From positions 1 to 53,674 of the forward strand of contig CANJVG010000011.1 in NCBI GenBank assembly GCA_947478005.1: a stretch of 53,674 bases of DNA, read 5' to 3'. The stretch is from Bacteroidota bacterium. GTDB lineage: Bacteria; Bacteroidota; Bacteroidia; Chitinophagales; LD1. The first letter of the stretch is position 1; each line of letters begins with the position of its first letter. The notes below the pieces were generated by a model. The model was not told where the DNA came from. It ran no database searches and saw only the letters and a list, made by a program, of their open reading frames with translations. This document shows, one piece after another, positions 1 to 53,674 of the stretch. Both the position numbers and the translations under genes were made by a program.

Positions 1-3000
1 GCCTACCTGATAATAGGAATAAGATCCCGCGAAAGCTCCGGTGGTTTGCCATACGGCTACCTGATTGTCAAATCCTACACCACCATTGGTCGTGATTCGT
101 AGATTGGCCAACCAAGGATTGCTCATCATGTGCCATCCGGATACATCTGTATACCCTTGAAGTGTAGTATTTGTCCAGTTGCTGTTAGTTAATCCGGTTC
201 TGGCATAATTTGTTGCCTGATTCGGAACACCTGTTAAGGATAAGGTACCGGCTCCGTTTTTAGATACCGAATAGCCTCTGCCGTTAACTGCACTACCGGC
301 ATTCATTATCTTCCATCCCTGCAAAGTGCAGGCGGCACCATGGTCCTCATCGTACTGTGCGACATCGCCAAACGGTGAACCCGGTGAAGATGCTCTCTCA
401 TTACAGGTTGTGTTAATTATATAGCCCGGAGTTCCATTGGCGCCAAATTGAGTAAGCAATGGTTGGTCAACCGGTGAGCCCATATAATGTTGTGTTTTGT
501 AAAACGGTGCTGTAGGGGCATCATATTTACGTTGCATAACTACTGCCCCACTAATAGAACCTGTCATACCGGCACTGAAATTATCTATAATGGCACATTG
601 CGAGGACGAAGTACTGATAAAGGTCATGAAGCCTGAATTGGTTACCGTTAAAACTCCTGTCTTCAATTCAAGTGCGTTGACAACCTGTGTACTGCCATAA
701 TTTACTCTCACGCCCGCTGAATTATCAATCCGCAGAGCGCCAACAAATCTGGTCTTACCGCTAATTGTTTGCAATACACTAGGGGTGCTTTTCATGATTA
801 ATTTACCAGGACCGGCTACCCCACTATACAACGTGGTTCCCGAACCTGTAAGGTTGCCACATAAAGTAAGGTCATTGGCTAAGGTCAACACAGCTCCGTT
901 AACCAAGGTAATATTACCCACGGTTAAGCCCGCAATATTTACAGTCGGACTGAACGGGGTACCAGCCTGGATGTATGATCTTTGGGTGCAATCGTCCGGA
1001 TAATCAGGAACCTGGAAACTCCAGTTTCCGTTATTCGCCCAGTCTCCGCTCACAGCACCGGTCCATACATATCCATCATAAACATTCATAACGGTTGATG
1101 CTGTAGCTGTACATCCATTTGCATCCGTAACCGTTACCGTATAGGTCCCTGTCATGGTAACTAAAGTAAAGGCACGGGTAGGGTTTTGCAAAGAGGACGT
1201 AAATCCTGGGCCGCTCCAGGCATAAGTATAGGGCGCTGTACCTCCCGTAGGATTTGAAAACAAACTTGCTGTAACCGTTGTAGAATATGGGCTGCCATTG
1301 GTAGCTGTAACGGAAAGTGCAGCAGCAGGTTGAGTAATGATAACATTTGATGTAGCCGATTCGCAACCATTCACGTCCTTTACTTTTACTTGATAAGTAG
1401 CTGGCGAAAGACTGGAAATAGTTGGAAGATTATATGGATAACTAGTTCCTGCATCAAGAGAATAGGTGAAAGGTGCTGATCCAACCAAGGTTGTAATATC
1501 TATTTGACCGTTAGCGGCACCATAACATGTTACATTGGTAAAGGTGCGTGTGAAGGTCGGTGTCGGATTCACTGTGACAGTTCTTACTACCTGAGCCGAA
1601 GGACCGTTGCATCCGCTTGCGGTTACCCGAATATCTACCGTTCCGTCAAAACCATTAGCCCATGTCATTACTCCGCCAGCATCAATGCTTCCAGCGGCAT
1701 TATTACTTAATGTCCAGTTAAAACCGGTACTGTTTGAAGCCGTAGTGGAATATGTAGTGGTAGTAGTTCCATTGGTTAAGTGGCAGACAGGTTCTGTTCC
1801 TGCAGAAACTGATATGGCAGAAGGAGTCCCCACGGTAGGTATTATGTTAACCACCGTAGAGGCAGAAGACTTACAGCCAAATACGTCTGTTAATGTAACT
1901 ATATAGTTGGAACCGGTTGTTACGCCAATACCCGCAGTTGTTGCTGCATTGTTCCACAGATAGGTGATGCCGCTTCCCGGGTTTGGAGTAGCGTTTAAGG
2001 TCTGGGTAGCACCTGAGCAAATATCTATAGGGCCTGATGGCGAAACAGAGGCATCGCCTGTGGTATAAGCCTGCAGTTTAATATCATCTAAGCGGGCCTG
2101 AATACTACCGCTTTGTGTAAAGCGCAATCTTACATTGCTGGCTTTAGGCAGGGCGTTATTGATAGTTATAAAATACCAGTTAAGCGTTGCCGAAGTAGGA
2201 CCGTAAGTAATCGGGAAATAATTGGTGCCGTCCGTACTATATTCCATTTTGAAACTACTGCTATTGCTCAAAGCAAATCCGTCATTCCATACCCAAAAAG
2301 AAAGATTATTAGGGAAGGCACTGGTTGTATTAATACCGCTAATGGTTAATACTACCGGACCACCGGCACTGCCGATAGTGGCAAAAAACATATTGCTGCC
2401 ACCGGAAGCTCCGCTGCCTGTTGGGGAAGGCTGTGATGTTCTTATTTCAGGGTATCCTCCTGGAGAGCCAGCGAAGGTAAATCCTTGTCCATTCGAATAG
2501 CTGGCGTAAGCAGCTACATTGGTAGTGGTGTTAGTTCCGAAAGTTTCTGTCCACACCGTTGTTGGAGAGTAAGCCAGTTTTTGAGCGGTCAATTGATTGG
2601 ATGTGGCTGTAGGAGTGGTTAAACAACTGCCGGATGATGTAACGCTAAGCGTGATGGCATCCCCATTGCTTAAAGTATTGGCTGCTGGAGTATAAGTGTT
2701 ATTCGTAGCGCCCGGTATCGAACTGCCATTATTATACCATTGGTAAGTTGGCGTCCCTCCATTTAAAACGGAAGAAGAAAAAGTATTGGCAACTCCGGTG
2801 CATACATAAGTTGAGCTGTTCGCAATACTTACACTTGGAACAAGCGGAACTGTTATGGCTACAGCTACAGGGCCAACATTGGCAACACAGCCGAATCCAT
2901 CGGTAATGGTAGCTGAGTAATTACCGGTTGCACTTGCAACGAGCGTATTTCCGGTAGAGGCATCACTCCATGACAGTGATGCGCCATCTGTTGAATTAGG

Positions 3001-6000
3001 GCTGGCGGTAAGCGTAACTGTGCCACCACATTGTGCTGCCGGTGCCGAAGGAGTGATTGATGGAACCGTTGGTGTTCCGTAGTAAATATTGACATCGTCT
3101 ATTCTGAATTGAGAAGCTGTACTCAGTTGTACAAATTTAACAGCTGCTGTAGCAGAAGAAGGTATCGCCCCAACCACGCGCACTAAGTACCAGCCTGCCG
3201 CTCCGGTTATAAGACCTGTTAAAGGCATAGGCGTTGAAAAAGTGGTGCCATCGCTGCTGACTGCTAAGCCAAGGGTACTGCCGGTTTCACCCGCCAAACT
3301 TTTATAAACACCGAAGGTAAGCGATACGGTATTGTAAGCCAGTGTATTTATTCCGTTTATCTGAAAATATAAACCTGCTGTATTGGTAAGAAAAACATTC
3401 GCACCACCAGAAGCACCTGCATATCCTGTAGAGTTTGTGGTATTCCGCAAATCACCGGTGCCCGACATAGTTTGTGCTGTATTCACAAATCCATTAGCTG
3501 CTTCATGGGTAGCAATGACAGTCGTGCCGCCTACAGTGCCCATGTTTTCGCTTGAAAATCCGGCTATAGATGTTACAGTATTATACTTAATCCGGATATC
3601 CTGTGTGTTATCACTGCCGAGAATAAGTGGCGTAGTTGTTAATACTCTTATTCTATATCCCGATCCATTTGGTGTAGATGTAGGTATAGTGGCCGAAATG
3701 GTACCGCTGGTGGTGGTGTTCAGCGTTCCGATAATGTTTGAAGTGGTATTGGCAAATACACCGCTGGCATCAGATAATTGTGCCTTGAATGCAATAGAGG
3801 ATATTGGATTGGATATGGTGTAAGGAACCGAAACGCTGCCACCTGGACATATAAAGTTAGGGATAAGCGCGCTGGTGGTAATGGTGATAGGAGTGAAGCT
3901 TACATCAATCGTATGGTTGGAAGACACATTGGTGAAGTTATATGAACCAACCACTCCAACCGAAATTCCATCCACTAAAACATCCAGTACCTGATAGCCA
4001 AAAGCTGCATTGATTACGTAGTTTTGACTGGAACCGCAGGCTACTGAAGTCGCTCCGCTCGGACTGATAGTACCATTTGCTCCGGCTGTGGCAGTAATGG
4101 TACTTGGACTGTTGATGATATAAGTAGCAGAAATAGTGTGTGCAGCCGTTACGTTGGTAAAGGTATAGGTACTAACCGCACCTACGGAAATGCCATCCAC
4201 CAATACATCTGCTACCTGATAACATGGAGCTGTACCGGCTATGGTAAAGGTCTGATCAGCTCCTGAAGTTACATTTACCGAACCGCTCGGGCTGATAGTA
4301 CCATTGGCACCGGCTGAAGCAGTAATGGCAAAGCCACAACCACCTACCGTAACCGGTGTGGCTGATGATTGTGCGTAGCAAGTTCCATTTTTACCTACCA
4401 CAGAATAATTACCGGTAGCTGAGGTTGTATAAATCGAACTGTTGGATCCCGGACCAGGAATGACTAAGCCGGTTCCTACATCGAACCATTGGTAACTGGT
4501 AAATCCCGCACCTGCTGTAAGTGAAACTGTACCTGCCGGGCAGTTCAATGAACCAACACCTACTGATGGACCTGCTGTTACGGCCTGAGTAAAAGTGATA
4601 GTAGCTCCTGTAATATATACACTCCCAGTTACACCGCACGTAGCAGTATTTACACCACCGGCATTATTTCCCCAATTATTAGTATTACTTGTTCTATTTG
4701 TAAAAGTAGCATTTGTGGCACCTCTTATGCCTACCTGAGCGGAAGCAACACCAGCAATGCAGTAAGGTGTTTCATCGCCATACGCCAATACAATCTGGTT
4801 GCTTAAAGTGCCTCCATTTTCATTTAGTTTAATCTGAAAATCTTGGCGATCATTGTTATTACCTCCTAAAAAGTATGAACAAGTATTATCATTAGTACAT
4901 GTATATCCAATCCATTGTATAGTTAATATTCTGTTAGGAGCTACACCTGTTACTGTATATCCGATAGTCGGAGTAACAGAAGAACTGACAAAATTTGAAT
5001 TAATAAACGCGCCCATTGCCGAAATAATCCCATCAATGGTTCCTGAGCCACCAAGGTTTGCAGAAGCATTGCTGAGGGGGTTGGTAGCAGTGGCAAGCGG
5101 GGTTCCTGTTCCGAACCAGATATAACCATTAGTGTTTAAACCAAAAGTAGTGTAGTTAGTTCCACCATAATTAAAAGTAAAGCCAATAGGCTGGCTGGTA
5201 TAATTGGTGTTTGTAATGTTGCCGGATTGCAGAACTGTAGTTGGTGTAATGGCGGTCATTACTGTTCCGGTTCTTACCACGGTAGCAGCACAACCGCCAC
5301 TTGTAGTTCCATCCAAGGTGCTTTGCGCAGCTGTAAGTGGTGTAGCGAACCAATAGCAATTTGGGGTGGCGTTGTATTCATATATATCGAAGGTATAGCC
5401 TGTTAAGTTCGCCATACCTGTTACGTTTACCGTAGTTCCCGTGCCATTATACACCACAAAGTTCCCTGTGCCGGTAATAGCTGAACCTGTTCCTGCACCA
5501 AACGCAGTGTTAGTGGTATAAGTAGCATTGTATGTAGGAAACACACGGGCAGTAGCGGTTAAGCGAGCCACTACCAATACATTCGTTCCGCTACCGCGCA
5601 CCCAGGTGGCGGTCATCGCATTGTTGGTAATAGCGCTATAGGTCAAGCTGGTAGCATTCGATGCAGGGGAGCAGGAAGCAGTGGTTTGTGCCAGAGTAGC
5701 TGCACTTTGATAACAAGACCCTGCGCTGTTATATTCATATACTGAGTAGGTATAGCCTGTAGAAGGAGTTAAGTTACTTACGTTTACAGTGGTTCCCGTA
5801 CCTGAATAAACGACATAGTTACCGGCTCCGGTGGTCGCGCCACTACCAAACACCGAATTAGCGGCATAACTGCTACCGTTGGTTGGTGCTACTGCTGCTG
5901 TGGAGGTCAAACGAGCTACTACTATAACCCCTGCATCGCCATTACCGCGCACCCAGTTTACATCATTGCTGGTGCTTAGCAGGTTGCCAAAGTTAATACC

Positions 6001-7182
6001 CGATGCCGGTGTGGTCGGAGGCACACAGGTAGGCACGACAATAGTGCCTGCCGTAGCAGCCCCCTGATAACAGGTGCTTGTGGCATTATATTCAAACACC
6101 GAAATATTGTAAGTAACTCCATTGGTTAAACCCGTTAACGGAACCGTAACAACAGTTGAATTGTCTCCGGGAGTAGTAGAAGCATAAACCAGAAACCCGG
6201 TACCTACAGCAGTACCACTACCGTACACAGTACTAGCACCGGTATAAACAGTGCCCGTACTTGGTGAGCCGGTGGCAGTAGTTGCTTTAGCTATAGCTAT
6301 TACTCCTCCGGTGCCGCTACCTCTAGTAAAAGAAAAAGAAGCGGATGAGTTAGGACCCGGTGAACCTACAGAAATGGAGCCTGTAGAATATGCAGTAGCC
6401 GAAGTAGTTGGCTGTGTACATGCCGAGGATACAGTGAACTTAACATTTGGAATTGCCGACACATTGGTAGTAAAGGTTGAAGCACAAGTCACGGCAGCAC
6501 CTCCGTTATGAATCATTTGAACCACGCCCACATTGGTACGCCTGCAACCACCATAGGCAGTTATAATGCCTACACCTGTAAAAGTATAACAATACTCCAC
6601 CACTAAGTTGCTGGTGCCATCCCAGGTAAAATTGGTGGCAAGCGTGTTGGTTACGTTATACCCGGTTGAATTTGGAAAAGTTATTGCTGTTGGTCCAAAC
6701 ACCGTAGTCAAGCCGGTTTGAGGGCTACCGAATGCTAACGATGCTGCTGCCGTGTTCTTCATTTTAATTGTGGTTCCAACTTGGTTCTTACAGGTTGCCG
6801 TACCAACCGAGGTGCATACGTCCCACGAGGCGGTTGAAATGACATAAGGAACACCCGTGGTTAAACCCGCGGCTGTCAAGGCGGCATTAATCTGGGTGGC
6901 CAGGTATAAAATCTGCAAATGTTTTCCTCCATTACCACTGCCAACACAAACTCCGTAGGGCGAAGCATTTACGGCAGTAGTTCCTGCAGAAGTTCCAGTC
7001 ACAGTGACTACCCCAGTTCCAACCTGAATTACGGTCTGGGCAAAAGAAGGAGTGCTCATCAAGAGCAAAAGAAAAGGCAGTAACAAAATGTTACGCATTG
7101 CGTTAAACATATTGTAGGCTTTTCTGGGTGCTGTTGCTAAAAAGTAAACTGGTTCAGTGCGTAGCGTTGACTGTGTTTTCAT
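1..7182 (-). CDS. Giant secreted multi-domain adhesin, C terminus beyond the left edge
   Basis: One reading frame stays open from the ATG at 7182 to position 1 with no stop, so at least 2394 codons are present and the C terminus is missing. The N terminus holds a signal peptide (hydrophobic run LLLPFLLLLMSTPSFAQ). ATGs at 7110 and 7098 would give a more compact signal peptide and are real alternatives to 7182. Beyond it come several modules of about 110-130 residues built on 'NATxxCY' and 'WVRGSG' motifs (fibronectin III-like, my inference), two modules with 'ITATAGANGTISPSG', MAM/jelly-roll-like segments with 'FRIDDVNIYYG' and 'ARLDDIKLQAY', Ig-like segments, and SprB-like 'VTCYGAANGQIDI'. 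This composition is typical of T9SS cargo and surface adhesins of Bacteroidota. A sorting domain would be expected past the edge but cannot be seen. The exact ligand is unknown. Confidence 0.85.
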   Translation of the reverse strand, partial: MKTQSTLRTEPVYFLATAPRKAYNMFNAMRNILLLPFLLLLMSTPSFAQTVIQVGTGVVTVTGTSAGTTAVNASPYGVCVGSGNGGKHLQILYLATQINAALTAAGLTTGVPYVISTASWDVCTSVGTATCKNQVGTTIKMKNTAAASLAFGSPQTGLTTVFGPTAITFPNSTGYNVTNTLATNFTWDGTSNLVVEYCYTFTGVGIITAYGGCRRTNVGVVQMIHNGGAAVTCASTFTTNVSAIPNVKFTVSSACTQPTTSATAYSTGSISVGSPGPNSSASFSFTRGSGTGGVIAIAKATTATGSPSTGTVYTGASTVYGSGTAVGTGFLVYASTTPGDNSTVVTVPLTGLTNGVTYNISVFEYNATSTCYQGAATAGTIVVPTCVPPTTPASGINFGNLLSTSNDVNWVRGNGDAGVIVVARLTSTAAVAPTNGSSYAANSVFGSGATTGAGNYVVYSGTGTTVNVSNLTPSTGYTYSVYEYNSAGSCYQSAATLAQTTASCSPASNATSLTYSAITNNAMTATWVRGSGTNVLVVARLTATARVFPTYNATYTTNTAFGAGTGSAITGTGNFVVYNGTGTTVNVTGMANLTGYTFDIYEYNATPNCYWFATPLTAAQSTLDGTTSGGCAATVVRTGTVMTAITPTTVLQSGNITNTNYTSQPIGFTFNYGGTNYTTFGLNTNGYIWFGTGTPLATATNPLSNASANLGGSGTIDGIISAMGAFINSNFVSSSVTPTIGYTVTGVAPNRILTIQWIGYTCTNDNTCSYFLGGNNNDRQDFQIKLNENGGTLSNQIVLAYGDETPYCIAGVASAQVGIRGATNATFTNRTSNTNNWGNNAGGVNTATCGVTGSVYITGATITFTQAVTAGPSVGVGSLNCPAGTVSLTAGAGFTSYQWFDVGTGLVIPGPGSNSSIYTTSATGNYSVVGKNGTCYAQSSATPVTVGGCGFAITASAGANGTISPSGSVNVTSGADQTFTIAGTAPCYQVADVLVDGISVGAVSTYTFTNVTAAHTISATYIINSPSTITATAGANGTISPSGATSVACGSSQNYVINAAFGYQVLDVLVDGISVGVVGSYNFTNVSSNHTIDVSFTPITITTSALIPNFICPGGSVSVPYTISNPISSIAFKAQLSDASGVFANTTSNIIGTLNTTTSGTISATIPTSTPNGSGYRIRVLTTTPLILGSDNTQDIRIKYNTVTSIAGFSSENMGTVGGTTVIATHEAANGFVNTAQTMSGTGDLRNTTNSTGYAGASGGANVFLTNTAGLYFQINGINTLAYNTVSLTFGVYKSLAGETGSTLGLAVSSDGTTFSTPMPLTGLITGAAGWYLVRVVGAIPSSATAAVKFVQLSTASQFRIDDVNIYYGTPTVPSITPSAPAAQCGGTVTLTASPNSTDGASLSWSDASTGNTLVASATGNYSATITDGFGCVANVGPVAVAITVPLVPSVSIANSSTYVCTGVANTFSSSVLNGGTPTYQWYNNGSSIPGATNNTYTPAANTLSNGDAITLSVTSSGSCLTTPTATSNQLTAQKLAYSPTTVWTETFGTNTTTNVAAYASYSNGQGFTFAGSPGGYPEIRTSQPSPTGSGASGGSNMFFATIGSAGGPVVLTISGINTTSAFPNNLSFWVWNDGFALSNSSSFKMEYSTDGTNYFPITYGPTSATLNWYFITINNALPKASNVRLRFTQSGSIQARLDDIKLQAYTTGDASVSPSGPIDICSGATQTLNATPNPGSGITYLWNNAATTAGIGVTTGSNYIVTLTDVFGCKSSASTVVNIIPTVGTPSAISVSAGTEPVCHLTNGTTTTTYSTTASNSTGFNWTLSNNAAGSIDAGGVMTWANGFDGTVDIRVTASGCNGPSAQVVRTVTVNPTPTFTRTFTNVTCYGAANGQIDITTLVGSAPFTYSLDAGTSYPYNLPTISSLSPATYQVKVKDVNGCESATSNVIITQPAAALSVTATNGSPYSTTVTASLFSNPTGGTAPYTYAWSGPGFTSSLQNPTRAFTLVTMTGTYTVTVTDANGCTATASTVMNVYDGYVWTGAVSGDWANNGNWSFQVPDYPDDCTQRSYIQAGTPFSPTVNIAGLTVGNITLVNGAVLTLANDLTLCGNLTGSGTTLYSGVAGPGKLIMKSTPSVLQTISGKTRFVGALRIDNSAGVRVNYGSTQVVNALELKTGVLTVTNSGFMTFISTSSSQCAIIDNFSAGMTGSISGAVVMQRKYDAPTAPFYKTQHYMGSPVDQPLLTQFGANGTPGYIINTTCNERASSPGSPFGDVAQYDEDHGAACTLQGWKIMNAGSAVNGRGYSVSKNGAGTLSLTGVPNQATNYARTGLTNSNWTNTTLQGYTDVSGWHMMSNPWLANLRITTNGGVGFDNQVAVWQTTGAFAGSYSYYQVG

Positions 7183-7636
7183 GGTAATTAAGTGTGTTTG
7201 CTTTAGATTGCGCAATTATAAATCAAAATATCAAATAATGCGCCAATTTTCAAGGCGAAATCAGATATTTTTTTGCCTGGGTATACCTTTTGTGCTTTTT
7301 CATAGGCGTTTAGCTAAGACATTTTTTTAAATTTTATTTAAAACTTGCCGTACTTTAAGTTAATATAAGTGACCTCTGTCTATATTTTTGGATAGACAAG
7401 GTCATTTTTTTTCTACCCCTTATTCAAGCAGCAATCAACCGGGCAATAGAGGTGGTGTTTGAAATTCTTAAACACGACAGGCGGTGTAACCAATAAGCGG
7501 CAACAGTTGAAGTATTTCTAAGCTTAGTGTTTGACTACAATTCTAAGCGCTTCATGGCCTCAAAAATTTCACTTTTTTCATAAGCAGCGTATAATGAGGC
7601 CAATATTAATGGTAAGTTATAGCTTTTTTGGGATTC
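7183..7636. other. Intergenic leader between divergent genes, no gene seen
   Basis: This AT-rich stretch separates the start of the giant adhesin (-) from the repeat array upstream of the sulfotransferase (+). It should contain the adhesin promoter, but I found no convincing TAnnTTTG/TTG pair. No open frame of credible composition and no RNA gene was recognised. Confidence 0.5.
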
Positions 7637-7912
7637 AACTATTATCATAGTCACGCGCAACCATTATTACAGTCATGAGTGACCATTACAATAGTTGCGT
7701 GCAAACCAGATCTTAGTCACGTGTAACCATTATAATAATTGCGGCAAACCAAATCATAATCATGAGTGACCATTATAATAGTTGCATGCATACCATATCA
7801 TAGTCAATTGTAACCATGATAATAGTTGCCCCCGACCAATATCATAGTTGCAGGCAATTATGATAACGATTACGAGTGAACCAAATCATAATCGCTGGCA
7901 ACCGTGGTTAAA
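7637..7912. repeat. Degenerate tandem array, 21-23 bp period (array A)
   Basis: About twelve head-to-tail units lie in the divergent gap before the sulfotransferase gene. Each begins with ACCA (7683, 7706, 7727, 7749, 7770, 7793, 7814, 7836, 7881 are anchors), continues with an AT-rich core such as TTATAATAGTTG or AATCATAATC, and ends in a variable 6-8 bp. Spacings between anchors are 21-23 bp. The core AACCATTATAATAGTT is one mismatch from a palindrome. No protein-coding frame runs through it. The units resemble those at 51177-51307. Confidence 0.85.
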
Positions 7913-8062
7913 ACAGCCGGGTCCTATTATAATACGTGGTTGATTGGTAGCTAAATTTAGTTCGATGCCATAAGCATACTGTTTAATGGATAGGGCAAAC
8001 ATGGTGTGCTTTTGTTTGTGAAGTGCCTGAATCCATTTCAAATATTTACTTTTCTTTGTATT

Positions 8063-9097
8063 ATGACAACTCCGGTTTCTCATTTTAAAGCCATTCAGAT
8101 GATTGGTACCCAACGTTCCGGCTCTAATCTTTTAAGATTGATGCTCAATCAGGTTTCCGAAATTTATGCTCCTCATCCACCTCATATTCTACACCTGTTT
8201 TATCCCTTGCTGGCGGGCTATGGTGATTTGAAGGAAGATAGAAATTTCGAAAGCCTTATAGCTGATGTGTGCCGATACATCGAGTTAAACCCGGTGCCTT
8301 GGGAGAATGCCGATTTGGACAGAGTTAAAGTGGCAGCTCTTTGTAAGCGTAGAACACTGCTCGAAATATTTATACGAATTAACGAGATGCAATGTGTGGC
8401 CAACCAAAAAGCAATATGGTGTTGTAAGAGTCTTGAAACGGTCTATTATCTTGATAATTTTGCTACAGAGGATTTCCGGCCTTTTATCATTTATTTGGTA
8501 AGAGACGGTCGCGATGTGGCGCTTTCGTTCAAAAAGATAATGATAGGTGAAAAACATATTTATCACCTGGCTGCCAAATGGAAAAAGGAGCAGGACTTAG
8601 CCTTGAATTATTTGGAAACACTTCCGGCAGAGGCGTATATTATAGTGCGTTATGAAAATCTTGTAGCTGACCCCGCTTCTGTCATGAAAGAAATATGTGC
8701 TAAACTCGGTGTTGTTTACAGCGATTCGGTACTGAATTACTACCAAACCAACGAATCTCATAAAACCGCTGAATCGGGGAAGATGTGGGAGAATGTAGAA
8801 AAGCCAGTTATGAAGGATAATACCGGTAAGTATAAATCGGAGTTTAGTCATTTCGATTTGCAGCTATTTGAAAGAATAGCGGGTGATACCATGGATATGT
8901 TAGGTTATAAGAGGGAGATTTCGGATATGGAGAGAGTAGAAATGAAGCCCGAACACCTGGAGGATTTCAATAAGGAAAATGAACGATTAAAGAAACTTGC
9001 TATGGAGGCAGCCAGCCAAAAGGATATACAGAAAAGAAAACCGCAGAAGGAGTTTTTGGAACTGTTGAAATCGAAACTTAGGGTTAGCGCAATATGA
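8063..9097 (+). CDS. Sulfotransferase family protein (PAPS-dependent type)
   Basis: Predicted cytosolic sulfotransferase of 344 residues that would transfer sulfate from PAPS to a hydroxyl of an unknown acceptor. The 5'-phosphosulfate loop is visible near the N terminus (GTQRSGSN, residues 15-22). The 3'-phosphate-binding motif RDGRDVALS lies at residues 147-155, followed by 'RYENLVADP', typical of the Sulfotransfer_1/3 families. The frame is open from 8006, but ATG 8063 (MTTPVSHF) places the loop at the usual distance from the N terminus and avoids a stretch unlike the family. The C-terminal 60 residues are charged and probably helical. The stop overlaps the next ATG (ATGA, 9094-9097), which suggests translational coupling to the arylsulfotransferase-like gene. 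The substrate is not predictable from sequence. Confidence 0.85.
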   Translation: MTTPVSHFKAIQMIGTQRSGSNLLRLMLNQVSEIYAPHPPHILHLFYPLLAGYGDLKEDRNFESLIADVCRYIELNPVPWENADLDRVKVAALCKRRTLLEIFIRINEMQCVANQKAIWCCKSLETVYYLDNFATEDFRPFIIYLVRDGRDVALSFKKIMIGEKHIYHLAAKWKKEQDLALNYLETLPAEAYIIVRYENLVADPASVMKEICAKLGVVYSDSVLNYYQTNESHKTAESGKMWENVEKPVMKDNTGKYKSEFSHFDLQLFERIAGDTMDMLGYKREISDMERVEMKPEHLEDFNKENERLKKLAMEAASQKDIQKRKPQKEFLELLKSKLRVSAI

Positions 9098-10836
9098 AAG
9101 TAATTTCATTTTTGCAAGTTTTGTTAGCTAAAGCCGGCCATAAATTGTTTCAATTAACCTCTCCCGACCATGTTGACTCCTATCGTTCGTTTTATTCTCC
9201 AACCCTTCCGTGGCAGATAAAGCGTCCGAAGATAACTTGTTTCGATTCGTTGGGAGTTCATTACTTAGATGCGGGGGCAGGACATCCTTCTTATCAATTG
9301 AGGACAGGAGATAGCACTCGTATCATTCCGGTTAAAGTACCGGGTGAATATTCTGTGTTTAAACCTTATGGCGATGGAGCCTTCATAAGTTCCGAGAAGC
9401 AGAAGGTTGCCAATCTTAACACGGCATGCATCTCTATTTTGCCTGATAAGAAGGTTGTGAAGAGAAAGGCTAAATCAAATGAAATGAACAGAATTTATCT
9501 GTTACTTTTATTCATGTCTTCCTTTCGTTGCTTTGCAGAAGGCAGTGAATTTAAGATTACTGTTTATGATAGTTCAGCGACTCACGGGTATTTCTTTTTA
9601 TCGAACCCCGACCGGTTGATGATTCTCGATAAGTATGGTGAACTGGTTTACTACCGTTTGCGGGCAGCTGGATGTTCCATCTATAATTTTGCTTTGCAAC
9701 CAAATGGCCTGATGAGTTATTCCGATTTAACCAGGTTTTATTTAATGGATAGCACTTTCCGCAAGGTAGATTCCATTGAAGGCAATGAAAGGTTTATCAT
9801 GGATAAGCACGAATTGCAGGTTCTTAGCAACGGTCATTTCCTGCTGCTGGGACTGGACTCGATGCGGGAGGATGGAACGATAAAAAACGCGAATAATATT
9901 GCTACTGATACTGACGGAACTGTTATTCCTAAATGGACGGTAGTGCTCGAACTTGACAGAAACAAGAATATTGTATTTGAATGGCATGCCAAGGACCATT
10001 TTAAGAAGGAGGAGATTGATTCTTATTTTTTAGTCAGAGGCCCTGTTATAAGCTGGAACCACAGCAACGCTGCGGAGATGGACCATGATGGAAATATACT
10101 GCTGAGTAACCGGAACATGGATGAGATAACAAAAATAAACCGGACAGATGGCTCGGTGATGTGGCGTTTAGGTGGTATTGCCAATCAGTTTAGGGTTATC
10201 AACTGCCCGGTACCTTTTTACGGACAACATGATATAAGACGTATAAAGAACGGTCATATAACGCTGTTCGACAATGGTAACCATAGCACACATCATGGTG
10301 CACGGGCCCTGGAATTTAAGTTGGATGAAAAGAATAAAACAGCCGAGCTAATCTGGAGTTATATGATTGATTCGAATATTTACAGCACACGTTCGGGCAA
10401 TATGCAGCGCCTTAGTAATTCAAATACCCTTATCAATTATGGTACACTTGGCAGGAACCCTGAAAATCATTTAAGCTTTGTAGTTGTAAATAAGCAGCAA
10501 GAGAAAGTTGTGCAGATGAACGGTGCTACTTCTTACAGGGTGTTTAATTATGCCTCGCTGCCTTGGCAATTGAACCGTCCGCAAATCAGTTGTTTCGATT
10601 CGTTGGGTGTTCTTTATCTGCAGGCAGAAGCAGGACATTCATCATATCGATGGAATACGGGTGATAGTACAGAAAAAATTCCCGCCAGGGTGGCGGGAAT
10701 TTTTTCTGTGTTTGTTCCTTATGGAGATTCAGGATATATCAGTTCAGAGCAATTTTCTGTTTCCATTCGCGGAACCGATGGTCATCTTTCAGGTGCTTCT
10801 ACCTCGGGTTCTGTAAAAAGAAAACCTAAGAAGTAG
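9094..10836 (+). CDS. Arylsulfotransferase (ASST)-like protein with fused N-terminal relic
   Basis: The 580-codon frame contains an aryl sulfotransferase-like beta-propeller. Motifs include 'HELQVLSNGHFLL', 'SWNHSNAAEMDHDGNILLS' (from about residue 319), 'GQHDIRRIKNGHITLFDNG' (about 376-394) and 'HSTHHGARALEF'. Family members move sulfate between phenolic compounds without PAPS, usually in the periplasm. A second signal peptide (MNRIYLLLLFMSSFRCFAE) starts at internal ATG 9484 (residue 131), so the mature enzyme may be the 450-residue product from 9484. Residues 29-105 repeat the C-terminal Ig-like segment of the same protein (residues 480-556) without gaps, at roughly 60% identity by eye. 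The N-terminal part therefore looks like the tail of a lost upstream paralogue. The start at 9094 overlaps the sulfotransferase stop. I cannot assign the sulfo-accepting histidine with certainty. Confidence 0.8.
   Translation: MKVISFLQVLLAKAGHKLFQLTSPDHVDSYRSFYSPTLPWQIKRPKITCFDSLGVHYLDAGAGHPSYQLRTGDSTRIIPVKVPGEYSVFKPYGDGAFISSEKQKVANLNTACISILPDKKVVKRKAKSNEMNRIYLLLLFMSSFRCFAEGSEFKITVYDSSATHGYFFLSNPDRLMILDKYGELVYYRLRAAGCSIYNFALQPNGLMSYSDLTRFYLMDSTFRKVDSIEGNERFIMDKHELQVLSNGHFLLLGLDSMREDGTIKNANNIATDTDGTVIPKWTVVLELDRNKNIVFEWHAKDHFKKEEIDSYFLVRGPVISWNHSNAAEMDHDGNILLSNRNMDEITKINRTDGSVMWRLGGIANQFRVINCPVPFYGQHDIRRIKNGHITLFDNGNHSTHHGARALEFKLDEKNKTAELIWSYMIDSNIYSTRSGNMQRLSNSNTLINYGTLGRNPENHLSFVVVNKQQEKVVQMNGATSYRVFNYASLPWQLNRPQISCFDSLGVLYLQAEAGHSSYRWNTGDSTEKIPARVAGIFSVFVPYGDSGYISSEQFSVSIRGTDGHLSGASTSGSVKRKPKK
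9178..9408 (+). repeat. Relic copy of the ASST C-terminal Ig-like domain
   Basis: This segment encodes 77 residues (SYRSFYSPTLPWQ... to ...ISSEKQKV) that align without gaps to the product of 10531-10761. Shared landmarks are LPWQ, CFDSLGV, TGDST, PYGD and ISSE. A weaker match continues to a shared VKRK just before the internal start at 9484. It is best read as the surviving 3' end of a tandemly duplicated gene. Confidence 0.8.
10531..10761 (+). repeat. C-terminal Ig-like domain of the ASST-like protein, second copy
   Basis: This is the partner of the 9178-9408 segment, exactly 1353 bp downstream in the same frame. It encodes 77 residues with 'SYRWNTGDST', a pattern common in Ig-like modules of secreted Bacteroidota proteins. 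Confidence 0.8.
10669..10709. terminator. Perfect 19-bp terminator-like hairpin inside a coding region
   Basis: The arms 10669-10687 and 10691-10709 are perfectly complementary around a GGG loop. The GC-rich inner part (CCCGCCA/TGGCGGG) is flanked by A6 on one side and T6 on the other, so it has intrinsic-terminator form on both strands. It lies in frame within the ASST-like gene and 145 bp beyond the stop of the convergent Ig-repeat gene. It probably terminates that minus-strand transcript. Its effect on the plus-strand gene is unclear. Confidence 0.7.
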
Positions 10837-10853
10837 TAGCAGCCCACCTTGGT

Positions 10854-13800
10854 TTATTCCTTTACAAACTTCCTCCAGCGTCCTCCTGCTTTTACAAGGT
10901 AAATGCCTTTAGCATATTGGCTTATGTCTATGGTCAAATTGGACCCTGTAGAAGCATTAGCTTTGGTCATGTAAACTACTCTGCCCGACAGGTCAACTAC
11001 TTCAACCTGTTTCTCTGTGATAGCAGCACTTTTCCAGATGATAGTCAACAAATCTTTAGCCGGATTAGGATATAGTTCAAACCCTGCAACGGTGCTAAGT
11101 TCCTGTATACCTGTAACTACTATTTGGGTACCATTTGATAAGGCATGACACCCGTTGGAATCGGTTATCTGCAACGAATAAACACCTGTTTGAGTAGCTA
11201 CATACTGCGATGCAATGGCATTCGGAATTTCAACGCCATTCAAATACCATTGATAGCCGGTGGCATTTTGCGAAGAGAGTGTATCACCCTGCACACTAAT
11301 GGAAACAGCCGGTATAGAATAGGCACTTAACGCTACATGATTAGAGGCAGCTGTGCAACCGTTGTTATCAGTAACCGTTACATAGTAATTGCCGGCTTGT
11401 TTGGCTATTATACAAATAGCAGAGTCTCCTGTATTCCATAGGTAAGCAGCAAAGTTGCCCGCACAAATTTGTGATGAATCGCTGGAGCAGATGATAGTGG
11501 GGTTAGCCGAAATAGTAGCAACCGGAACAGTGTTTACAACTACCAGCGTACTGGTAGAAGGAGATGGACTGCTTGTGCAGTTGCCTAAGGTAGCTACTAC
11601 AGAATATGTACCGGTATCTGCTAAAGTTATGCCTGGTCTGCTTGGGCTGGATTGGCTAAATCCATTTGGCCCTGTCCAGGAGTAAGTTGCACCGTTGATA
11701 GTAGTAGCATTTAAGTTCAGTGTTTGGCCTTCGCAAACGGGACTGTTGGAAGTAGTCACCGAAATGACCGGTGTAGGGTCAACCGAAACAGTAACTGTAG
11801 CAGGAGCACTTACACAGCTACCAATAGTAGCCACCACTGAATAGGTTCCGCTATCGGTACCCAATACATTGGCTTTGCTTGGGTTTTGCTGATTGAAGTT
11901 GTTAGGGCCTGTCCATGCGTAGGAAGCACCGCTTACAACTGAGGCTGTCAAATTAAGCATGGCGCCTTCACATACCGGACTGTTGGATGAAGCCGTAGGT
12001 GCAGTCGGTGTATTGCTGATAGAAACCACGGTGGTAGCTGCATTGCTGCTGCAATTTCCTACCGTAGCTATCACCGAATAAGTACCGGAATCACCGATGG
12101 TTACATTGTTCTTGGTCGGGTTCTGTTGGTTGTTGAAGTTGTTGGGGCCTGTCCAGTTGTAAGAAGCGTTGTTGATGACAGTAGCATTTAATTGCAGATT
12201 GTCCCCTACACATAAGGGCGAATTGGAAGAGGCTGTAGGTGTTGCCGGAATAGGATTAATGACAACCGTAGTGGATGACGAAGAACTGTTGCAACCATTT
12301 ACCACAGCCACTACAGAATAAGTGCCGGCATCACCAATAGTTGTATTAGACTTACTTGGGTTTTGCTGATTAGTGAAATTGTTTGGTCCTGTCCAATTAT
12401 ACGTTGCATTGCTTATTACAGTAGCGTTTAGCTGCAGCGTAGCTCCTTCACAAAGCGGTCCGTTGTTAGAAGCCGTTGGTGAATTAGGAATCGTGTTTAC
12501 CACCACTAAGGTAGAAGCCGGTGCACTGCTGCAATTGCCTACGGTAGCAATTACATTGTAAGTTCCTGCATCGCCTGTAGTTACATTGGCTTTGCTTGGA
12601 TTTTGTTGATTGTTGAAGTTGTTTGGTCCTGTCCAGTTATAAGTTGCATTATTAATAGCGGTAGCATTTAACTGCAAGGTTGCACCCACACAAACGGGTG
12701 TGTTGGAAGAGGCTGTTAAGCCTGTAGGCAAAGCATTAACCACCACAGTTGTGGTAGAAGCGATACTGCTGCAACCGCTTACCACGGTCACTAAAGAATA
12801 GGTACCCGCATCGGAAGTAGTGGCATTGGTCTTACTTGGGTTTTGTTGATTGTTGAAGATGTTTGGTCCTGTCCAGTTATAGGTAGCGTTGGCTACGGTG
12901 GTTGCACTTAACTGCAAAGTAGCGCCTGCACAAATAGGCCCGTTATTGGACGCGGTAGCAGAAGTAGGAGCCGGATTGATTACTACTGTAGTAGTAGCAG
13001 CCGGACTCGTACAGCCACTAACTACATCCACTACGCTATAAGTTCCAGCATCACCTGTTGTTACATTGGCTTTGCTCGGGTTTTGTTGATTAGGAAAAGC
13101 GTTAGGCCCTGTCCAGTTATAAGTAGCATTGGTTACATTGGTTGCATTCAACTGCAAAGTAGCACCGGCACAAAGAGGGCCGTTATTGGAAGCAGTAGGA
13201 GCGGAGGGGATTGTATTGACAACTACGGTGGTAGTAGATGCAGCACTGTTACAACCACCTACGGTTGCTATCACACTATACACCCCTGCATCAGCTGTAG
13301 TTACATTTGCTTTGCTCGGGTTTTGGGTCGCGTTAAAAGTATTAGGGCCTGTCCAGTTATAAGTGGCATTGGTAACGTTTGCTGCATTTAATTGCAGGGT
13401 TCCACCAACACACAATGGCGAATTGGAAGAAGCCGTAGGTACAGCTACAGCAGCCGGATTGCTAATCGTGATATTCGTTCCATTCGTTGTGCAGGTACCA
13501 TCACCTGCCGAAACAGTGTAAGTACCGGGAGCCAAACCGGTGAAAGCGCCTGTTGCATTGGTTTGAGCCGAGCCGCTGTTGATGGTGTAAACAGTAGCCC
13601 CTGTTGCGGTGATGGTAATCGTACCGTTGTTTGAATTGTTGCAGGTAGGTTGTGTGCTGCTTTGGTTGGTAATAGATACACCGCAGGGCGTGCCCGAAGT
13701 ACCTGTAACCTTTATTTCATCTACGGCCAGGCAAGGATCTTTAGCTCCGCTGCCGCCTGCTTGATGCCACATGAACGCAAACCTCAAATCGGGCTGATTA

Positions 13801-14339
13801 TCAAAAGCTGCGTTGGTAATACTAGCATTTGTCCAGACCGCTATTTGTGAATAGCTGGCCAGTAAAATCCAATTGACTCCACCATCAATACTGTAATAAG
13901 CACGACCTATATAGGCTGTGGTACTGGTATTGTGGCCTTTTGATAAATACCAAAAATTGAAATTGACACCGGTATAGCCTACTGTATTAATGGCGGTATT
14001 CATCTTCGTAAACACATCGCCTGTCATAGGGCCTTGGAAAGAAGCATTGCCTGCTAAGTTGTTGTTGATGTGCATGTAATAGCTGGTTGGATTGCCGGTT
14101 ACTGCAGCCGGCTCATTGGGTGTAGTGCCGCCCAAAAAACCACCGTTGTAGGTGTTATTGATAATCCAGTAGTTGGTATTAGCCGGGTCGCTTCCTAAAT
14201 CGGTAGTATTTAATGTCCAGGTGGTACTCGACCCCGTATTAAAGGTTTCGAAATAGATGGTGGTTTGTGCCTGTAGCCCGATGGTGCTGACCAGGGATAG
14301 CAAAAACACGAAATAAAGACGGTGTAATTTATTTTTCAT
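10854..14339 (-). CDS. Secreted Ig-like repeat protein with T9SS type A sorting domain
   Basis: A protein of 1161 residues with a signal peptide (MKNKLHRLYFVFLLSLVS, cleavage after GLQAQ). Next comes a region of about 190 residues resembling MAM/cleaved-adhesin domains ('IYFETFN', 'SIDGGVNW', 'LAVDEIKVTG'). It is followed by an SprB-like segment, then eight Ig/PKD-like repeats of about 80 residues centred on 'YNWTGPNNF' and 'DAGTYSV', then two more divergent Ig-like segments ('YLWNTGDS', 'YQWYLNG'). The last 75 residues ('ELYPNPAKDLLTI' to 'FVKE') form a type A T9SS sorting domain, so the protein is expected to be exported through the outer membrane and anchored or released. It has no recognised catalytic site and is probably an adhesin or structural surface protein. 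It converges on the ASST-like gene with a 17-bp gap. Confidence 0.9.
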   Translation of the reverse strand: MKNKLHRLYFVFLLSLVSTIGLQAQTTIYFETFNTGSSTTWTLNTTDLGSDPANTNYWIINNTYNGGFLGGTTPNEPAAVTGNPTSYYMHINNNLAGNASFQGPMTGDVFTKMNTAINTVGYTGVNFNFWYLSKGHNTSTTAYIGRAYYSIDGGVNWILLASYSQIAVWTNASITNAAFDNQPDLRFAFMWHQAGGSGAKDPCLAVDEIKVTGTSGTPCGVSITNQSSTQPTCNNSNNGTITITATGATVYTINSGSAQTNATGAFTGLAPGTYTVSAGDGTCTTNGTNITISNPAAVAVPTASSNSPLCVGGTLQLNAANVTNATYNWTGPNTFNATQNPSKANVTTADAGVYSVIATVGGCNSAASTTTVVVNTIPSAPTASNNGPLCAGATLQLNATNVTNATYNWTGPNAFPNQQNPSKANVTTGDAGTYSVVDVVSGCTSPAATTTVVINPAPTSATASNNGPICAGATLQLSATTVANATYNWTGPNIFNNQQNPSKTNATTSDAGTYSLVTVVSGCSSIASTTTVVVNALPTGLTASSNTPVCVGATLQLNATAINNATYNWTGPNNFNNQQNPSKANVTTGDAGTYNVIATVGNCSSAPASTLVVVNTIPNSPTASNNGPLCEGATLQLNATVISNATYNWTGPNNFTNQQNPSKSNTTIGDAGTYSVVAVVNGCNSSSSSTTVVINPIPATPTASSNSPLCVGDNLQLNATVINNASYNWTGPNNFNNQQNPTKNNVTIGDSGTYSVIATVGNCSSNAATTVVSISNTPTAPTASSNSPVCEGAMLNLTASVVSGASYAWTGPNNFNQQNPSKANVLGTDSGTYSVVATIGSCVSAPATVTVSVDPTPVISVTTSNSPVCEGQTLNLNATTINGATYSWTGPNGFSQSSPSRPGITLADTGTYSVVATLGNCTSSPSPSTSTLVVVNTVPVATISANPTIICSSDSSQICAGNFAAYLWNTGDSAICIIAKQAGNYYVTVTDNNGCTAASNHVALSAYSIPAVSISVQGDTLSSQNATGYQWYLNGVEIPNAIASQYVATQTGVYSLQITDSNGCHALSNGTQIVVTGIQELSTVAGFELYPNPAKDLLTIIWKSAAITEKQVEVVDLSGRVVYMTKANASTGSNLTIDISQYAKGIYLVKAGGRWRKFVKE
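11520..13440 (-). repeat. Eight tandem coding repeats of about 240 bp
   Basis: Inside the Ig-like protein gene, landmark sequences recur at 240-bp spacing (for example TTTTGTTGAT at 12601, 12841 and 13081). The central units are most alike, while the outermost unit on the low-coordinate side is more diverged. The period is a whole number of codons, so loss or gain of units would keep the frame. Confidence 0.85.
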
Positions 14340-14383
14340 AGGTAACTGGTTTGAATTTTTTGTATCTTATTTTTTATGGACTA

Positions 14384-14391
14384 CGAAGGTA
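14384..14391 (-). promoter_or_regulatory. Possible -7 element of the Ig-repeat gene
   Basis: On the minus strand the sequence reads TACCTTCG, one base from the Bacteroidota -7 consensus TAnnTTTG, about 45 bases before the ATG at 14339. No strong -33 TTG partner was identified, so this is a weak call. Confidence 0.3.
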
Positions 14392-14602
14392 TATATTTTA
14401 AGGCTAAATAAATGTTCCGCCACCCATATTTATTTTAGCCGACCTTGAGCGAAGGCAAATTGGCCTTGAAAGGAGAGAAGTCGGGGGCTGAATATAGGGC
14501 TACTTATCCACATGAAATTTCTGGGAAATCGAACTGAGCGAAAATTACTCTTTATTTTTTCATTTTAGCGCCCGTTCTCATTAACTCTAAAATAACCCTG
14601 AC

Positions 14603-15904
14603 ATGAGCAAGCAACGACATTATTACTACATTGAAGGAAAAGACCCCGTTAATCCTTCGCAGTTAAAATTCATTCGCAGAGATATTGAATGTGATGATGC
14701 GTTTGAAGATGACCTCATCATGCTGGCCTTTCCTATCAAGATGATGGAGGAGATTTCTACTGTGTTGTCTAATTTCGGTTTAAGAAATGATGCCGAGTAT
14801 TTCTATAGTGAGTGCAAGGAAGTGGTAAGTGTGCCCGAAAAACATGTGAATGAAAAGGGCGAAGGCAAACTGGCTTTCCAGAGTTACTTTCATAAGTTCC
14901 CTGAATCGGTGAATGCATTTTTTGATGATGCTATTGTGGTGGTTATGCTCCATCCGCTTACCAATGCCGACTCGTCTAACAGAGATTATAATATGATAGG
15001 CTACATCCATGCCAATCATATCGACTTTACATCGCCCGATGGCGAGGTGCACAAAGGCTATTACTACAACGTACTTCGCCTAAGCGAACAAACCGTGAAC
15101 GGCAAACCGATTTACAGACGCAAACGTATTTTCACCACCATGTTCAGCATCCTGCTGGATATTGTGACCCTCAACGATATTCACTTTGTGTATGCTTCGA
15201 TGGGGCGCGAGAACCAGGCCATCAATGATGCCCTGATGATGAACAGCACACGCACCGGCAAGTTCTACGAAACCTTCCCGATGCAAAACAATACGCACGT
15301 TAACCTGCTGTATGGCAGCAGTAGCGCTTCGAAAAGGCTGGTGGATATTTCAAACAATCACGAAGCGCTGCGCGAATATTATCAGCACGCCCAGGCAAGC
15401 AAAAGCAGCTTTGTGTTTAACCAAATGCACAGCGAGGAGAATTTCTTTAAGATGGTGAGTCGTATCCTTGGTTCTTCGCCTACCAGCCGGGTGTATGCAA
15501 TGCGCGATGCCAAAGGCAATTTTGAGGCGGCAGGCTTCTTTATAAACTGGGGCGATTATCTGCATGTGAAGTTGCAGAACCCGAAAGGTCTTTTCAAAGT
15601 CATTGATTCCTTCAAAATAACCGATAAAGTATTGGTTCCTATTCTGCTGGCCGGCAAACCCGACAAGGTTCGTCAGTTGCTGAAAGGGGCAGCTTATAAA
15701 TATCGCAAGGAACACGGGGTGCAGATAACGCTGTTGAATGCCGTGAATGGCGACCCACACTTCGATATTAAAAAGAGCATTGTGTTCGACCCTTTTGTGT
15801 TTTTCGTGATTTACGACCGCAAAGAAACCCTCGAAGCAATGAAGAACCACAGTAAAGATGAACATGGTAATGTTCGGGTTTTTGTCGACACCCCTATGCT
15901 ATAG
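14603..15904 (+). CDS. Conserved protein of unknown function
   Basis: I do not recognise a named family. The 433-residue product has no signal peptide and no membrane segment, so it is probably cytosolic. It seems to have two halves. The first (about residues 20-240) includes 'NMIGYIHANHIDFTSPDGEV' and 'HFVYASMGRENQAINDALM'. The second (about 265-425) includes 'RVYAMRDAKGNFEAAGFFINW' and 'ITLLNAVNGDPHFDIKKSI'. The mixture of long strands and amphipathic helices is reminiscent of GNAT-like acyltransferase folds, but I see no diagnostic acetyl-CoA loop, so that is only a suggestion. The gene stands alone between a divergent surface-protein gene and a repeat array. Confidence 0.75.
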   Translation: MSKQRHYYYIEGKDPVNPSQLKFIRRDIECDDAFEDDLIMLAFPIKMMEEISTVLSNFGLRNDAEYFYSECKEVVSVPEKHVNEKGEGKLAFQSYFHKFPESVNAFFDDAIVVVMLHPLTNADSSNRDYNMIGYIHANHIDFTSPDGEVHKGYYYNVLRLSEQTVNGKPIYRRKRIFTTMFSILLDIVTLNDIHFVYASMGRENQAINDALMMNSTRTGKFYETFPMQNNTHVNLLYGSSSASKRLVDISNNHEALREYYQHAQASKSSFVFNQMHSEENFFKMVSRILGSSPTSRVYAMRDAKGNFEAAGFFINWGDYLHVKLQNPKGLFKVIDSFKITDKVLVPILLAGKPDKVRQLLKGAAYKYRKEHGVQITLLNAVNGDPHFDIKKSIVFDPFVFFVIYDRKETLEAMKNHSKDEHGNVRVFVDTPML

Positions 15905-15981
15905 GTCGTTTCTGTAAGATTTTCTTGATTTTGTAACGAACCATCGTTGGTTCATCGTCAGCCAAGCCTTGTTCGCCCCGA

Positions 15982-16296
15982 GACATGGATGTTTTGGTCT
16001 GAAAGATGCTTCGTCCATCGTAAAAGATTTCCCTTTTCTCTGAAAGATGTTTCGTCTATCGTAAAGGATGTTTCCTTTGCTCCAAAGGATGCTTCGTTTA
16101 TCGTAGACGGTGTTTCCTTTACTCCAAAAGAAGCTTCGTTTATCGTAGATGGTGTTTCCTTTGCTCCAAAGGAAGCTTTGTTTACCATAGACGGTGTTTC
16201 CTTTGCTATAAAGGATGCTTCGTTTATTGTGGACGGTGTTTCCTTTGCTGCAAAGGATGCTTCGTTTACCATAGACGGTGTTTCCTTTGCACTGAA
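15982..16296. repeat. Tandem array of 21-bp units, alternating as 42-bp pairs (array B)
   Basis: About fifteen contiguous units lie between two plus-strand genes. From 16045 onward every unit is exactly 21 bp (boundaries 16045, 16066, 16087, 16108 and so on to 16296). Two types alternate: one begins GGATGCTTCGTTTATCG, the other CGGTGTTTCCTTTGCTCC. At type junctions a short hairpin recurs (CCTTTG-CTC-CAAAGG). Because 21 is seven codons, both strands show long open frames (15947-16348 +, 15958-16368 -). I consider both by-products of the repeat, since neither has a convincing start or any non-repeat domain. Confidence 0.9.
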
Positions 16297-16473
16297 CCTG
16301 ACTAATTTAGTCATCCTATCCACAAAGCGGGCGGCAGAAAGACTATGAATGAACCCAATTAAAGCCATAAATTTGCTAAAGGTGTTTAACCATTGTTTCT
16401 TATTTTAGTTCCTCAATCAGTATGCAAACAGTGCTTCTAAAAAGACAACTTCGTCACCATTAAAAGCCACACC

Positions 16474-19400
16474 ATGACCGCCCGCTTAAGGCTTTTTTTA
16501 TTGCCTGTTATCTTTGCTGTATTTGCAGTGCTGCACCTCAGGGCTGCGCCTGTGGCCGGTTTCAATATCATCACCCCCATTACCAATTGCAATCCAACTA
16601 TCTATAGTTTTGTAAGCACTTCTACCGGTGCGGGTTTATCTTATCGTTGGAATTTTGGAGTTTATCCGGGTACCAATTCCATATTTCCGAATCCGAGTAC
16701 CACCTATCTCAACTGCGGTGTCTATCAGGTGAAGCTGGTAGTAACCGACAGCATCGGTCGAACCGATTCCAATATTCAAACCGTGAATATCCGCTGCTCG
16801 CCAACGGCCCAGTTTACTACCTCAGGCGTGGCGGGTTGTGTACCTTTGACCGGCTCTTTCACCAGTACCTCCCTGCCCGGCACAGGTGCAATTACCTCCT
16901 ATGTCTGGGATTTTGGCGATGGCAACGGAGGCAGCGGCAGCAATCCTTCGCATACCTACCTGGTGGCAGGTTGCAAAAATGTAACCCTTATTGTCACCAA
17001 TACCTACAACTGTACCAGCGATACCACGATTAATAATCTGCTTTGCGCCTATCAGCCACCCCATTCGGCCTTTACATCTACCAGCAGCACTTCCTGTACC
17101 ACCGGCTTAACCATTAGTTATACCGCAGGCTCTTCATCGGGTTTGGCGCCCTATAACTACCGTTGGTTGTTTCCGGGCGGCACACCTTCTAACTCCAACG
17201 TTGCCAATCCTGCTGTGGTTTATAACAGTTCTGGTCAGTTTAATGCTACCTTAATTACCACCGATTCACATGGTTGTGCGGATACAGTGGTAAAACCAAA
17301 CTATGTGTTCATAGCTGGCAACGCCCTTGATTTTACCTTTGGCACCTCCAGCTTTTGTGCTCCGTCTCAGGTATTGGCCCACGGAATTTCCACACCCCTT
17401 CCCATCTCCTGGCGTTGGACCATTACACACCCTGCTACGCTTACTGGCGATACTACACCTAACCCCAATTTTGCTTTCCCTGACAGTGGAAATTATACCA
17501 TTTGCCTTACAGCCAATTATCTAGGAGGTTGTGTGGCACAGAAATGTACTACTGTGGTTATTAAACCCTCTCCCAAGGCTTATTTTACCGCTGCGGGGGC
17601 TTTCAATACCTGTGTGTTACCCAATCCTATCACGTTTGCCGATTCTTCATCAGGCAACAATCTTAGCTATCTCTGGAACTTTCCTGGAGGGGTGCCATCC
17701 ACTTCTACTCACCAAACTCCACCGGTGGTGGTGTATAATTCCTGCGGTACCTACTTTGCCAGCTTAATCGTTACCGATTCCCTCGGCTGTAAAAACACCT
17801 ATGTGAAATTCGGCTTTCTGCATTTGGTTTGTAATCCTGCCACCTACACTGTTTCACCATCCAACGGGTGTGTTCCTTTAACCTCCAATTTTAATAGTAC
17901 TGCCAGTGCAGGTAATCCTGTGGCCTGGGTATGGGACTTTGATGACCCCGCCAGCGGTAGTGCCAATAGCAGCACTCTGCAAAATCCTTCGCACACCTTT
18001 CAAAATGATGGATGCTATAACGTAAAACTGACCACCATCAATGCACAGGGCTGTTCATCCTATTATCAATTGCCTGCGGCTGTATGTTGCGGCTACCGGC
18101 CCCATGCCAATTTCAGCGGAAACCCTCCAGTAAATTGTATCAACCAGCCTTTTTATTTCACCGATTCATCGACCAACACCTATGAATACACCGGTTATTT
18201 CTGGGACTTTCATAATGTGCCGCCCTATGTGGTGGAGGATACGGCTCAAAACCCTGTGTATACCTACTACGATGTAGGAACTTATAACATTACACTCATT
18301 GTATCGAACTACGGTTGTGGAGATACCATCACCAAGGATGATTATGTGCAAACGGTGTATCCATTGTCGGTTCCCCAGGTTATCCGCAATTGTGATAATC
18401 CCTTAACCGTAACCTTAGATGGTTCGGCTTCGCTGGGTGCGCAAACGTTGAAATGGTTCATACCAGGAGGCAGTCCCGACAGTTCAACCGCTGCTATCTT
18501 CACCGCCACCTATCCGGGTCCCGGTGATTATGGTGCCTATTTGTATGTGCAGAATGATTCCACAGGTTGTAGTGATTTAGAATCGGTCGTGGTTCACATT
18601 ACGGGTGTTGGTGCACAGTTCATCGCCAGTCCATTAAACGGCTGCACCCCTATGCAATCCTGTTTCACCAGTACTTCGAGTAATGTAACCCACTACAACT
18701 GGACAGCGATTAACTCCTTGGGCATCGTAGATACCACCGCCAATACCGAGGCCCCTTGTTTTAAATTTAAAAATTCAGGCATCTACAGCATACGGCTTAT
18801 TGTGTCCGACACGTTTGGTTGTATAGATACCGTGTACAAACCCGATTATATTCATGTTTCTCATCCCTTGGCTAACCTTACGGCTACACCCATTACGGGC
18901 TGTGCACCGTTGGTCGTAACCTTTGCCGATTCTACGATAGTTCCTTTTTCTGCGGTTGAAAAATGGAATTGGAACTTTGGCGATATTACATCCGGTGCAG
19001 CCGATTCTTCATCTCTGCAAAGTCCATTGCATACGTTCAATCTGCCCGGTACTTATTCCATAAGGCTAAGTATAGTTGACAGCAACGGATGTACCAGCAG
19101 CAAGTTGCGGGCTGCTTATGTCAAGGCAAATAAACCTGATGTTACATTCAGCGAAATAAATACACCACTGTGCAATGGTTTGCAATCGTGCTATACCAAT
19201 ACAACCGTCAACACAGGTCTTCAATATCATTGGAACTTTGGTGACGGACAAACAGCCGATTCAGCAAATCTCTGCCATCTGTTCACCACTCAGGGGCCTT
19301 TTCAAATAACGTTGGTGGTTACAGATGCCTCTAATTGTACTGACACAGCATCCAGCATCAACAACAGTAATGTTGTGTTCCCTAATCCATCTTTTATGGC

Positions 19401-21720
19401 CAGCGATACTTTTTCTTCCTGCCCGCCACTATCGGTTTCTTTCACCAATCTTTCAACCAATTTCGATTCGGCAACAGCCTGGCGCTGGGAGTTTGGTGAT
19501 GGTCAGGTTTCTTCTCTCAAGAATCCATTCCACATTTACACGGTGGGCGGCATCTTTAGTGTTACCCTTATTGCTTCCAATGCGGGCGGCTGTAACGATA
19601 CCCTGGTGTATACCGACTATATAAAAATCACAGGTCCTTCTGCGCACACTGCTACGGCACCAACTTCGGGCTGTGTGCCTCATTCTACCTGTATGTCGGC
19701 TGTGTCCACAGGCACCAATACTTATATCTGGAACTTTGGCGATGGCACCGTTTTGCCTGGACCAGATTCGGTTTGCTATACCTATATCAGAACCGGCACA
19801 TTCTATCCTGAGTTGATTTTGAATGATGGATTAGGTTGTGTCTTTTCTTTGCCCTTAGGTCGGGTGGATGTAACAGGCGCTATTGCTCATTTTAAATTGG
19901 ATACAGCTGTTTTCTGCGGACATGCTACCGTTCATTTTGTCGATTCGAGTTATGGTTCTTCTGCTGCCCAGTCATGGAACTGGAACTTCGGTGACCCAGT
20001 TAGTGGTGCACAGAACACATCATCGTTGCAAAACCCGGCTCACTTTTATTCCGCACCTGGTAGCTATCGGGTGACTCAAAACATTCAGTCCACCGATGGT
20101 TGCACCGATTCTACGGCTCAATACATTACGGTTACTCCCGCGCCTTCTGTTACCTTAACCGTTGGCAACACCAGCGCCTGTGCGCCTGATTCAGTTCAAC
20201 TGAGTGCACAGATAAGTTCGGTGCTACCCATAGGCACTATACTTTGGCAGTTTGGCGACTCAGCCGGTGCTGCTTCCAATACGTCTACCCTACAAAATCC
20301 CTTACACTATTATTTCCACCCGGGCAGCTATTCTATAACTATAACCATAACCGATACAAATGGATGTGCAGGTGTCAATACTGCTCCGCTTCTTCTTCGC
20401 CAGCGGCCTTTAGCAGCCTATTCTGCCTTCGATAAATGTTTCGATAAACAGCCTTTTGTTTTCATCAACAATAGCCAATTTGCCAACACTTATGCCTGGA
20501 CTTTTGGTGATGGAGCCCAATCTTCTTTGTTCGCTCCTTCTAAAACTTATGCCGATACAGGAGCCTATGCGGTTCAATTAATAGCGAGTAATAGTTTCTG
20601 TAGTGACACCGTGGTTAAAACACTGACCGTGTTTTCTATTCCCGATGCTGCGTTTACTCCATCTGCCAATGGTCTTTGTGGTCCTGCAGCATCTTTCCAA
20701 TTAAATAATCTAAGTACCAATGCAAGTTCTTATGTATGGAATTTGGGAAACAATACAACCTCAGGGCTTATCAATCCGGTAGCCGATTTTGCAGCACCCG
20801 GCACCTATACAATTGCATTGACCGCCATCAGCGTTAATGGTTGCAAAGATAATGCCTCTACGATAGTGACCGTTTATCCTAAACCTGATGTGTTGAGTAT
20901 AGATATTTCTCCAGCAGAAGGTTGCGCTCCGCTGCAGGTTTCTTTCTCTGCCGGTGCAACTTATGCCGCTGTTTACAACTGGAATTTTGGAGCCGATAGT
21001 GCCAACTTAACGACCATCGTGGGTACTGCTTCCTACACCTACCGCGACACGGGCACTTTCAGTGTCTCTGTTTCTGTTAGCTCTATTCATCAATGCACAG
21101 ATAGCTTAGTGTTGAATGATACGGTAAAAGTTCATCTCATTCCGGTAGCTATCTTCGACACGCTGATTAATTCATCGGTATATCCTTATGATGGCACAGT
21201 TGTCTTTTTAAACCAAAGCACCAATGCAGATACTTATACCTGGGACTTTGGCGATGGACAGACAACCCATGAATTTGGTCCAAGCCATACGTATGAGAAG
21301 ATAGATATTTACACCGTGCTCTTGGTCGCCTCCACTAAGTATGGCTGTGCCGACTCTGCTACTATTTCCGTCAACATCATTAAGAAGTCGCTGCATGTTC
21401 CCAATGCTTTGCAACCGGATTTTAAAGGTTCAGAAGAATTGGTGAAAGTTTGGAAGCCATTAGGAATTGGTTTGCTCAAATACAGAGCACAGGTGTTTGA
21501 TAAATGGGGTACCTTAATGTGGGAGTCTACCTTATTATCCGAAACCATCCCTGCGGAAGGATGGGATGGAACCTATTTAGGCAAGCCCTGCCCACAGGAT
21601 GCCTATGTTTGGAAGATAAGCGCGGAGTTTTTGGATGGAATAGTTTGGAAAGGCATTACGTATGATAAAGACGAAGGCGGTTGGCAGAAAACAATTGGAA
21701 GTATAACCCTGGTGAGATAA
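16474..21720 (+). CDS. PKD-repeat surface protein with T9SS type B (gliding-associated) C-terminal domain
   Basis: This 1748-residue secreted protein begins with a signal peptide (MTARLRLFLLPVIFAVFAVL) and consists almost entirely of PKD domains, well over a dozen. They are recognised by the motif 'WNFGDG' followed by 'NPxHTY' and 'GxYxVxLxV' at about 80-90 residue spacing. The last 100 residues ('VPNALQPDFKG', 'VFDKWGTLMWES', 'WDGTYLGKPCPQDAYVWK', ending 'SITLVR') form the gliding-motility-associated type B sorting domain. That domain directs export by T9SS and usually depends on a PorP/SprF-like partner. Exactly such a gene starts 17 bp downstream, so the two form an operon. No enzymatic domain is visible. 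The protein is probably an adhesin or filament. Confidence 0.92.
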   Translation: MTARLRLFLLPVIFAVFAVLHLRAAPVAGFNIITPITNCNPTIYSFVSTSTGAGLSYRWNFGVYPGTNSIFPNPSTTYLNCGVYQVKLVVTDSIGRTDSNIQTVNIRCSPTAQFTTSGVAGCVPLTGSFTSTSLPGTGAITSYVWDFGDGNGGSGSNPSHTYLVAGCKNVTLIVTNTYNCTSDTTINNLLCAYQPPHSAFTSTSSTSCTTGLTISYTAGSSSGLAPYNYRWLFPGGTPSNSNVANPAVVYNSSGQFNATLITTDSHGCADTVVKPNYVFIAGNALDFTFGTSSFCAPSQVLAHGISTPLPISWRWTITHPATLTGDTTPNPNFAFPDSGNYTICLTANYLGGCVAQKCTTVVIKPSPKAYFTAAGAFNTCVLPNPITFADSSSGNNLSYLWNFPGGVPSTSTHQTPPVVVYNSCGTYFASLIVTDSLGCKNTYVKFGFLHLVCNPATYTVSPSNGCVPLTSNFNSTASAGNPVAWVWDFDDPASGSANSSTLQNPSHTFQNDGCYNVKLTTINAQGCSSYYQLPAAVCCGYRPHANFSGNPPVNCINQPFYFTDSSTNTYEYTGYFWDFHNVPPYVVEDTAQNPVYTYYDVGTYNITLIVSNYGCGDTITKDDYVQTVYPLSVPQVIRNCDNPLTVTLDGSASLGAQTLKWFIPGGSPDSSTAAIFTATYPGPGDYGAYLYVQNDSTGCSDLESVVVHITGVGAQFIASPLNGCTPMQSCFTSTSSNVTHYNWTAINSLGIVDTTANTEAPCFKFKNSGIYSIRLIVSDTFGCIDTVYKPDYIHVSHPLANLTATPITGCAPLVVTFADSTIVPFSAVEKWNWNFGDITSGAADSSSLQSPLHTFNLPGTYSIRLSIVDSNGCTSSKLRAAYVKANKPDVTFSEINTPLCNGLQSCYTNTTVNTGLQYHWNFGDGQTADSANLCHLFTTQGPFQITLVVTDASNCTDTASSINNSNVVFPNPSFMASDTFSSCPPLSVSFTNLSTNFDSATAWRWEFGDGQVSSLKNPFHIYTVGGIFSVTLIASNAGGCNDTLVYTDYIKITGPSAHTATAPTSGCVPHSTCMSAVSTGTNTYIWNFGDGTVLPGPDSVCYTYIRTGTFYPELILNDGLGCVFSLPLGRVDVTGAIAHFKLDTAVFCGHATVHFVDSSYGSSAAQSWNWNFGDPVSGAQNTSSLQNPAHFYSAPGSYRVTQNIQSTDGCTDSTAQYITVTPAPSVTLTVGNTSACAPDSVQLSAQISSVLPIGTILWQFGDSAGAASNTSTLQNPLHYYFHPGSYSITITITDTNGCAGVNTAPLLLRQRPLAAYSAFDKCFDKQPFVFINNSQFANTYAWTFGDGAQSSLFAPSKTYADTGAYAVQLIASNSFCSDTVVKTLTVFSIPDAAFTPSANGLCGPAASFQLNNLSTNASSYVWNLGNNTTSGLINPVADFAAPGTYTIALTAISVNGCKDNASTIVTVYPKPDVLSIDISPAEGCAPLQVSFSAGATYAAVYNWNFGADSANLTTIVGTASYTYRDTGTFSVSVSVSSIHQCTDSLVLNDTVKVHLIPVAIFDTLINSSVYPYDGTVVFLNQSTNADTYTWDFGDGQTTHEFGPSHTYEKIDIYTVLLVASTKYGCADSATISVNIIKKSLHVPNALQPDFKGSEELVKVWKPLGIGLLKYRAQVFDKWGTLMWESTLLSETIPAEGWDGTYLGKPCPQDAYVWKISAEFLDGIVWKGITYDKDEGGWQKTIGSITLVR

Positions 21721-21737
21721 ACTTTGACCCGGACTGA

Positions 21738-22874
21738 ATGATAAACAATAGCAACCATACTATCGCTCTTCAAAAACAACAATCGGCCAACCGGTTGGTG
21801 GCTATGCTGTGCATGGTCGTTGCTTTGTTTGTAATGAAACAGACTTCCTTGGCCCAGGACCCTACTTTTTCCCAATACAACCTAAATCAGTATTACTACA
21901 ACCCTGCGTATACCGGCAATCACGGAGGCTATCAGGTGGCGGCCACTTATCGAACCCTTTGGCCCAATGTTCCGGGCAAAGTTTCCACAGGTCCTTTATC
22001 GGCCTATGATGTAATTGCCGATGCCTATATCAAAGCAGGCAACTCCTACACAGCAGGAGCCGGCCTATTTGTAATTCAAAATGTGCAGGGTGAAGGCTAT
22101 TTGACCACCACCACTGCCGGCATCAGCTATGCACAGCATTTCATGAAGATAAGTGCAAGTAAAGATGCGCTTCCACGCTTTCAACTCAGCATTGGTTTCA
22201 AAGCCTATTTCAATTCCATTTCTTTAAATTGGGATAAGTTGGTGTTCAGCGACCAACTGAATCTCTTCCAGCCCAACTCGGCACAATCGGCTGCCGACCA
22301 CAATGGCATTGCCCTAAAGTTTAACGGAGATATGGATTTGGGCTTGCTGGCGAAACACAACTTCAAAGGAAAGGACAAGTGGTACAACGAATTCGGCTTT
22401 GCGATAGCGCATATTCTTTCTCCATCCAATTCATTGACCGGTTCAGTCGGATCAATAGGCAGAACTCCGAGAAAATATATAGCCACCTACCGAAGCAGTA
22501 TAAGCCTCGACACTAAACGTTTCTACATAGGTCCTACCATCCTGTTCGAAAACCAGGGTCCGTTTTATGAATTGAACACAGGTGTTGACTTGTTCATTAA
22601 CCCAAAGCGCAACCCTTCTATTATTCCGTTTTGCTTTTCAGTCATTCACCGGCTGGCAGTACAGCACACCGCCACTAACACTAATGCGCTCATTGCCGCA
22701 GTAAGATACAAAGGTGGGATTGGAGACAAATTTAAAGTGGTTTATAACATTGGCTTTGCGGTCGATCTTCCATATTCCGGCTTAGCTATGCAAACCAAAG
22801 GCGCCTATGAAATCTCTCTTTCGCTCCTCTTTCCCCGAAAGAACAACGACAACTTTAGCAAGTGTCCATTTTAA
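21738..22874 (+). CDS. PorP/SprF-family outer-membrane protein of the type IX secretion system
   Basis: A 378-residue product with a signal segment (LVAMLCMVVALFV) cleaved after LAQ. The family signature follows immediately: 'DPTFSQYNLNQYYYNPAYTG'. The remainder alternates short amphipathic strands, consistent with an outer-membrane barrel. SprF-type proteins assist secretion or attachment of specific type B cargo. The gene lies directly behind such a cargo gene (17 bp gap, same strand), so a dedicated pair is the natural reading. The length is in the range seen for the family. The substrate specificity is inferred from neighbourhood only. Confidence 0.93.
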   Translation: MINNSNHTIALQKQQSANRLVAMLCMVVALFVMKQTSLAQDPTFSQYNLNQYYYNPAYTGNHGGYQVAATYRTLWPNVPGKVSTGPLSAYDVIADAYIKAGNSYTAGAGLFVIQNVQGEGYLTTTTAGISYAQHFMKISASKDALPRFQLSIGFKAYFNSISLNWDKLVFSDQLNLFQPNSAQSAADHNGIALKFNGDMDLGLLAKHNFKGKDKWYNEFGFAIAHILSPSNSLTGSVGSIGRTPRKYIATYRSSISLDTKRFYIGPTILFENQGPFYELNTGVDLFINPKRNPSIIPFCFSVIHRLAVQHTATNTNALIAAVRYKGGIGDKFKVVYNIGFAVDLPYSGLAMQTKGAYEISLSLLFPRKNNDNFSKCPF

Positions 22875-22907
22875 GTTCTATTGATTTTCGAACAACTTAA
22901 AGAGGTA

Positions 22908-23159
22908 GCCACACCGTCTTAGGACAGAGCCACTGAATCTAAAGACGGAGCCAGTCCAACTATAGTTTCAGACTTTAGAACTTCAGTTTTAATACCTAAA
23001 ACTGAAGTTTTAGTTTTTGCAACTTCAGTTTCAAACTTTAAAACCACGGTTGCAGTCACTGAAACTATAATTTCAGGCTGTAGAGCTTTAGTTTCTGTCG
23101 CTAAAACTAAAGAAGTAGTCACTCCTCCTTTAGGCGGAGCCACTAAAACCAACGGGGGA
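22908..23159. repeat. Tandem array of twelve 21-bp units (array C)
   Basis: Twelve consecutive units of exactly 21 bp start at 22908 and every 21 bases thereafter, in the gap between the convergent PorP/SprF and SusD genes. Units typically start GYCACT or a variant and end in GTTTCA or GTTTTA, with an AAACT core. The unit is partly self-complementary. The strongest case is a perfect 13-bp inverted repeat (arms 22979-22991 and 22997-23009, loop ATACC). An open minus frame (22919-23176) follows the seven-codon period and is not considered a gene. Confidence 0.88.
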
Positions 23160-23292
23160 ATCTTATAAACTGTCAAACAACACTCGCTTTCGGCAAGAAA
23201 TAGCCATTAACCTGCTACTTATGTATTGTTAATCTACAATGGCTAGTTAAATGATTTTGGAAATTTGATGAAAGGAGGAAACTATCATAAAC

Positions 23293-23328
23293 AAAAAAGC
23301 CTTTCCATTTATGGGAAGGCTTCTTTTA
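23293..23328 (-). terminator. Intrinsic terminator of the SusC/SusD operon
   Basis: On the minus strand a hairpin (arms AAGCCTTCCC and GGAAAGGCTT with one mismatch, stem 23297-23322) is followed directly by TTTTTT. It sits about 25 bp after the SusD stop. The flanking T-run on the plus strand could make it bidirectional. Confidence 0.85.
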
Positions 23329-23347
23329 TAAATCCGGATCATAAATC

Positions 23348-24865
23348 TCAATACATATCCCACCAAACCTTGGTAGTTAAATCATCAGGTCCCTGAGCAG
23401 AAACTGCAGCGCTGTAGCTGTTACCATTCAGCGTTTGCTCTTCTACAGGATATTTCAACCTTACTGGAATTCCTACCCCATCCAAAACTCCATCAGCCGG
23501 TTGTTGAAGAATACCAAAATCCAATCTGCGCCATTCTGTCCACGCCTCCATACCCTGCATGTATAGCGCCAACCATTTTTGTTTGCCTATTTTTTCTTTC
23601 CAGGTTCCGGAGGCAGTGCCATAGGCCACATCAGGTCGCGCTATATAAGTAGCTGCTTCAGTAGCATCCACTCTCCAATACTCCATTGAAGCTGAAATAC
23701 CTCCTTCATAATCGGCCGCTGCATCACCTACTCCAAAACCTCTTTCGGCAGCTTCAGCTAAAATGAATTTTACTTCTGCATACCCCATGTAAAGTCCAGG
23801 AGCATCCGCTGCTAAAACAGCAGCGCCTCTTTGAGAAACGTCTCCATCATCTGTGTTTGCTCCATTCGCTTCTGTAAGACCATATACCTCTCCAATGTAT
23901 GTGATATTGGTATCGTTAGCTATAGGGTCAAAATAGATTCCAAGACGTGGATCAGCCAGTCCGTTCATCAGGTCAACCATGGTATTGCTTCCGCAAAAAT
24001 CATTTCTACCCTGGTTTTCGTAATCATAGTTATGAAGATTCGTGTTTGGGTTTCCATTCAGATATTTGAAAGTGGCATTATCTGCATTGGAAGTAAATAC
24101 TCCGCTAGTTACCGCTTCATTTATTTTGGCGGCTGCCACAGTCGGGTTTCTATCCGCCATTCGAATAGCTACCCGAAGTTTCAATGAATTGCCAAACTTT
24201 CTCCATGCCAGCATGTCTCCACCGTAAACAACATCTCCTGAAGGGCCGTTTTGATTCTCATCAATGATAGCATTCGCGTGGTCCAATTCTGCTAATAAGC
24301 CCGTGTAAATATCTTCCTGCTTGTCATAAGCGGGCTGCGGGTTTTTTATGCCCAGCAACGCCTTGCTGTAAGGAACTGCACCCCAGGCATCAGTAAGTAT
24401 TTGCATTTGCCATACTTTTAAAATTGTAGCTACAGCAATTTGATTAGCAGGGAAACCATAAGGCGAATACTTTGCCGGATTTTCGGTACAGAGGTTAATA
24501 ATCGTTTGCAACTCCTCTAAGCCTCCAACAGATGAAAGAGCATCATTATTCCCTCCGGCATAAAACAAGGTCCAGTAACTATTTACAATACCTGTGCGGA
24601 ATTGATATCGGCTTTCGGAGGTATACTGATTGGACGACCAGTACTGCGACAACTGATTGCCCATTGAACCATTCCACCAGTGATCCCAGTTGTTATCCAT
24701 TAGCCCCTTCTCAGCCCCTGTTAGCAGGTAGCTGGTAGGAACATCCTTTGGATTATTTGGATCATCATTAATTTCATTGAATCCTTTTTTGCAGGAAGAA
24801 ATAGATACAGCAATTAGAATGATGGCTGTGTATGCTATGGTTTTATTGAAGAGTATATTTTTCAT
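23348..24865 (-). CDS. SusD/RagB-family nutrient-binding outer-membrane lipoprotein
   Basis: A 505-residue surface lipoprotein that would cap the SusC-like channel encoded just upstream and capture its ligand. The signal peptide ends in a lipobox (VSISSC), with the lipidated cysteine at residue 25. 'FNEINDDPNNPKDVPTSYLLTGAEKG' and the helical TPR-like body are characteristic of the SusD-like branch that includes RagB-type proteins. The chosen ATG at 24865 follows an A-rich leader (AAAAAAGAACAAA). The frame is open to 24889, but those extra eight codons precede the signal peptide without benefit. It is co-transcribed with the SusC gene (27 bp gap). No glycosidase or peptidase lies nearby, so the imported nutrient is unknown. 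Confidence 0.93.
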   Translation of the reverse strand: MKNILFNKTIAYTAIILIAVSISSCKKGFNEINDDPNNPKDVPTSYLLTGAEKGLMDNNWDHWWNGSMGNQLSQYWSSNQYTSESRYQFRTGIVNSYWTLFYAGGNNDALSSVGGLEELQTIINLCTENPAKYSPYGFPANQIAVATILKVWQMQILTDAWGAVPYSKALLGIKNPQPAYDKQEDIYTGLLAELDHANAIIDENQNGPSGDVVYGGDMLAWRKFGNSLKLRVAIRMADRNPTVAAAKINEAVTSGVFTSNADNATFKYLNGNPNTNLHNYDYENQGRNDFCGSNTMVDLMNGLADPRLGIYFDPIANDTNITYIGEVYGLTEANGANTDDGDVSQRGAAVLAADAPGLYMGYAEVKFILAEAAERGFGVGDAAADYEGGISASMEYWRVDATEAATYIARPDVAYGTASGTWKEKIGKQKWLALYMQGMEAWTEWRRLDFGILQQPADGVLDGVGIPVRLKYPVEEQTLNGNSYSAAVSAQGPDDLTTKVWWDMY

Positions 24866-24892
24866 TTTGTTCTTTTTTGTAGTTAGCAATAG

Positions 24893-27800
24893 TTAGAAAC
24901 GGATCGAAAAATTAAAGCCTACCGAACGCTCACTTGGCAATTGACCGCCCTCTAATCCCTGCACATTACCTGAGCTTACAGCAGATTCGGGATCAAAATT
25001 GGGAATGTTCTTTTTAAGAATGGCTAGATTTCTGCCAGTTACCCCTAATGTCATACCCTTGATTGGAGTTTTACTGAACCATTTGGCAGGCATATCATAC
25101 ATAAGGCGGAACTCACGGAATTTTACAAAAGAAGCATCATAAACATCGGCTGCAGCGATGGTATAGCCCTGATCCAGGAAGAAGTGATCAACTGCCGCAA
25201 TCGGAACAACATTTGGGCTGCCATCAGTTTGGGCCGTTCCATTCGCATCATAACCTGTAAAAGTGACTCCTTTCAGAGTCAAACCATCTTCCCGGATATT
25301 ACCTTCAGCTGTTTCTTTCAAAGTACCTGAATATTTACCCCATGTATTGGAAAGAGAGAAAAGATGGCCACCCTTTTGAAAGTCAAAAAGGAAGTATGCC
25401 GAAAGTCCTTTCCATGAAAGCGTGGTGGAAATACCTCCTGTGAAATCAGCCAAAACTGAACCCAACGGTTTTACCTCTGTAGTAGGAACATAAGCCCCGG
25501 TAGAAGGATCTACTAAACGGTTCCCTTTTCCATCAGTTTCATAATCAGTACCAACAATTACGCCATAAGGCTGACCCGGTCGAGCCTCCAGTGTAACAGC
25601 AAAAGGAGCCTGCTCGATATTGATACTTTTAACTTCCTGACCGGCTTCATCCTTGTAAAGCTCAGTAACTTTATTCCAGTTCTTAGCAATATTGAAACCT
25701 ATAGCCCATTCAAAACCATTCTTCAGTTTAATCGGTTTAAAACTGGAAGCAAACTCTATCCCCTGGTTAGTCATAGCACCTGCATTAGTGCTTCTGTATG
25801 CATAACCTGATGCTCCGGATTGCTGAATATCGAAAATAATATCGCTGGTTTTTGAATTATAGTAGGTTAAATCCCAACGAACCCGATCACCCCACAAAGC
25901 CATTTCCGTTCCGATTTCCCAGGTCGATACTAATTCAGGTCTTAGATTCGGATTGCGAAAAGTAGATGGTTGTACATAAATAGCAGATGAGCCAAAACTT
26001 GAACCTGCGCTTGGTCGGGTTTGTAACTGGTATGGGTCGGTATCTTTGCGGCCTTGAGCCCAGCTTGCTCTTAGCTTTCCATAGCTAAACCAATTGGATT
26101 TAATCAGTTCGGAATACACAAAGCTGGTAGATAAAGAAGGGTAAAAATAGGAGCTGTTAGCCACCGGTAAGGTAGATGACCAATCGTTTCTGCCCGTGAA
26201 ATCAACAAATATTAAACCGGCATAACCAAATGATGCGTTAAAAAAAACAGAATTCTGAACTTTTCTTGATACTGGGTAAAGAAGACCTTGGTCTACAACT
26301 AAAGGATCGATGGAGTTTTTGAGAGTATAAGAATTGGGTACATTCAAACCTCCTGATGTTTCAGTGATATGGCGGGTTGCTCTTGTGTCTCTTCTATTCA
26401 GCCCTATAAATCCTGAAATGTCAAATTTTTCTTTGAATACTTTATGAGCGGTAGCCATCAACTCATAATTCATTTCATTGTAGTTAATTACCTCTTCAGA
26501 GTAGCGGGAAGTTTTAACGGTTCCTACAGCATAACGTTCCTGTCTTCTGTCCGCATAAAAGTCTGAGTTTACAGTACCTTTCAAAATTAACCAATCGCTT
26601 ATTTTAGCACCGACTACAACATTGCCATAAAGACGATCGCGCTGGTCGGTTTCGTAGTTTTCATACAAAGTCCAATAAGGATTATCCCAGTAAAGGGGAC
26701 TGGCATCGGCTTCACTGCCTCTGTTCCAGGAGCGTTGTGTTCCATCCGGATTTTTATAATTTTTCATTTCTTTCATTTCCAATTGACGCTGGAACCATTG
26801 AGTGAAATTGCTGGATATATTCTCGTATCCGGTTTGCGGCCTACCTTTGCCTTCCGACTTTACATAGTTTACGCCTACACTGCTAAAGATGTATTTGCCC
26901 AAATTATAGCCCCCATTAAAGCTGACAGTAGAACGGTTAATATGCGAGTTAACCATAGTGCCGGTTTGGTAAAGATTGGAGAATGCCAGACGAAAATTGC
27001 CATTGTCATTGGCTCCATCTAACGATACACTTGTGTTAGAAAGCACCCCTGTTTTGAAAAAGGACTTTACATTGTCAGGATGTGCAGACCAAGGGGTGGC
27101 TACACCATAGCGGGCAGAATCATACTCATAGTAGGCATAGTATTGCATTACAGGCTGTCCTTCCATTTTTGGTCCCCAGCTACCATCATAACTAAACTGG
27201 GGTCTCTTTGCACCCGGGAAAATGGCGCTATTTCTAAAAGTATCCAATGTGCCACCGCCATATTTGTTTTGATATTTGGGCAATACCGATACCTGATTGA
27301 ACATTACATTTTGCGAAATCGTAACACCAATTGGCATTTTCCCTTTTCCGGCTTTCTTGGTTCCCTTTTTAGTGGTTATAATGATTGCTCCATTTATACC
27401 CCTGGATCCATACAAAGCGGATGCAGCCAGTCCCTTAAGGATGTTAACCGATTCAATATCATCGGTATTGATATCCTGAACCGCATTACCGTAATCATAT
27501 CCTAAAGCACCTCGCGCTTGATCGGTAGTGGTGTAATTAGCGTTATTTACAGGAATTCCGTCTACAACAAACAAAGGTTGATTTTCGGAATCGATGGACC
27601 TAACGCCTCTCAAAAGTATTCTTGATGAACCCCCTAAATTACTGGAGCCCGTAATTTGTACACCGGCAACCTTGCCTTGCAATTGATTTACTACATTGGC
27701 CTCTTTGGCAGTGTTGACATCGCTACCGCCTACTACCTGAGCTGCATAGCCTAAGGATTTCTGTTCGCGTTTAATGCCTAAGGCAGTAACAACGACTTCA

Positions 27801-28105
27801 TTTATTTGTCGCGAATCATCTTCCAATGCCAAATTAATGACCCCACTTTCAGGTACTGGCACTTCCTGTGTTTTTTTTCCAATATAACTGATAGAAAGGG
27901 TCGTAGCCGTCACTGGTACTCCCAACACGAAGTGACCGTTGACATCTGTGCTGGTACCTATTTTAGTACCTTTTACAAAAATATTTGCTCCAATAACCGG
28001 CATTTTATCGCTGGCATCTGTAATTGTTCCTTCAATTTGTTTGTCCTGAGCAAAAGCAAATGCAATGGAAAGACTAAGAAAAAAAGAGAGTAATCGTTTT
28101 TTCAT
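24893..28105 (-). CDS. SusC/RagA-family TonB-linked outer-membrane transporter
   Basis: A 1070-residue TonB-dependent transporter. It has a signal peptide (MKKRLLSFFLSLSIAFAFAQ), then a carboxypeptidase-regulatory-like domain (about residues 22-95, 'IEGTITDASDKMPVIGANIFVKG'). A TonB-box-like 'INEVVVTALGIKREQKSLGYA' leads to the plug domain (about 115-240, 'LQGKVAGVQITGSS', 'SALYGSRGINGAIIITTKKG'), followed by a 22-strand barrel ending in 'GFNFSIRF'. It imports large nutrients such as oligosaccharides or peptides with its SusD partner. It is first gene of a two-gene operon that ends in a clear terminator. No sigma/anti-sigma or hybrid two-component regulator is encoded next to it. Confidence 0.95.
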   Translation of the reverse strand: MKKRLLSFFLSLSIAFAFAQDKQIEGTITDASDKMPVIGANIFVKGTKIGTSTDVNGHFVLGVPVTATTLSISYIGKKTQEVPVPESGVINLALEDDSRQINEVVVTALGIKREQKSLGYAAQVVGGSDVNTAKEANVVNQLQGKVAGVQITGSSNLGGSSRILLRGVRSIDSENQPLFVVDGIPVNNANYTTTDQARGALGYDYGNAVQDINTDDIESVNILKGLAASALYGSRGINGAIIITTKKGTKKAGKGKMPIGVTISQNVMFNQVSVLPKYQNKYGGGTLDTFRNSAIFPGAKRPQFSYDGSWGPKMEGQPVMQYYAYYEYDSARYGVATPWSAHPDNVKSFFKTGVLSNTSVSLDGANDNGNFRLAFSNLYQTGTMVNSHINRSTVSFNGGYNLGKYIFSSVGVNYVKSEGKGRPQTGYENISSNFTQWFQRQLEMKEMKNYKNPDGTQRSWNRGSEADASPLYWDNPYWTLYENYETDQRDRLYGNVVVGAKISDWLILKGTVNSDFYADRRQERYAVGTVKTSRYSEEVINYNEMNYELMATAHKVFKEKFDISGFIGLNRRDTRATRHITETSGGLNVPNSYTLKNSIDPLVVDQGLLYPVSRKVQNSVFFNASFGYAGLIFVDFTGRNDWSSTLPVANSSYFYPSLSTSFVYSELIKSNWFSYGKLRASWAQGRKDTDPYQLQTRPSAGSSFGSSAIYVQPSTFRNPNLRPELVSTWEIGTEMALWGDRVRWDLTYYNSKTSDIIFDIQQSGASGYAYRSTNAGAMTNQGIEFASSFKPIKLKNGFEWAIGFNIAKNWNKVTELYKDEAGQEVKSINIEQAPFAVTLEARPGQPYGVIVGTDYETDGKGNRLVDPSTGAYVPTTEVKPLGSVLADFTGGISTTLSWKGLSAYFLFDFQKGGHLFSLSNTWGKYSGTLKETAEGNIREDGLTLKGVTFTGYDANGTAQTDGSPNVVPIAAVDHFFLDQGYTIAAADVYDASFVKFREFRLMYDMPAKWFSKTPIKGMTLGVTGRNLAILKKNIPNFDPESAVSSGNVQGLEGGQLPSERSVGFNFSIRF

Positions 28106-28594
28106 GGTAGTAGATTTGGTTAAGAATAAATTATCGCGAAGGCAAGGTATCGAATAATAATCGAAAGGTTAAAATTTTGTTAATGTACAATTGTGAATAA
28201 GGAATAAGATAGGTTGTGCGATTGGTAATTTTACCAACGCTTAATTGCAGGGTTTTACGATTATGAAATCTAATGCTTTCTTTCAAACGAATACATTTAA
28301 TTCTGCTGTTTGTGACATTGGACGACCTCAGGATTGCTTTGCTTTGATTGTATCAGAATCAATGGATGTTCACCAAGATTGAAAGATATTATTAGGGATG
28401 TCTTTAAAATGCTTTATTCTGTTAGGTAGTGGACGCTGCGTATTGTTTGAGCACCTTATTATCTCAAGTGTTTTAAACCGCTTCAGGACTCTAATTTTTT
28501 ATACCCAACTTCAGCGAGTTAGATTTAGTGGCACATTGAAGCAACTGTTATATAGCTCAATGAGGTGTTTTGTAACTGATAAAAAGTTCAACTT
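28106..28594. other. Intergenic region upstream of the SusC gene, no gene seen
   Basis: The part near 28106-28200 should hold the SusC/SusD promoter and leader, but I found no convincing consensus. An open frame at 28398-28598 (+) has a cysteine- and arginine-rich composition, no recognised domain and ends inside the GH3-like gene, so I do not call it. No repeat array of the 21-bp kind was seen here. Confidence 0.5.
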
Positions 28595-30091
28595 CTAAAA
28601 TCTATTCCCTTCCAACCTCTCCGCTATCTTCCTATCGTTCGTCAACCTCGGCACCTTATTCTGCCCTCCCAGCTTACCCTGTGTTTTCATATAGTCCACA
28701 AAAGCATTTGGCCTTAGCGCTCGGAGCTTCAACTGCTGCAACACATTCCCCGCGCGGAGGTCTTTATAATAGGAGTTCTTCTGTTTCAACGTTTCATCAA
28801 TCAATCGCGCCAGCTTATCTGGTTGCGCAGGAGGCTCGCTAAACTCCACAAACCATTCATGATAAGGCAAACCTTCTTTAGGATTCACCTGCGGTGCCAC
28901 CGTAAACTCTGTAACTCTGCAGTTCATTTCGCGCATAGCGTGCAACATCGCCATTTCCACTTCCTCGGCAATCACATGCTCCCCAAAAGCCGAAATAAAA
29001 TGTTTCACCCGGCCTGTCACTAATATTCGATAGGGATTGAGCGAAACAAACTTCACGGTGTCGCCAATATTATATGCCCAAAGACCCGCGTTCGTACTCA
29101 GCAGCAGGGCATAATTCACCCCCAGTTCCACTTCCTCCAAACCTATGCGCGCAGCTTTGTCATTACCAATCTCATCCGCCTTCACAAACTCATAAAAAAT
29201 CCCCCCGTTCACATTAAGCAGCAAACCCGTTTCGTGTTGCTTATCCTGATAGGCAATAAAACCTTCACTTGCGGGATACGTTTCCACCGAATCAATCTTA
29301 AAACCAATCAAGGCCTCAATCTTGGCGCGGTATGGTGCATAGTTCACACCTCCGTAGGCAAATACCTTAAAATCAGGAAAAATATCCTTGATAAACTTCT
29401 TGCCCGAAAGTTCCCGCAGGCGCTCAAAATACATCACCACCCAAGGAGGAATACCGCTAATCAAGCTCATGCGTTCTTTCACCGTTTCGCGCGCAATGGC
29501 GTCTACCTTCGTTTCCCAGTCATCAATACAATTGGTTTCGTAACTAGGCATACGGTTCTTGCGGGCATAAAAAGGAACATGATGATGCACAATCCCGCTT
29601 AGCCTTCCCGAAGGAATTTTGCCGTGCATATCCAACTCAGGAGAACCCTGAAGGAAAATCATTTTATGGTCGAAGAAGGCAGAATTACCTGTTTCATTCA
29701 CATACAACATCAACGAGTTGCGGGCTGCCTTAATCATTTCAGCAATCTGCTCCTTCGTCACCGGAATGTATTTCGTGCCGCTCGTGGTGCCCGATGATTT
29801 ACAGAAATAAAGCGGCAGACCTTTCCACAGCACATTTTCCTTTCCATCGGCAATCAATTCAATATAATCTTTAAAATCTTCATAGTCGCGCACCTTCACA
29901 GCCGCTTTAAAATCCTGATAAGTTCTGATAGTAGAAAACCCATGCGCTTTCCCGAAATCAGTATCGGCCGCCTGTCGGATGAGTTCATGCAAAAACTGCT
30001 GCTGAATAGCCACCGCATTCATCTGCTCTTTATAAACTGTAGGAGCAATAAGCCCTGCCGCCAATTTTGCAATGGAAGATTTATAACCCAT
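28595..30091 (-). CDS. GH3-like acyl-adenylating enzyme
   Basis: A 498-residue cytosolic protein of the GH3 superfamily, known from plant auxin- and jasmonate-conjugating enzymes. These enzymes adenylate a carboxylic acid and transfer it to an amino acid. The ATP-binding motif SSGTTSGTK lies at residues 99-107. A YPASEG segment (motif II type) is in the middle, and 'YNIGDTVKF' lies in the C-terminal half. Bacterial homologues are common in Bacteroidota, but their substrates are mostly unknown. ATG 30091 (MGYKSSIAKL) begins where family similarity begins. The open frame extends to 30178, but that extension is unlike the family. Divergent from the serine hydrolase gene. Confidence 0.9.
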   Translation of the reverse strand: MGYKSSIAKLAAGLIAPTVYKEQMNAVAIQQQFLHELIRQAADTDFGKAHGFSTIRTYQDFKAAVKVRDYEDFKDYIELIADGKENVLWKGLPLYFCKSSGTTSGTKYIPVTKEQIAEMIKAARNSLMLYVNETGNSAFFDHKMIFLQGSPELDMHGKIPSGRLSGIVHHHVPFYARKNRMPSYETNCIDDWETKVDAIARETVKERMSLISGIPPWVVMYFERLRELSGKKFIKDIFPDFKVFAYGGVNYAPYRAKIEALIGFKIDSVETYPASEGFIAYQDKQHETGLLLNVNGGIFYEFVKADEIGNDKAARIGLEEVELGVNYALLLSTNAGLWAYNIGDTVKFVSLNPYRILVTGRVKHFISAFGEHVIAEEVEMAMLHAMREMNCRVTEFTVAPQVNPKEGLPYHEWFVEFSEPPAQPDKLARLIDETLKQKNSYYKDLRAGNVLQQLKLRALRPNAFVDYMKTQGKLGGQNKVPRLTNDRKIAERLEGNRF

Positions 30092-30201
30092 TGGGCGAAT
30101 ATAATTTCGTTTCCCGTTTGTTGTTTGTCGTTCGGCTGTTTCAAACTGCAAACTGTAAAGCAACACGCTAATTCTCAAATTCTCCCATTCGCTAATTGCT
30201 C

Positions 30202-30209
30202 TACATTCG
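30202..30209 (+). promoter_or_regulatory. Possible -7 element of the serine hydrolase gene
   Basis: TACATTCG differs by one base from TAnnTTTG and lies 31 bases before the ATG at 30241. There is no obvious -33 element at the usual spacing. Weak support. Confidence 0.3.
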
Positions 30210-30240
30210 CGCCTTCGAAAAAATATTCCCGCTGCTTACC

Positions 30241-31374
30241 ATGAAAAAACTGTTCCCCGCATTTATTCTTCTCTGTTTCATTTCTGCCTGCAATCCTTAT
30301 GTAGCACGTAGCATCTTTTATAACGACCCCGGCATTAAAGACAATAAACTAATGCCTGTTCGCCTGGTTAAAAGAGGAACCATTCAACCCCTTTCAGTTT
30401 CTCCAGAATACAACAAGAAAAAAATTCCTGATCCACTGATGAAAGTTTTGAAAGCCACTGGAACGGTGGCCTTCTTAGTCATGAAAGACGACAGCATTCT
30501 TACCGAGTGGTATGCTCGTGGCTATAACGACAGTTCATTGACAAATCCTTTCTCTGTCACCAAGTCTATCGTGAGTATTCTTACCGGTATTGCACTCAAA
30601 GAAGGGAAAATTAAAAGTTTGGATGAACCAATATGCAACTACTACGAGCCCTACCGAAAAAACGGGCTGAACAAGATAACATTCAAGAATTTACTGTGCA
30701 TGAGTTCAGGTGTAAACTTTAACGATGCCTATTTAAATCCTGCTGGCCAAACCGCCCAACTTTATTATGGCAACAACATGCATCAACTCATAAACTCACT
30801 CTCCATTGACCGAGAACCTGGCTCCGTATTTCGCTACAAAAACTGTGACCCTGAAATTCTGACACTCGCTTTAGAAAATGCGGTGGGAATGAATATGAGC
30901 GATTATGCTTCAGAAAAATTCTGGAAACCCGTTGGCGCAGCACATGATGCTGAATGGATTATTGATAAACCGGTAACCGGGGTAGAAAAATCGTATTGCT
31001 GTTTTCATTCCAATGCTCGCGACATGGCCCGTCTAGGTTTGCTTTACGAACAGAAGGGAAGTTGGAACGGCAATCAAATTGTTGATTCCTCCTACGTAAA
31101 AAGCAGTTTGACGCCTCATATGCTTCCTCGGGAAAATGGGAAAACAGAAGCCCATAATGGATATCTTTGGTGGCTACGAAATGTGGATGGCATGGGCGAC
31201 TTCTGTGCGGATGGTTTGAAGGGACAATATATCAGTGTCATTCCCTCCAGGAATTTAATCTTTGTCCGTCTTGGTAAACGCGATTGGTTGGTGCGTGGTA
31301 AACGATTTTCTAAAAAGAAAAGTGAGTTTCTTTATGAAATTCTTCTTCGATCGGTAGTGAAGGTTTGGGGCTAA
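30241..31374 (+). CDS. Beta-lactamase-family serine hydrolase, lipoprotein
   Basis: A 377-residue hydrolase of the class C beta-lactamase/esterase superfamily. The N terminus carries a lipoprotein signal (LLCFISAC, lipidated Cys17). The catalytic SxxK motif is SVTK (Ser105, Lys108). The second motif YxN appears as YKN (Tyr199, Asn201), and 'HNGYLWW' occupies the usual place near the third motif. Members act as esterases, D-aminopeptidases or transpeptidase-like enzymes. True beta-lactamase activity is not implied. The start at ATG 30241 is chosen because the signal peptide begins there. Translation from 30196 would bury it. It stands alone, divergent from the GH3-like gene. Confidence 0.9.
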   Translation: MKKLFPAFILLCFISACNPYVARSIFYNDPGIKDNKLMPVRLVKRGTIQPLSVSPEYNKKKIPDPLMKVLKATGTVAFLVMKDDSILTEWYARGYNDSSLTNPFSVTKSIVSILTGIALKEGKIKSLDEPICNYYEPYRKNGLNKITFKNLLCMSSGVNFNDAYLNPAGQTAQLYYGNNMHQLINSLSIDREPGSVFRYKNCDPEILTLALENAVGMNMSDYASEKFWKPVGAAHDAEWIIDKPVTGVEKSYCCFHSNARDMARLGLLYEQKGSWNGNQIVDSSYVKSSLTPHMLPRENGKTEAHNGYLWWLRNVDGMGDFCADGLKGQYISVIPSRNLIFVRLGKRDWLVRGKRFSKKKSEFLYEILLRSVVKVWG

Positions 31375-31488
31375 GGTCATTTTGAATAATTGTAATCCGC
31401 AAATCTTTCTTTCCTTTACAAATGCATAATCAATGTCGCCTTTGAATTAATGAGCAATTCATTTTTCTCACAATATTTTAAATCCCAT

Positions 31489-33102
31489 ATGCGGCAACTA
31501 TTTGCATTGCTTTTGCTTTCAGCCTCAATTCAAAGCATTTCTGCCCAATCCTGGGCATGGGCACAAGGTGAAGGAGGGCCCGGAAGTGATGCTGCAAATT
31601 CTGTTACCATAGACGAACAGGGTAATTCCTATATTACCGGGTACATTGCAGGTTTTGCCGACTTTTCAGGAGCCAATTATCAAGGCCGTGGAATTTATGA
31701 TGTCTGCATTGCCAAGTATAATCCGCAAGGCGGTTTGGTTTGGGTAAAGTTAGCCGGGGGTGACAACAACGAATCGGGCAATGCTATAAATTACAAAAAC
31801 GGCTATCTATACCTCACAGGCTATTTCAACGACACCACCTGGTTTGATGGAAACAGAATGATAAGCCGCGGAGGTTCCGATGCATTCATTGCTAAGTATG
31901 ACAAAGATGGCAACTTCATATGGGTAAAACAAGCCGGTGGGGCGAATGGCGATATAGGGATGAGTATAGATGTGGATGATGTAGGAAATATTTTTGTTGC
32001 AGGTACTTTTCGAACTTCCATGAGCCTTGATGCTATTATAATTAGTTCACCAAATTTATATGATGAATCCTTTTATGCAAAATATGATGCCAATGGAAAT
32101 GTGGTTTGGGCAAAGGCAACACGAGGCAACAATTCCAACCAGATTGCCGGGGTTGCTTTTGATAACGACCACTCCTTCTTTATTACCGGTTTCTTTGGTG
32201 GAAGTTTTTCAGTCGACAACAGAACGGTAAACTCATCCACTTCCAGTTATGATATTTTTTTGGCCAAGATAGATACTGATGGAAATCTGGATTGGTTAAA
32301 GAAAGCGGGCAGCTCCAATGAAGATGCTGCACATGGTGTTTGCAGCGATTTGAATGGCAATCCTTCCATCGTTGGATATTTTTCAGGCCTCGCCTATTTC
32401 GATGGACATTCAGTAAATTACAGCGATTACAGCGATGTCTTTGTGGCACAGTACGATTCAGCAGGAAACAACTTATGGGTACGGGCTGGTATTGGGCATC
32501 AACAGGATTTAGGTTGGGGAATTGCCAATGACAGCAACGGCAATATTTTTGCAACGGGCATGTTTCGCGACAACATTAATTTTGACGGAAATATTATAAA
32601 CGCAGTTGATGACCGCGATATTTTCTTAATTAGTTATAGCCCTAATGGCGATGTTCGCTGGTTACAACAAGCAGGCGGACAAGGCATAGAAACAGGTTTT
32701 TCAATAGCAGTTGCTAATTCTGGATTGGTTGCTGTTTGTGGATATTACTCGCACACCTGTTTCTTCGGTTCTATTCCGGTTGATTACGCTACAGTCACTG
32801 AAATGTTTATTGCTGAATTTAACCAACCGGTTGTAAACAGAATAGTTGATTTGAAGGAGGATTCCAATATTTCCATTTATCCAAACCCCTCTTCAGGCAA
32901 TTATAATTTGCAAATTTCAAATTACGAATTCAGGCAGCCATTAGCTGTTCACATTTCTGATCTTACCGGCAGGGAAATTTTACTACAACAAATTGGTTCA
33001 TCTGCGGCAGAAATCAAATTGTCTGCATTCGAATCTGGGGTCTATTTTTTAAAACTGGAGGGTAGGGGACTTTTGCTTACGAGGAGAATAGTAAAAGACT
33101 AA
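31489..33102 (+). CDS. SBBP-type beta-propeller protein with T9SS type A sorting domain
   Basis: A 537-residue secreted protein. Its signal peptide (MRQLFALLLLSASIQSISAQ) starts at ATG 31489. The open frame begins at 31450, but that would add 13 residues before the signal. The body consists of repeats of about 50 residues with 'AKYDxxGNxxWxKxAGG', 'GxxIxxDxxGNxxxTGxF' and 'FDG', matching the SBBP/beta-propeller repeat family. The last 75 residues ('ISIYPNPSSGNYNLQIS' to 'RRIVKD') are a type A sorting domain, so export by T9SS is expected. No catalytic residues are recognised. The function could be adhesion or binding. It is a single gene. Confidence 0.88.
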   Translation: MRQLFALLLLSASIQSISAQSWAWAQGEGGPGSDAANSVTIDEQGNSYITGYIAGFADFSGANYQGRGIYDVCIAKYNPQGGLVWVKLAGGDNNESGNAINYKNGYLYLTGYFNDTTWFDGNRMISRGGSDAFIAKYDKDGNFIWVKQAGGANGDIGMSIDVDDVGNIFVAGTFRTSMSLDAIIISSPNLYDESFYAKYDANGNVVWAKATRGNNSNQIAGVAFDNDHSFFITGFFGGSFSVDNRTVNSSTSSYDIFLAKIDTDGNLDWLKKAGSSNEDAAHGVCSDLNGNPSIVGYFSGLAYFDGHSVNYSDYSDVFVAQYDSAGNNLWVRAGIGHQQDLGWGIANDSNGNIFATGMFRDNINFDGNIINAVDDRDIFLISYSPNGDVRWLQQAGGQGIETGFSIAVANSGLVAVCGYYSHTCFFGSIPVDYATVTEMFIAEFNQPVVNRIVDLKEDSNISIYPNPSSGNYNLQISNYEFRQPLAVHISDLTGREILLQQIGSSAAEIKLSAFESGVYFLKLEGRGLLLTRRIVKD

Positions 33103-33231
33103 TCAGTCTAACAATAACCACACAAAATGTGCGTTTTTCTATTTATTGAACAACATGCGTGCAAAAAACATTCAATTGTTGCTGTGTGATTTAAAATTAA
33201 AGTAAATAATTTGCATCAAGTAAAATAGGTT

Positions 33232-33801
33232 ATGACCAAATCAATTAAACAACAAATTCTTGCATTTTTTTTATTGTGCTTTGTTCTTGTAGGCATGAAC
33301 TCGTGCAAGAAGGATCCTGTTCATTTTTTATGCCCTGTTTATATTAGCCAATTCTGTATGCCCGATACCAACCAGGGCTATAGCACTTATGGTTATTCTT
33401 CATTTGCGAAAGTTTACACCTCCGATATTAAAAGCAAGTTTGCTTCGGGCGGCTACAACTTCGATGTAAAGAAAATCAAGTCTGCCCATTTTAGCAGTTT
33501 CAAAATTGCAGCGGCAAATGATAGCTCCCTATTCACCGATATTACAAATGTGGAAGTAAGGATTCGTAAGGAAAAGGATAAACAACTTGGTAACCTAGTG
33601 GCATCAGGATGGATTCTTGGCGACTCAATTAGCTCTGTCAGTTTAGCACTCACTAACTCGGACGTAAATGGTTTGTTCAGCGATGAGTCTTTTATCGTAC
33701 TAACCCGCGTATTCACCCCGTGGACCGGCAACAAGGCCATTTGCCTTCAACCTAGAGAAGTGATGATTGATTTCGAATTGGATGCCTCTGCCAAGAAGTA
33801 G
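33232..33801 (+). CDS. Small lipoprotein of unknown function
   Basis: A 189-residue product with a clear lipoprotein signal (LVGMNSC, lipidated Cys25) followed by KKD, so it is probably exported to the outer membrane. The mature part has no recognised domain. It contains 'VRIRKEKDKQLGNLVASGW' and several predicted beta-strands. The gene lies between a T9SS protein gene and rpe, 51 bp before the latter. There is no evidence for a shared job. Confidence 0.75.
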   Translation: MTKSIKQQILAFFLLCFVLVGMNSCKKDPVHFLCPVYISQFCMPDTNQGYSTYGYSSFAKVYTSDIKSKFASGGYNFDVKKIKSAHFSSFKIAAANDSSLFTDITNVEVRIRKEKDKQLGNLVASGWILGDSISSVSLALTNSDVNGLFSDESFIVLTRVFTPWTGNKAICLQPREVMIDFELDASAKK

Positions 33802-33835
33802 TAAGCTTCAACGGCTAATTCTCAATACCCAATAA

Positions 33836-33843
33836 ATTTTACC
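33836..33843 (+). promoter_or_regulatory. Possible -7 element directly upstream of rpe
   Basis: The sequence TTTTACCTTCGCC about 10 bases before the rpe ATG resembles a Bacteroidota -7 element (TAnnTTTG with one change). It would imply a very short or leaderless transcript. Position is approximate and support weak. Confidence 0.25.
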
Positions 33844-33852
33844 TTCGCCCGC

Positions 33853-34512
33853 ATGAGTAAAATAATTGTTGCTCCCTCTGTTCTCGGTGCCGATTTCGGA
33901 AACCTGCAACGCGATGTAGAACTGCTTAACCGCAGCGAGGCGGAGTGGATTCACATTGATGTGATGGATGGCGTTTTCGTTCCCAATATTTCTTTTGGAT
34001 TTCCTCTTTTGCACGCTATCAGCAAACACTCTAAAAAGGTGAACGATGTACATTTAATGATTGTTCAGCCCGAAAAATATTTCCAACAGTTTCGCGATGC
34101 GGGGGCTCATAACATTACAATTCATTACGAAGCTGTAACACATTTAGATTCTGCCATTCATCAAATAAAAAAAACCGGTGCCCGTGCGGGTGTCGCACTT
34201 AATCCTTCTACACCCGTTTCTGTTTTAAGGGAAATTATTCACCTGCTCGATTTGGTTTTAATCATGAGCGTAAACCCCGGCTTTGGCGGGCAGAAGTTTA
34301 TTCCTTATTCGACTAGGAAGGTGCGGGAAGCGAAAGAATTGATTCTTACTTCCGGTTCTTCCGCCAGGATTGAAGTCGATGGTGGGGTGGGATTAAATAA
34401 CGCTGAGGAATTAGCCAATGCCGGTGCCGATATTCTCGTGGCTGGTAATGCCGTCTTCGGTTCAGCAGACCCACTCAAAACAATTAGTGACTTGGCAAAT
34501 GTTTGTGTCTAA
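33853..34512 (+). CDS. rpe: Ribulose-phosphate 3-epimerase
   Basis: This enzyme interconverts ribulose 5-phosphate and xylulose 5-phosphate in the pentose phosphate pathway. It has 219 residues, the usual length. Metal and catalytic residues are in place: Ser9, His34 and Asp36 in 'HIDVMDG', His67 in 'DVHLMI', and Asp176 in 'IEVDGGV'. The phosphate-binding 'VNPGFGGQKF' segment is intact (about 140-149). The TonB-dependent receptor gene follows 59 bp later on the same strand. That adjacency probably does not reflect a shared pathway. Confidence 0.97.
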   Translation: MSKIIVAPSVLGADFGNLQRDVELLNRSEAEWIHIDVMDGVFVPNISFGFPLLHAISKHSKKVNDVHLMIVQPEKYFQQFRDAGAHNITIHYEAVTHLDSAIHQIKKTGARAGVALNPSTPVSVLREIIHLLDLVLIMSVNPGFGGQKFIPYSTRKVREAKELILTSGSSARIEVDGGVGLNNAEELANAGADILVAGNAVFGSADPLKTISDLANVCV

Positions 34513-34571
34513 GCCTGCTCAACGATAAACCACAAACAATAAACCTCCTCAACTACTGTTTATCCTTCCGA

Positions 34572-37127
34572 ATGTTTAGAAAAATCATTTTCATTTTCAT
34601 TGCCCTTCTTTCATCTGCAATTGGTTTTGCACAGGGCTTGGGAACTATTAAGGGAATAGTTAAAGATTCTACCGGAAGAACATTAGATGCCATTACTGTC
34701 GTTGTCGAAGAAGAACAGAAGTTCAACACCTCCACCGATAAAGATGGAGCCTTCACGCTCAAGGTGCCCGCTGACAAGAAGATTACCCTCGTATTTTCTT
34801 CCCTCAATACCGTTCCTTACCGCGGTAGAATTACGGTCGCTCCCAAGGAAGTTATTTCCATTACACAGGTTCTTTCAATCAAGCAGAATATAAAACAGGA
34901 TGTGAACATTATTGGCGATCGAAAAGACAATACAGTCAGCCAGGTGGAAGTAAAGAACCAACAGTTCATTGCTTCGGTCAATGAAAGTTTTGAATCAAAT
35001 CTTCAGTTTCAGGGTTTAGGCGTTTCTAAGTCCAACGAACTTTCTTCGAGCTATTCCGTGCGGGGTGGAAACTTCGATGAGAACTTAGTTTACGTGAACG
35101 ATTTTGAAGTTTATCGTCCTTACCTTATTCGCAGTGGTCAACAGGAAGGATTAAGTTTCATTAACGGAAACATGGTGAGCAACGTAAAATTCTCCTCGGG
35201 TGGTTTTCAGGCGAGGTATGGCGACAAGATGAGCAGCGTGTTGGATGTAACCTATAAGCGTCCGCAAAGTTTTGGAGGTTCTTTCTATGCCAGTTTGTTA
35301 GGATTTGGTGGCCATCTCGAAGGTTGCGATAAAAAACAACGATTCACTTTTGTTGTGGGGGTTCGTCAGCGCTTAAGTCAATATGTTTTAAAAAGCCTCG
35401 ACACCAAGGGCGAATACTCTCCCAATTTTTTAGATGTACAGGGCTTCTTCACTTTCAAGGTACACAAGAAATTGAGTATTGAATACATTGCCAATTACTC
35501 ACGCAACCAATTCAACTTTAAACCCGTGGACCGTGAAACCAGTTTTGGTTTATTGACCGATGTAAAGAAACTCACAATCTACTTCGATGGCCAGGAAGCC
35601 GACCAATATCAAACGGCACTCAACGGTCTTTCATTTAATTATACTCCGAATGAAAACCTACTTATTAAGTTTCTCGGCTCCTATTATTTAAACCGTGAGA
35701 AAGAAGCCTACGACATTATGGGGGAGTATTACCTCAGTCAGGTGGAGAGTGATTTGGGTAAAGAAAACTTTGGAAAAGTATTGTATTCGCTTGGGGTAGG
35801 AGGCCTGCACGATTGGGCGCGCAACACCCTCAACAGCGATATTTACTTTGGCGGCACACGCGGTTCATGGTTCAAAAAGAATCACAACCTGCAATGGGGT
35901 TTAGATTATAAACGCGAAGCTATTCGTGATAAAATAAGCGAATGGAGTCGCCTCGACTCTGCTGGTCATTCGTTGCCCTATTCGTTCAATACCGATTTCA
36001 CCCATCCTTATGTGGTTGGCACAGATACTTATTACACTTCTACCAAGGACGGCATTGGTTTCGACAAAACTCTGCGCTCTTCTTTTAACCTAAACGCCAA
36101 TCGTGTTTCAGCCTTCATTCAGGATACCTGGAAGTTTGGCGACAGTTCAAAGTTTACGTTCAACTACGGTGTGCGCTTTCAATACTGCGATGTAAACAAA
36201 GAACCCATCATTACTCCGCGCATTCAGTTCAGCTACAAACCAAAGGGCAAAGCTGACCTGGTTTTTACTGCTTCTGCGGGAACCTATTATCAGCCGCCTT
36301 TCTACCGCGAAATGCGCGATTTAAACGGCAATGTAAATACCAATCTGCGTTCGCAAAAATCATTTCACGGGGTACTGGGTCTCAACTATGCCTTCAAAGC
36401 CTGGAAACGTAATTTCAGTTTCACCACCGAGGCCTACTATAAATATATGTGGGATTTGGTCCCTTATAAATACGACAACGTGCTCATTCGCTACTTCGGC
36501 ACCAATACCAGTAAAGGCTATGCAGCCGGAGTAGATTTGCGATTGAACGGTGAGTTGGTTGAAGGAGCAGAAAGCTGGATTAGCATGAGCCTGATGCACA
36601 CGGCCGAGGATATTGTTAATGATAAATACACCGCTTACTACGACTCTACCGGCAAACAACTTTCCTACAACACCAAGAATGCTTCAAAGATTATCGACAG
36701 TTCAACAGTTTACCCCGGCTATATCAATCGCCCCACCAATCAGACCGTGAGTTTTGCTATGTTCTTTCAGGATTATATCCCCAAGTTCAAATTCATTAAG
36801 ATTCACTTGAGTATGGTCTTTGCCACCGGTTTGCCTACCGGCCCACCGGGCAACGACCGCTACAAAGACAAATTCACCCTGCCGCCTTATCGCAGAGTAG
36901 ACATCGGCTTCAGCGGACAACTTTGGAACTCCATCTGGGCTAAGAACAAAAATGTATTCAACCAAGGGCTGAAAGGAGTTTGGATTTCCTGCGAAGTCTT
37001 CAACATTTTCGGCATCAGCAACACGGTTTCTTACCTTTGGGTACGCGACATCAACAACACCCAATACGCGGTGCCCAACTATCTATCCTCGCGCAGAATC
37101 AACGCGAAACTCATCGTCAATTTTTAA
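34572..37127 (+). CDS. TonB-dependent receptor with carboxypeptidase-regulatory-like domain
   Basis: An 851-residue outer-membrane receptor. It has a signal peptide (MFRKIIFIFIALLSSAIGFAQ), a regulatory-like domain at about residues 24-100 ('GTIKGIVKDSTGRTLDAITVVV'), and a plug ('SSSYSVRGGNFDENLVYVND', 'SSGGFQARYGDKMSSVLDVTY'). The barrel ends in 'RRINAKLIVNF'. It lacks the SusC-type 'NPLFVVDG' signature and has no SusD partner, so it belongs to the general TonB-receptor class of Bacteroidota. The ligand is unknown. The ATG at 34572 is preferred over the 34503 extension, which would overlap rpe and place 23 polar residues before the signal. Confidence 0.92.
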   Translation: MFRKIIFIFIALLSSAIGFAQGLGTIKGIVKDSTGRTLDAITVVVEEEQKFNTSTDKDGAFTLKVPADKKITLVFSSLNTVPYRGRITVAPKEVISITQVLSIKQNIKQDVNIIGDRKDNTVSQVEVKNQQFIASVNESFESNLQFQGLGVSKSNELSSSYSVRGGNFDENLVYVNDFEVYRPYLIRSGQQEGLSFINGNMVSNVKFSSGGFQARYGDKMSSVLDVTYKRPQSFGGSFYASLLGFGGHLEGCDKKQRFTFVVGVRQRLSQYVLKSLDTKGEYSPNFLDVQGFFTFKVHKKLSIEYIANYSRNQFNFKPVDRETSFGLLTDVKKLTIYFDGQEADQYQTALNGLSFNYTPNENLLIKFLGSYYLNREKEAYDIMGEYYLSQVESDLGKENFGKVLYSLGVGGLHDWARNTLNSDIYFGGTRGSWFKKNHNLQWGLDYKREAIRDKISEWSRLDSAGHSLPYSFNTDFTHPYVVGTDTYYTSTKDGIGFDKTLRSSFNLNANRVSAFIQDTWKFGDSSKFTFNYGVRFQYCDVNKEPIITPRIQFSYKPKGKADLVFTASAGTYYQPPFYREMRDLNGNVNTNLRSQKSFHGVLGLNYAFKAWKRNFSFTTEAYYKYMWDLVPYKYDNVLIRYFGTNTSKGYAAGVDLRLNGELVEGAESWISMSLMHTAEDIVNDKYTAYYDSTGKQLSYNTKNASKIIDSSTVYPGYINRPTNQTVSFAMFFQDYIPKFKFIKIHLSMVFATGLPTGPPGNDRYKDKFTLPPYRRVDIGFSGQLWNSIWAKNKNVFNQGLKGVWISCEVFNIFGISNTVSYLWVRDINNTQYAVPNYLSSRRINAKLIVNF

Positions 37128-37192
37128 GGAGGAAATCTGCATCCGATTTAAGATAACCGGGATTTGTACCTCCTTTAGCTCTTTCTTAGCTA

Positions 37193-37360
37193 AAACCCCT
37201 TCTTTTCGGTCATAATTTCCTTTCGCCTTGCCATAATTTCCTTCTGCCTTGTCATAATTTCCTTTGGTCTTGCCATAATTCCCTTCGGTCTGCCCATAAT
37301 CTTCTTCGGTCTCTGCATAAAATCTTTCGGTTTCAACAGAATCTTCTTTCGTTTCACCCT
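37193..37360. repeat. Tandem array of eight 21-bp units (array D)
   Basis: Eight consecutive units of exactly 21 bp start at 37193, 37214, 37235 and so on, between the TonB-receptor gene and the DUF2167 gene. The first full units read AATTTCCTT, then a variable centre, then TTGCCAT or TGTCAT. Later units decay (CTTCTTCGG, ATCTTTCGG). Strong purine/pyrimidine asymmetry is seen: the plus strand is pyrimidine-rich. No open frame of note runs through it and I see no strong inverted repeat. Confidence 0.9.
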
Positions 37361-37424
37361 TTTTTTACTTGGAAATTAAATACCAAATTCTATTTTTAAA
37401 AATCAATTCATCCAACCCGCTTTC

Positions 37425-38345
37425 ATGAAGAAAATTCTCGTCCTAAGTTCCTTACTTCTCACCATCATTCTGTTCAATCCCGCACTAATTTCTGCCAAAG
37501 AAAAAACAGAGCCATCCGATGTGACAACAAAGGACTCCCTTCAATTACAAACCCTTCACTACGACACTACCGGCAAGGTAAACATAGGTTTAGGCCTCGC
37601 CACTTTTCAAATAGCCAAAGGCTTCAAATACCTAAATGCCAAACAGAGCGAGTACGTTCTTCACGATTTGTGGGGCAACCCACCGGGTGAAACCCTCGGT
37701 ATGATTCTGCCCGAAGAAGCCAGTGATATTGTTCCTACAACTTGGGCTATCGAAATAAGTTACGATGAAGACGGCCACGTAAAAGACGATGATGCCAAGG
37801 ACATTAAATATGATGAACTGCTTACCGACATGCAGAAAAAAGTAGAAGAAGTAAACCCAGAGCGCAAGAAACAAGGCTACCCCACTTTTAAATTATTGGG
37901 ATGGGCATCACCTCCCTACTATGACGAAAAAGAAAATAAACTGCACTGGGCAAAACGTATTTTGTTCGAAGGTGATTCTATCGAAACCCTCAACTACAAC
38001 ATCCGCATCCTGGGTCGCAAAGGAGTACTGGTACTCAATGCTATTGGCACCATGGACCAGCTAAACGAAATCAAAAAACAGATTGAACCGGTGCTGGCAA
38101 ATGTCAACTTCAACGAAGGAAATAAATACGCCAACTTCGACTCTAATACAGATAAAGTAGCAGCCTACGGCATTGGCGGCTTAATAGCCGGTGGTGTTTT
38201 AATGAAGACAGGGTTGCTGGCTAAGATAGGCCTTGTGCTTCTAAAATTTGCCAAGGTAATTGTAATAGGTGCAGGAGCCGTTATAGCCGGTGTGGTCAAA
38301 TTTTTTAAAGGAAAAAAAGATGACGGCATCAATCCAAATGCATAA
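37425..38345 (+). CDS. DUF2167 family membrane protein
   Basis: A 306-residue protein with a signal peptide (MKKILVLSSLLLTIILFNPALISA). The hallmark DUF2167 core follows: 'ANxxxSEYVLHDLWGNPPGETLGMILP', 'WAIEISYDEDGHVKDDDA', 'LLGWASPPYYDEKENKLHWAKRI', and a glycine-rich hydrophobic C terminus (about residues 243-292) that probably inserts in the membrane. The family is widespread but its biochemical role is not established. The gene is followed 5 bp later by a DUF5522 gene, so the two are probably co-transcribed. Confidence 0.93.
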   Translation: MKKILVLSSLLLTIILFNPALISAKEKTEPSDVTTKDSLQLQTLHYDTTGKVNIGLGLATFQIAKGFKYLNAKQSEYVLHDLWGNPPGETLGMILPEEASDIVPTTWAIEISYDEDGHVKDDDAKDIKYDELLTDMQKKVEEVNPERKKQGYPTFKLLGWASPPYYDEKENKLHWAKRILFEGDSIETLNYNIRILGRKGVLVLNAIGTMDQLNEIKKQIEPVLANVNFNEGNKYANFDSNTDKVAAYGIGGLIAGGVLMKTGLLAKIGLVLLKFAKVIVIGAGAVIAGVVKFFKGKKDDGINPNA

Positions 38346-38350
38346 TCTAT

Positions 38351-38536
38351 ATGGCCTGTGCTCCTCCTAAAAACGACTTATTTTATTTCGATGCAAATGG
38401 CCTGATGGTATTTACTGAAAAGTATCATCTCCATCGTGGCTTCTGCTGCAAAAGCGGTTGCCGCCATTGTCCTTATGGGTTCAGACCCGATAAAGAGAAG
38501 GCAGAGAAAAAGGATATACCGGATAATGATTTGTGA
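38351..38536 (+). CDS. DUF5522 small cysteine-rich protein
   Basis: A 61-residue protein matching the DUF5522 pattern: 'YFDANGLMVFTEKYHLHRGFCC' followed by 'GCRHCPYGF'. Four cysteines (CC, C, C) plus a histidine could bind a metal ion or cluster, though this is inference. The start is the ATG 5 bp after the DUF2167 stop, implying coupled expression. No other function is known to me. Confidence 0.9.
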   Translation: MACAPPKNDLFYFDANGLMVFTEKYHLHRGFCCKSGCRHCPYGFRPDKEKAEKKDIPDNDL

Positions 38537-38563
38537 AGAACTTCCTTAGCTGACCATTGGAGT

Positions 38564-38914
38564 TTAATCGAGCGGCACTCTTTTCTGCCTGTTCTTGAAA
38601 TGAACAGCATAGTACACGCCTATTACAATAATCCCTGCCGTAAAAAATATCATCGCGTATTTGCGCAAGCTATCGTTGAAGAAGAACTCACCGGTCATCC
38701 AGGTGGCATTGGCACTAATCCACAGAACAACTGCAATGTTGTGAAACAGGTCAGCAATGTTTTTTCTCGACTTATAAGCAATATGAATAGCCACGAGTAT
38801 TGTGGGAATAACCATAATCATTCCAGCTGCACGAAAGGTCATTACCCAGCAGGTATCTTTTATAAGCCACAACACAATGTGCATGTTCTCATATTCACGG
38901 ATGTCTTTAAACAT
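38564..38914 (-). CDS. Small integral membrane protein of unknown function
   Basis: A 116-residue protein with three hydrophobic segments (roughly residues 27-46, 59-76 and 87-106) separated by short charged loops ('KSRKN', 'NDSLRK'), and a basic C terminus. The pattern is that of a real small membrane protein. The opposite-strand frame at 38600-38935 is histidine- and asparagine-rich without any domain. It is transcribed away from the UbiA-like gene that starts at 38961. No named family was recognised. Confidence 0.7.
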   Translation of the reverse strand: MFKDIREYENMHIVLWLIKDTCWVMTFRAAGMIMVIPTILVAIHIAYKSRKNIADLFHNIAVVLWISANATWMTGEFFFNDSLRKYAMIFFTAGIIVIGVYYAVHFKNRQKRVPLD

Positions 38915-38960
38915 GGAAAATTAATTTTGAGCTAAAATAGAATTATCGCGACTTGATTAT

Positions 38961-39830
38961 TTGTTCCCATTGAAAGCGCTCAAAAATTTATTGAATCTTC
39001 TGCTCTATTCCAATATCTTCATTGGTGCATGTGCCGTTGCCTTAACGTTCACCAATCAGATTACGGTAGAAGGGGAGATACATTTCAATAAGACTTATTG
39101 GTTCGTTTTCTTCTCCACCATGTTTACTTATTCTTTTTTGAAATTTCGAGGTTCATCAGCCACTGCCAGCGAAACATCCCACCGCACATGGGCACAGGAG
39201 AATCCGCAACTTTCTAAAAACATTCTGCTGATTACTTTAGTTGTTGCGGTGAGCTTCTTCTTCATGCTCGACAGGCAACAACAGATTATTGCAGGACTGC
39301 TTGCGTCCTTCACAGCTTTCTACGGGATGGTGGATATTCCTTTTCTAAAACCCGCGAAAAAGCTTCGCGACTTTGGCTTATTCAAAACGCTCTTTGTGGC
39401 CATCGTTTGGTCCGTGACAACCGTTGTTATTCCTCTTTCAGGAACCTTTGTCGAAAACGATATAATGGTTTTCCTTTTGCTGCGTAGGTTTCTTTTTCTT
39501 CTGGCACTTACAATAGCCTTCGAAATAAAGGATTTAAAAAGCGATGAAGAATATCAACTGCAAACTATCCCCATGCGTTTGGGTGTATCCAACACCAAAT
39601 TACTTGCACAAGGCATTTTATTTCTACTGATGCTGCTTAACCTGGTTCAGTATTTCTTCTTCACTATTCCTTTGTCAAACATGCTGGCGGTAAATCTATC
39701 GCTGCTGGTTTCTATTCTCTGCATTCAGCCCTTGCATGAAGATTCACCCGACTGGTGGTATTACTTTGTGTTAGACGGCATGATGATTCTGCAATTCTTA
39801 TTTGTTTACATGGTCACCAACCTGTTGTAA
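38961..39830 (+). CDS. UbiA-like integral membrane protein with only the second Asp motif
   Basis: A 289-residue protein with about eight membrane helices resembling the UbiA prenyltransferase superfamily. These enzymes transfer polyprenyl groups to aromatic or glycerol acceptors in the membrane. The second Asp-rich motif is present ('FEIKDLKSDEEYQLQTIPMRLG', about residues 187-208). The position of the first motif (NDxxDxxxD) reads 'FLKFRGSSATASETSHRTW' and lacks the aspartates. Catalysis is therefore uncertain. There is no ATG in the first part of the frame (in-frame stop at 38928). The start must be a TTG, at 38961 or 38970. It overlaps the next gene by one base, so the two are coupled. 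Confidence 0.8.
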   Translation: MFPLKALKNLLNLLLYSNIFIGACAVALTFTNQITVEGEIHFNKTYWFVFFSTMFTYSFLKFRGSSATASETSHRTWAQENPQLSKNILLITLVVAVSFFFMLDRQQQIIAGLLASFTAFYGMVDIPFLKPAKKLRDFGLFKTLFVAIVWSVTTVVIPLSGTFVENDIMVFLLLRRFLFLLALTIAFEIKDLKSDEEYQLQTIPMRLGVSNTKLLAQGILFLLMLLNLVQYFFFTIPLSNMLAVNLSLLVSILCIQPLHEDSPDWWYYFVLDGMMILQFLFVYMVTNLL

Positions 39831-40771
39831 TGAATAGGCAAATCAGGTTTGTGCTCATCAATGGTGTCGTGGTGATAGTTCTTCTATCAGCTATTGAAAT
39901 CATCAGCCGTGTTCTTCTTTATCAAATTTACAATCGCGATTTCGATTCTTCATTACTGGTTGATAGCAAGTATCTGAACTCTTCCGGTTTGAAAGAGAAC
40001 GCAGAAGGGCTCGTATGGGGAAAGATGTTTCATACCGATCCCAATGGTGGAAGAAAAAATAAAAGAACTTTTGATAAGAAGAAACTGAATTGGCTTTACA
40101 TAGGCGATTCAGTAACAGAAGGGGTAGGAGTGGAGGACACTTCAACATTTGCGAGTTTAACTGCCGATGAGTTTGAAGAATACAATATCTGCAATTACTC
40201 TTTAATCGGCTATTCTGCTTCTGATTATGTCAATGTGCTGAGTTCCAACCTTGAGCGCGATTCGACCGTTGATTTGGCAACGCTATTCTTTTGCCTGAAC
40301 GATGTTTATGGCAAATCAGGTCTGAAAGATTTACCGGTGATGGCAAAACAAAACTGGATAGGCCAAGTGAATGGAGTTCTGCAAAATCATTGCGCGGCTT
40401 ACAAATTGCTTAAACTCTTCTTCTACAAAAAATCAAACCGCTACTTCACGTATGATTTGCAGTTTTATAAAACGGAAGACAATCGTTTCCAACAGGCCAT
40501 GAGCGATTTACGATTCTGCGACTCCCTGTGCCAGACTAAAGACATTTACTTCAACGTGGTCATGTTACCATATCAATCGCAACTGCGCGATAAAAATTTT
40601 CTGCCTCAGCAGATGGTTCGTGAGTTCTGCGAAACCGATTTGATTGATTTCTCCGATGCTTCGGAATATCTTTTGCATCAACCGGATCCCTCTTCGCTCT
40701 ATCTCTTTGCCGATGAAATCCATTTTTCTGACAAAGGTCATAAGGCAATAGCCGATTTTTTGTCGCAATGA
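39830..40771 (+). CDS. SGNH/GDSL hydrolase-like membrane-anchored protein
   Basis: A 313-residue protein with one N-terminal membrane anchor (about residues 7-29). An SGNH-like hydrolase domain facing the periplasm follows. Block I is 'YIGDSVTEGVGV' (nucleophile Ser94). A 'CLNDVYG' segment could serve as the Asn-containing block, and the C-terminal 'DEIHFSDKGH' supplies Asp295 and His298. These features are typical of esterases or O-acetyltransferase-associated hydrolases acting on lipids or glycans. ATG 39830 shares its first base with the stop of the UbiA-like gene (TAATG), indicating translational coupling. The substrate is unknown. Confidence 0.85.
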   Translation: MNRQIRFVLINGVVVIVLLSAIEIISRVLLYQIYNRDFDSSLLVDSKYLNSSGLKENAEGLVWGKMFHTDPNGGRKNKRTFDKKKLNWLYIGDSVTEGVGVEDTSTFASLTADEFEEYNICNYSLIGYSASDYVNVLSSNLERDSTVDLATLFFCLNDVYGKSGLKDLPVMAKQNWIGQVNGVLQNHCAAYKLLKLFFYKKSNRYFTYDLQFYKTEDNRFQQAMSDLRFCDSLCQTKDIYFNVVMLPYQSQLRDKNFLPQQMVREFCETDLIDFSDASEYLLHQPDPSSLYLFADEIHFSDKGHKAIADFLSQ

Positions 40772-40786
40772 TTTCAACTGCACAAT

Positions 40787-40794
40787 TATATTTG
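40787..40794 (+). promoter_or_regulatory. Candidate bioB -7 promoter element
   Basis: TATATTTG matches the Bacteroidota -7 consensus TAnnTTTG exactly and lies 35 bases before the bioB start. A TTTTG run ends at 40762, a little farther upstream than the usual spacing of a -33 element. No BirA-like operator was recognised. Confidence 0.45.
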
Positions 40795-40829
40795 CCCTCA
40801 TCGATATTAAGCATACAGAATAAGCCATC

Positions 40830-41813
40830 ATGATAAAGAACAACTGGACTATTGAAGAAATTAAAGAGATATACTTTTCACCGGTATTGGAATTGATACT
40901 GAGAGGCGCGCAAGTGCACAAGCAATATCAGGCAACCGGAGAGGTGCAGGTGTGCACGCTGCTTTCTGTAAAGACCGGTGGATGTTCCGAAGATTGTTCA
41001 TACTGTCCGCAGGCTGCCCGCTACAACACTGGCGTGGAAGCTCATAAACTGATGACCTATGAAGAAGTCGTAAACAAAGCACTGGATGCAAAGAACGGAG
41101 GCTCTACCCGTTTTTGTATGGGCGCAGCATGGCGCAACGTGCGAGACAATACCGACTTCGACAACGTAATAGATATGGTCAAGGGAGTAAATGCACTTGG
41201 TTTAGAAGTATGTTGCACCTTGGGCATGTTGACTGAAGCGCAGGCTCAGCGATTGAAAGAAGCCGGCCTGTATGCCTACAATCATAATCTTGATACAAGC
41301 GATGAACACTATAGCGAGATTATTTCTACCCGCACCTACAAAGACCGTCTTGAAACATTGGACAATGTAGAGAAAGCAGGATTAAGCGTTTGCTGCGGAG
41401 GTATTATTGGCTTAGGCGAGACAGACGATGACCGTATTAAATTATTACACACGCTCGCTACCCGCGAACTACATCCTGAAAGCGTTCCGGTGAATGCTTT
41501 GGTGAGTGTGAAAGGAACTCCATTGGAAGGAAGGGATCGAGTGAATGTGTGGGAAATGGTCCGTATGATTGCCACCGCCCGTATCCTTATGCCAAAGGCC
41601 ATGGTGCGTTTAAGTGCCGGAAGAAATGAAATGAGTTTCGAACAACAGGCATTGTGCTTCCTTGCAGGTGCCAACTCTATATTCACCGGTGAGAAGCTAT
41701 TGACTACTCCTAATCCCGACTTCGATTCGGATAGAGAAATGTTTCAATTGCTTGGCCTAAAGCCACGCGAATCGTTTAAAGAAGAAAAGAAAAAAGATTT
41801 ACAGACTGCTTAA
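40830..41813 (+). CDS. bioB: Biotin synthase (radical SAM)
   Basis: This enzyme inserts sulfur into dethiobiotin in the last step of biotin synthesis. It has 327 residues, close to the family norm. The radical-SAM cluster ligands are Cys52, Cys56 and Cys59 (CSEDCSYC). The auxiliary [2Fe-2S] ligands are Cys96, Cys128 or 129, Cys188 or 189, and Arg260 in 'VRLSAGR', matching the well-studied enterobacterial enzyme. No other biotin gene is in the window. It converges with the small gene at 41818 with only 4 bp between stops. Confidence 0.98.
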   Translation: MIKNNWTIEEIKEIYFSPVLELILRGAQVHKQYQATGEVQVCTLLSVKTGGCSEDCSYCPQAARYNTGVEAHKLMTYEEVVNKALDAKNGGSTRFCMGAAWRNVRDNTDFDNVIDMVKGVNALGLEVCCTLGMLTEAQAQRLKEAGLYAYNHNLDTSDEHYSEIISTRTYKDRLETLDNVEKAGLSVCCGGIIGLGETDDDRIKLLHTLATRELHPESVPVNALVSVKGTPLEGRDRVNVWEMVRMIATARILMPKAMVRLSAGRNEMSFEQQALCFLAGANSIFTGEKLLTTPNPDFDSDREMFQLLGLKPRESFKEEKKKDLQTA

Positions 41814-41817
41814 GTTA

Positions 41818-42153
41818 TTAAAGCAACTTTGCAATAATATGCACAGCAGCTTTTTCAAATGGGCTGTGCTTGCCTGGGGTGTTCAATAGTGCTTCTAATT
41901 CTTTCTTTGCTTTGGCTTCTGCCTCCGGAGTAGTCAAATATTTTTTGCGACAGTGTTCAATCACCGCTATACCTTCCACATCATTTACACTGTCCACCTT
42001 GGCTTTTATCTTCGCTATATCCTGTATCTGTGTATGCTCTTGAATGAAAAGCAACTCTTCATTCGTTAGCGGCACATTCATTTCGGCTCCAAATACAAGC
42101 ACGAAGGCAAGAAATTCGTTGTAGCTCCAGTTTTGGTCGTCTAAGTGTTCCAT
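41818..42153 (-). CDS. Small conserved hypothetical protein downstream of ffh
   Basis: A 111-residue, mostly helical, acidic protein ('YNEFLAFVLVFGAEMNVPLTNEELLFIQEHT', later 'EAKAKKELEALLN') without signal peptide. I do not recognise a family. It starts 49 bp after the ffh stop on the same strand, so co-transcription with ffh is likely. Its N-terminal sequence could be a small helical bundle resembling TerB-like or EF-hand-like scaffolds, which is only a guess. Confidence 0.75.
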   Translation of the reverse strand: MEHLDDQNWSYNEFLAFVLVFGAEMNVPLTNEELLFIQEHTQIQDIAKIKAKVDSVNDVEGIAVIEHCRKKYLTTPEAEAKAKKELEALLNTPGKHSPFEKAAVHIIAKLL

Positions 42154-42202
42154 GTTATCGTTTGTGGTTTTATTTTGTCAACTGTCAACTGCCTGTTGCA
42201 AA

Positions 42203-43531
42203 TTATCTCCCTGGCATTCCTTTAATCATTCTTCCTGCGGTGCTCATCTTCTGCATGCTCTTCATCATCTGTTTCATTTGGTCAAACTGCTTCAGGAAAG
42301 CATTTACTTCTTGAATGGTGTTGCCGCTACCTTTCGAAATACGCAACTTTCTTTTGCCGTCAATCAAATCAGGATTCGCTCGCTCCTTCGGTGTCATTGA
42401 AAGTATAATGGCTTCTACCTTCTTGAACGAATCATCATTTATATCCACGTCCTTGATGGCCTTGCCCACACCGGGTATCATTCCCATCAGGTCCTTGATA
42501 TTTCCCATCTTCTTTATCTGCGCTAACTGCTGTAAGAAGTCATTGAAATCAAATTTATTCTTCCGAATCTTTGCTTCCAGTTCCTTTGCTTCCTTCTCGT
42601 TATACTGCTCCTGCGCTTTCTCTACAAACGACACAATATCACCCATGCCGAGAATCCTCGAAGCCATACGCTCAGGGAAAAACACATCGAGTGTATCTAC
42701 TTTTTCACCGGTAGAAACAAACTTAATAGGCTTGCCTACGGTATAAGATATGGTTAATGCGGCACCGCCTCGGGTATCGCCATCGAGCTTGGTCAAAACT
42801 ACTCCATCAAAATTCAAACGGTCGTTGAAAGCCTTCGCTGTGTTCACCGCATCCTGCCCCGTCATCGAATCCACGACAAATAAAATTTCATCAGGCTTGG
42901 TGCTGGCTTTAATGGCGGCAATCTCCTTCATCATCTCCTCATCCACCGCCAATCGTCCTGCTGTATCTATAATCACTAAATCAAGGCCCAAAGATTTAGC
43001 GTGAGCAATACCATTCAATGCTATCTGTACCGGATTCTTGTTTTCCTTCTCATGGTAAACCGGAATCTCAATCTTCTCCCCCAATACAATCAACTGGTCT
43101 ACCGCGGCAGGGCGATATACATCGGCTGCTACCATCAAAGGACGTTTATATTTCTTGGTCTTTAAGAAGTAAGCCAGCTTATGGGTAAACGTAGTTTTAC
43201 CGGAACCTTGCAAACCCGCGATGAGGATTACTGCAGGACTTCCCTTCAGGTTGAAGTCGGCTGCCTTGCCGCCCATTAACTGGGTCAACTCGTCATACAC
43301 TATCTTGGTCATCAACTGACCGGGTTGTACTGCTGTCAACACGTTTTGACCCAAGGCGCTCTCGCGTACCTTATCGGTAAACTCTTTGGCTATTTTATAA
43401 TTCACATCGGCCTCCACCAATGCCTTGCGTATTTCCTTAACACTCTCGGCAATATTCAGCTCAGTTATCTTGCTATGGCCTTTTAGCGTCTTAAACGCAC
43501 CTTCAATTTTCTCTGATAAATTTTCAAACAT
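42203..43531 (-). CDS. ffh: Signal recognition particle protein Ffh
   Basis: The 442-residue GTPase binds signal sequences and SRP RNA and targets proteins to the membrane. It has an N domain (about residues 1-90), then the G domain with 'GLQGSGKTT' (106-114), 'DTAGRL' (189-194) and 'TKLDGD' (247-252). A methionine-rich M domain follows (about 300-442, 'QFDQMKQMMKSMQKMS' and 'MIKGMPG' at the end). All GTPase motifs are intact. The SRP RNA gene was not found in the window. The small gene at 41818 follows. Confidence 0.98.
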   Translation of the reverse strand: MFENLSEKIEGAFKTLKGHSKITELNIAESVKEIRKALVEADVNYKIAKEFTDKVRESALGQNVLTAVQPGQLMTKIVYDELTQLMGGKAADFNLKGSPAVILIAGLQGSGKTTFTHKLAYFLKTKKYKRPLMVAADVYRPAAVDQLIVLGEKIEIPVYHEKENKNPVQIALNGIAHAKSLGLDLVIIDTAGRLAVDEEMMKEIAAIKASTKPDEILFVVDSMTGQDAVNTAKAFNDRLNFDGVVLTKLDGDTRGGAALTISYTVGKPIKFVSTGEKVDTLDVFFPERMASRILGMGDIVSFVEKAQEQYNEKEAKELEAKIRKNKFDFNDFLQQLAQIKKMGNIKDLMGMIPGVGKAIKDVDINDDSFKKVEAIILSMTPKERANPDLIDGKRKLRISKGSGNTIQEVNAFLKQFDQMKQMMKSMQKMSTAGRMIKGMPGR

Positions 43532-43949
43532 TTCTTATCGGTTTATAGCTCACAGCTTTTCGTTCGCTGCTCACCCATTTTTTTCGGACTGCAAATGTAA
43601 AAGAGATGAGGGAAGATAAAAGCCAAAGTTCTCAAAGTACCATCTATAGGCTGCAATTAATTGCCAGTAGGTAAACAAAACGCTATAGAGCCTGTTGAGG
43701 CTTACTTTTGGCCTAAGGAACTCCAGGTATTGAATTAGAACTATCCCTTTAGGATTCTGGATTTAACGCGGAAATCCTAGAGTAACAAGAATACGGGACA
43801 AAAGAGATTCTCAAAATTAACCCGAATGCAGTTTTAGTTGACCGCCTATTATTATAAACAAAAGGATAGATATCGTTAGTTCCATTCACCACCGGTGGCG
43901 CCAAGCTGAAAGGTCTTCTTCTATATTCACGCCAAAAATTGTATTGCGC
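43532..43949. other. Intergenic region between divergent ffh and TPR membrane gene, no gene seen
   Basis: About 420 bp with no credible coding frame, tRNA or 21-bp array. It contains a short inverted repeat near 43751-43782 (TAGGATT/AATCCTA) of unknown meaning. It must hold both divergent promoters, but I could not identify them. Confidence 0.5.
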
Positions 43950-45923
43950 ATGAACAACAACAAGTCAACCCTTATTATACTATGGTGCGTGCTGATTGCT
44001 GCTGTTTTCTTTGGTTACAAAAACCATTTCAATAATCCTTTTGAATTTGATGACGACCATACCATCGTTTCCAATTTCTATATCCGTGACATCAAGAACA
44101 TACCGCTTTTCTTTACCGATGCCACGACCACCAGTTCACTTCCGGCTAATCAGGCTTATCGCCCGGGCTTGACTATTTTGAACACCATCGATTATTGGTT
44201 GGCAGGCAAACCGGAGCCTGAACCTTTTGTTTACCATGTCCATATCTTCATTTCGTTTATTGTGCTGGGTGTGTTCATCTATTTCTTCTCGCTTAAAATT
44301 TACAATACCGCAGTAAAGAGTGAACTGAACGTATATATTGCATTCCTGACATCTGCGGTATTTCTACTGCACACCGCCAATGCCGAAACCATCAATTACA
44401 TCATCTCGCGTTCTGATGGTTCGAGCACTTTGTTCATCCTCATTTCACTTTGTGTCTTCATTTATTTTAAAGAACTGCGCAAGTATCAACTCTATCTAAT
44501 ACCAATGGCCTGTGCTTTCTTTGTAAAGGAAACGGGTGTATTAATAGGGCCACTGGCTTTTTTGTATCTCTTCCTGTTTGAGCAAAATAACTCGTTGGAA
44601 AATGTAACGAAGCCTAAGACCTGGACAAAGATTCTGATTTCTGTTCTGCCTGCTTTCTTTTTGGGTGCCTTCCTGTTTTGGTTTGCTAAGCACATGACTC
44701 CTAAAACATGGACCGGTGGTGGCGGCACTCCATATCAATATCTCATTACCGAGTTTTTTGTAATGGTTCATTATGTAAAGAACTACTTCCTTCCTTTCGA
44801 TTTGTCGGCTGATACTGATTGGGGATTAGCTTCTCATTGGTACGATGATAAAACGCTGATAGGAATTGCTTTTATTATTTCTACTTTAGTTATTGCTTAT
44901 CGTGCTTCGCTGCAAATGAAGTCTCGGCCAATTGCCTTCGGTATTCTTTGGTTTTATCTATGCCTGTTGCCAACCTCCAGTATTTTCCCTTTTGCCGAAG
45001 TGCTGAACGACCACCGTGTTTTTCTTCCCTACATAGGCTTAACTATTTCCTGCGTTTGGGCTTTGTACCTTCTTTACTTAAAGTATGAAGCTTCGTTGGA
45101 GCGAATTCCTTTTTCAAAAGTTGGAATTGGTTTAGTGATTCTGTTATTCTTCTCGGCACATGTTTATGGTCTACGCACCCGTTGCGAAGTATGGAGCAGT
45201 GGTGAAACCTTATGGTATGATGTAACGCAGAAATCACCGAAGAATGGCAGAGGCTTAATGAACTATGGCAATGTGCTGATGAGTAAGGGCGATTACAAGG
45301 GAGCAGAGGAATATTTTGTTCGGGCGAAAACCGAGTGGCCTTATTACTCCTATATCTTCATCAATCTGGGAGTGCTTTACAACGCACAAGGTAAAGTGGC
45401 AGAGGCTGAAACTAATTTCAAATATGGTATGTCGTTGAATGCTTACAACCCCAACGCCTACTACTATTATTCGAATATGCTGAAAACCAACGGTCGAATA
45501 AGTGAAGCGAAGGCAATGGTTGAACAGGGTCTTAAACTGAGTCCTCGTCATCCTGCGCTTAATACGCTAAATACAGAATTGGCTACAAATCCACTGTATG
45601 CTGCCGAAATAAAAAACAAAACAGAATTGCTCGAAACACTTTGTAAGCAAACGCCTACTCCTGAAAACTATCTCAACCTTAGTTTAGAATATTACAATCA
45701 GGGAAGGTATTTAGATTGTGTACATGCCGCAGAGGAAGCCTTGAAGATTCGCCCTGATTATGATTTGGCATACAATAATATTTGCAGTGCTTATAATAAC
45801 CTGCACGATTGGGATAATGCCATCAAAGCCGGAAAGAAAGCGGTGGAATTAAATCCAACCAACCAATTGGCTAAAAACAATTTGCAGGCGGCTATTGATG
45901 CCAAGAACAACGGAGATAAATAG
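43950..45923 (+). CDS. Multi-spanning membrane protein with C-terminal TPR repeats (TMTC-like)
   Basis: A 657-residue protein. The first two thirds contain about ten membrane helices and the signature of GT-C/TMTC-type glycosyltransferases: 'FEFDDDHTIVSNFYIRD' near the N terminus, 'YRPGLTILNTIDYWLAG', 'FLLHTANAETINYIISRSDG'. The last third (about residues 430-655) holds TPR repeats ('NYGNVLMSKGDYKGAEEYF', 'INLGVLYNAQGKVAEAETNF'). Eukaryotic TMTCs are O-mannosyltransferases. A protein glycosylation role here is inference. ATG 43950 is used. The longer frame begins with a TTG at 43944 six bases earlier. It lies 48 bp before the carbamoyltransferase gene, same strand. Confidence 0.82.
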   Translation: MNNNKSTLIILWCVLIAAVFFGYKNHFNNPFEFDDDHTIVSNFYIRDIKNIPLFFTDATTTSSLPANQAYRPGLTILNTIDYWLAGKPEPEPFVYHVHIFISFIVLGVFIYFFSLKIYNTAVKSELNVYIAFLTSAVFLLHTANAETINYIISRSDGSSTLFILISLCVFIYFKELRKYQLYLIPMACAFFVKETGVLIGPLAFLYLFLFEQNNSLENVTKPKTWTKILISVLPAFFLGAFLFWFAKHMTPKTWTGGGGTPYQYLITEFFVMVHYVKNYFLPFDLSADTDWGLASHWYDDKTLIGIAFIISTLVIAYRASLQMKSRPIAFGILWFYLCLLPTSSIFPFAEVLNDHRVFLPYIGLTISCVWALYLLYLKYEASLERIPFSKVGIGLVILLFFSAHVYGLRTRCEVWSSGETLWYDVTQKSPKNGRGLMNYGNVLMSKGDYKGAEEYFVRAKTEWPYYSYIFINLGVLYNAQGKVAEAETNFKYGMSLNAYNPNAYYYYSNMLKTNGRISEAKAMVEQGLKLSPRHPALNTLNTELATNPLYAAEIKNKTELLETLCKQTPTPENYLNLSLEYYNQGRYLDCVHAAEEALKIRPDYDLAYNNICSAYNNLHDWDNAIKAGKKAVELNPTNQLAKNNLQAAIDAKNNGDK

Positions 45924-45971
45924 AGATTAGTAGATTAGTGAATCGGTTGATTTGTAAAACAAAGTACCCCC

Positions 45972-47729
45972 ATGATAATACTCGGATTTAATTGTTACGG
46001 ACACGACTCGGCAGCGAGTTTGGTGATTGACGGCAAGGTTGTTTTTGCGGTAGAAGAAGAACGCCTGAATCGCAAGAAGCATTATGGCGGCATTCCCGTA
46101 AAAGCCATCCAACAGTGTCTCGATTTTGCTAAAATAGATTTAGCCGATGTTGACCACGTTACCTTTTTCTGGAAACCATCTATCTCTTATTCCAAGGTGC
46201 CGGTTTTTCTTTTCAAGTTCTGGGATAAGATACCAACTCTTCTTCGCGAGCAGCGCAGTTTTACAGTTGAGGAAAATTTGGGTATGCTCAACTATCTGGG
46301 CGATATGAATCGCTTGCCAAAAACACTCAAAGAACTTTTTCCTACCAGCCGACCACACAAGTTTAAGTTTCATCAGTTGGAACATCACCTGTGCCATGCA
46401 GCCAGTGCTTTTTATCCATCACCGTTTCAGGAGGCTGCTATCTTAACGATTGACGGTGCCGGTGAATGGACAACTTCTCTTACCGGATATGGAAAGGGAA
46501 CTCAAATTACAAAGCTGATGGAAGTGGTAACACCCCATTCTTTAGGTGCTTTTTATCAGGCTATATCGCGCCATCTTGGATTTAAATTGATTGAAGGCCC
46601 CGGCAAACTGATGGGCCTGGCATCTTACGGTAAACACAACAGCGAGGAATACATCAAGATGAAACCCTTGGTGAAGTTGACGGATGAAGGTGGTTTTGAA
46701 ATAGACATGAGCTATTTTTGCTACCACTACACCCGCAAAACTCCGGTAACCAAGAAGTTCACCGACCTGTTTGGCCCATCGAAAACGGAAGGGAAGGACT
46801 GGACCGAAAAAGAACTGAATGTGGCCGCAGCAGCGCAGCAGATAGTGGAAGATGTTATTCTGCACATGTGCCGCAAGTTGCGCGATAAAACCAAGAGCGA
46901 GAATATCTGCATAGCCGGTGGTGTTGGACTAAACAGTGTGGCCAATGGATTGATAGCCAAGCATGAGATTTTCAAGAACATCTTTATTCAACCGGCTGCC
47001 GGTGATTCAGGAACGGCCTTGGGAAGTGCCTTATTGTATTATCATCAAACGCTGAATCAGCCACGCAACTTTGTGATGGAAACCGCTTTCCTCGGCAATG
47101 GGTACGAAGAAGCAGCTTATGAGGAGGCTTTAAAGCAATTCGATTTGCCCTACAAACAAACCAAACAGAACTACGCTAAGTTTGCCGCTAAGAAACTGGC
47201 TGAAGGCAAAATCATTGGTTGGTTTCAAGGCAGAATGGAGTTTGGTCCACGTGCTTTAGGCAACCGAAGCATTATCGGCTCGCCATTGGTAAAGGACATG
47301 AAAGAAGTGTTGAATGCCCGCGTTAAGTTTAGGGAAGGGTTCCGTCCTTTTGCGGCTATTGTGCTCGAAGAAGATTGCGGCAAATATTTCGACTGTGCCT
47401 ATCCAAACCCCTACATGCTGCTGGTGTATAATGTGCTGCCCGAATACCTCGGAATGCTGCCTGCTATAACTCACGTAGATAATTCGGTGCGCATTCAAAC
47501 CGTAAACGAAACCGAAAACCCGCAACTGCGCGAGTTGTTAGTGGCCTTTAAAGATGAAACCCAATACTCGGTTTTAGTAAATACATCCTTCAATATACGG
47601 GGCGAACCTATCGTTTGCTCGCCTTATGATGCTGTTCGCAGTTTCTCTTTAGCCGATATCGATTATCTGGTGATGGGCAACTTCGTGGTGGCTAAGAAGG
47701 GCGATGAGCACAGCCTCGATGGATTGTAA
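45972..47729 (+). CDS. NodU/CmcH-family carbamoyltransferase
   Basis: A 585-residue enzyme transferring a carbamoyl group from carbamoyl phosphate to a hydroxyl of an unknown glycan, lipid or antibiotic-like acceptor. It has the N-terminal ASKHA-type domain ('LGFNCYGHDSAASLV', 'VEEERLNRKKHYGGIP') with metal ligands in 'HHLCHAAS' (His138, His139, His142). A C-terminal domain has 'GRMEFGPRALGNRSI' and 'NTSFNIRGEPIVCSPYDA'. All major motifs are intact and the length is typical. The upstream TMTC-like gene (48 bp away) suggests both may modify surface glycans. Cell location: cytosol. Confidence 0.93.
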   Translation: MIILGFNCYGHDSAASLVIDGKVVFAVEEERLNRKKHYGGIPVKAIQQCLDFAKIDLADVDHVTFFWKPSISYSKVPVFLFKFWDKIPTLLREQRSFTVEENLGMLNYLGDMNRLPKTLKELFPTSRPHKFKFHQLEHHLCHAASAFYPSPFQEAAILTIDGAGEWTTSLTGYGKGTQITKLMEVVTPHSLGAFYQAISRHLGFKLIEGPGKLMGLASYGKHNSEEYIKMKPLVKLTDEGGFEIDMSYFCYHYTRKTPVTKKFTDLFGPSKTEGKDWTEKELNVAAAAQQIVEDVILHMCRKLRDKTKSENICIAGGVGLNSVANGLIAKHEIFKNIFIQPAAGDSGTALGSALLYYHQTLNQPRNFVMETAFLGNGYEEAAYEEALKQFDLPYKQTKQNYAKFAAKKLAEGKIIGWFQGRMEFGPRALGNRSIIGSPLVKDMKEVLNARVKFREGFRPFAAIVLEEDCGKYFDCAYPNPYMLLVYNVLPEYLGMLPAITHVDNSVRIQTVNETENPQLRELLVAFKDETQYSVLVNTSFNIRGEPIVCSPYDAVRSFSLADIDYLVMGNFVVAKKGDEHSLDGL

Positions 47730-47765
47730 AATCAATCAGCTCTCAGAATAATTACCTCTCCTTTT

Positions 47766-48242
47766 TTAGATAAGAAGAATACGCGCGCAGCCATTGGCGG
47801 TTACGGTTATTGTTCCGTCCCATAGGCTTTGCGTGGTTTCTACATGGTATGAATATGTGCCTGGCGACAAAGTAAAATTAGCACAGCCCGAAGAGCCGCA
47901 AGGCGGGGATTGACCGGTGTAATAGGATGTAATGTAGCCCACCAGACCATTCACAGTAACCGTAGCATCATTGCCGGCAGCGTTGTAGTAAAACATAGCA
48001 CTGCCATTATACTGGCAGGTGCCGTTGGTAGTATTGGCCAATGGGTTGTAATTAGCTGCCGTATTATCGGTGCAGCCATAAATCCGGCTTATGCAGCTTC
48101 CGTCATTGGTAGTTGCCCGCGAATTATAATTGAGGGCATCGGGGTAGGTACAGCCTATTACTTCTTTTTGACACGAGGAAATAAAACCGATACCAACGAA
48201 TAGAATAGCGGCTGTTAGAAACGAAGGAACTGTTGTTTTCAT
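47766..48242 (-). CDS. Lipoprotein with two Cys-rich GCTDxxAxNY repeats
   Basis: A 158-residue lipoprotein (signal peptide with lipobox 'GFISSC'). Two repeats follow of the type common in secreted Bacteroidota proteins: 'GCTYPDALNYNSRATTNDGSC' reduced to its pattern C..P.A.NY.....DGSC, and a second with 'GCTDNTAANYNPLAN'. A C-terminal half of about 90 residues looks like a small beta-sandwich ('TVTVNGLVGYITSYY', 'GTYSYHVETTQSLWDGTITV'). ATG 48242 is chosen because the signal peptide starts there. The frame is open to 48275. The function is unknown. It converges with the carbamoyltransferase gene. Confidence 0.8.
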   Translation of the reverse strand: MKTTVPSFLTAAILFVGIGFISSCQKEVIGCTYPDALNYNSRATTNDGSCISRIYGCTDNTAANYNPLANTTNGTCQYNGSAMFYYNAAGNDATVTVNGLVGYITSYYTGQSPPCGSSGCANFTLSPGTYSYHVETTQSLWDGTITVTANGCARILLI

Positions 48243-48449
48243 CCTGATGTTTTTAGGGTTTAATGAACCGCACAAAAATGCAGCTCGTTAGCCCAAAGAA
48301 ATTACACATTTCAGGAAAAGTATTACAGTATTCACATGTTCGCCTTTGTTTTTCCCTTACAACAAATGCGCGGCTACATTATCAATTCTCCATTACCCCG
48401 GCTGCTCAATCCGCAATCCGAATTCCCAAATCCGAAATCATAAATCCCA

Positions 48450-50117
48450 TCACTCCTTCACAACCTGCCTCACACTACACCCCTCCTTAGTACCCACCTC
48501 CACAAAATAAACTCCATTGGGCAGATACCTCAAATCAAGCACCTTAGTATAACCCTGTGCCAGGTTGCTCTCCTCGCGCTTATAAATAAGCTGCCCCATA
48601 GCATTGGTAATTGTAAAACTGGCCTCATGTATATCCTCTCCCTTCAAAGCGATAGATAAATCTGAAGTAAAAGGATTAGGCCAAACCTGCATTTGTATTC
48701 CACTGTGGTCTGTGGTCTGTGGTCTATCGTCTACTCCAGTTGACCTTATTGTATCCATACAAAATTTGATTATCCAATAATCAGCAGTAAAATTAGTTGT
48801 ATCCCAATTGGCTTCAGTTTTATAACCACCTATACCCCCTTCTTGGGTTCTTGCTACCGCATAACAGCCGTCTTTTGTTTGTATGGCAAAACTGTTGAAA
48901 CCGCTCCCTGTTGTAAATATTGTTTTATCCCATTGCTTATTGCCGTCAATATCTGTTTTTACCAGCCATGCCTGATAACCACCCAGATTATTTTCCGATT
49001 TATCGCCACCCATATCGGTTGATTGGGAAATCCCGCAGATCAAAAGTCCGCTATCATTAGTTTGAACAATACTTGGCAATATTTCATTATCAGTCCCTCC
49101 AAAATCTCTATCACATATTTTGTCTCCAACAGAATCAATATTTACAATCCAAAAATCCTCCCCTGACAGACCTTTATTATTTTGTGTTTTATCTCCATTA
49201 GCATCTGAATAAGAACTCCCACCTAAGGTGTATCCTCCCGTTGTATTTTTTACTATCATATTGCCAAATTGGTCATCAGATGTTCCTCCATACCGTTTAT
49301 CCCATTCTTTGTTCCCGGTAGAATCAATTTTCACTATCCAATAATCTCCCCAGCCCCAATTGCCTTGCGTTTTATCTCCACTACTGTCGGATGCAGAATA
49401 GCCACCTAAAATATAGCCGCCATCATCTGTTTCTTCTAATGCAGATATTCCATCTTCAGTTGTTCCTCCAAATCTTTTATCCCATTGCTTATTGCCTAAG
49501 GAATCTATTTTTATCACCCAAAAATCATCAGTCGAGTTATCTAAATCCCAATTATCTTGTGTTTTGTCTCCGCTGATTGGTGAATTAGAAAGTCCACCTA
49601 GCAAGTAACCTCTATCTTTGGTTTGCAGCATTGCATAGAGGTTATCATCTAATGTACCTCCAAACACCTTATCCCATTGCTTATTTCCTATAGCATCAAT
49701 CTTAATTATCCAAAAATCGTTACCGCCTCTTCTTGCTTCTGTTTTATCCCCGTTAATAGCGGAATTAGAAATTCCAGCTAACATATAGCCACCATCTAAC
49801 GTTTGCTGTAATGCAGTAAGGACATCGGCACCGCCACCCCCAAATCTTTTATCCCATTGTTTTCCACCCAAAGAATCTGTTTTAACAACCCAGTAATCCA
49901 CATAACCCCAACATGCCTGCGTTTTGTCTCCGCTAATGCCGGATTGAGAATTCCCTCCAAGCAGATATCCTCGATCAATTGTTTGCTTTAAACAAACCAA
50001 CCCATCCTCCGCTTTTCCTCCAAATCTTTTATCCCATTGCTTATGGAAATAAAATGGCTGCGCAATGCCGGAAAAGAAAGAAGTAAGCAAAAATAAAAGC
50101 AGATAGAAGCGGTGCAT
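48450..50117 (-). CDS. Repeat protein with T9SS type A sorting domain
   Basis: A 555-residue secreted protein. The signal peptide (MHRFYLLLFLLTSFFSGIAQ) starts at ATG 50117. The body has about eight repeats of 50-60 residues with 'WDKRFGG', 'TxDGGYxLGGxSxSxISGDKTQ' and 'DYWIVKIDSxGNK', a beta-propeller-like pattern. The last 80 residues ('MQVWPNPFTSDLSIAL' to 'RQVVKE') form a type A sorting domain. No catalytic residue is apparent. The repeat unit resembles the SBBP-type protein at 31489-33102 in style but not in sequence. It is preceded by a long non-coding stretch with repeat arrays. Confidence 0.88.
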   Translation of the reverse strand: MHRFYLLLFLLTSFFSGIAQPFYFHKQWDKRFGGKAEDGLVCLKQTIDRGYLLGGNSQSGISGDKTQACWGYVDYWVVKTDSLGGKQWDKRFGGGGADVLTALQQTLDGGYMLAGISNSAINGDKTEARRGGNDFWIIKIDAIGNKQWDKVFGGTLDDNLYAMLQTKDRGYLLGGLSNSPISGDKTQDNWDLDNSTDDFWVIKIDSLGNKQWDKRFGGTTEDGISALEETDDGGYILGGYSASDSSGDKTQGNWGWGDYWIVKIDSTGNKEWDKRYGGTSDDQFGNMIVKNTTGGYTLGGSSYSDANGDKTQNNKGLSGEDFWIVNIDSVGDKICDRDFGGTDNEILPSIVQTNDSGLLICGISQSTDMGGDKSENNLGGYQAWLVKTDIDGNKQWDKTIFTTGSGFNSFAIQTKDGCYAVARTQEGGIGGYKTEANWDTTNFTADYWIIKFCMDTIRSTGVDDRPQTTDHSGIQMQVWPNPFTSDLSIALKGEDIHEASFTITNAMGQLIYKREESNLAQGYTKVLDLRYLPNGVYFVEVGTKEGCSVRQVVKE

Positions 50118-50450
50118 GTTATTTCTTTTTACATTTTCCAATTCTTCCAAGTTCTCCGAAGGATAATATGGAAGTATAGGACATCGGCATCCTCAAATTT
50201 GTAAGCAAAGACCTTTAAACGAAGCTAAAAATAAATAATTAAGCAGGAGTGTTTATTCAACTGCTTTTGAAGGCACAGACTTCAAAATAGTCATAAGAAC
50301 TTCTAAGTCACCCTGCGGAAGACTTGGAAGAACGCGATTTTGTGGTATTCTCATTCAAGTGTAAAATTAAAACAAAGGCTTTGATTTCCCAAAACCTGTT
50401 TTGTTGATGTTAAAACCGATAATTTGGAGGCAATAACACAGTCTAAATCT
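50118..50450. other. Upstream region of the repeat protein gene, no gene seen
   Basis: About 330 bp of AT-rich DNA before array E. It should contain the promoter of the minus-strand gene at 50117, but no consensus element at correct spacing was found. A minus-strand frame at 50351-50560 enters the array and mirrors its period, so it is not called. Confidence 0.45.
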
Positions 50451-50757
50451 GAAATGGTTATGATAGATGCTATCATAATGATGTTACGAAGTGAAATGGT
50501 TAAGATAGATGCTATCGTAATGATGTTACGAAGTGAAATGGTTACGATAGATGCTATCATAATGATGTTACGAAGTGAAATGGTTACGATCGATGCTATC
50601 GTAATGATGTTACGAAGTAAAATGGTTACGATCGATGCTATCGTAATGATGTTACGAAGTAAAATGGTTACGATCGATGCTATCGTAATGATGTTACGAA
50701 GTGAAATGGTTACGATCGATGCTATCGTAATGATGTTACGAACTGAAATGGTTATTT
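50451..50757. repeat. Seven 42-bp units with internal 21-bp dyad, plus a partial unit (array E)
   Basis: Seven units of exactly 42 bp start at 50451, 50493, 50535, 50577, 50619, 50661 and 50703, followed by a partial unit from 50745. Positions 8-28 of each unit form an inverted repeat, TTACGAT-CGATGCT-ATCGTAA in units 4-7. Unit 1 has the changed but still matching TTATGAT-AGATGCT-ATCATAA. Units 2 and 3 are one mismatch away. A plus frame (50424-50777) reads through with a 14-residue period, but it starts with TTG, and most unit-to-unit changes are non-synonymous. Confidence 0.92.
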
Positions 50758-51176
50758 CGAGTGGAAATGAGAATTAAAGCAGTAAAACCGTGTTCTTTTT
50801 ACAAAGAGAAAAGCTCTGGATTTAGTAAATTATAGTCTTTTTATGGTGAATCGAGACCATTTCACTTCAAATCGCAAGGATAATTTGTTGAATTCAGATC
50901 ATTTCTCTTCTTGATTCGGTCTTAGCGACTCCCATCGAGCGGACGTGTGCTCCATTTAAGTTAAATCGTTGACTGAATGGTTGATGATTTTGTATTTGCC
51001 CAAACTATGAGCTATTATTTCAACTGTAGAAAATTCGAAATGATTTCGTGCATGCGGGTAACACTCTCTTATAACAGACTCTCAATCAAATTATATTTTT
51101 TAAAACGCTATTTTTTCAATGGTTAACTAAATGTCGACAATAAATACTTATAACCACTCTCGCCTTTGATCGCTCG
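50758..51176. other. Gap between arrays E and F with decayed repeat trace
   Basis: No gene was recognised. Near 50855-50920 two stretches beginning GACCATTTC and GATCATTTC lie 42 bp apart. The first matches the reverse complement of the array E unit (ACCATTTCACTTC), so an inverted, decayed continuation of the array is likely. The rest is AT-rich and featureless to me. Confidence 0.5.
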
Positions 51177-51307
51177 CCAAAATCATAGTTGGTTTTGACT
51201 ATTGTAATAATTGGGAGTAACCATAATCATACATGGTTGTAATATTCCGAATAGTAATTGTCGACTTGATGAATGGATGGTTGTAAGGTAACGAATGGTC
51301 GCAGCAG
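51177..51307. repeat. Degenerate tandem array, 21-22 bp period (array F)
   Basis: Six units start at 51177, 51198, 51220, 51242, 51264 and 51286. The best-conserved unit is ACCATAATCATACATGGTTG and related forms with ATAATCATA or AATAGTAATTG cores. Core sequence and period match array A at 7637-7912, some 43 kb away. A possible further decayed unit begins at 51153. Confidence 0.7.
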
Positions 51308-51451
51308 GAGCAATGAATACATGGTTTAAAGTTACAAGAGGCCATAAATTAAACCCTGCATTCTTGTCTTGCTCTTTGTTATAAAGCCTATAATCCCGAA
51401 CAACAGTAATAGAAGATGTTTAATAACCGTAAGGACTACCTCTTTCGGATA

Positions 51452-53674
51452 TTACCTCACCAACGTTACGCTACCTTTATACAGTTTGTCGGTATAGTTA
51501 TCTAAGTAAACCAGATGCACCTGATATACATAAACCGATTGCGGAGCGGTTTTGCCTCTGAAAATACCATCCCATTTAAAGTTCATGTCGTTGCTTTCAT
51601 ACACCTTTTCGCCCCAGCGGTTAAACACCTGCACCTCAAATTGTTTCCAGGCCTTCTTGTTGCCGAACACTTCAAAGAAATCATTGTTGCCATCGCCATT
51701 TGGTGTAAATACATTCGGGATGAAAATATCGTAAGCAGGCACCACCGTAATCGTTACTTTATCGCTCGCCACACAACCCGAATCGGAAACAGCCGTAGCC
51801 ACATAGTACATATCGTTAACAGGAGCTGCAGTAGGATTCACACAATCGCCACAGCTTAAAAACTCGGAAGGTGTCCAGATAATACTGGCCAAAGTGCCAC
51901 CCGCAATCACCGCCACCACATCCACTGAAGACCCCAGGTCAATAGCGGTGTCATGCGGAACTGCCACAAGGGTAAAGGCTGAATCGTTTAAGATGGTGAA
52001 GGAAGTATCTACCTTACAATTATTGGCATCGGTAATGGTAACTGCAAAATTACCGGTATAAAGCGAGAAAATAGAAGCGGTAGTAGCCCCGTTGCTCCAT
52101 TGGTAAGTCGCAGGTGGGTTTACGGTTTGTGCGTTCATCAAAATATATCCGTTGTGCAGTGGGTTGCAAAGAACATTATGGGCTGTGGCATTCAGTACGA
52201 TGCCCGGCAATTCAATCACTGTGCTGCCTGATGCGGCTGTACAACCGTTGGCATCGGTCACGGTTACGTTATAAACCCCTGCCGGTACATTCGCATCCAC
52301 ATTTGCATTCGCTGCCGCAGGATTCCAGTTGTAGCTATAGGCGGTTGTACCACCGGTAGCAGTGGCTATCACGCTACCATCGCTAAAGCCGGGGCATGAA
52401 ACCTCAACGGCTTGTGTACTTACGGTCAGCAGCGCGGGTTGAGTAACCGGCATATTGCTAAGTGTTTCGGTGCAATTGTGTGCATCGGTAACAGTTACAC
52501 TATAAGCCCCTATCGATAAGTTATTAATTTGAGAAGTGCTGCCCGCAATGCTCCATGCATACACATAGGCAGGAGTACCACCGGTTGCGGTCAAAGTAAT
52601 CGAGCCATCATTGCCCCCAAAGCAACTTACATTTTTAGTTACCTGGGATAGGGCTAAATCGGCAGGTTGAGCAACAGCAATAAAGTCGATACCCACAGCC
52701 GAACAGCCGATATTATCCGATACCGTAACCTGATAAGTACCGGCCGATAAACCCGAAATATCCTGTGTGATTTGACCTCCGCTCCAATGGTAGGTCCATG
52801 GGCCGGCAGTACCGGTCACTATCAAATCAATGGAACCATTGTTACCACCAAAACAGCTTACATCCACCACGTTTGTATCTAAGAAGGTGGTTTGAATCGG
52901 CTGCGGCACATCAATCTGTAAAGTATCAATACATAGATTGGCATCTATCACACTTACTACATTAAAGGCACCGTTTACATTTACAAAATTACCCGATGCC
53001 TGTGCACTACCTCCATTCAGCGAATAAGTGTAGGCAGGAGTTCCTCCTGCAGCGCTTACGTTAATGCCCCCGTCATGCCCTCCATAGCAGGTAGTAGGCG
53101 TGGTACCAAGCAAACTCAAAACAAGCGCAGTAGGTTGGCTGATAGCAGCCGGAACAGTAGCTGTGCAGTTATTTGCGTCAGTAGCGGTTATGGTATAATT
53201 ACCGGTAGCTAAAGTGGTGAATGTATATGGAGAAAAAGAAACAGACTGTGCACCCAAGGTTCCGGTATAAACGGGATTTCCACCGGTTATGGTAATGGTG
53301 GCCGTTCCATCATTACCGCCAAAGCACTTCACATTGGTAGTGCCCGCCAGGGTTGCCACCAACACGCTTGGCTGATAAATTGTAAAGGCAATTGTTTTTA
53401 CACAAAGATGTGCATCTCGAACTGTGGCCGTGTAGTTGTTTGCCACAAGACCGGTGAATGAAGGGGAAGATTGAAATACAACTCCATCAATCGAATACTG
53501 ATAAGGCGCGGTGCCTCCGGTAGCACTCAGGTCAACCAAACCGTCATTTCCGCCAAAGCATTTTACGCTGTCTGTGTTAGCAATAGAAGGAACTAATAGA
53601 GCAGGTTCAGTAACCGGAACAACCATCGTATCTTTACATTGCCAAACATCGGCTACTACAATCGTGTAAGTGCC
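51452..53674 (-). CDS. SprB-repeat adhesin with T9SS type B C-terminal domain, N terminus beyond the right edge
   Basis: The frame is open to the right edge (upstream residues read GTYTIVVADVWQCKD), so the true start is outside. ATG 53626 is internal. At least 740 codons remain. The protein contains about eight SprB-type repeats with 'VKCFGGNDGxxxLxATGGTxPYxYSxxG' and 'GxYxVTVTDxxxC' at 70-80 residue spacing. The last 100 residues ('IFIPNVFTPNGDGNNDFFEV', 'VFNRWGEKVYESND', 'WDGIFRGKTAPQSVYVYQV', ending 'KGSVTLVR') form the gliding-associated type B sorting domain. SprB is the mobile gliding adhesin of flavobacteria. Homologues also occur in non-gliding species. No PorP/SprF gene follows it within 1 kb downstream. 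Confidence 0.93.
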   Translation of the reverse strand, partial: GTYTIVVADVWQCKDTMVVPVTEPALLVPSIANTDSVKCFGGNDGLVDLSATGGTAPYQYSIDGVVFQSSPSFTGLVANNYTATVRDAHLCVKTIAFTIYQPSVLVATLAGTTNVKCFGGNDGTATITITGGNPVYTGTLGAQSVSFSPYTFTTLATGNYTITATDANNCTATVPAAISQPTALVLSLLGTTPTTCYGGHDGGINVSAAGGTPAYTYSLNGGSAQASGNFVNVNGAFNVVSVIDANLCIDTLQIDVPQPIQTTFLDTNVVDVSCFGGNNGSIDLIVTGTAGPWTYHWSGGQITQDISGLSAGTYQVTVSDNIGCSAVGIDFIAVAQPADLALSQVTKNVSCFGGNDGSITLTATGGTPAYVYAWSIAGSTSQINNLSIGAYSVTVTDAHNCTETLSNMPVTQPALLTVSTQAVEVSCPGFSDGSVIATATGGTTAYSYNWNPAAANANVDANVPAGVYNVTVTDANGCTAASGSTVIELPGIVLNATAHNVLCNPLHNGYILMNAQTVNPPATYQWSNGATTASIFSLYTGNFAVTITDANNCKVDTSFTILNDSAFTLVAVPHDTAIDLGSSVDVVAVIAGGTLASIIWTPSEFLSCGDCVNPTAAPVNDMYYVATAVSDSGCVASDKVTITVVPAYDIFIPNVFTPNGDGNNDFFEVFGNKKAWKQFEVQVFNRWGEKVYESNDMNFKWDGIFRGKTAPQSVYVYQVHLVYLDNYTDKLYKGSVTLVR

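Follow-up and report, generated by a model that had tools for sequence, protein, structure and literature searches.

A perfect palindrome of two-way terminator form within an arylsulfotransferase-like gene, and its possible service to a convergent neighbor

Introduction

Can the same letters of DNA serve one gene as codons and another as the signal that ends its transcript? This question is raised by a perfect inverted repeat close to the 3′ end of an arylsulfotransferase-like (ASST) gene in a Bacteroidota bacterium. The window analyzed here is the whole contig that carries the gene (53,674 nucleotides, 53.7 kb), which belongs to a draft genome of 3.99 Mb in 230 contigs. A preliminary description of this DNA regarded the repeat as a terminator acting in both directions, which would end the transcript of a convergent neighbor and might also shorten the ASST protein.

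Both ingredients of this idea are described in the literature. Bidirectional intrinsic terminators are reported between convergent genes of Zymomonas (PMC7566282) and predicted between those of Rickettsia (PMC3027695). As for terminators within genes, some are internal to coding regions in Z. mobilis (PMC7566282), an RNA end internal to an ORF is reported for E. coli aceK (PMC7815308), and brfA has a terminator within its coding region, a few codons ahead of the stop (PMC6881298). Perfect inverted repeats embedded in protein genes, the coding palindromes, form a further group (PMC6649704). What is unusual about the ASST hairpin is, then, its place.

The Palindrome and Its Surroundings

The ASST gene (9484..10836, + strand; PF05935, 2e-29) has 450 codons, and the start at position 9484, with a signal-peptide-like N terminus, is probably its own. 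The protein carries a C-terminal Ig-like tail (about residues 360-426) and ends in a basic C terminus; its named relatives are from uncultured Bacteroidetes and Bacteroidales MAGs. A gap of 17 bp separates its ORF from that of a convergent gene (10854..14339, − strand), which encodes a secreted protein with Ig repeats (Ig_2, Ig_7) and a secretion-system sorting tail (Por_Secre_tail). On the other side of the ASST gene lies a relic C-terminal copy (9094..9483, + strand) in frame with it, preceded by a sulfotransferase gene (8006..9097, + strand; PF13469). The ATG of the relic overlaps the sulfotransferase stop codon, the frame runs from the relic into the ASST gene with no stop between (9094-9483), and a fusion of 580 residues, made of the relic copy and the full ASST protein, could be translated. 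In the MAG Umea3_bin-1094, two loci (L032 and L035) hold several adjacent ASST-like paralogues with the Ig-like tail in common, three matching tails each, one of those of L032 being on the opposite strand; this array resembles the relic-plus-full arrangement of the window.

The repeat occupies codons 396-409 of the ASST gene. Its arms (10669-10687 and 10691-10709) are complementary at 19 of 19 positions and enclose a loop of 3 nt. The center is GC-rich and lies between an A6 run in the 5′ arm (10673-10678), which, read on the − strand, is the T6 run of the terminator there, and a T6 run in the 3′ arm (10700-10705), which follows the core on the + strand and ends in codon 408; this is the layout of a bidirectional terminator. 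On each strand the T-run sits within the 19-bp stem and pairs with the A-run, so that the working terminator would be the 9-bp core TTCCCGCCA-GGG-TGGCGGGAA (10679..10699 on either strand, −14.7 kcal/mol), with T6 as the U-rich tract directly 3′ of it. Folded over 81 nt, the + strand reaches −34.4 kcal/mol (z −5.8) and the − strand −32.0 kcal/mol (z −8.6), and in both cases none of 200 shuffles was equally stable. A perfect 19-bp stem with two-way terminator form in a reading frame, as the preliminary description had it, is thus borne out by the arms, the A6 and T6 runs, and the folds of both strands, all of which agree. The same is true of the residues encoded in frame (T-E-K-I-P-A-R-V-A-G-I-F-S-V, in ORF 9094-10836). 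A terminator scan of positions 1-20000 opens with the hairpin in three rows, all on the + strand; with 22 found versus 18.8 expected in shuffles, that scan gives no excess by itself.

How good a terminator is it? The core is a stable GC-rich hairpin, ranking 62 of 94 by energy (intergenic median −16.7 kcal/mol), and the T-tail scores, which follow the d'Aubenton-Carafa form, are 4.89 on the + strand and 4.74 on the − strand (ranks 39 and 43 of 94; intergenic median 4.6). The succession of A-tract, GC core, and T-tract also occurs in many intergenic hairpins of this genome. By its letters, the hairpin would be on either strand an average terminator of its genome; the palindrome is real and statistically strong, and it is probably a working intrinsic terminator.

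Other identities were considered and set aside. A search of Rfam over 9900-11400 yielded no known RNA family, the only matches on the hairpin being two below threshold: Thr_leader (26.6 bits against a gathering value of 55, E 0.02) and Leu_leader (19.1 bits against 50, E 0.55). Threonine and leucine leaders end in terminators, so these matches are taken as look-alikes. Programmed frameshifting at the A6 run was dropped by the canonical rule, as the run lies within the stem and not before it, and no canonical slippery heptamer is in frame. A structure model of the ASST protein (mean pLDDT 71) shows residues 396-409 as short strands; two ten-residue blocks there have pLDDT values of 42 and 64, and the model consequently carries no weight at this place.

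Chance, Codons, and Rarity

Does the peptide impose the palindrome? The 22 residues around the hairpin were recoded synonymously with the codon usage of their own genome, and an arm of 19 bp was reached in 7 of 20,000 recodings, so the peptide does not dictate the palindrome. Energy tells a milder story, with a z of −2.8 against 2,000 recodings. The best of them (−40.5 kcal/mol) is more stable than the real sequence (−33.1 kcal/mol), which means that it is the perfect pairing, and not the energy, that is extreme. The E, K, I, and F encoded in the hairpin occur at their positions in 0 of the 21 homologue rows spanning the place, a count that excludes a truncated L032 row as well as the L034_2877 rows, six in all, that are Ig repeats; L037, outside this alignment, has the E and the I. 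Taken with the recoding result, this means that codon choice and residues both depart toward the palindrome, and the preference of the protein seems to have been overridden by the form of the DNA.

Inside genes, such repeats are rare. The own-genome sample comprised the window and 39 further stretches (832,674 bases), with ORFs called crudely (longest ORFs, first start codon, at least 90 aa), so that gene contexts are approximate. It contains 75 inverted repeats with arms of at least 10 bp; after exclusion of 21 with fewer than four G or C, 54 were kept, 48 of them intergenic, 4 in ORFs, and 2 partly so. An A or T run of at least four in the 5′ arm is found in 25 intergenic repeats, in one partly inside an ORF, and in a single one inside, which is the hairpin. 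With arms of at least 14 bp and at least four G or C, 28 repeats remain; 27 are intergenic, and the hairpin is again the sole one in an ORF.

The terminator form was also counted in long genes, taking sites of −13 kcal/mol or lower in ORFs of at least 250 aa and at least 90 nt from the ORF ends. The own genome gave 3 of 91 rows, namely, the hairpin on both strands and a weak site at L046 8159-8186, and four relatives gave 0 of 50 (366,577 bases). The long ORFs covered number 393 in the own genome and 177 in the relatives, or 904,374 bases, and within this sample a terminator such as the hairpin is nearly unique inside long genes. When ORFs of any size are admitted at −13 kcal/mol or lower, the own sample gives five rows (the hairpin on both strands and L046 4584-4613, 811-838, and 8159-8186), and that of the relatives gives seven, in ORFs of 276-552 nt. 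Of nine such ORFs read as translations, several from the relatives look doubtful by eye. The site at L046 4584-4613 falls within the first 42 nt of its ORF, which we take to resemble a uracil-DNA glycosylase whose start was probably called too early. Loci around the homologues in other genomes gave 14 rows, three of them in ORFs (two in L017 and one in L083); none of the three falls in the portion of the tail matching the hairpin.

The Relic Copy and the Homologues

The longest perfect arm of the relic copy is 5 bp, and its homologous 66 nt fold at −16.8 versus −33.1 kcal/mol at the hairpin. The earlier observation that no such stem exists there is therefore confirmed, with the refinement that the relic does carry a weak, imperfect one.

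The search for homologues took in 30 family genomes, 396 genomes sampled from the order, and six loci on named contigs. Best arms are 3-5 bp in seven homologous segments (the relic, the nearest orthologue G015, and five from named MAG contigs). Folded over 57 nt, the relic and ten homologous segments give −4.2 to −15.0 kcal/mol versus −30.7 at the hairpin, and the suggestion that the stem is special to the ASST copy fits the absence of the stem from all of them. G015 is 52% identical over residues 131-577 of the translation of ORF 9094-10836 (P0001) and is the only homologue above 46% identity in this search. By its translation, it too has a sulfotransferase-like gene upstream of its ASST gene. 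The preliminary description had proposed looking for conservation of the stem in orthologues; this check went against it, as G015 has no stem. For the same reason, there is no basis for covariation within the stem. One orthologue does not suffice to date the stem. In addition, the 1,151 bp left on the contig downstream of the G015 gene contain no − strand ORF of at least 80 aa. Hairpin and convergent neighbor are hence seen together only in the present genome, and one comparison cannot establish the cause of this. For the Ig-repeat gene itself, a search of 18 genomes of the genus returned many matches, partial and rich in repeats, with identities of 34-54%.

A Terminator for the Convergent Gene?

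What would such a terminator be for? The own-genome sample contains 96 convergent gene pairs, which were searched for sites of −11 kcal/mol or lower within 200 bp. When the gap is 60-150 bp, a site is near in 15 of 26 pairs; the figures are 1 of 9 at 30-60 bp and 7 of 23 at larger distances. Among the 38 pairs that overlap or are less than 30 bp apart, the ASST/Ig pair is the only one with a site. An intrinsic terminator is thus frequent where room exists and normally missing where there is none, with the ASST/Ig pair as the exception. The other 37 tight pairs also indicate that no terminator is generally needed in such a place, and the notion of terminators within ORFs as a general answer for tight convergent pairs was discarded (1 of 38).

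Within 200 bp of the ASST/Ig junction there is no second site at this threshold. The hairpin lies 3′ of the − strand gene only and inside the + strand gene, so that it is not downstream of both. With its core about 150 nt past the stop codon of the Ig-repeat gene, it appears well placed to end the convergent transcript, as had been proposed. The best reading, in which our belief and our doubt weigh about the same, is that of an intrinsic bidirectional terminator whose letters double as codons and which ends the transcript of the Ig-repeat gene. RNA polymerase leaving that gene would enter the ASST gene at its 3′ end, making about 150 nt of RNA that is not translated; on this antisense RNA the hairpin would form and stop transcription, so that most of the ASST gene would be spared antisense RNA. 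Against this stand the 37 tight pairs that manage without such a terminator, the absence of the stem in G015, the sole near orthologue, and the slightly better T-tail on the + strand than on the − strand.

What happens, under this same reading, to the polymerase that comes from the other side? For the 62 terminators found after a stop codon in the own-genome sample, the median distance from that codon to the first G-C pair of the stem is 25.5 nt; it is 22-28 nt in 28 of them and less than 20 nt in 10. We read this spacing, taken from the one genome, to mean that terminators keep clear of a ribosome standing at the stop codon, and the peak at 22-28 nt may reflect, genome-wide, a hindrance of terminators by ribosomes in this group. 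Ribosomes repress a terminator that lies late in an E. coli coding region, its efficiency falling to as low as 40% in vivo, and an in vitro study cited in the same paper is described as showing that ribosomes abolish such termination (PMC4824070). In passages of PMC13323073, Bacteroidota are absent from the phyla classed as runaway. Indirectly, the spacing and the E. coli data point to a suppression of sense termination during translation of the ASST gene. In the + direction, a trailing ribosome would cover the RNA and keep the hairpin from forming, and most ASST messages would run through to the stop codon; should the ribosome lag, termination would also occur in the sense direction, leaving a stop-less message for tmRNA. 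As the antisense RNA is untranslated and the sense RNA translated, the hairpin would act one way, being effective on the Ig transcript and mostly silent on that of the ASST gene, and we infer that this is the likely behavior.

The suggestion that early termination yields an ASST protein without its Ig-like tail is doubtful. Termination at the T6 run, at about codon 408 of the 450, would spare most of the tail (about residues 360-426) and leave a message of some 407 codons with no stop codon; what it would give is a stop-less mRNA and not a stable tail-less protein. The genome has Rho and a tmRNA (126.4 bits, over the cut-off), the RNA that deals with stop-less messages, and the expected product of sense termination is a tagged, unstable protein with most of the tail.

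A bolder extension, which we consider speculative and unlikely, is that translation gates the hairpin as a valve: the palindrome would end every untranslated, antisense polymerase and let the translated, sense ones pass, so that codons insulate the gene from its convergent neighbor, and loss of translation would turn the same element into an off-switch for the sense transcript. Should the hairpin work in the proposed way, it would offer a natural experiment on terminator suppression by ribosomes in a genome of Bacteroidota type, since one hairpin is read on two strands that differ mainly in translation. It would also mean that a protein tail yields to a nucleic-acid signal where the convergent gene is too near for an intergenic terminator.

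Likenesses to the known systems are partial. As in the intergenic bidirectional terminators, a GC core between an A-tract and a T-tract suits polymerases from both sides; unlike them, the ASST hairpin is translated, and 127 nt of the ASST ORF remain after it. It shares with the B. subtilis brfA, Z. mobilis, and aceK cases a terminator in codons before the stop, at which sense termination would leave a stop-less message, but at the ASST gene the convergent neighbor supplies a second, antisense reason. Coding palindromes and the hairpins attributed to template switching, as they are presented in PMC6649704, PMC8604942, and PMC8794818, are likewise perfect inverted repeats inside protein genes; the ASST hairpin differs in being short, single, and of terminator composition.

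Competing Explanations

The purpose could instead lie with the sense strand, the terminator yielding a non-stop ASST mRNA of the brfA/arfA kind. The brfA gene of B. subtilis works via a stop-less mRNA, which gives the layout a precedent, and the terminator does precede the in-frame stop, which comes 42 codons after the T6 run; the presence of tmRNA and the slightly better + strand T-tail agree with it. Nothing here points to regulation, however, and the product, unlike that of brfA, is enzyme-like, resembling an arylsulfotransferase, and is not a ribosome-rescue factor. The terminator spacing, moreover, suggests suppression by ribosomes, and the stem occurs in none of the ten homologous segments or the relic, so that this explanation appears quite improbable. 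Weaker still, to the point of being barely credible, are an artefact and a mobile element. A fold-back chimera could arise in a draft contig, and this genome is in 230 of them, but the reading frame and the homology continue on both sides of a hairpin that is well inside 53.7 kb. A mobile or repeated palindromic element (REP-like, or of the in-frame palindromic type) would account for a perfect palindrome inside a gene; against it, the length is unchanged relative to the relic, and the 21-base core, allowing up to two mismatches, is found at one place in the genome and not in many copies, for which reason a dispersed repeat was rejected. Beyond the hairpin itself and the relic, a DNA search gave matches of 15-32 bases with E of at least 0.32, and two of these fit an arm on both strands, neither of them with a hairpin.

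The most serious competitor concerns origin: a neutral template switch during DNA replication, between imperfect inverted repeats, may have perfected the arms in one step. The terminator form would then be incidental, tolerated through suppression by ribosomes and a variable tail. Such events are reported to make perfect stems at once (PMC8794818), and in yeast genes the homogenization of arms comes with up to five neighboring amino-acid changes (PMC8604942). In favor of a switch, the length from GAT AGY to TCT GTG is the same, 48 nt, in the relic and the ASST copy, and the ACAGAA of the 5′ arm, absent from the relic and G015, is the reverse complement of the TTCTGT in the 3′ part of the relic. 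No close orthologue gives the ancestral sequence, and the switch itself is a reconstruction. How often would chance alone bring the terminator form? When random 19-bp inverted repeats were placed in coding sequence, 1,345 of 14,478 open-frame trials (9%) were terminator-like on the sense strand and 821 of 14,478 (6%) on both strands, compared with none of the unaltered places on the sense strand. That the sole in-ORF repeat with arms of at least 14 bp is terminator-like, where 6-9% is expected, speaks against a neutral event, yet it is a single case, and with such a frequency the terminator form favors selection only mildly. A template switch is rather unlikely as the whole explanation, and less likely than the preferred reading of a terminator that serves the Ig-repeat gene.

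Further Repeats in the Window and the Sample

Other repeats were met along the way. Two pairs of similar intergenic inverted repeats in the own-genome sample (L046 14007-14049 with 14198-14236, and L110 7750-7775 with 7851-7876) lie about 100-190 bp apart, have no T-run after the stem core, and are perhaps small repeat elements. In the window itself, about five copies of a 44-bp repeat fill 7637-7848, a region devoid of long ORFs 5′ of the sulfotransferase gene. A 42-bp repeat is present in 6.8 copies at 16005-16290, with the short palindrome TCCTTTG...CAAAGGA, and a different 42-bp unit in 7.3 copies, at 96%, at 50450-50754.
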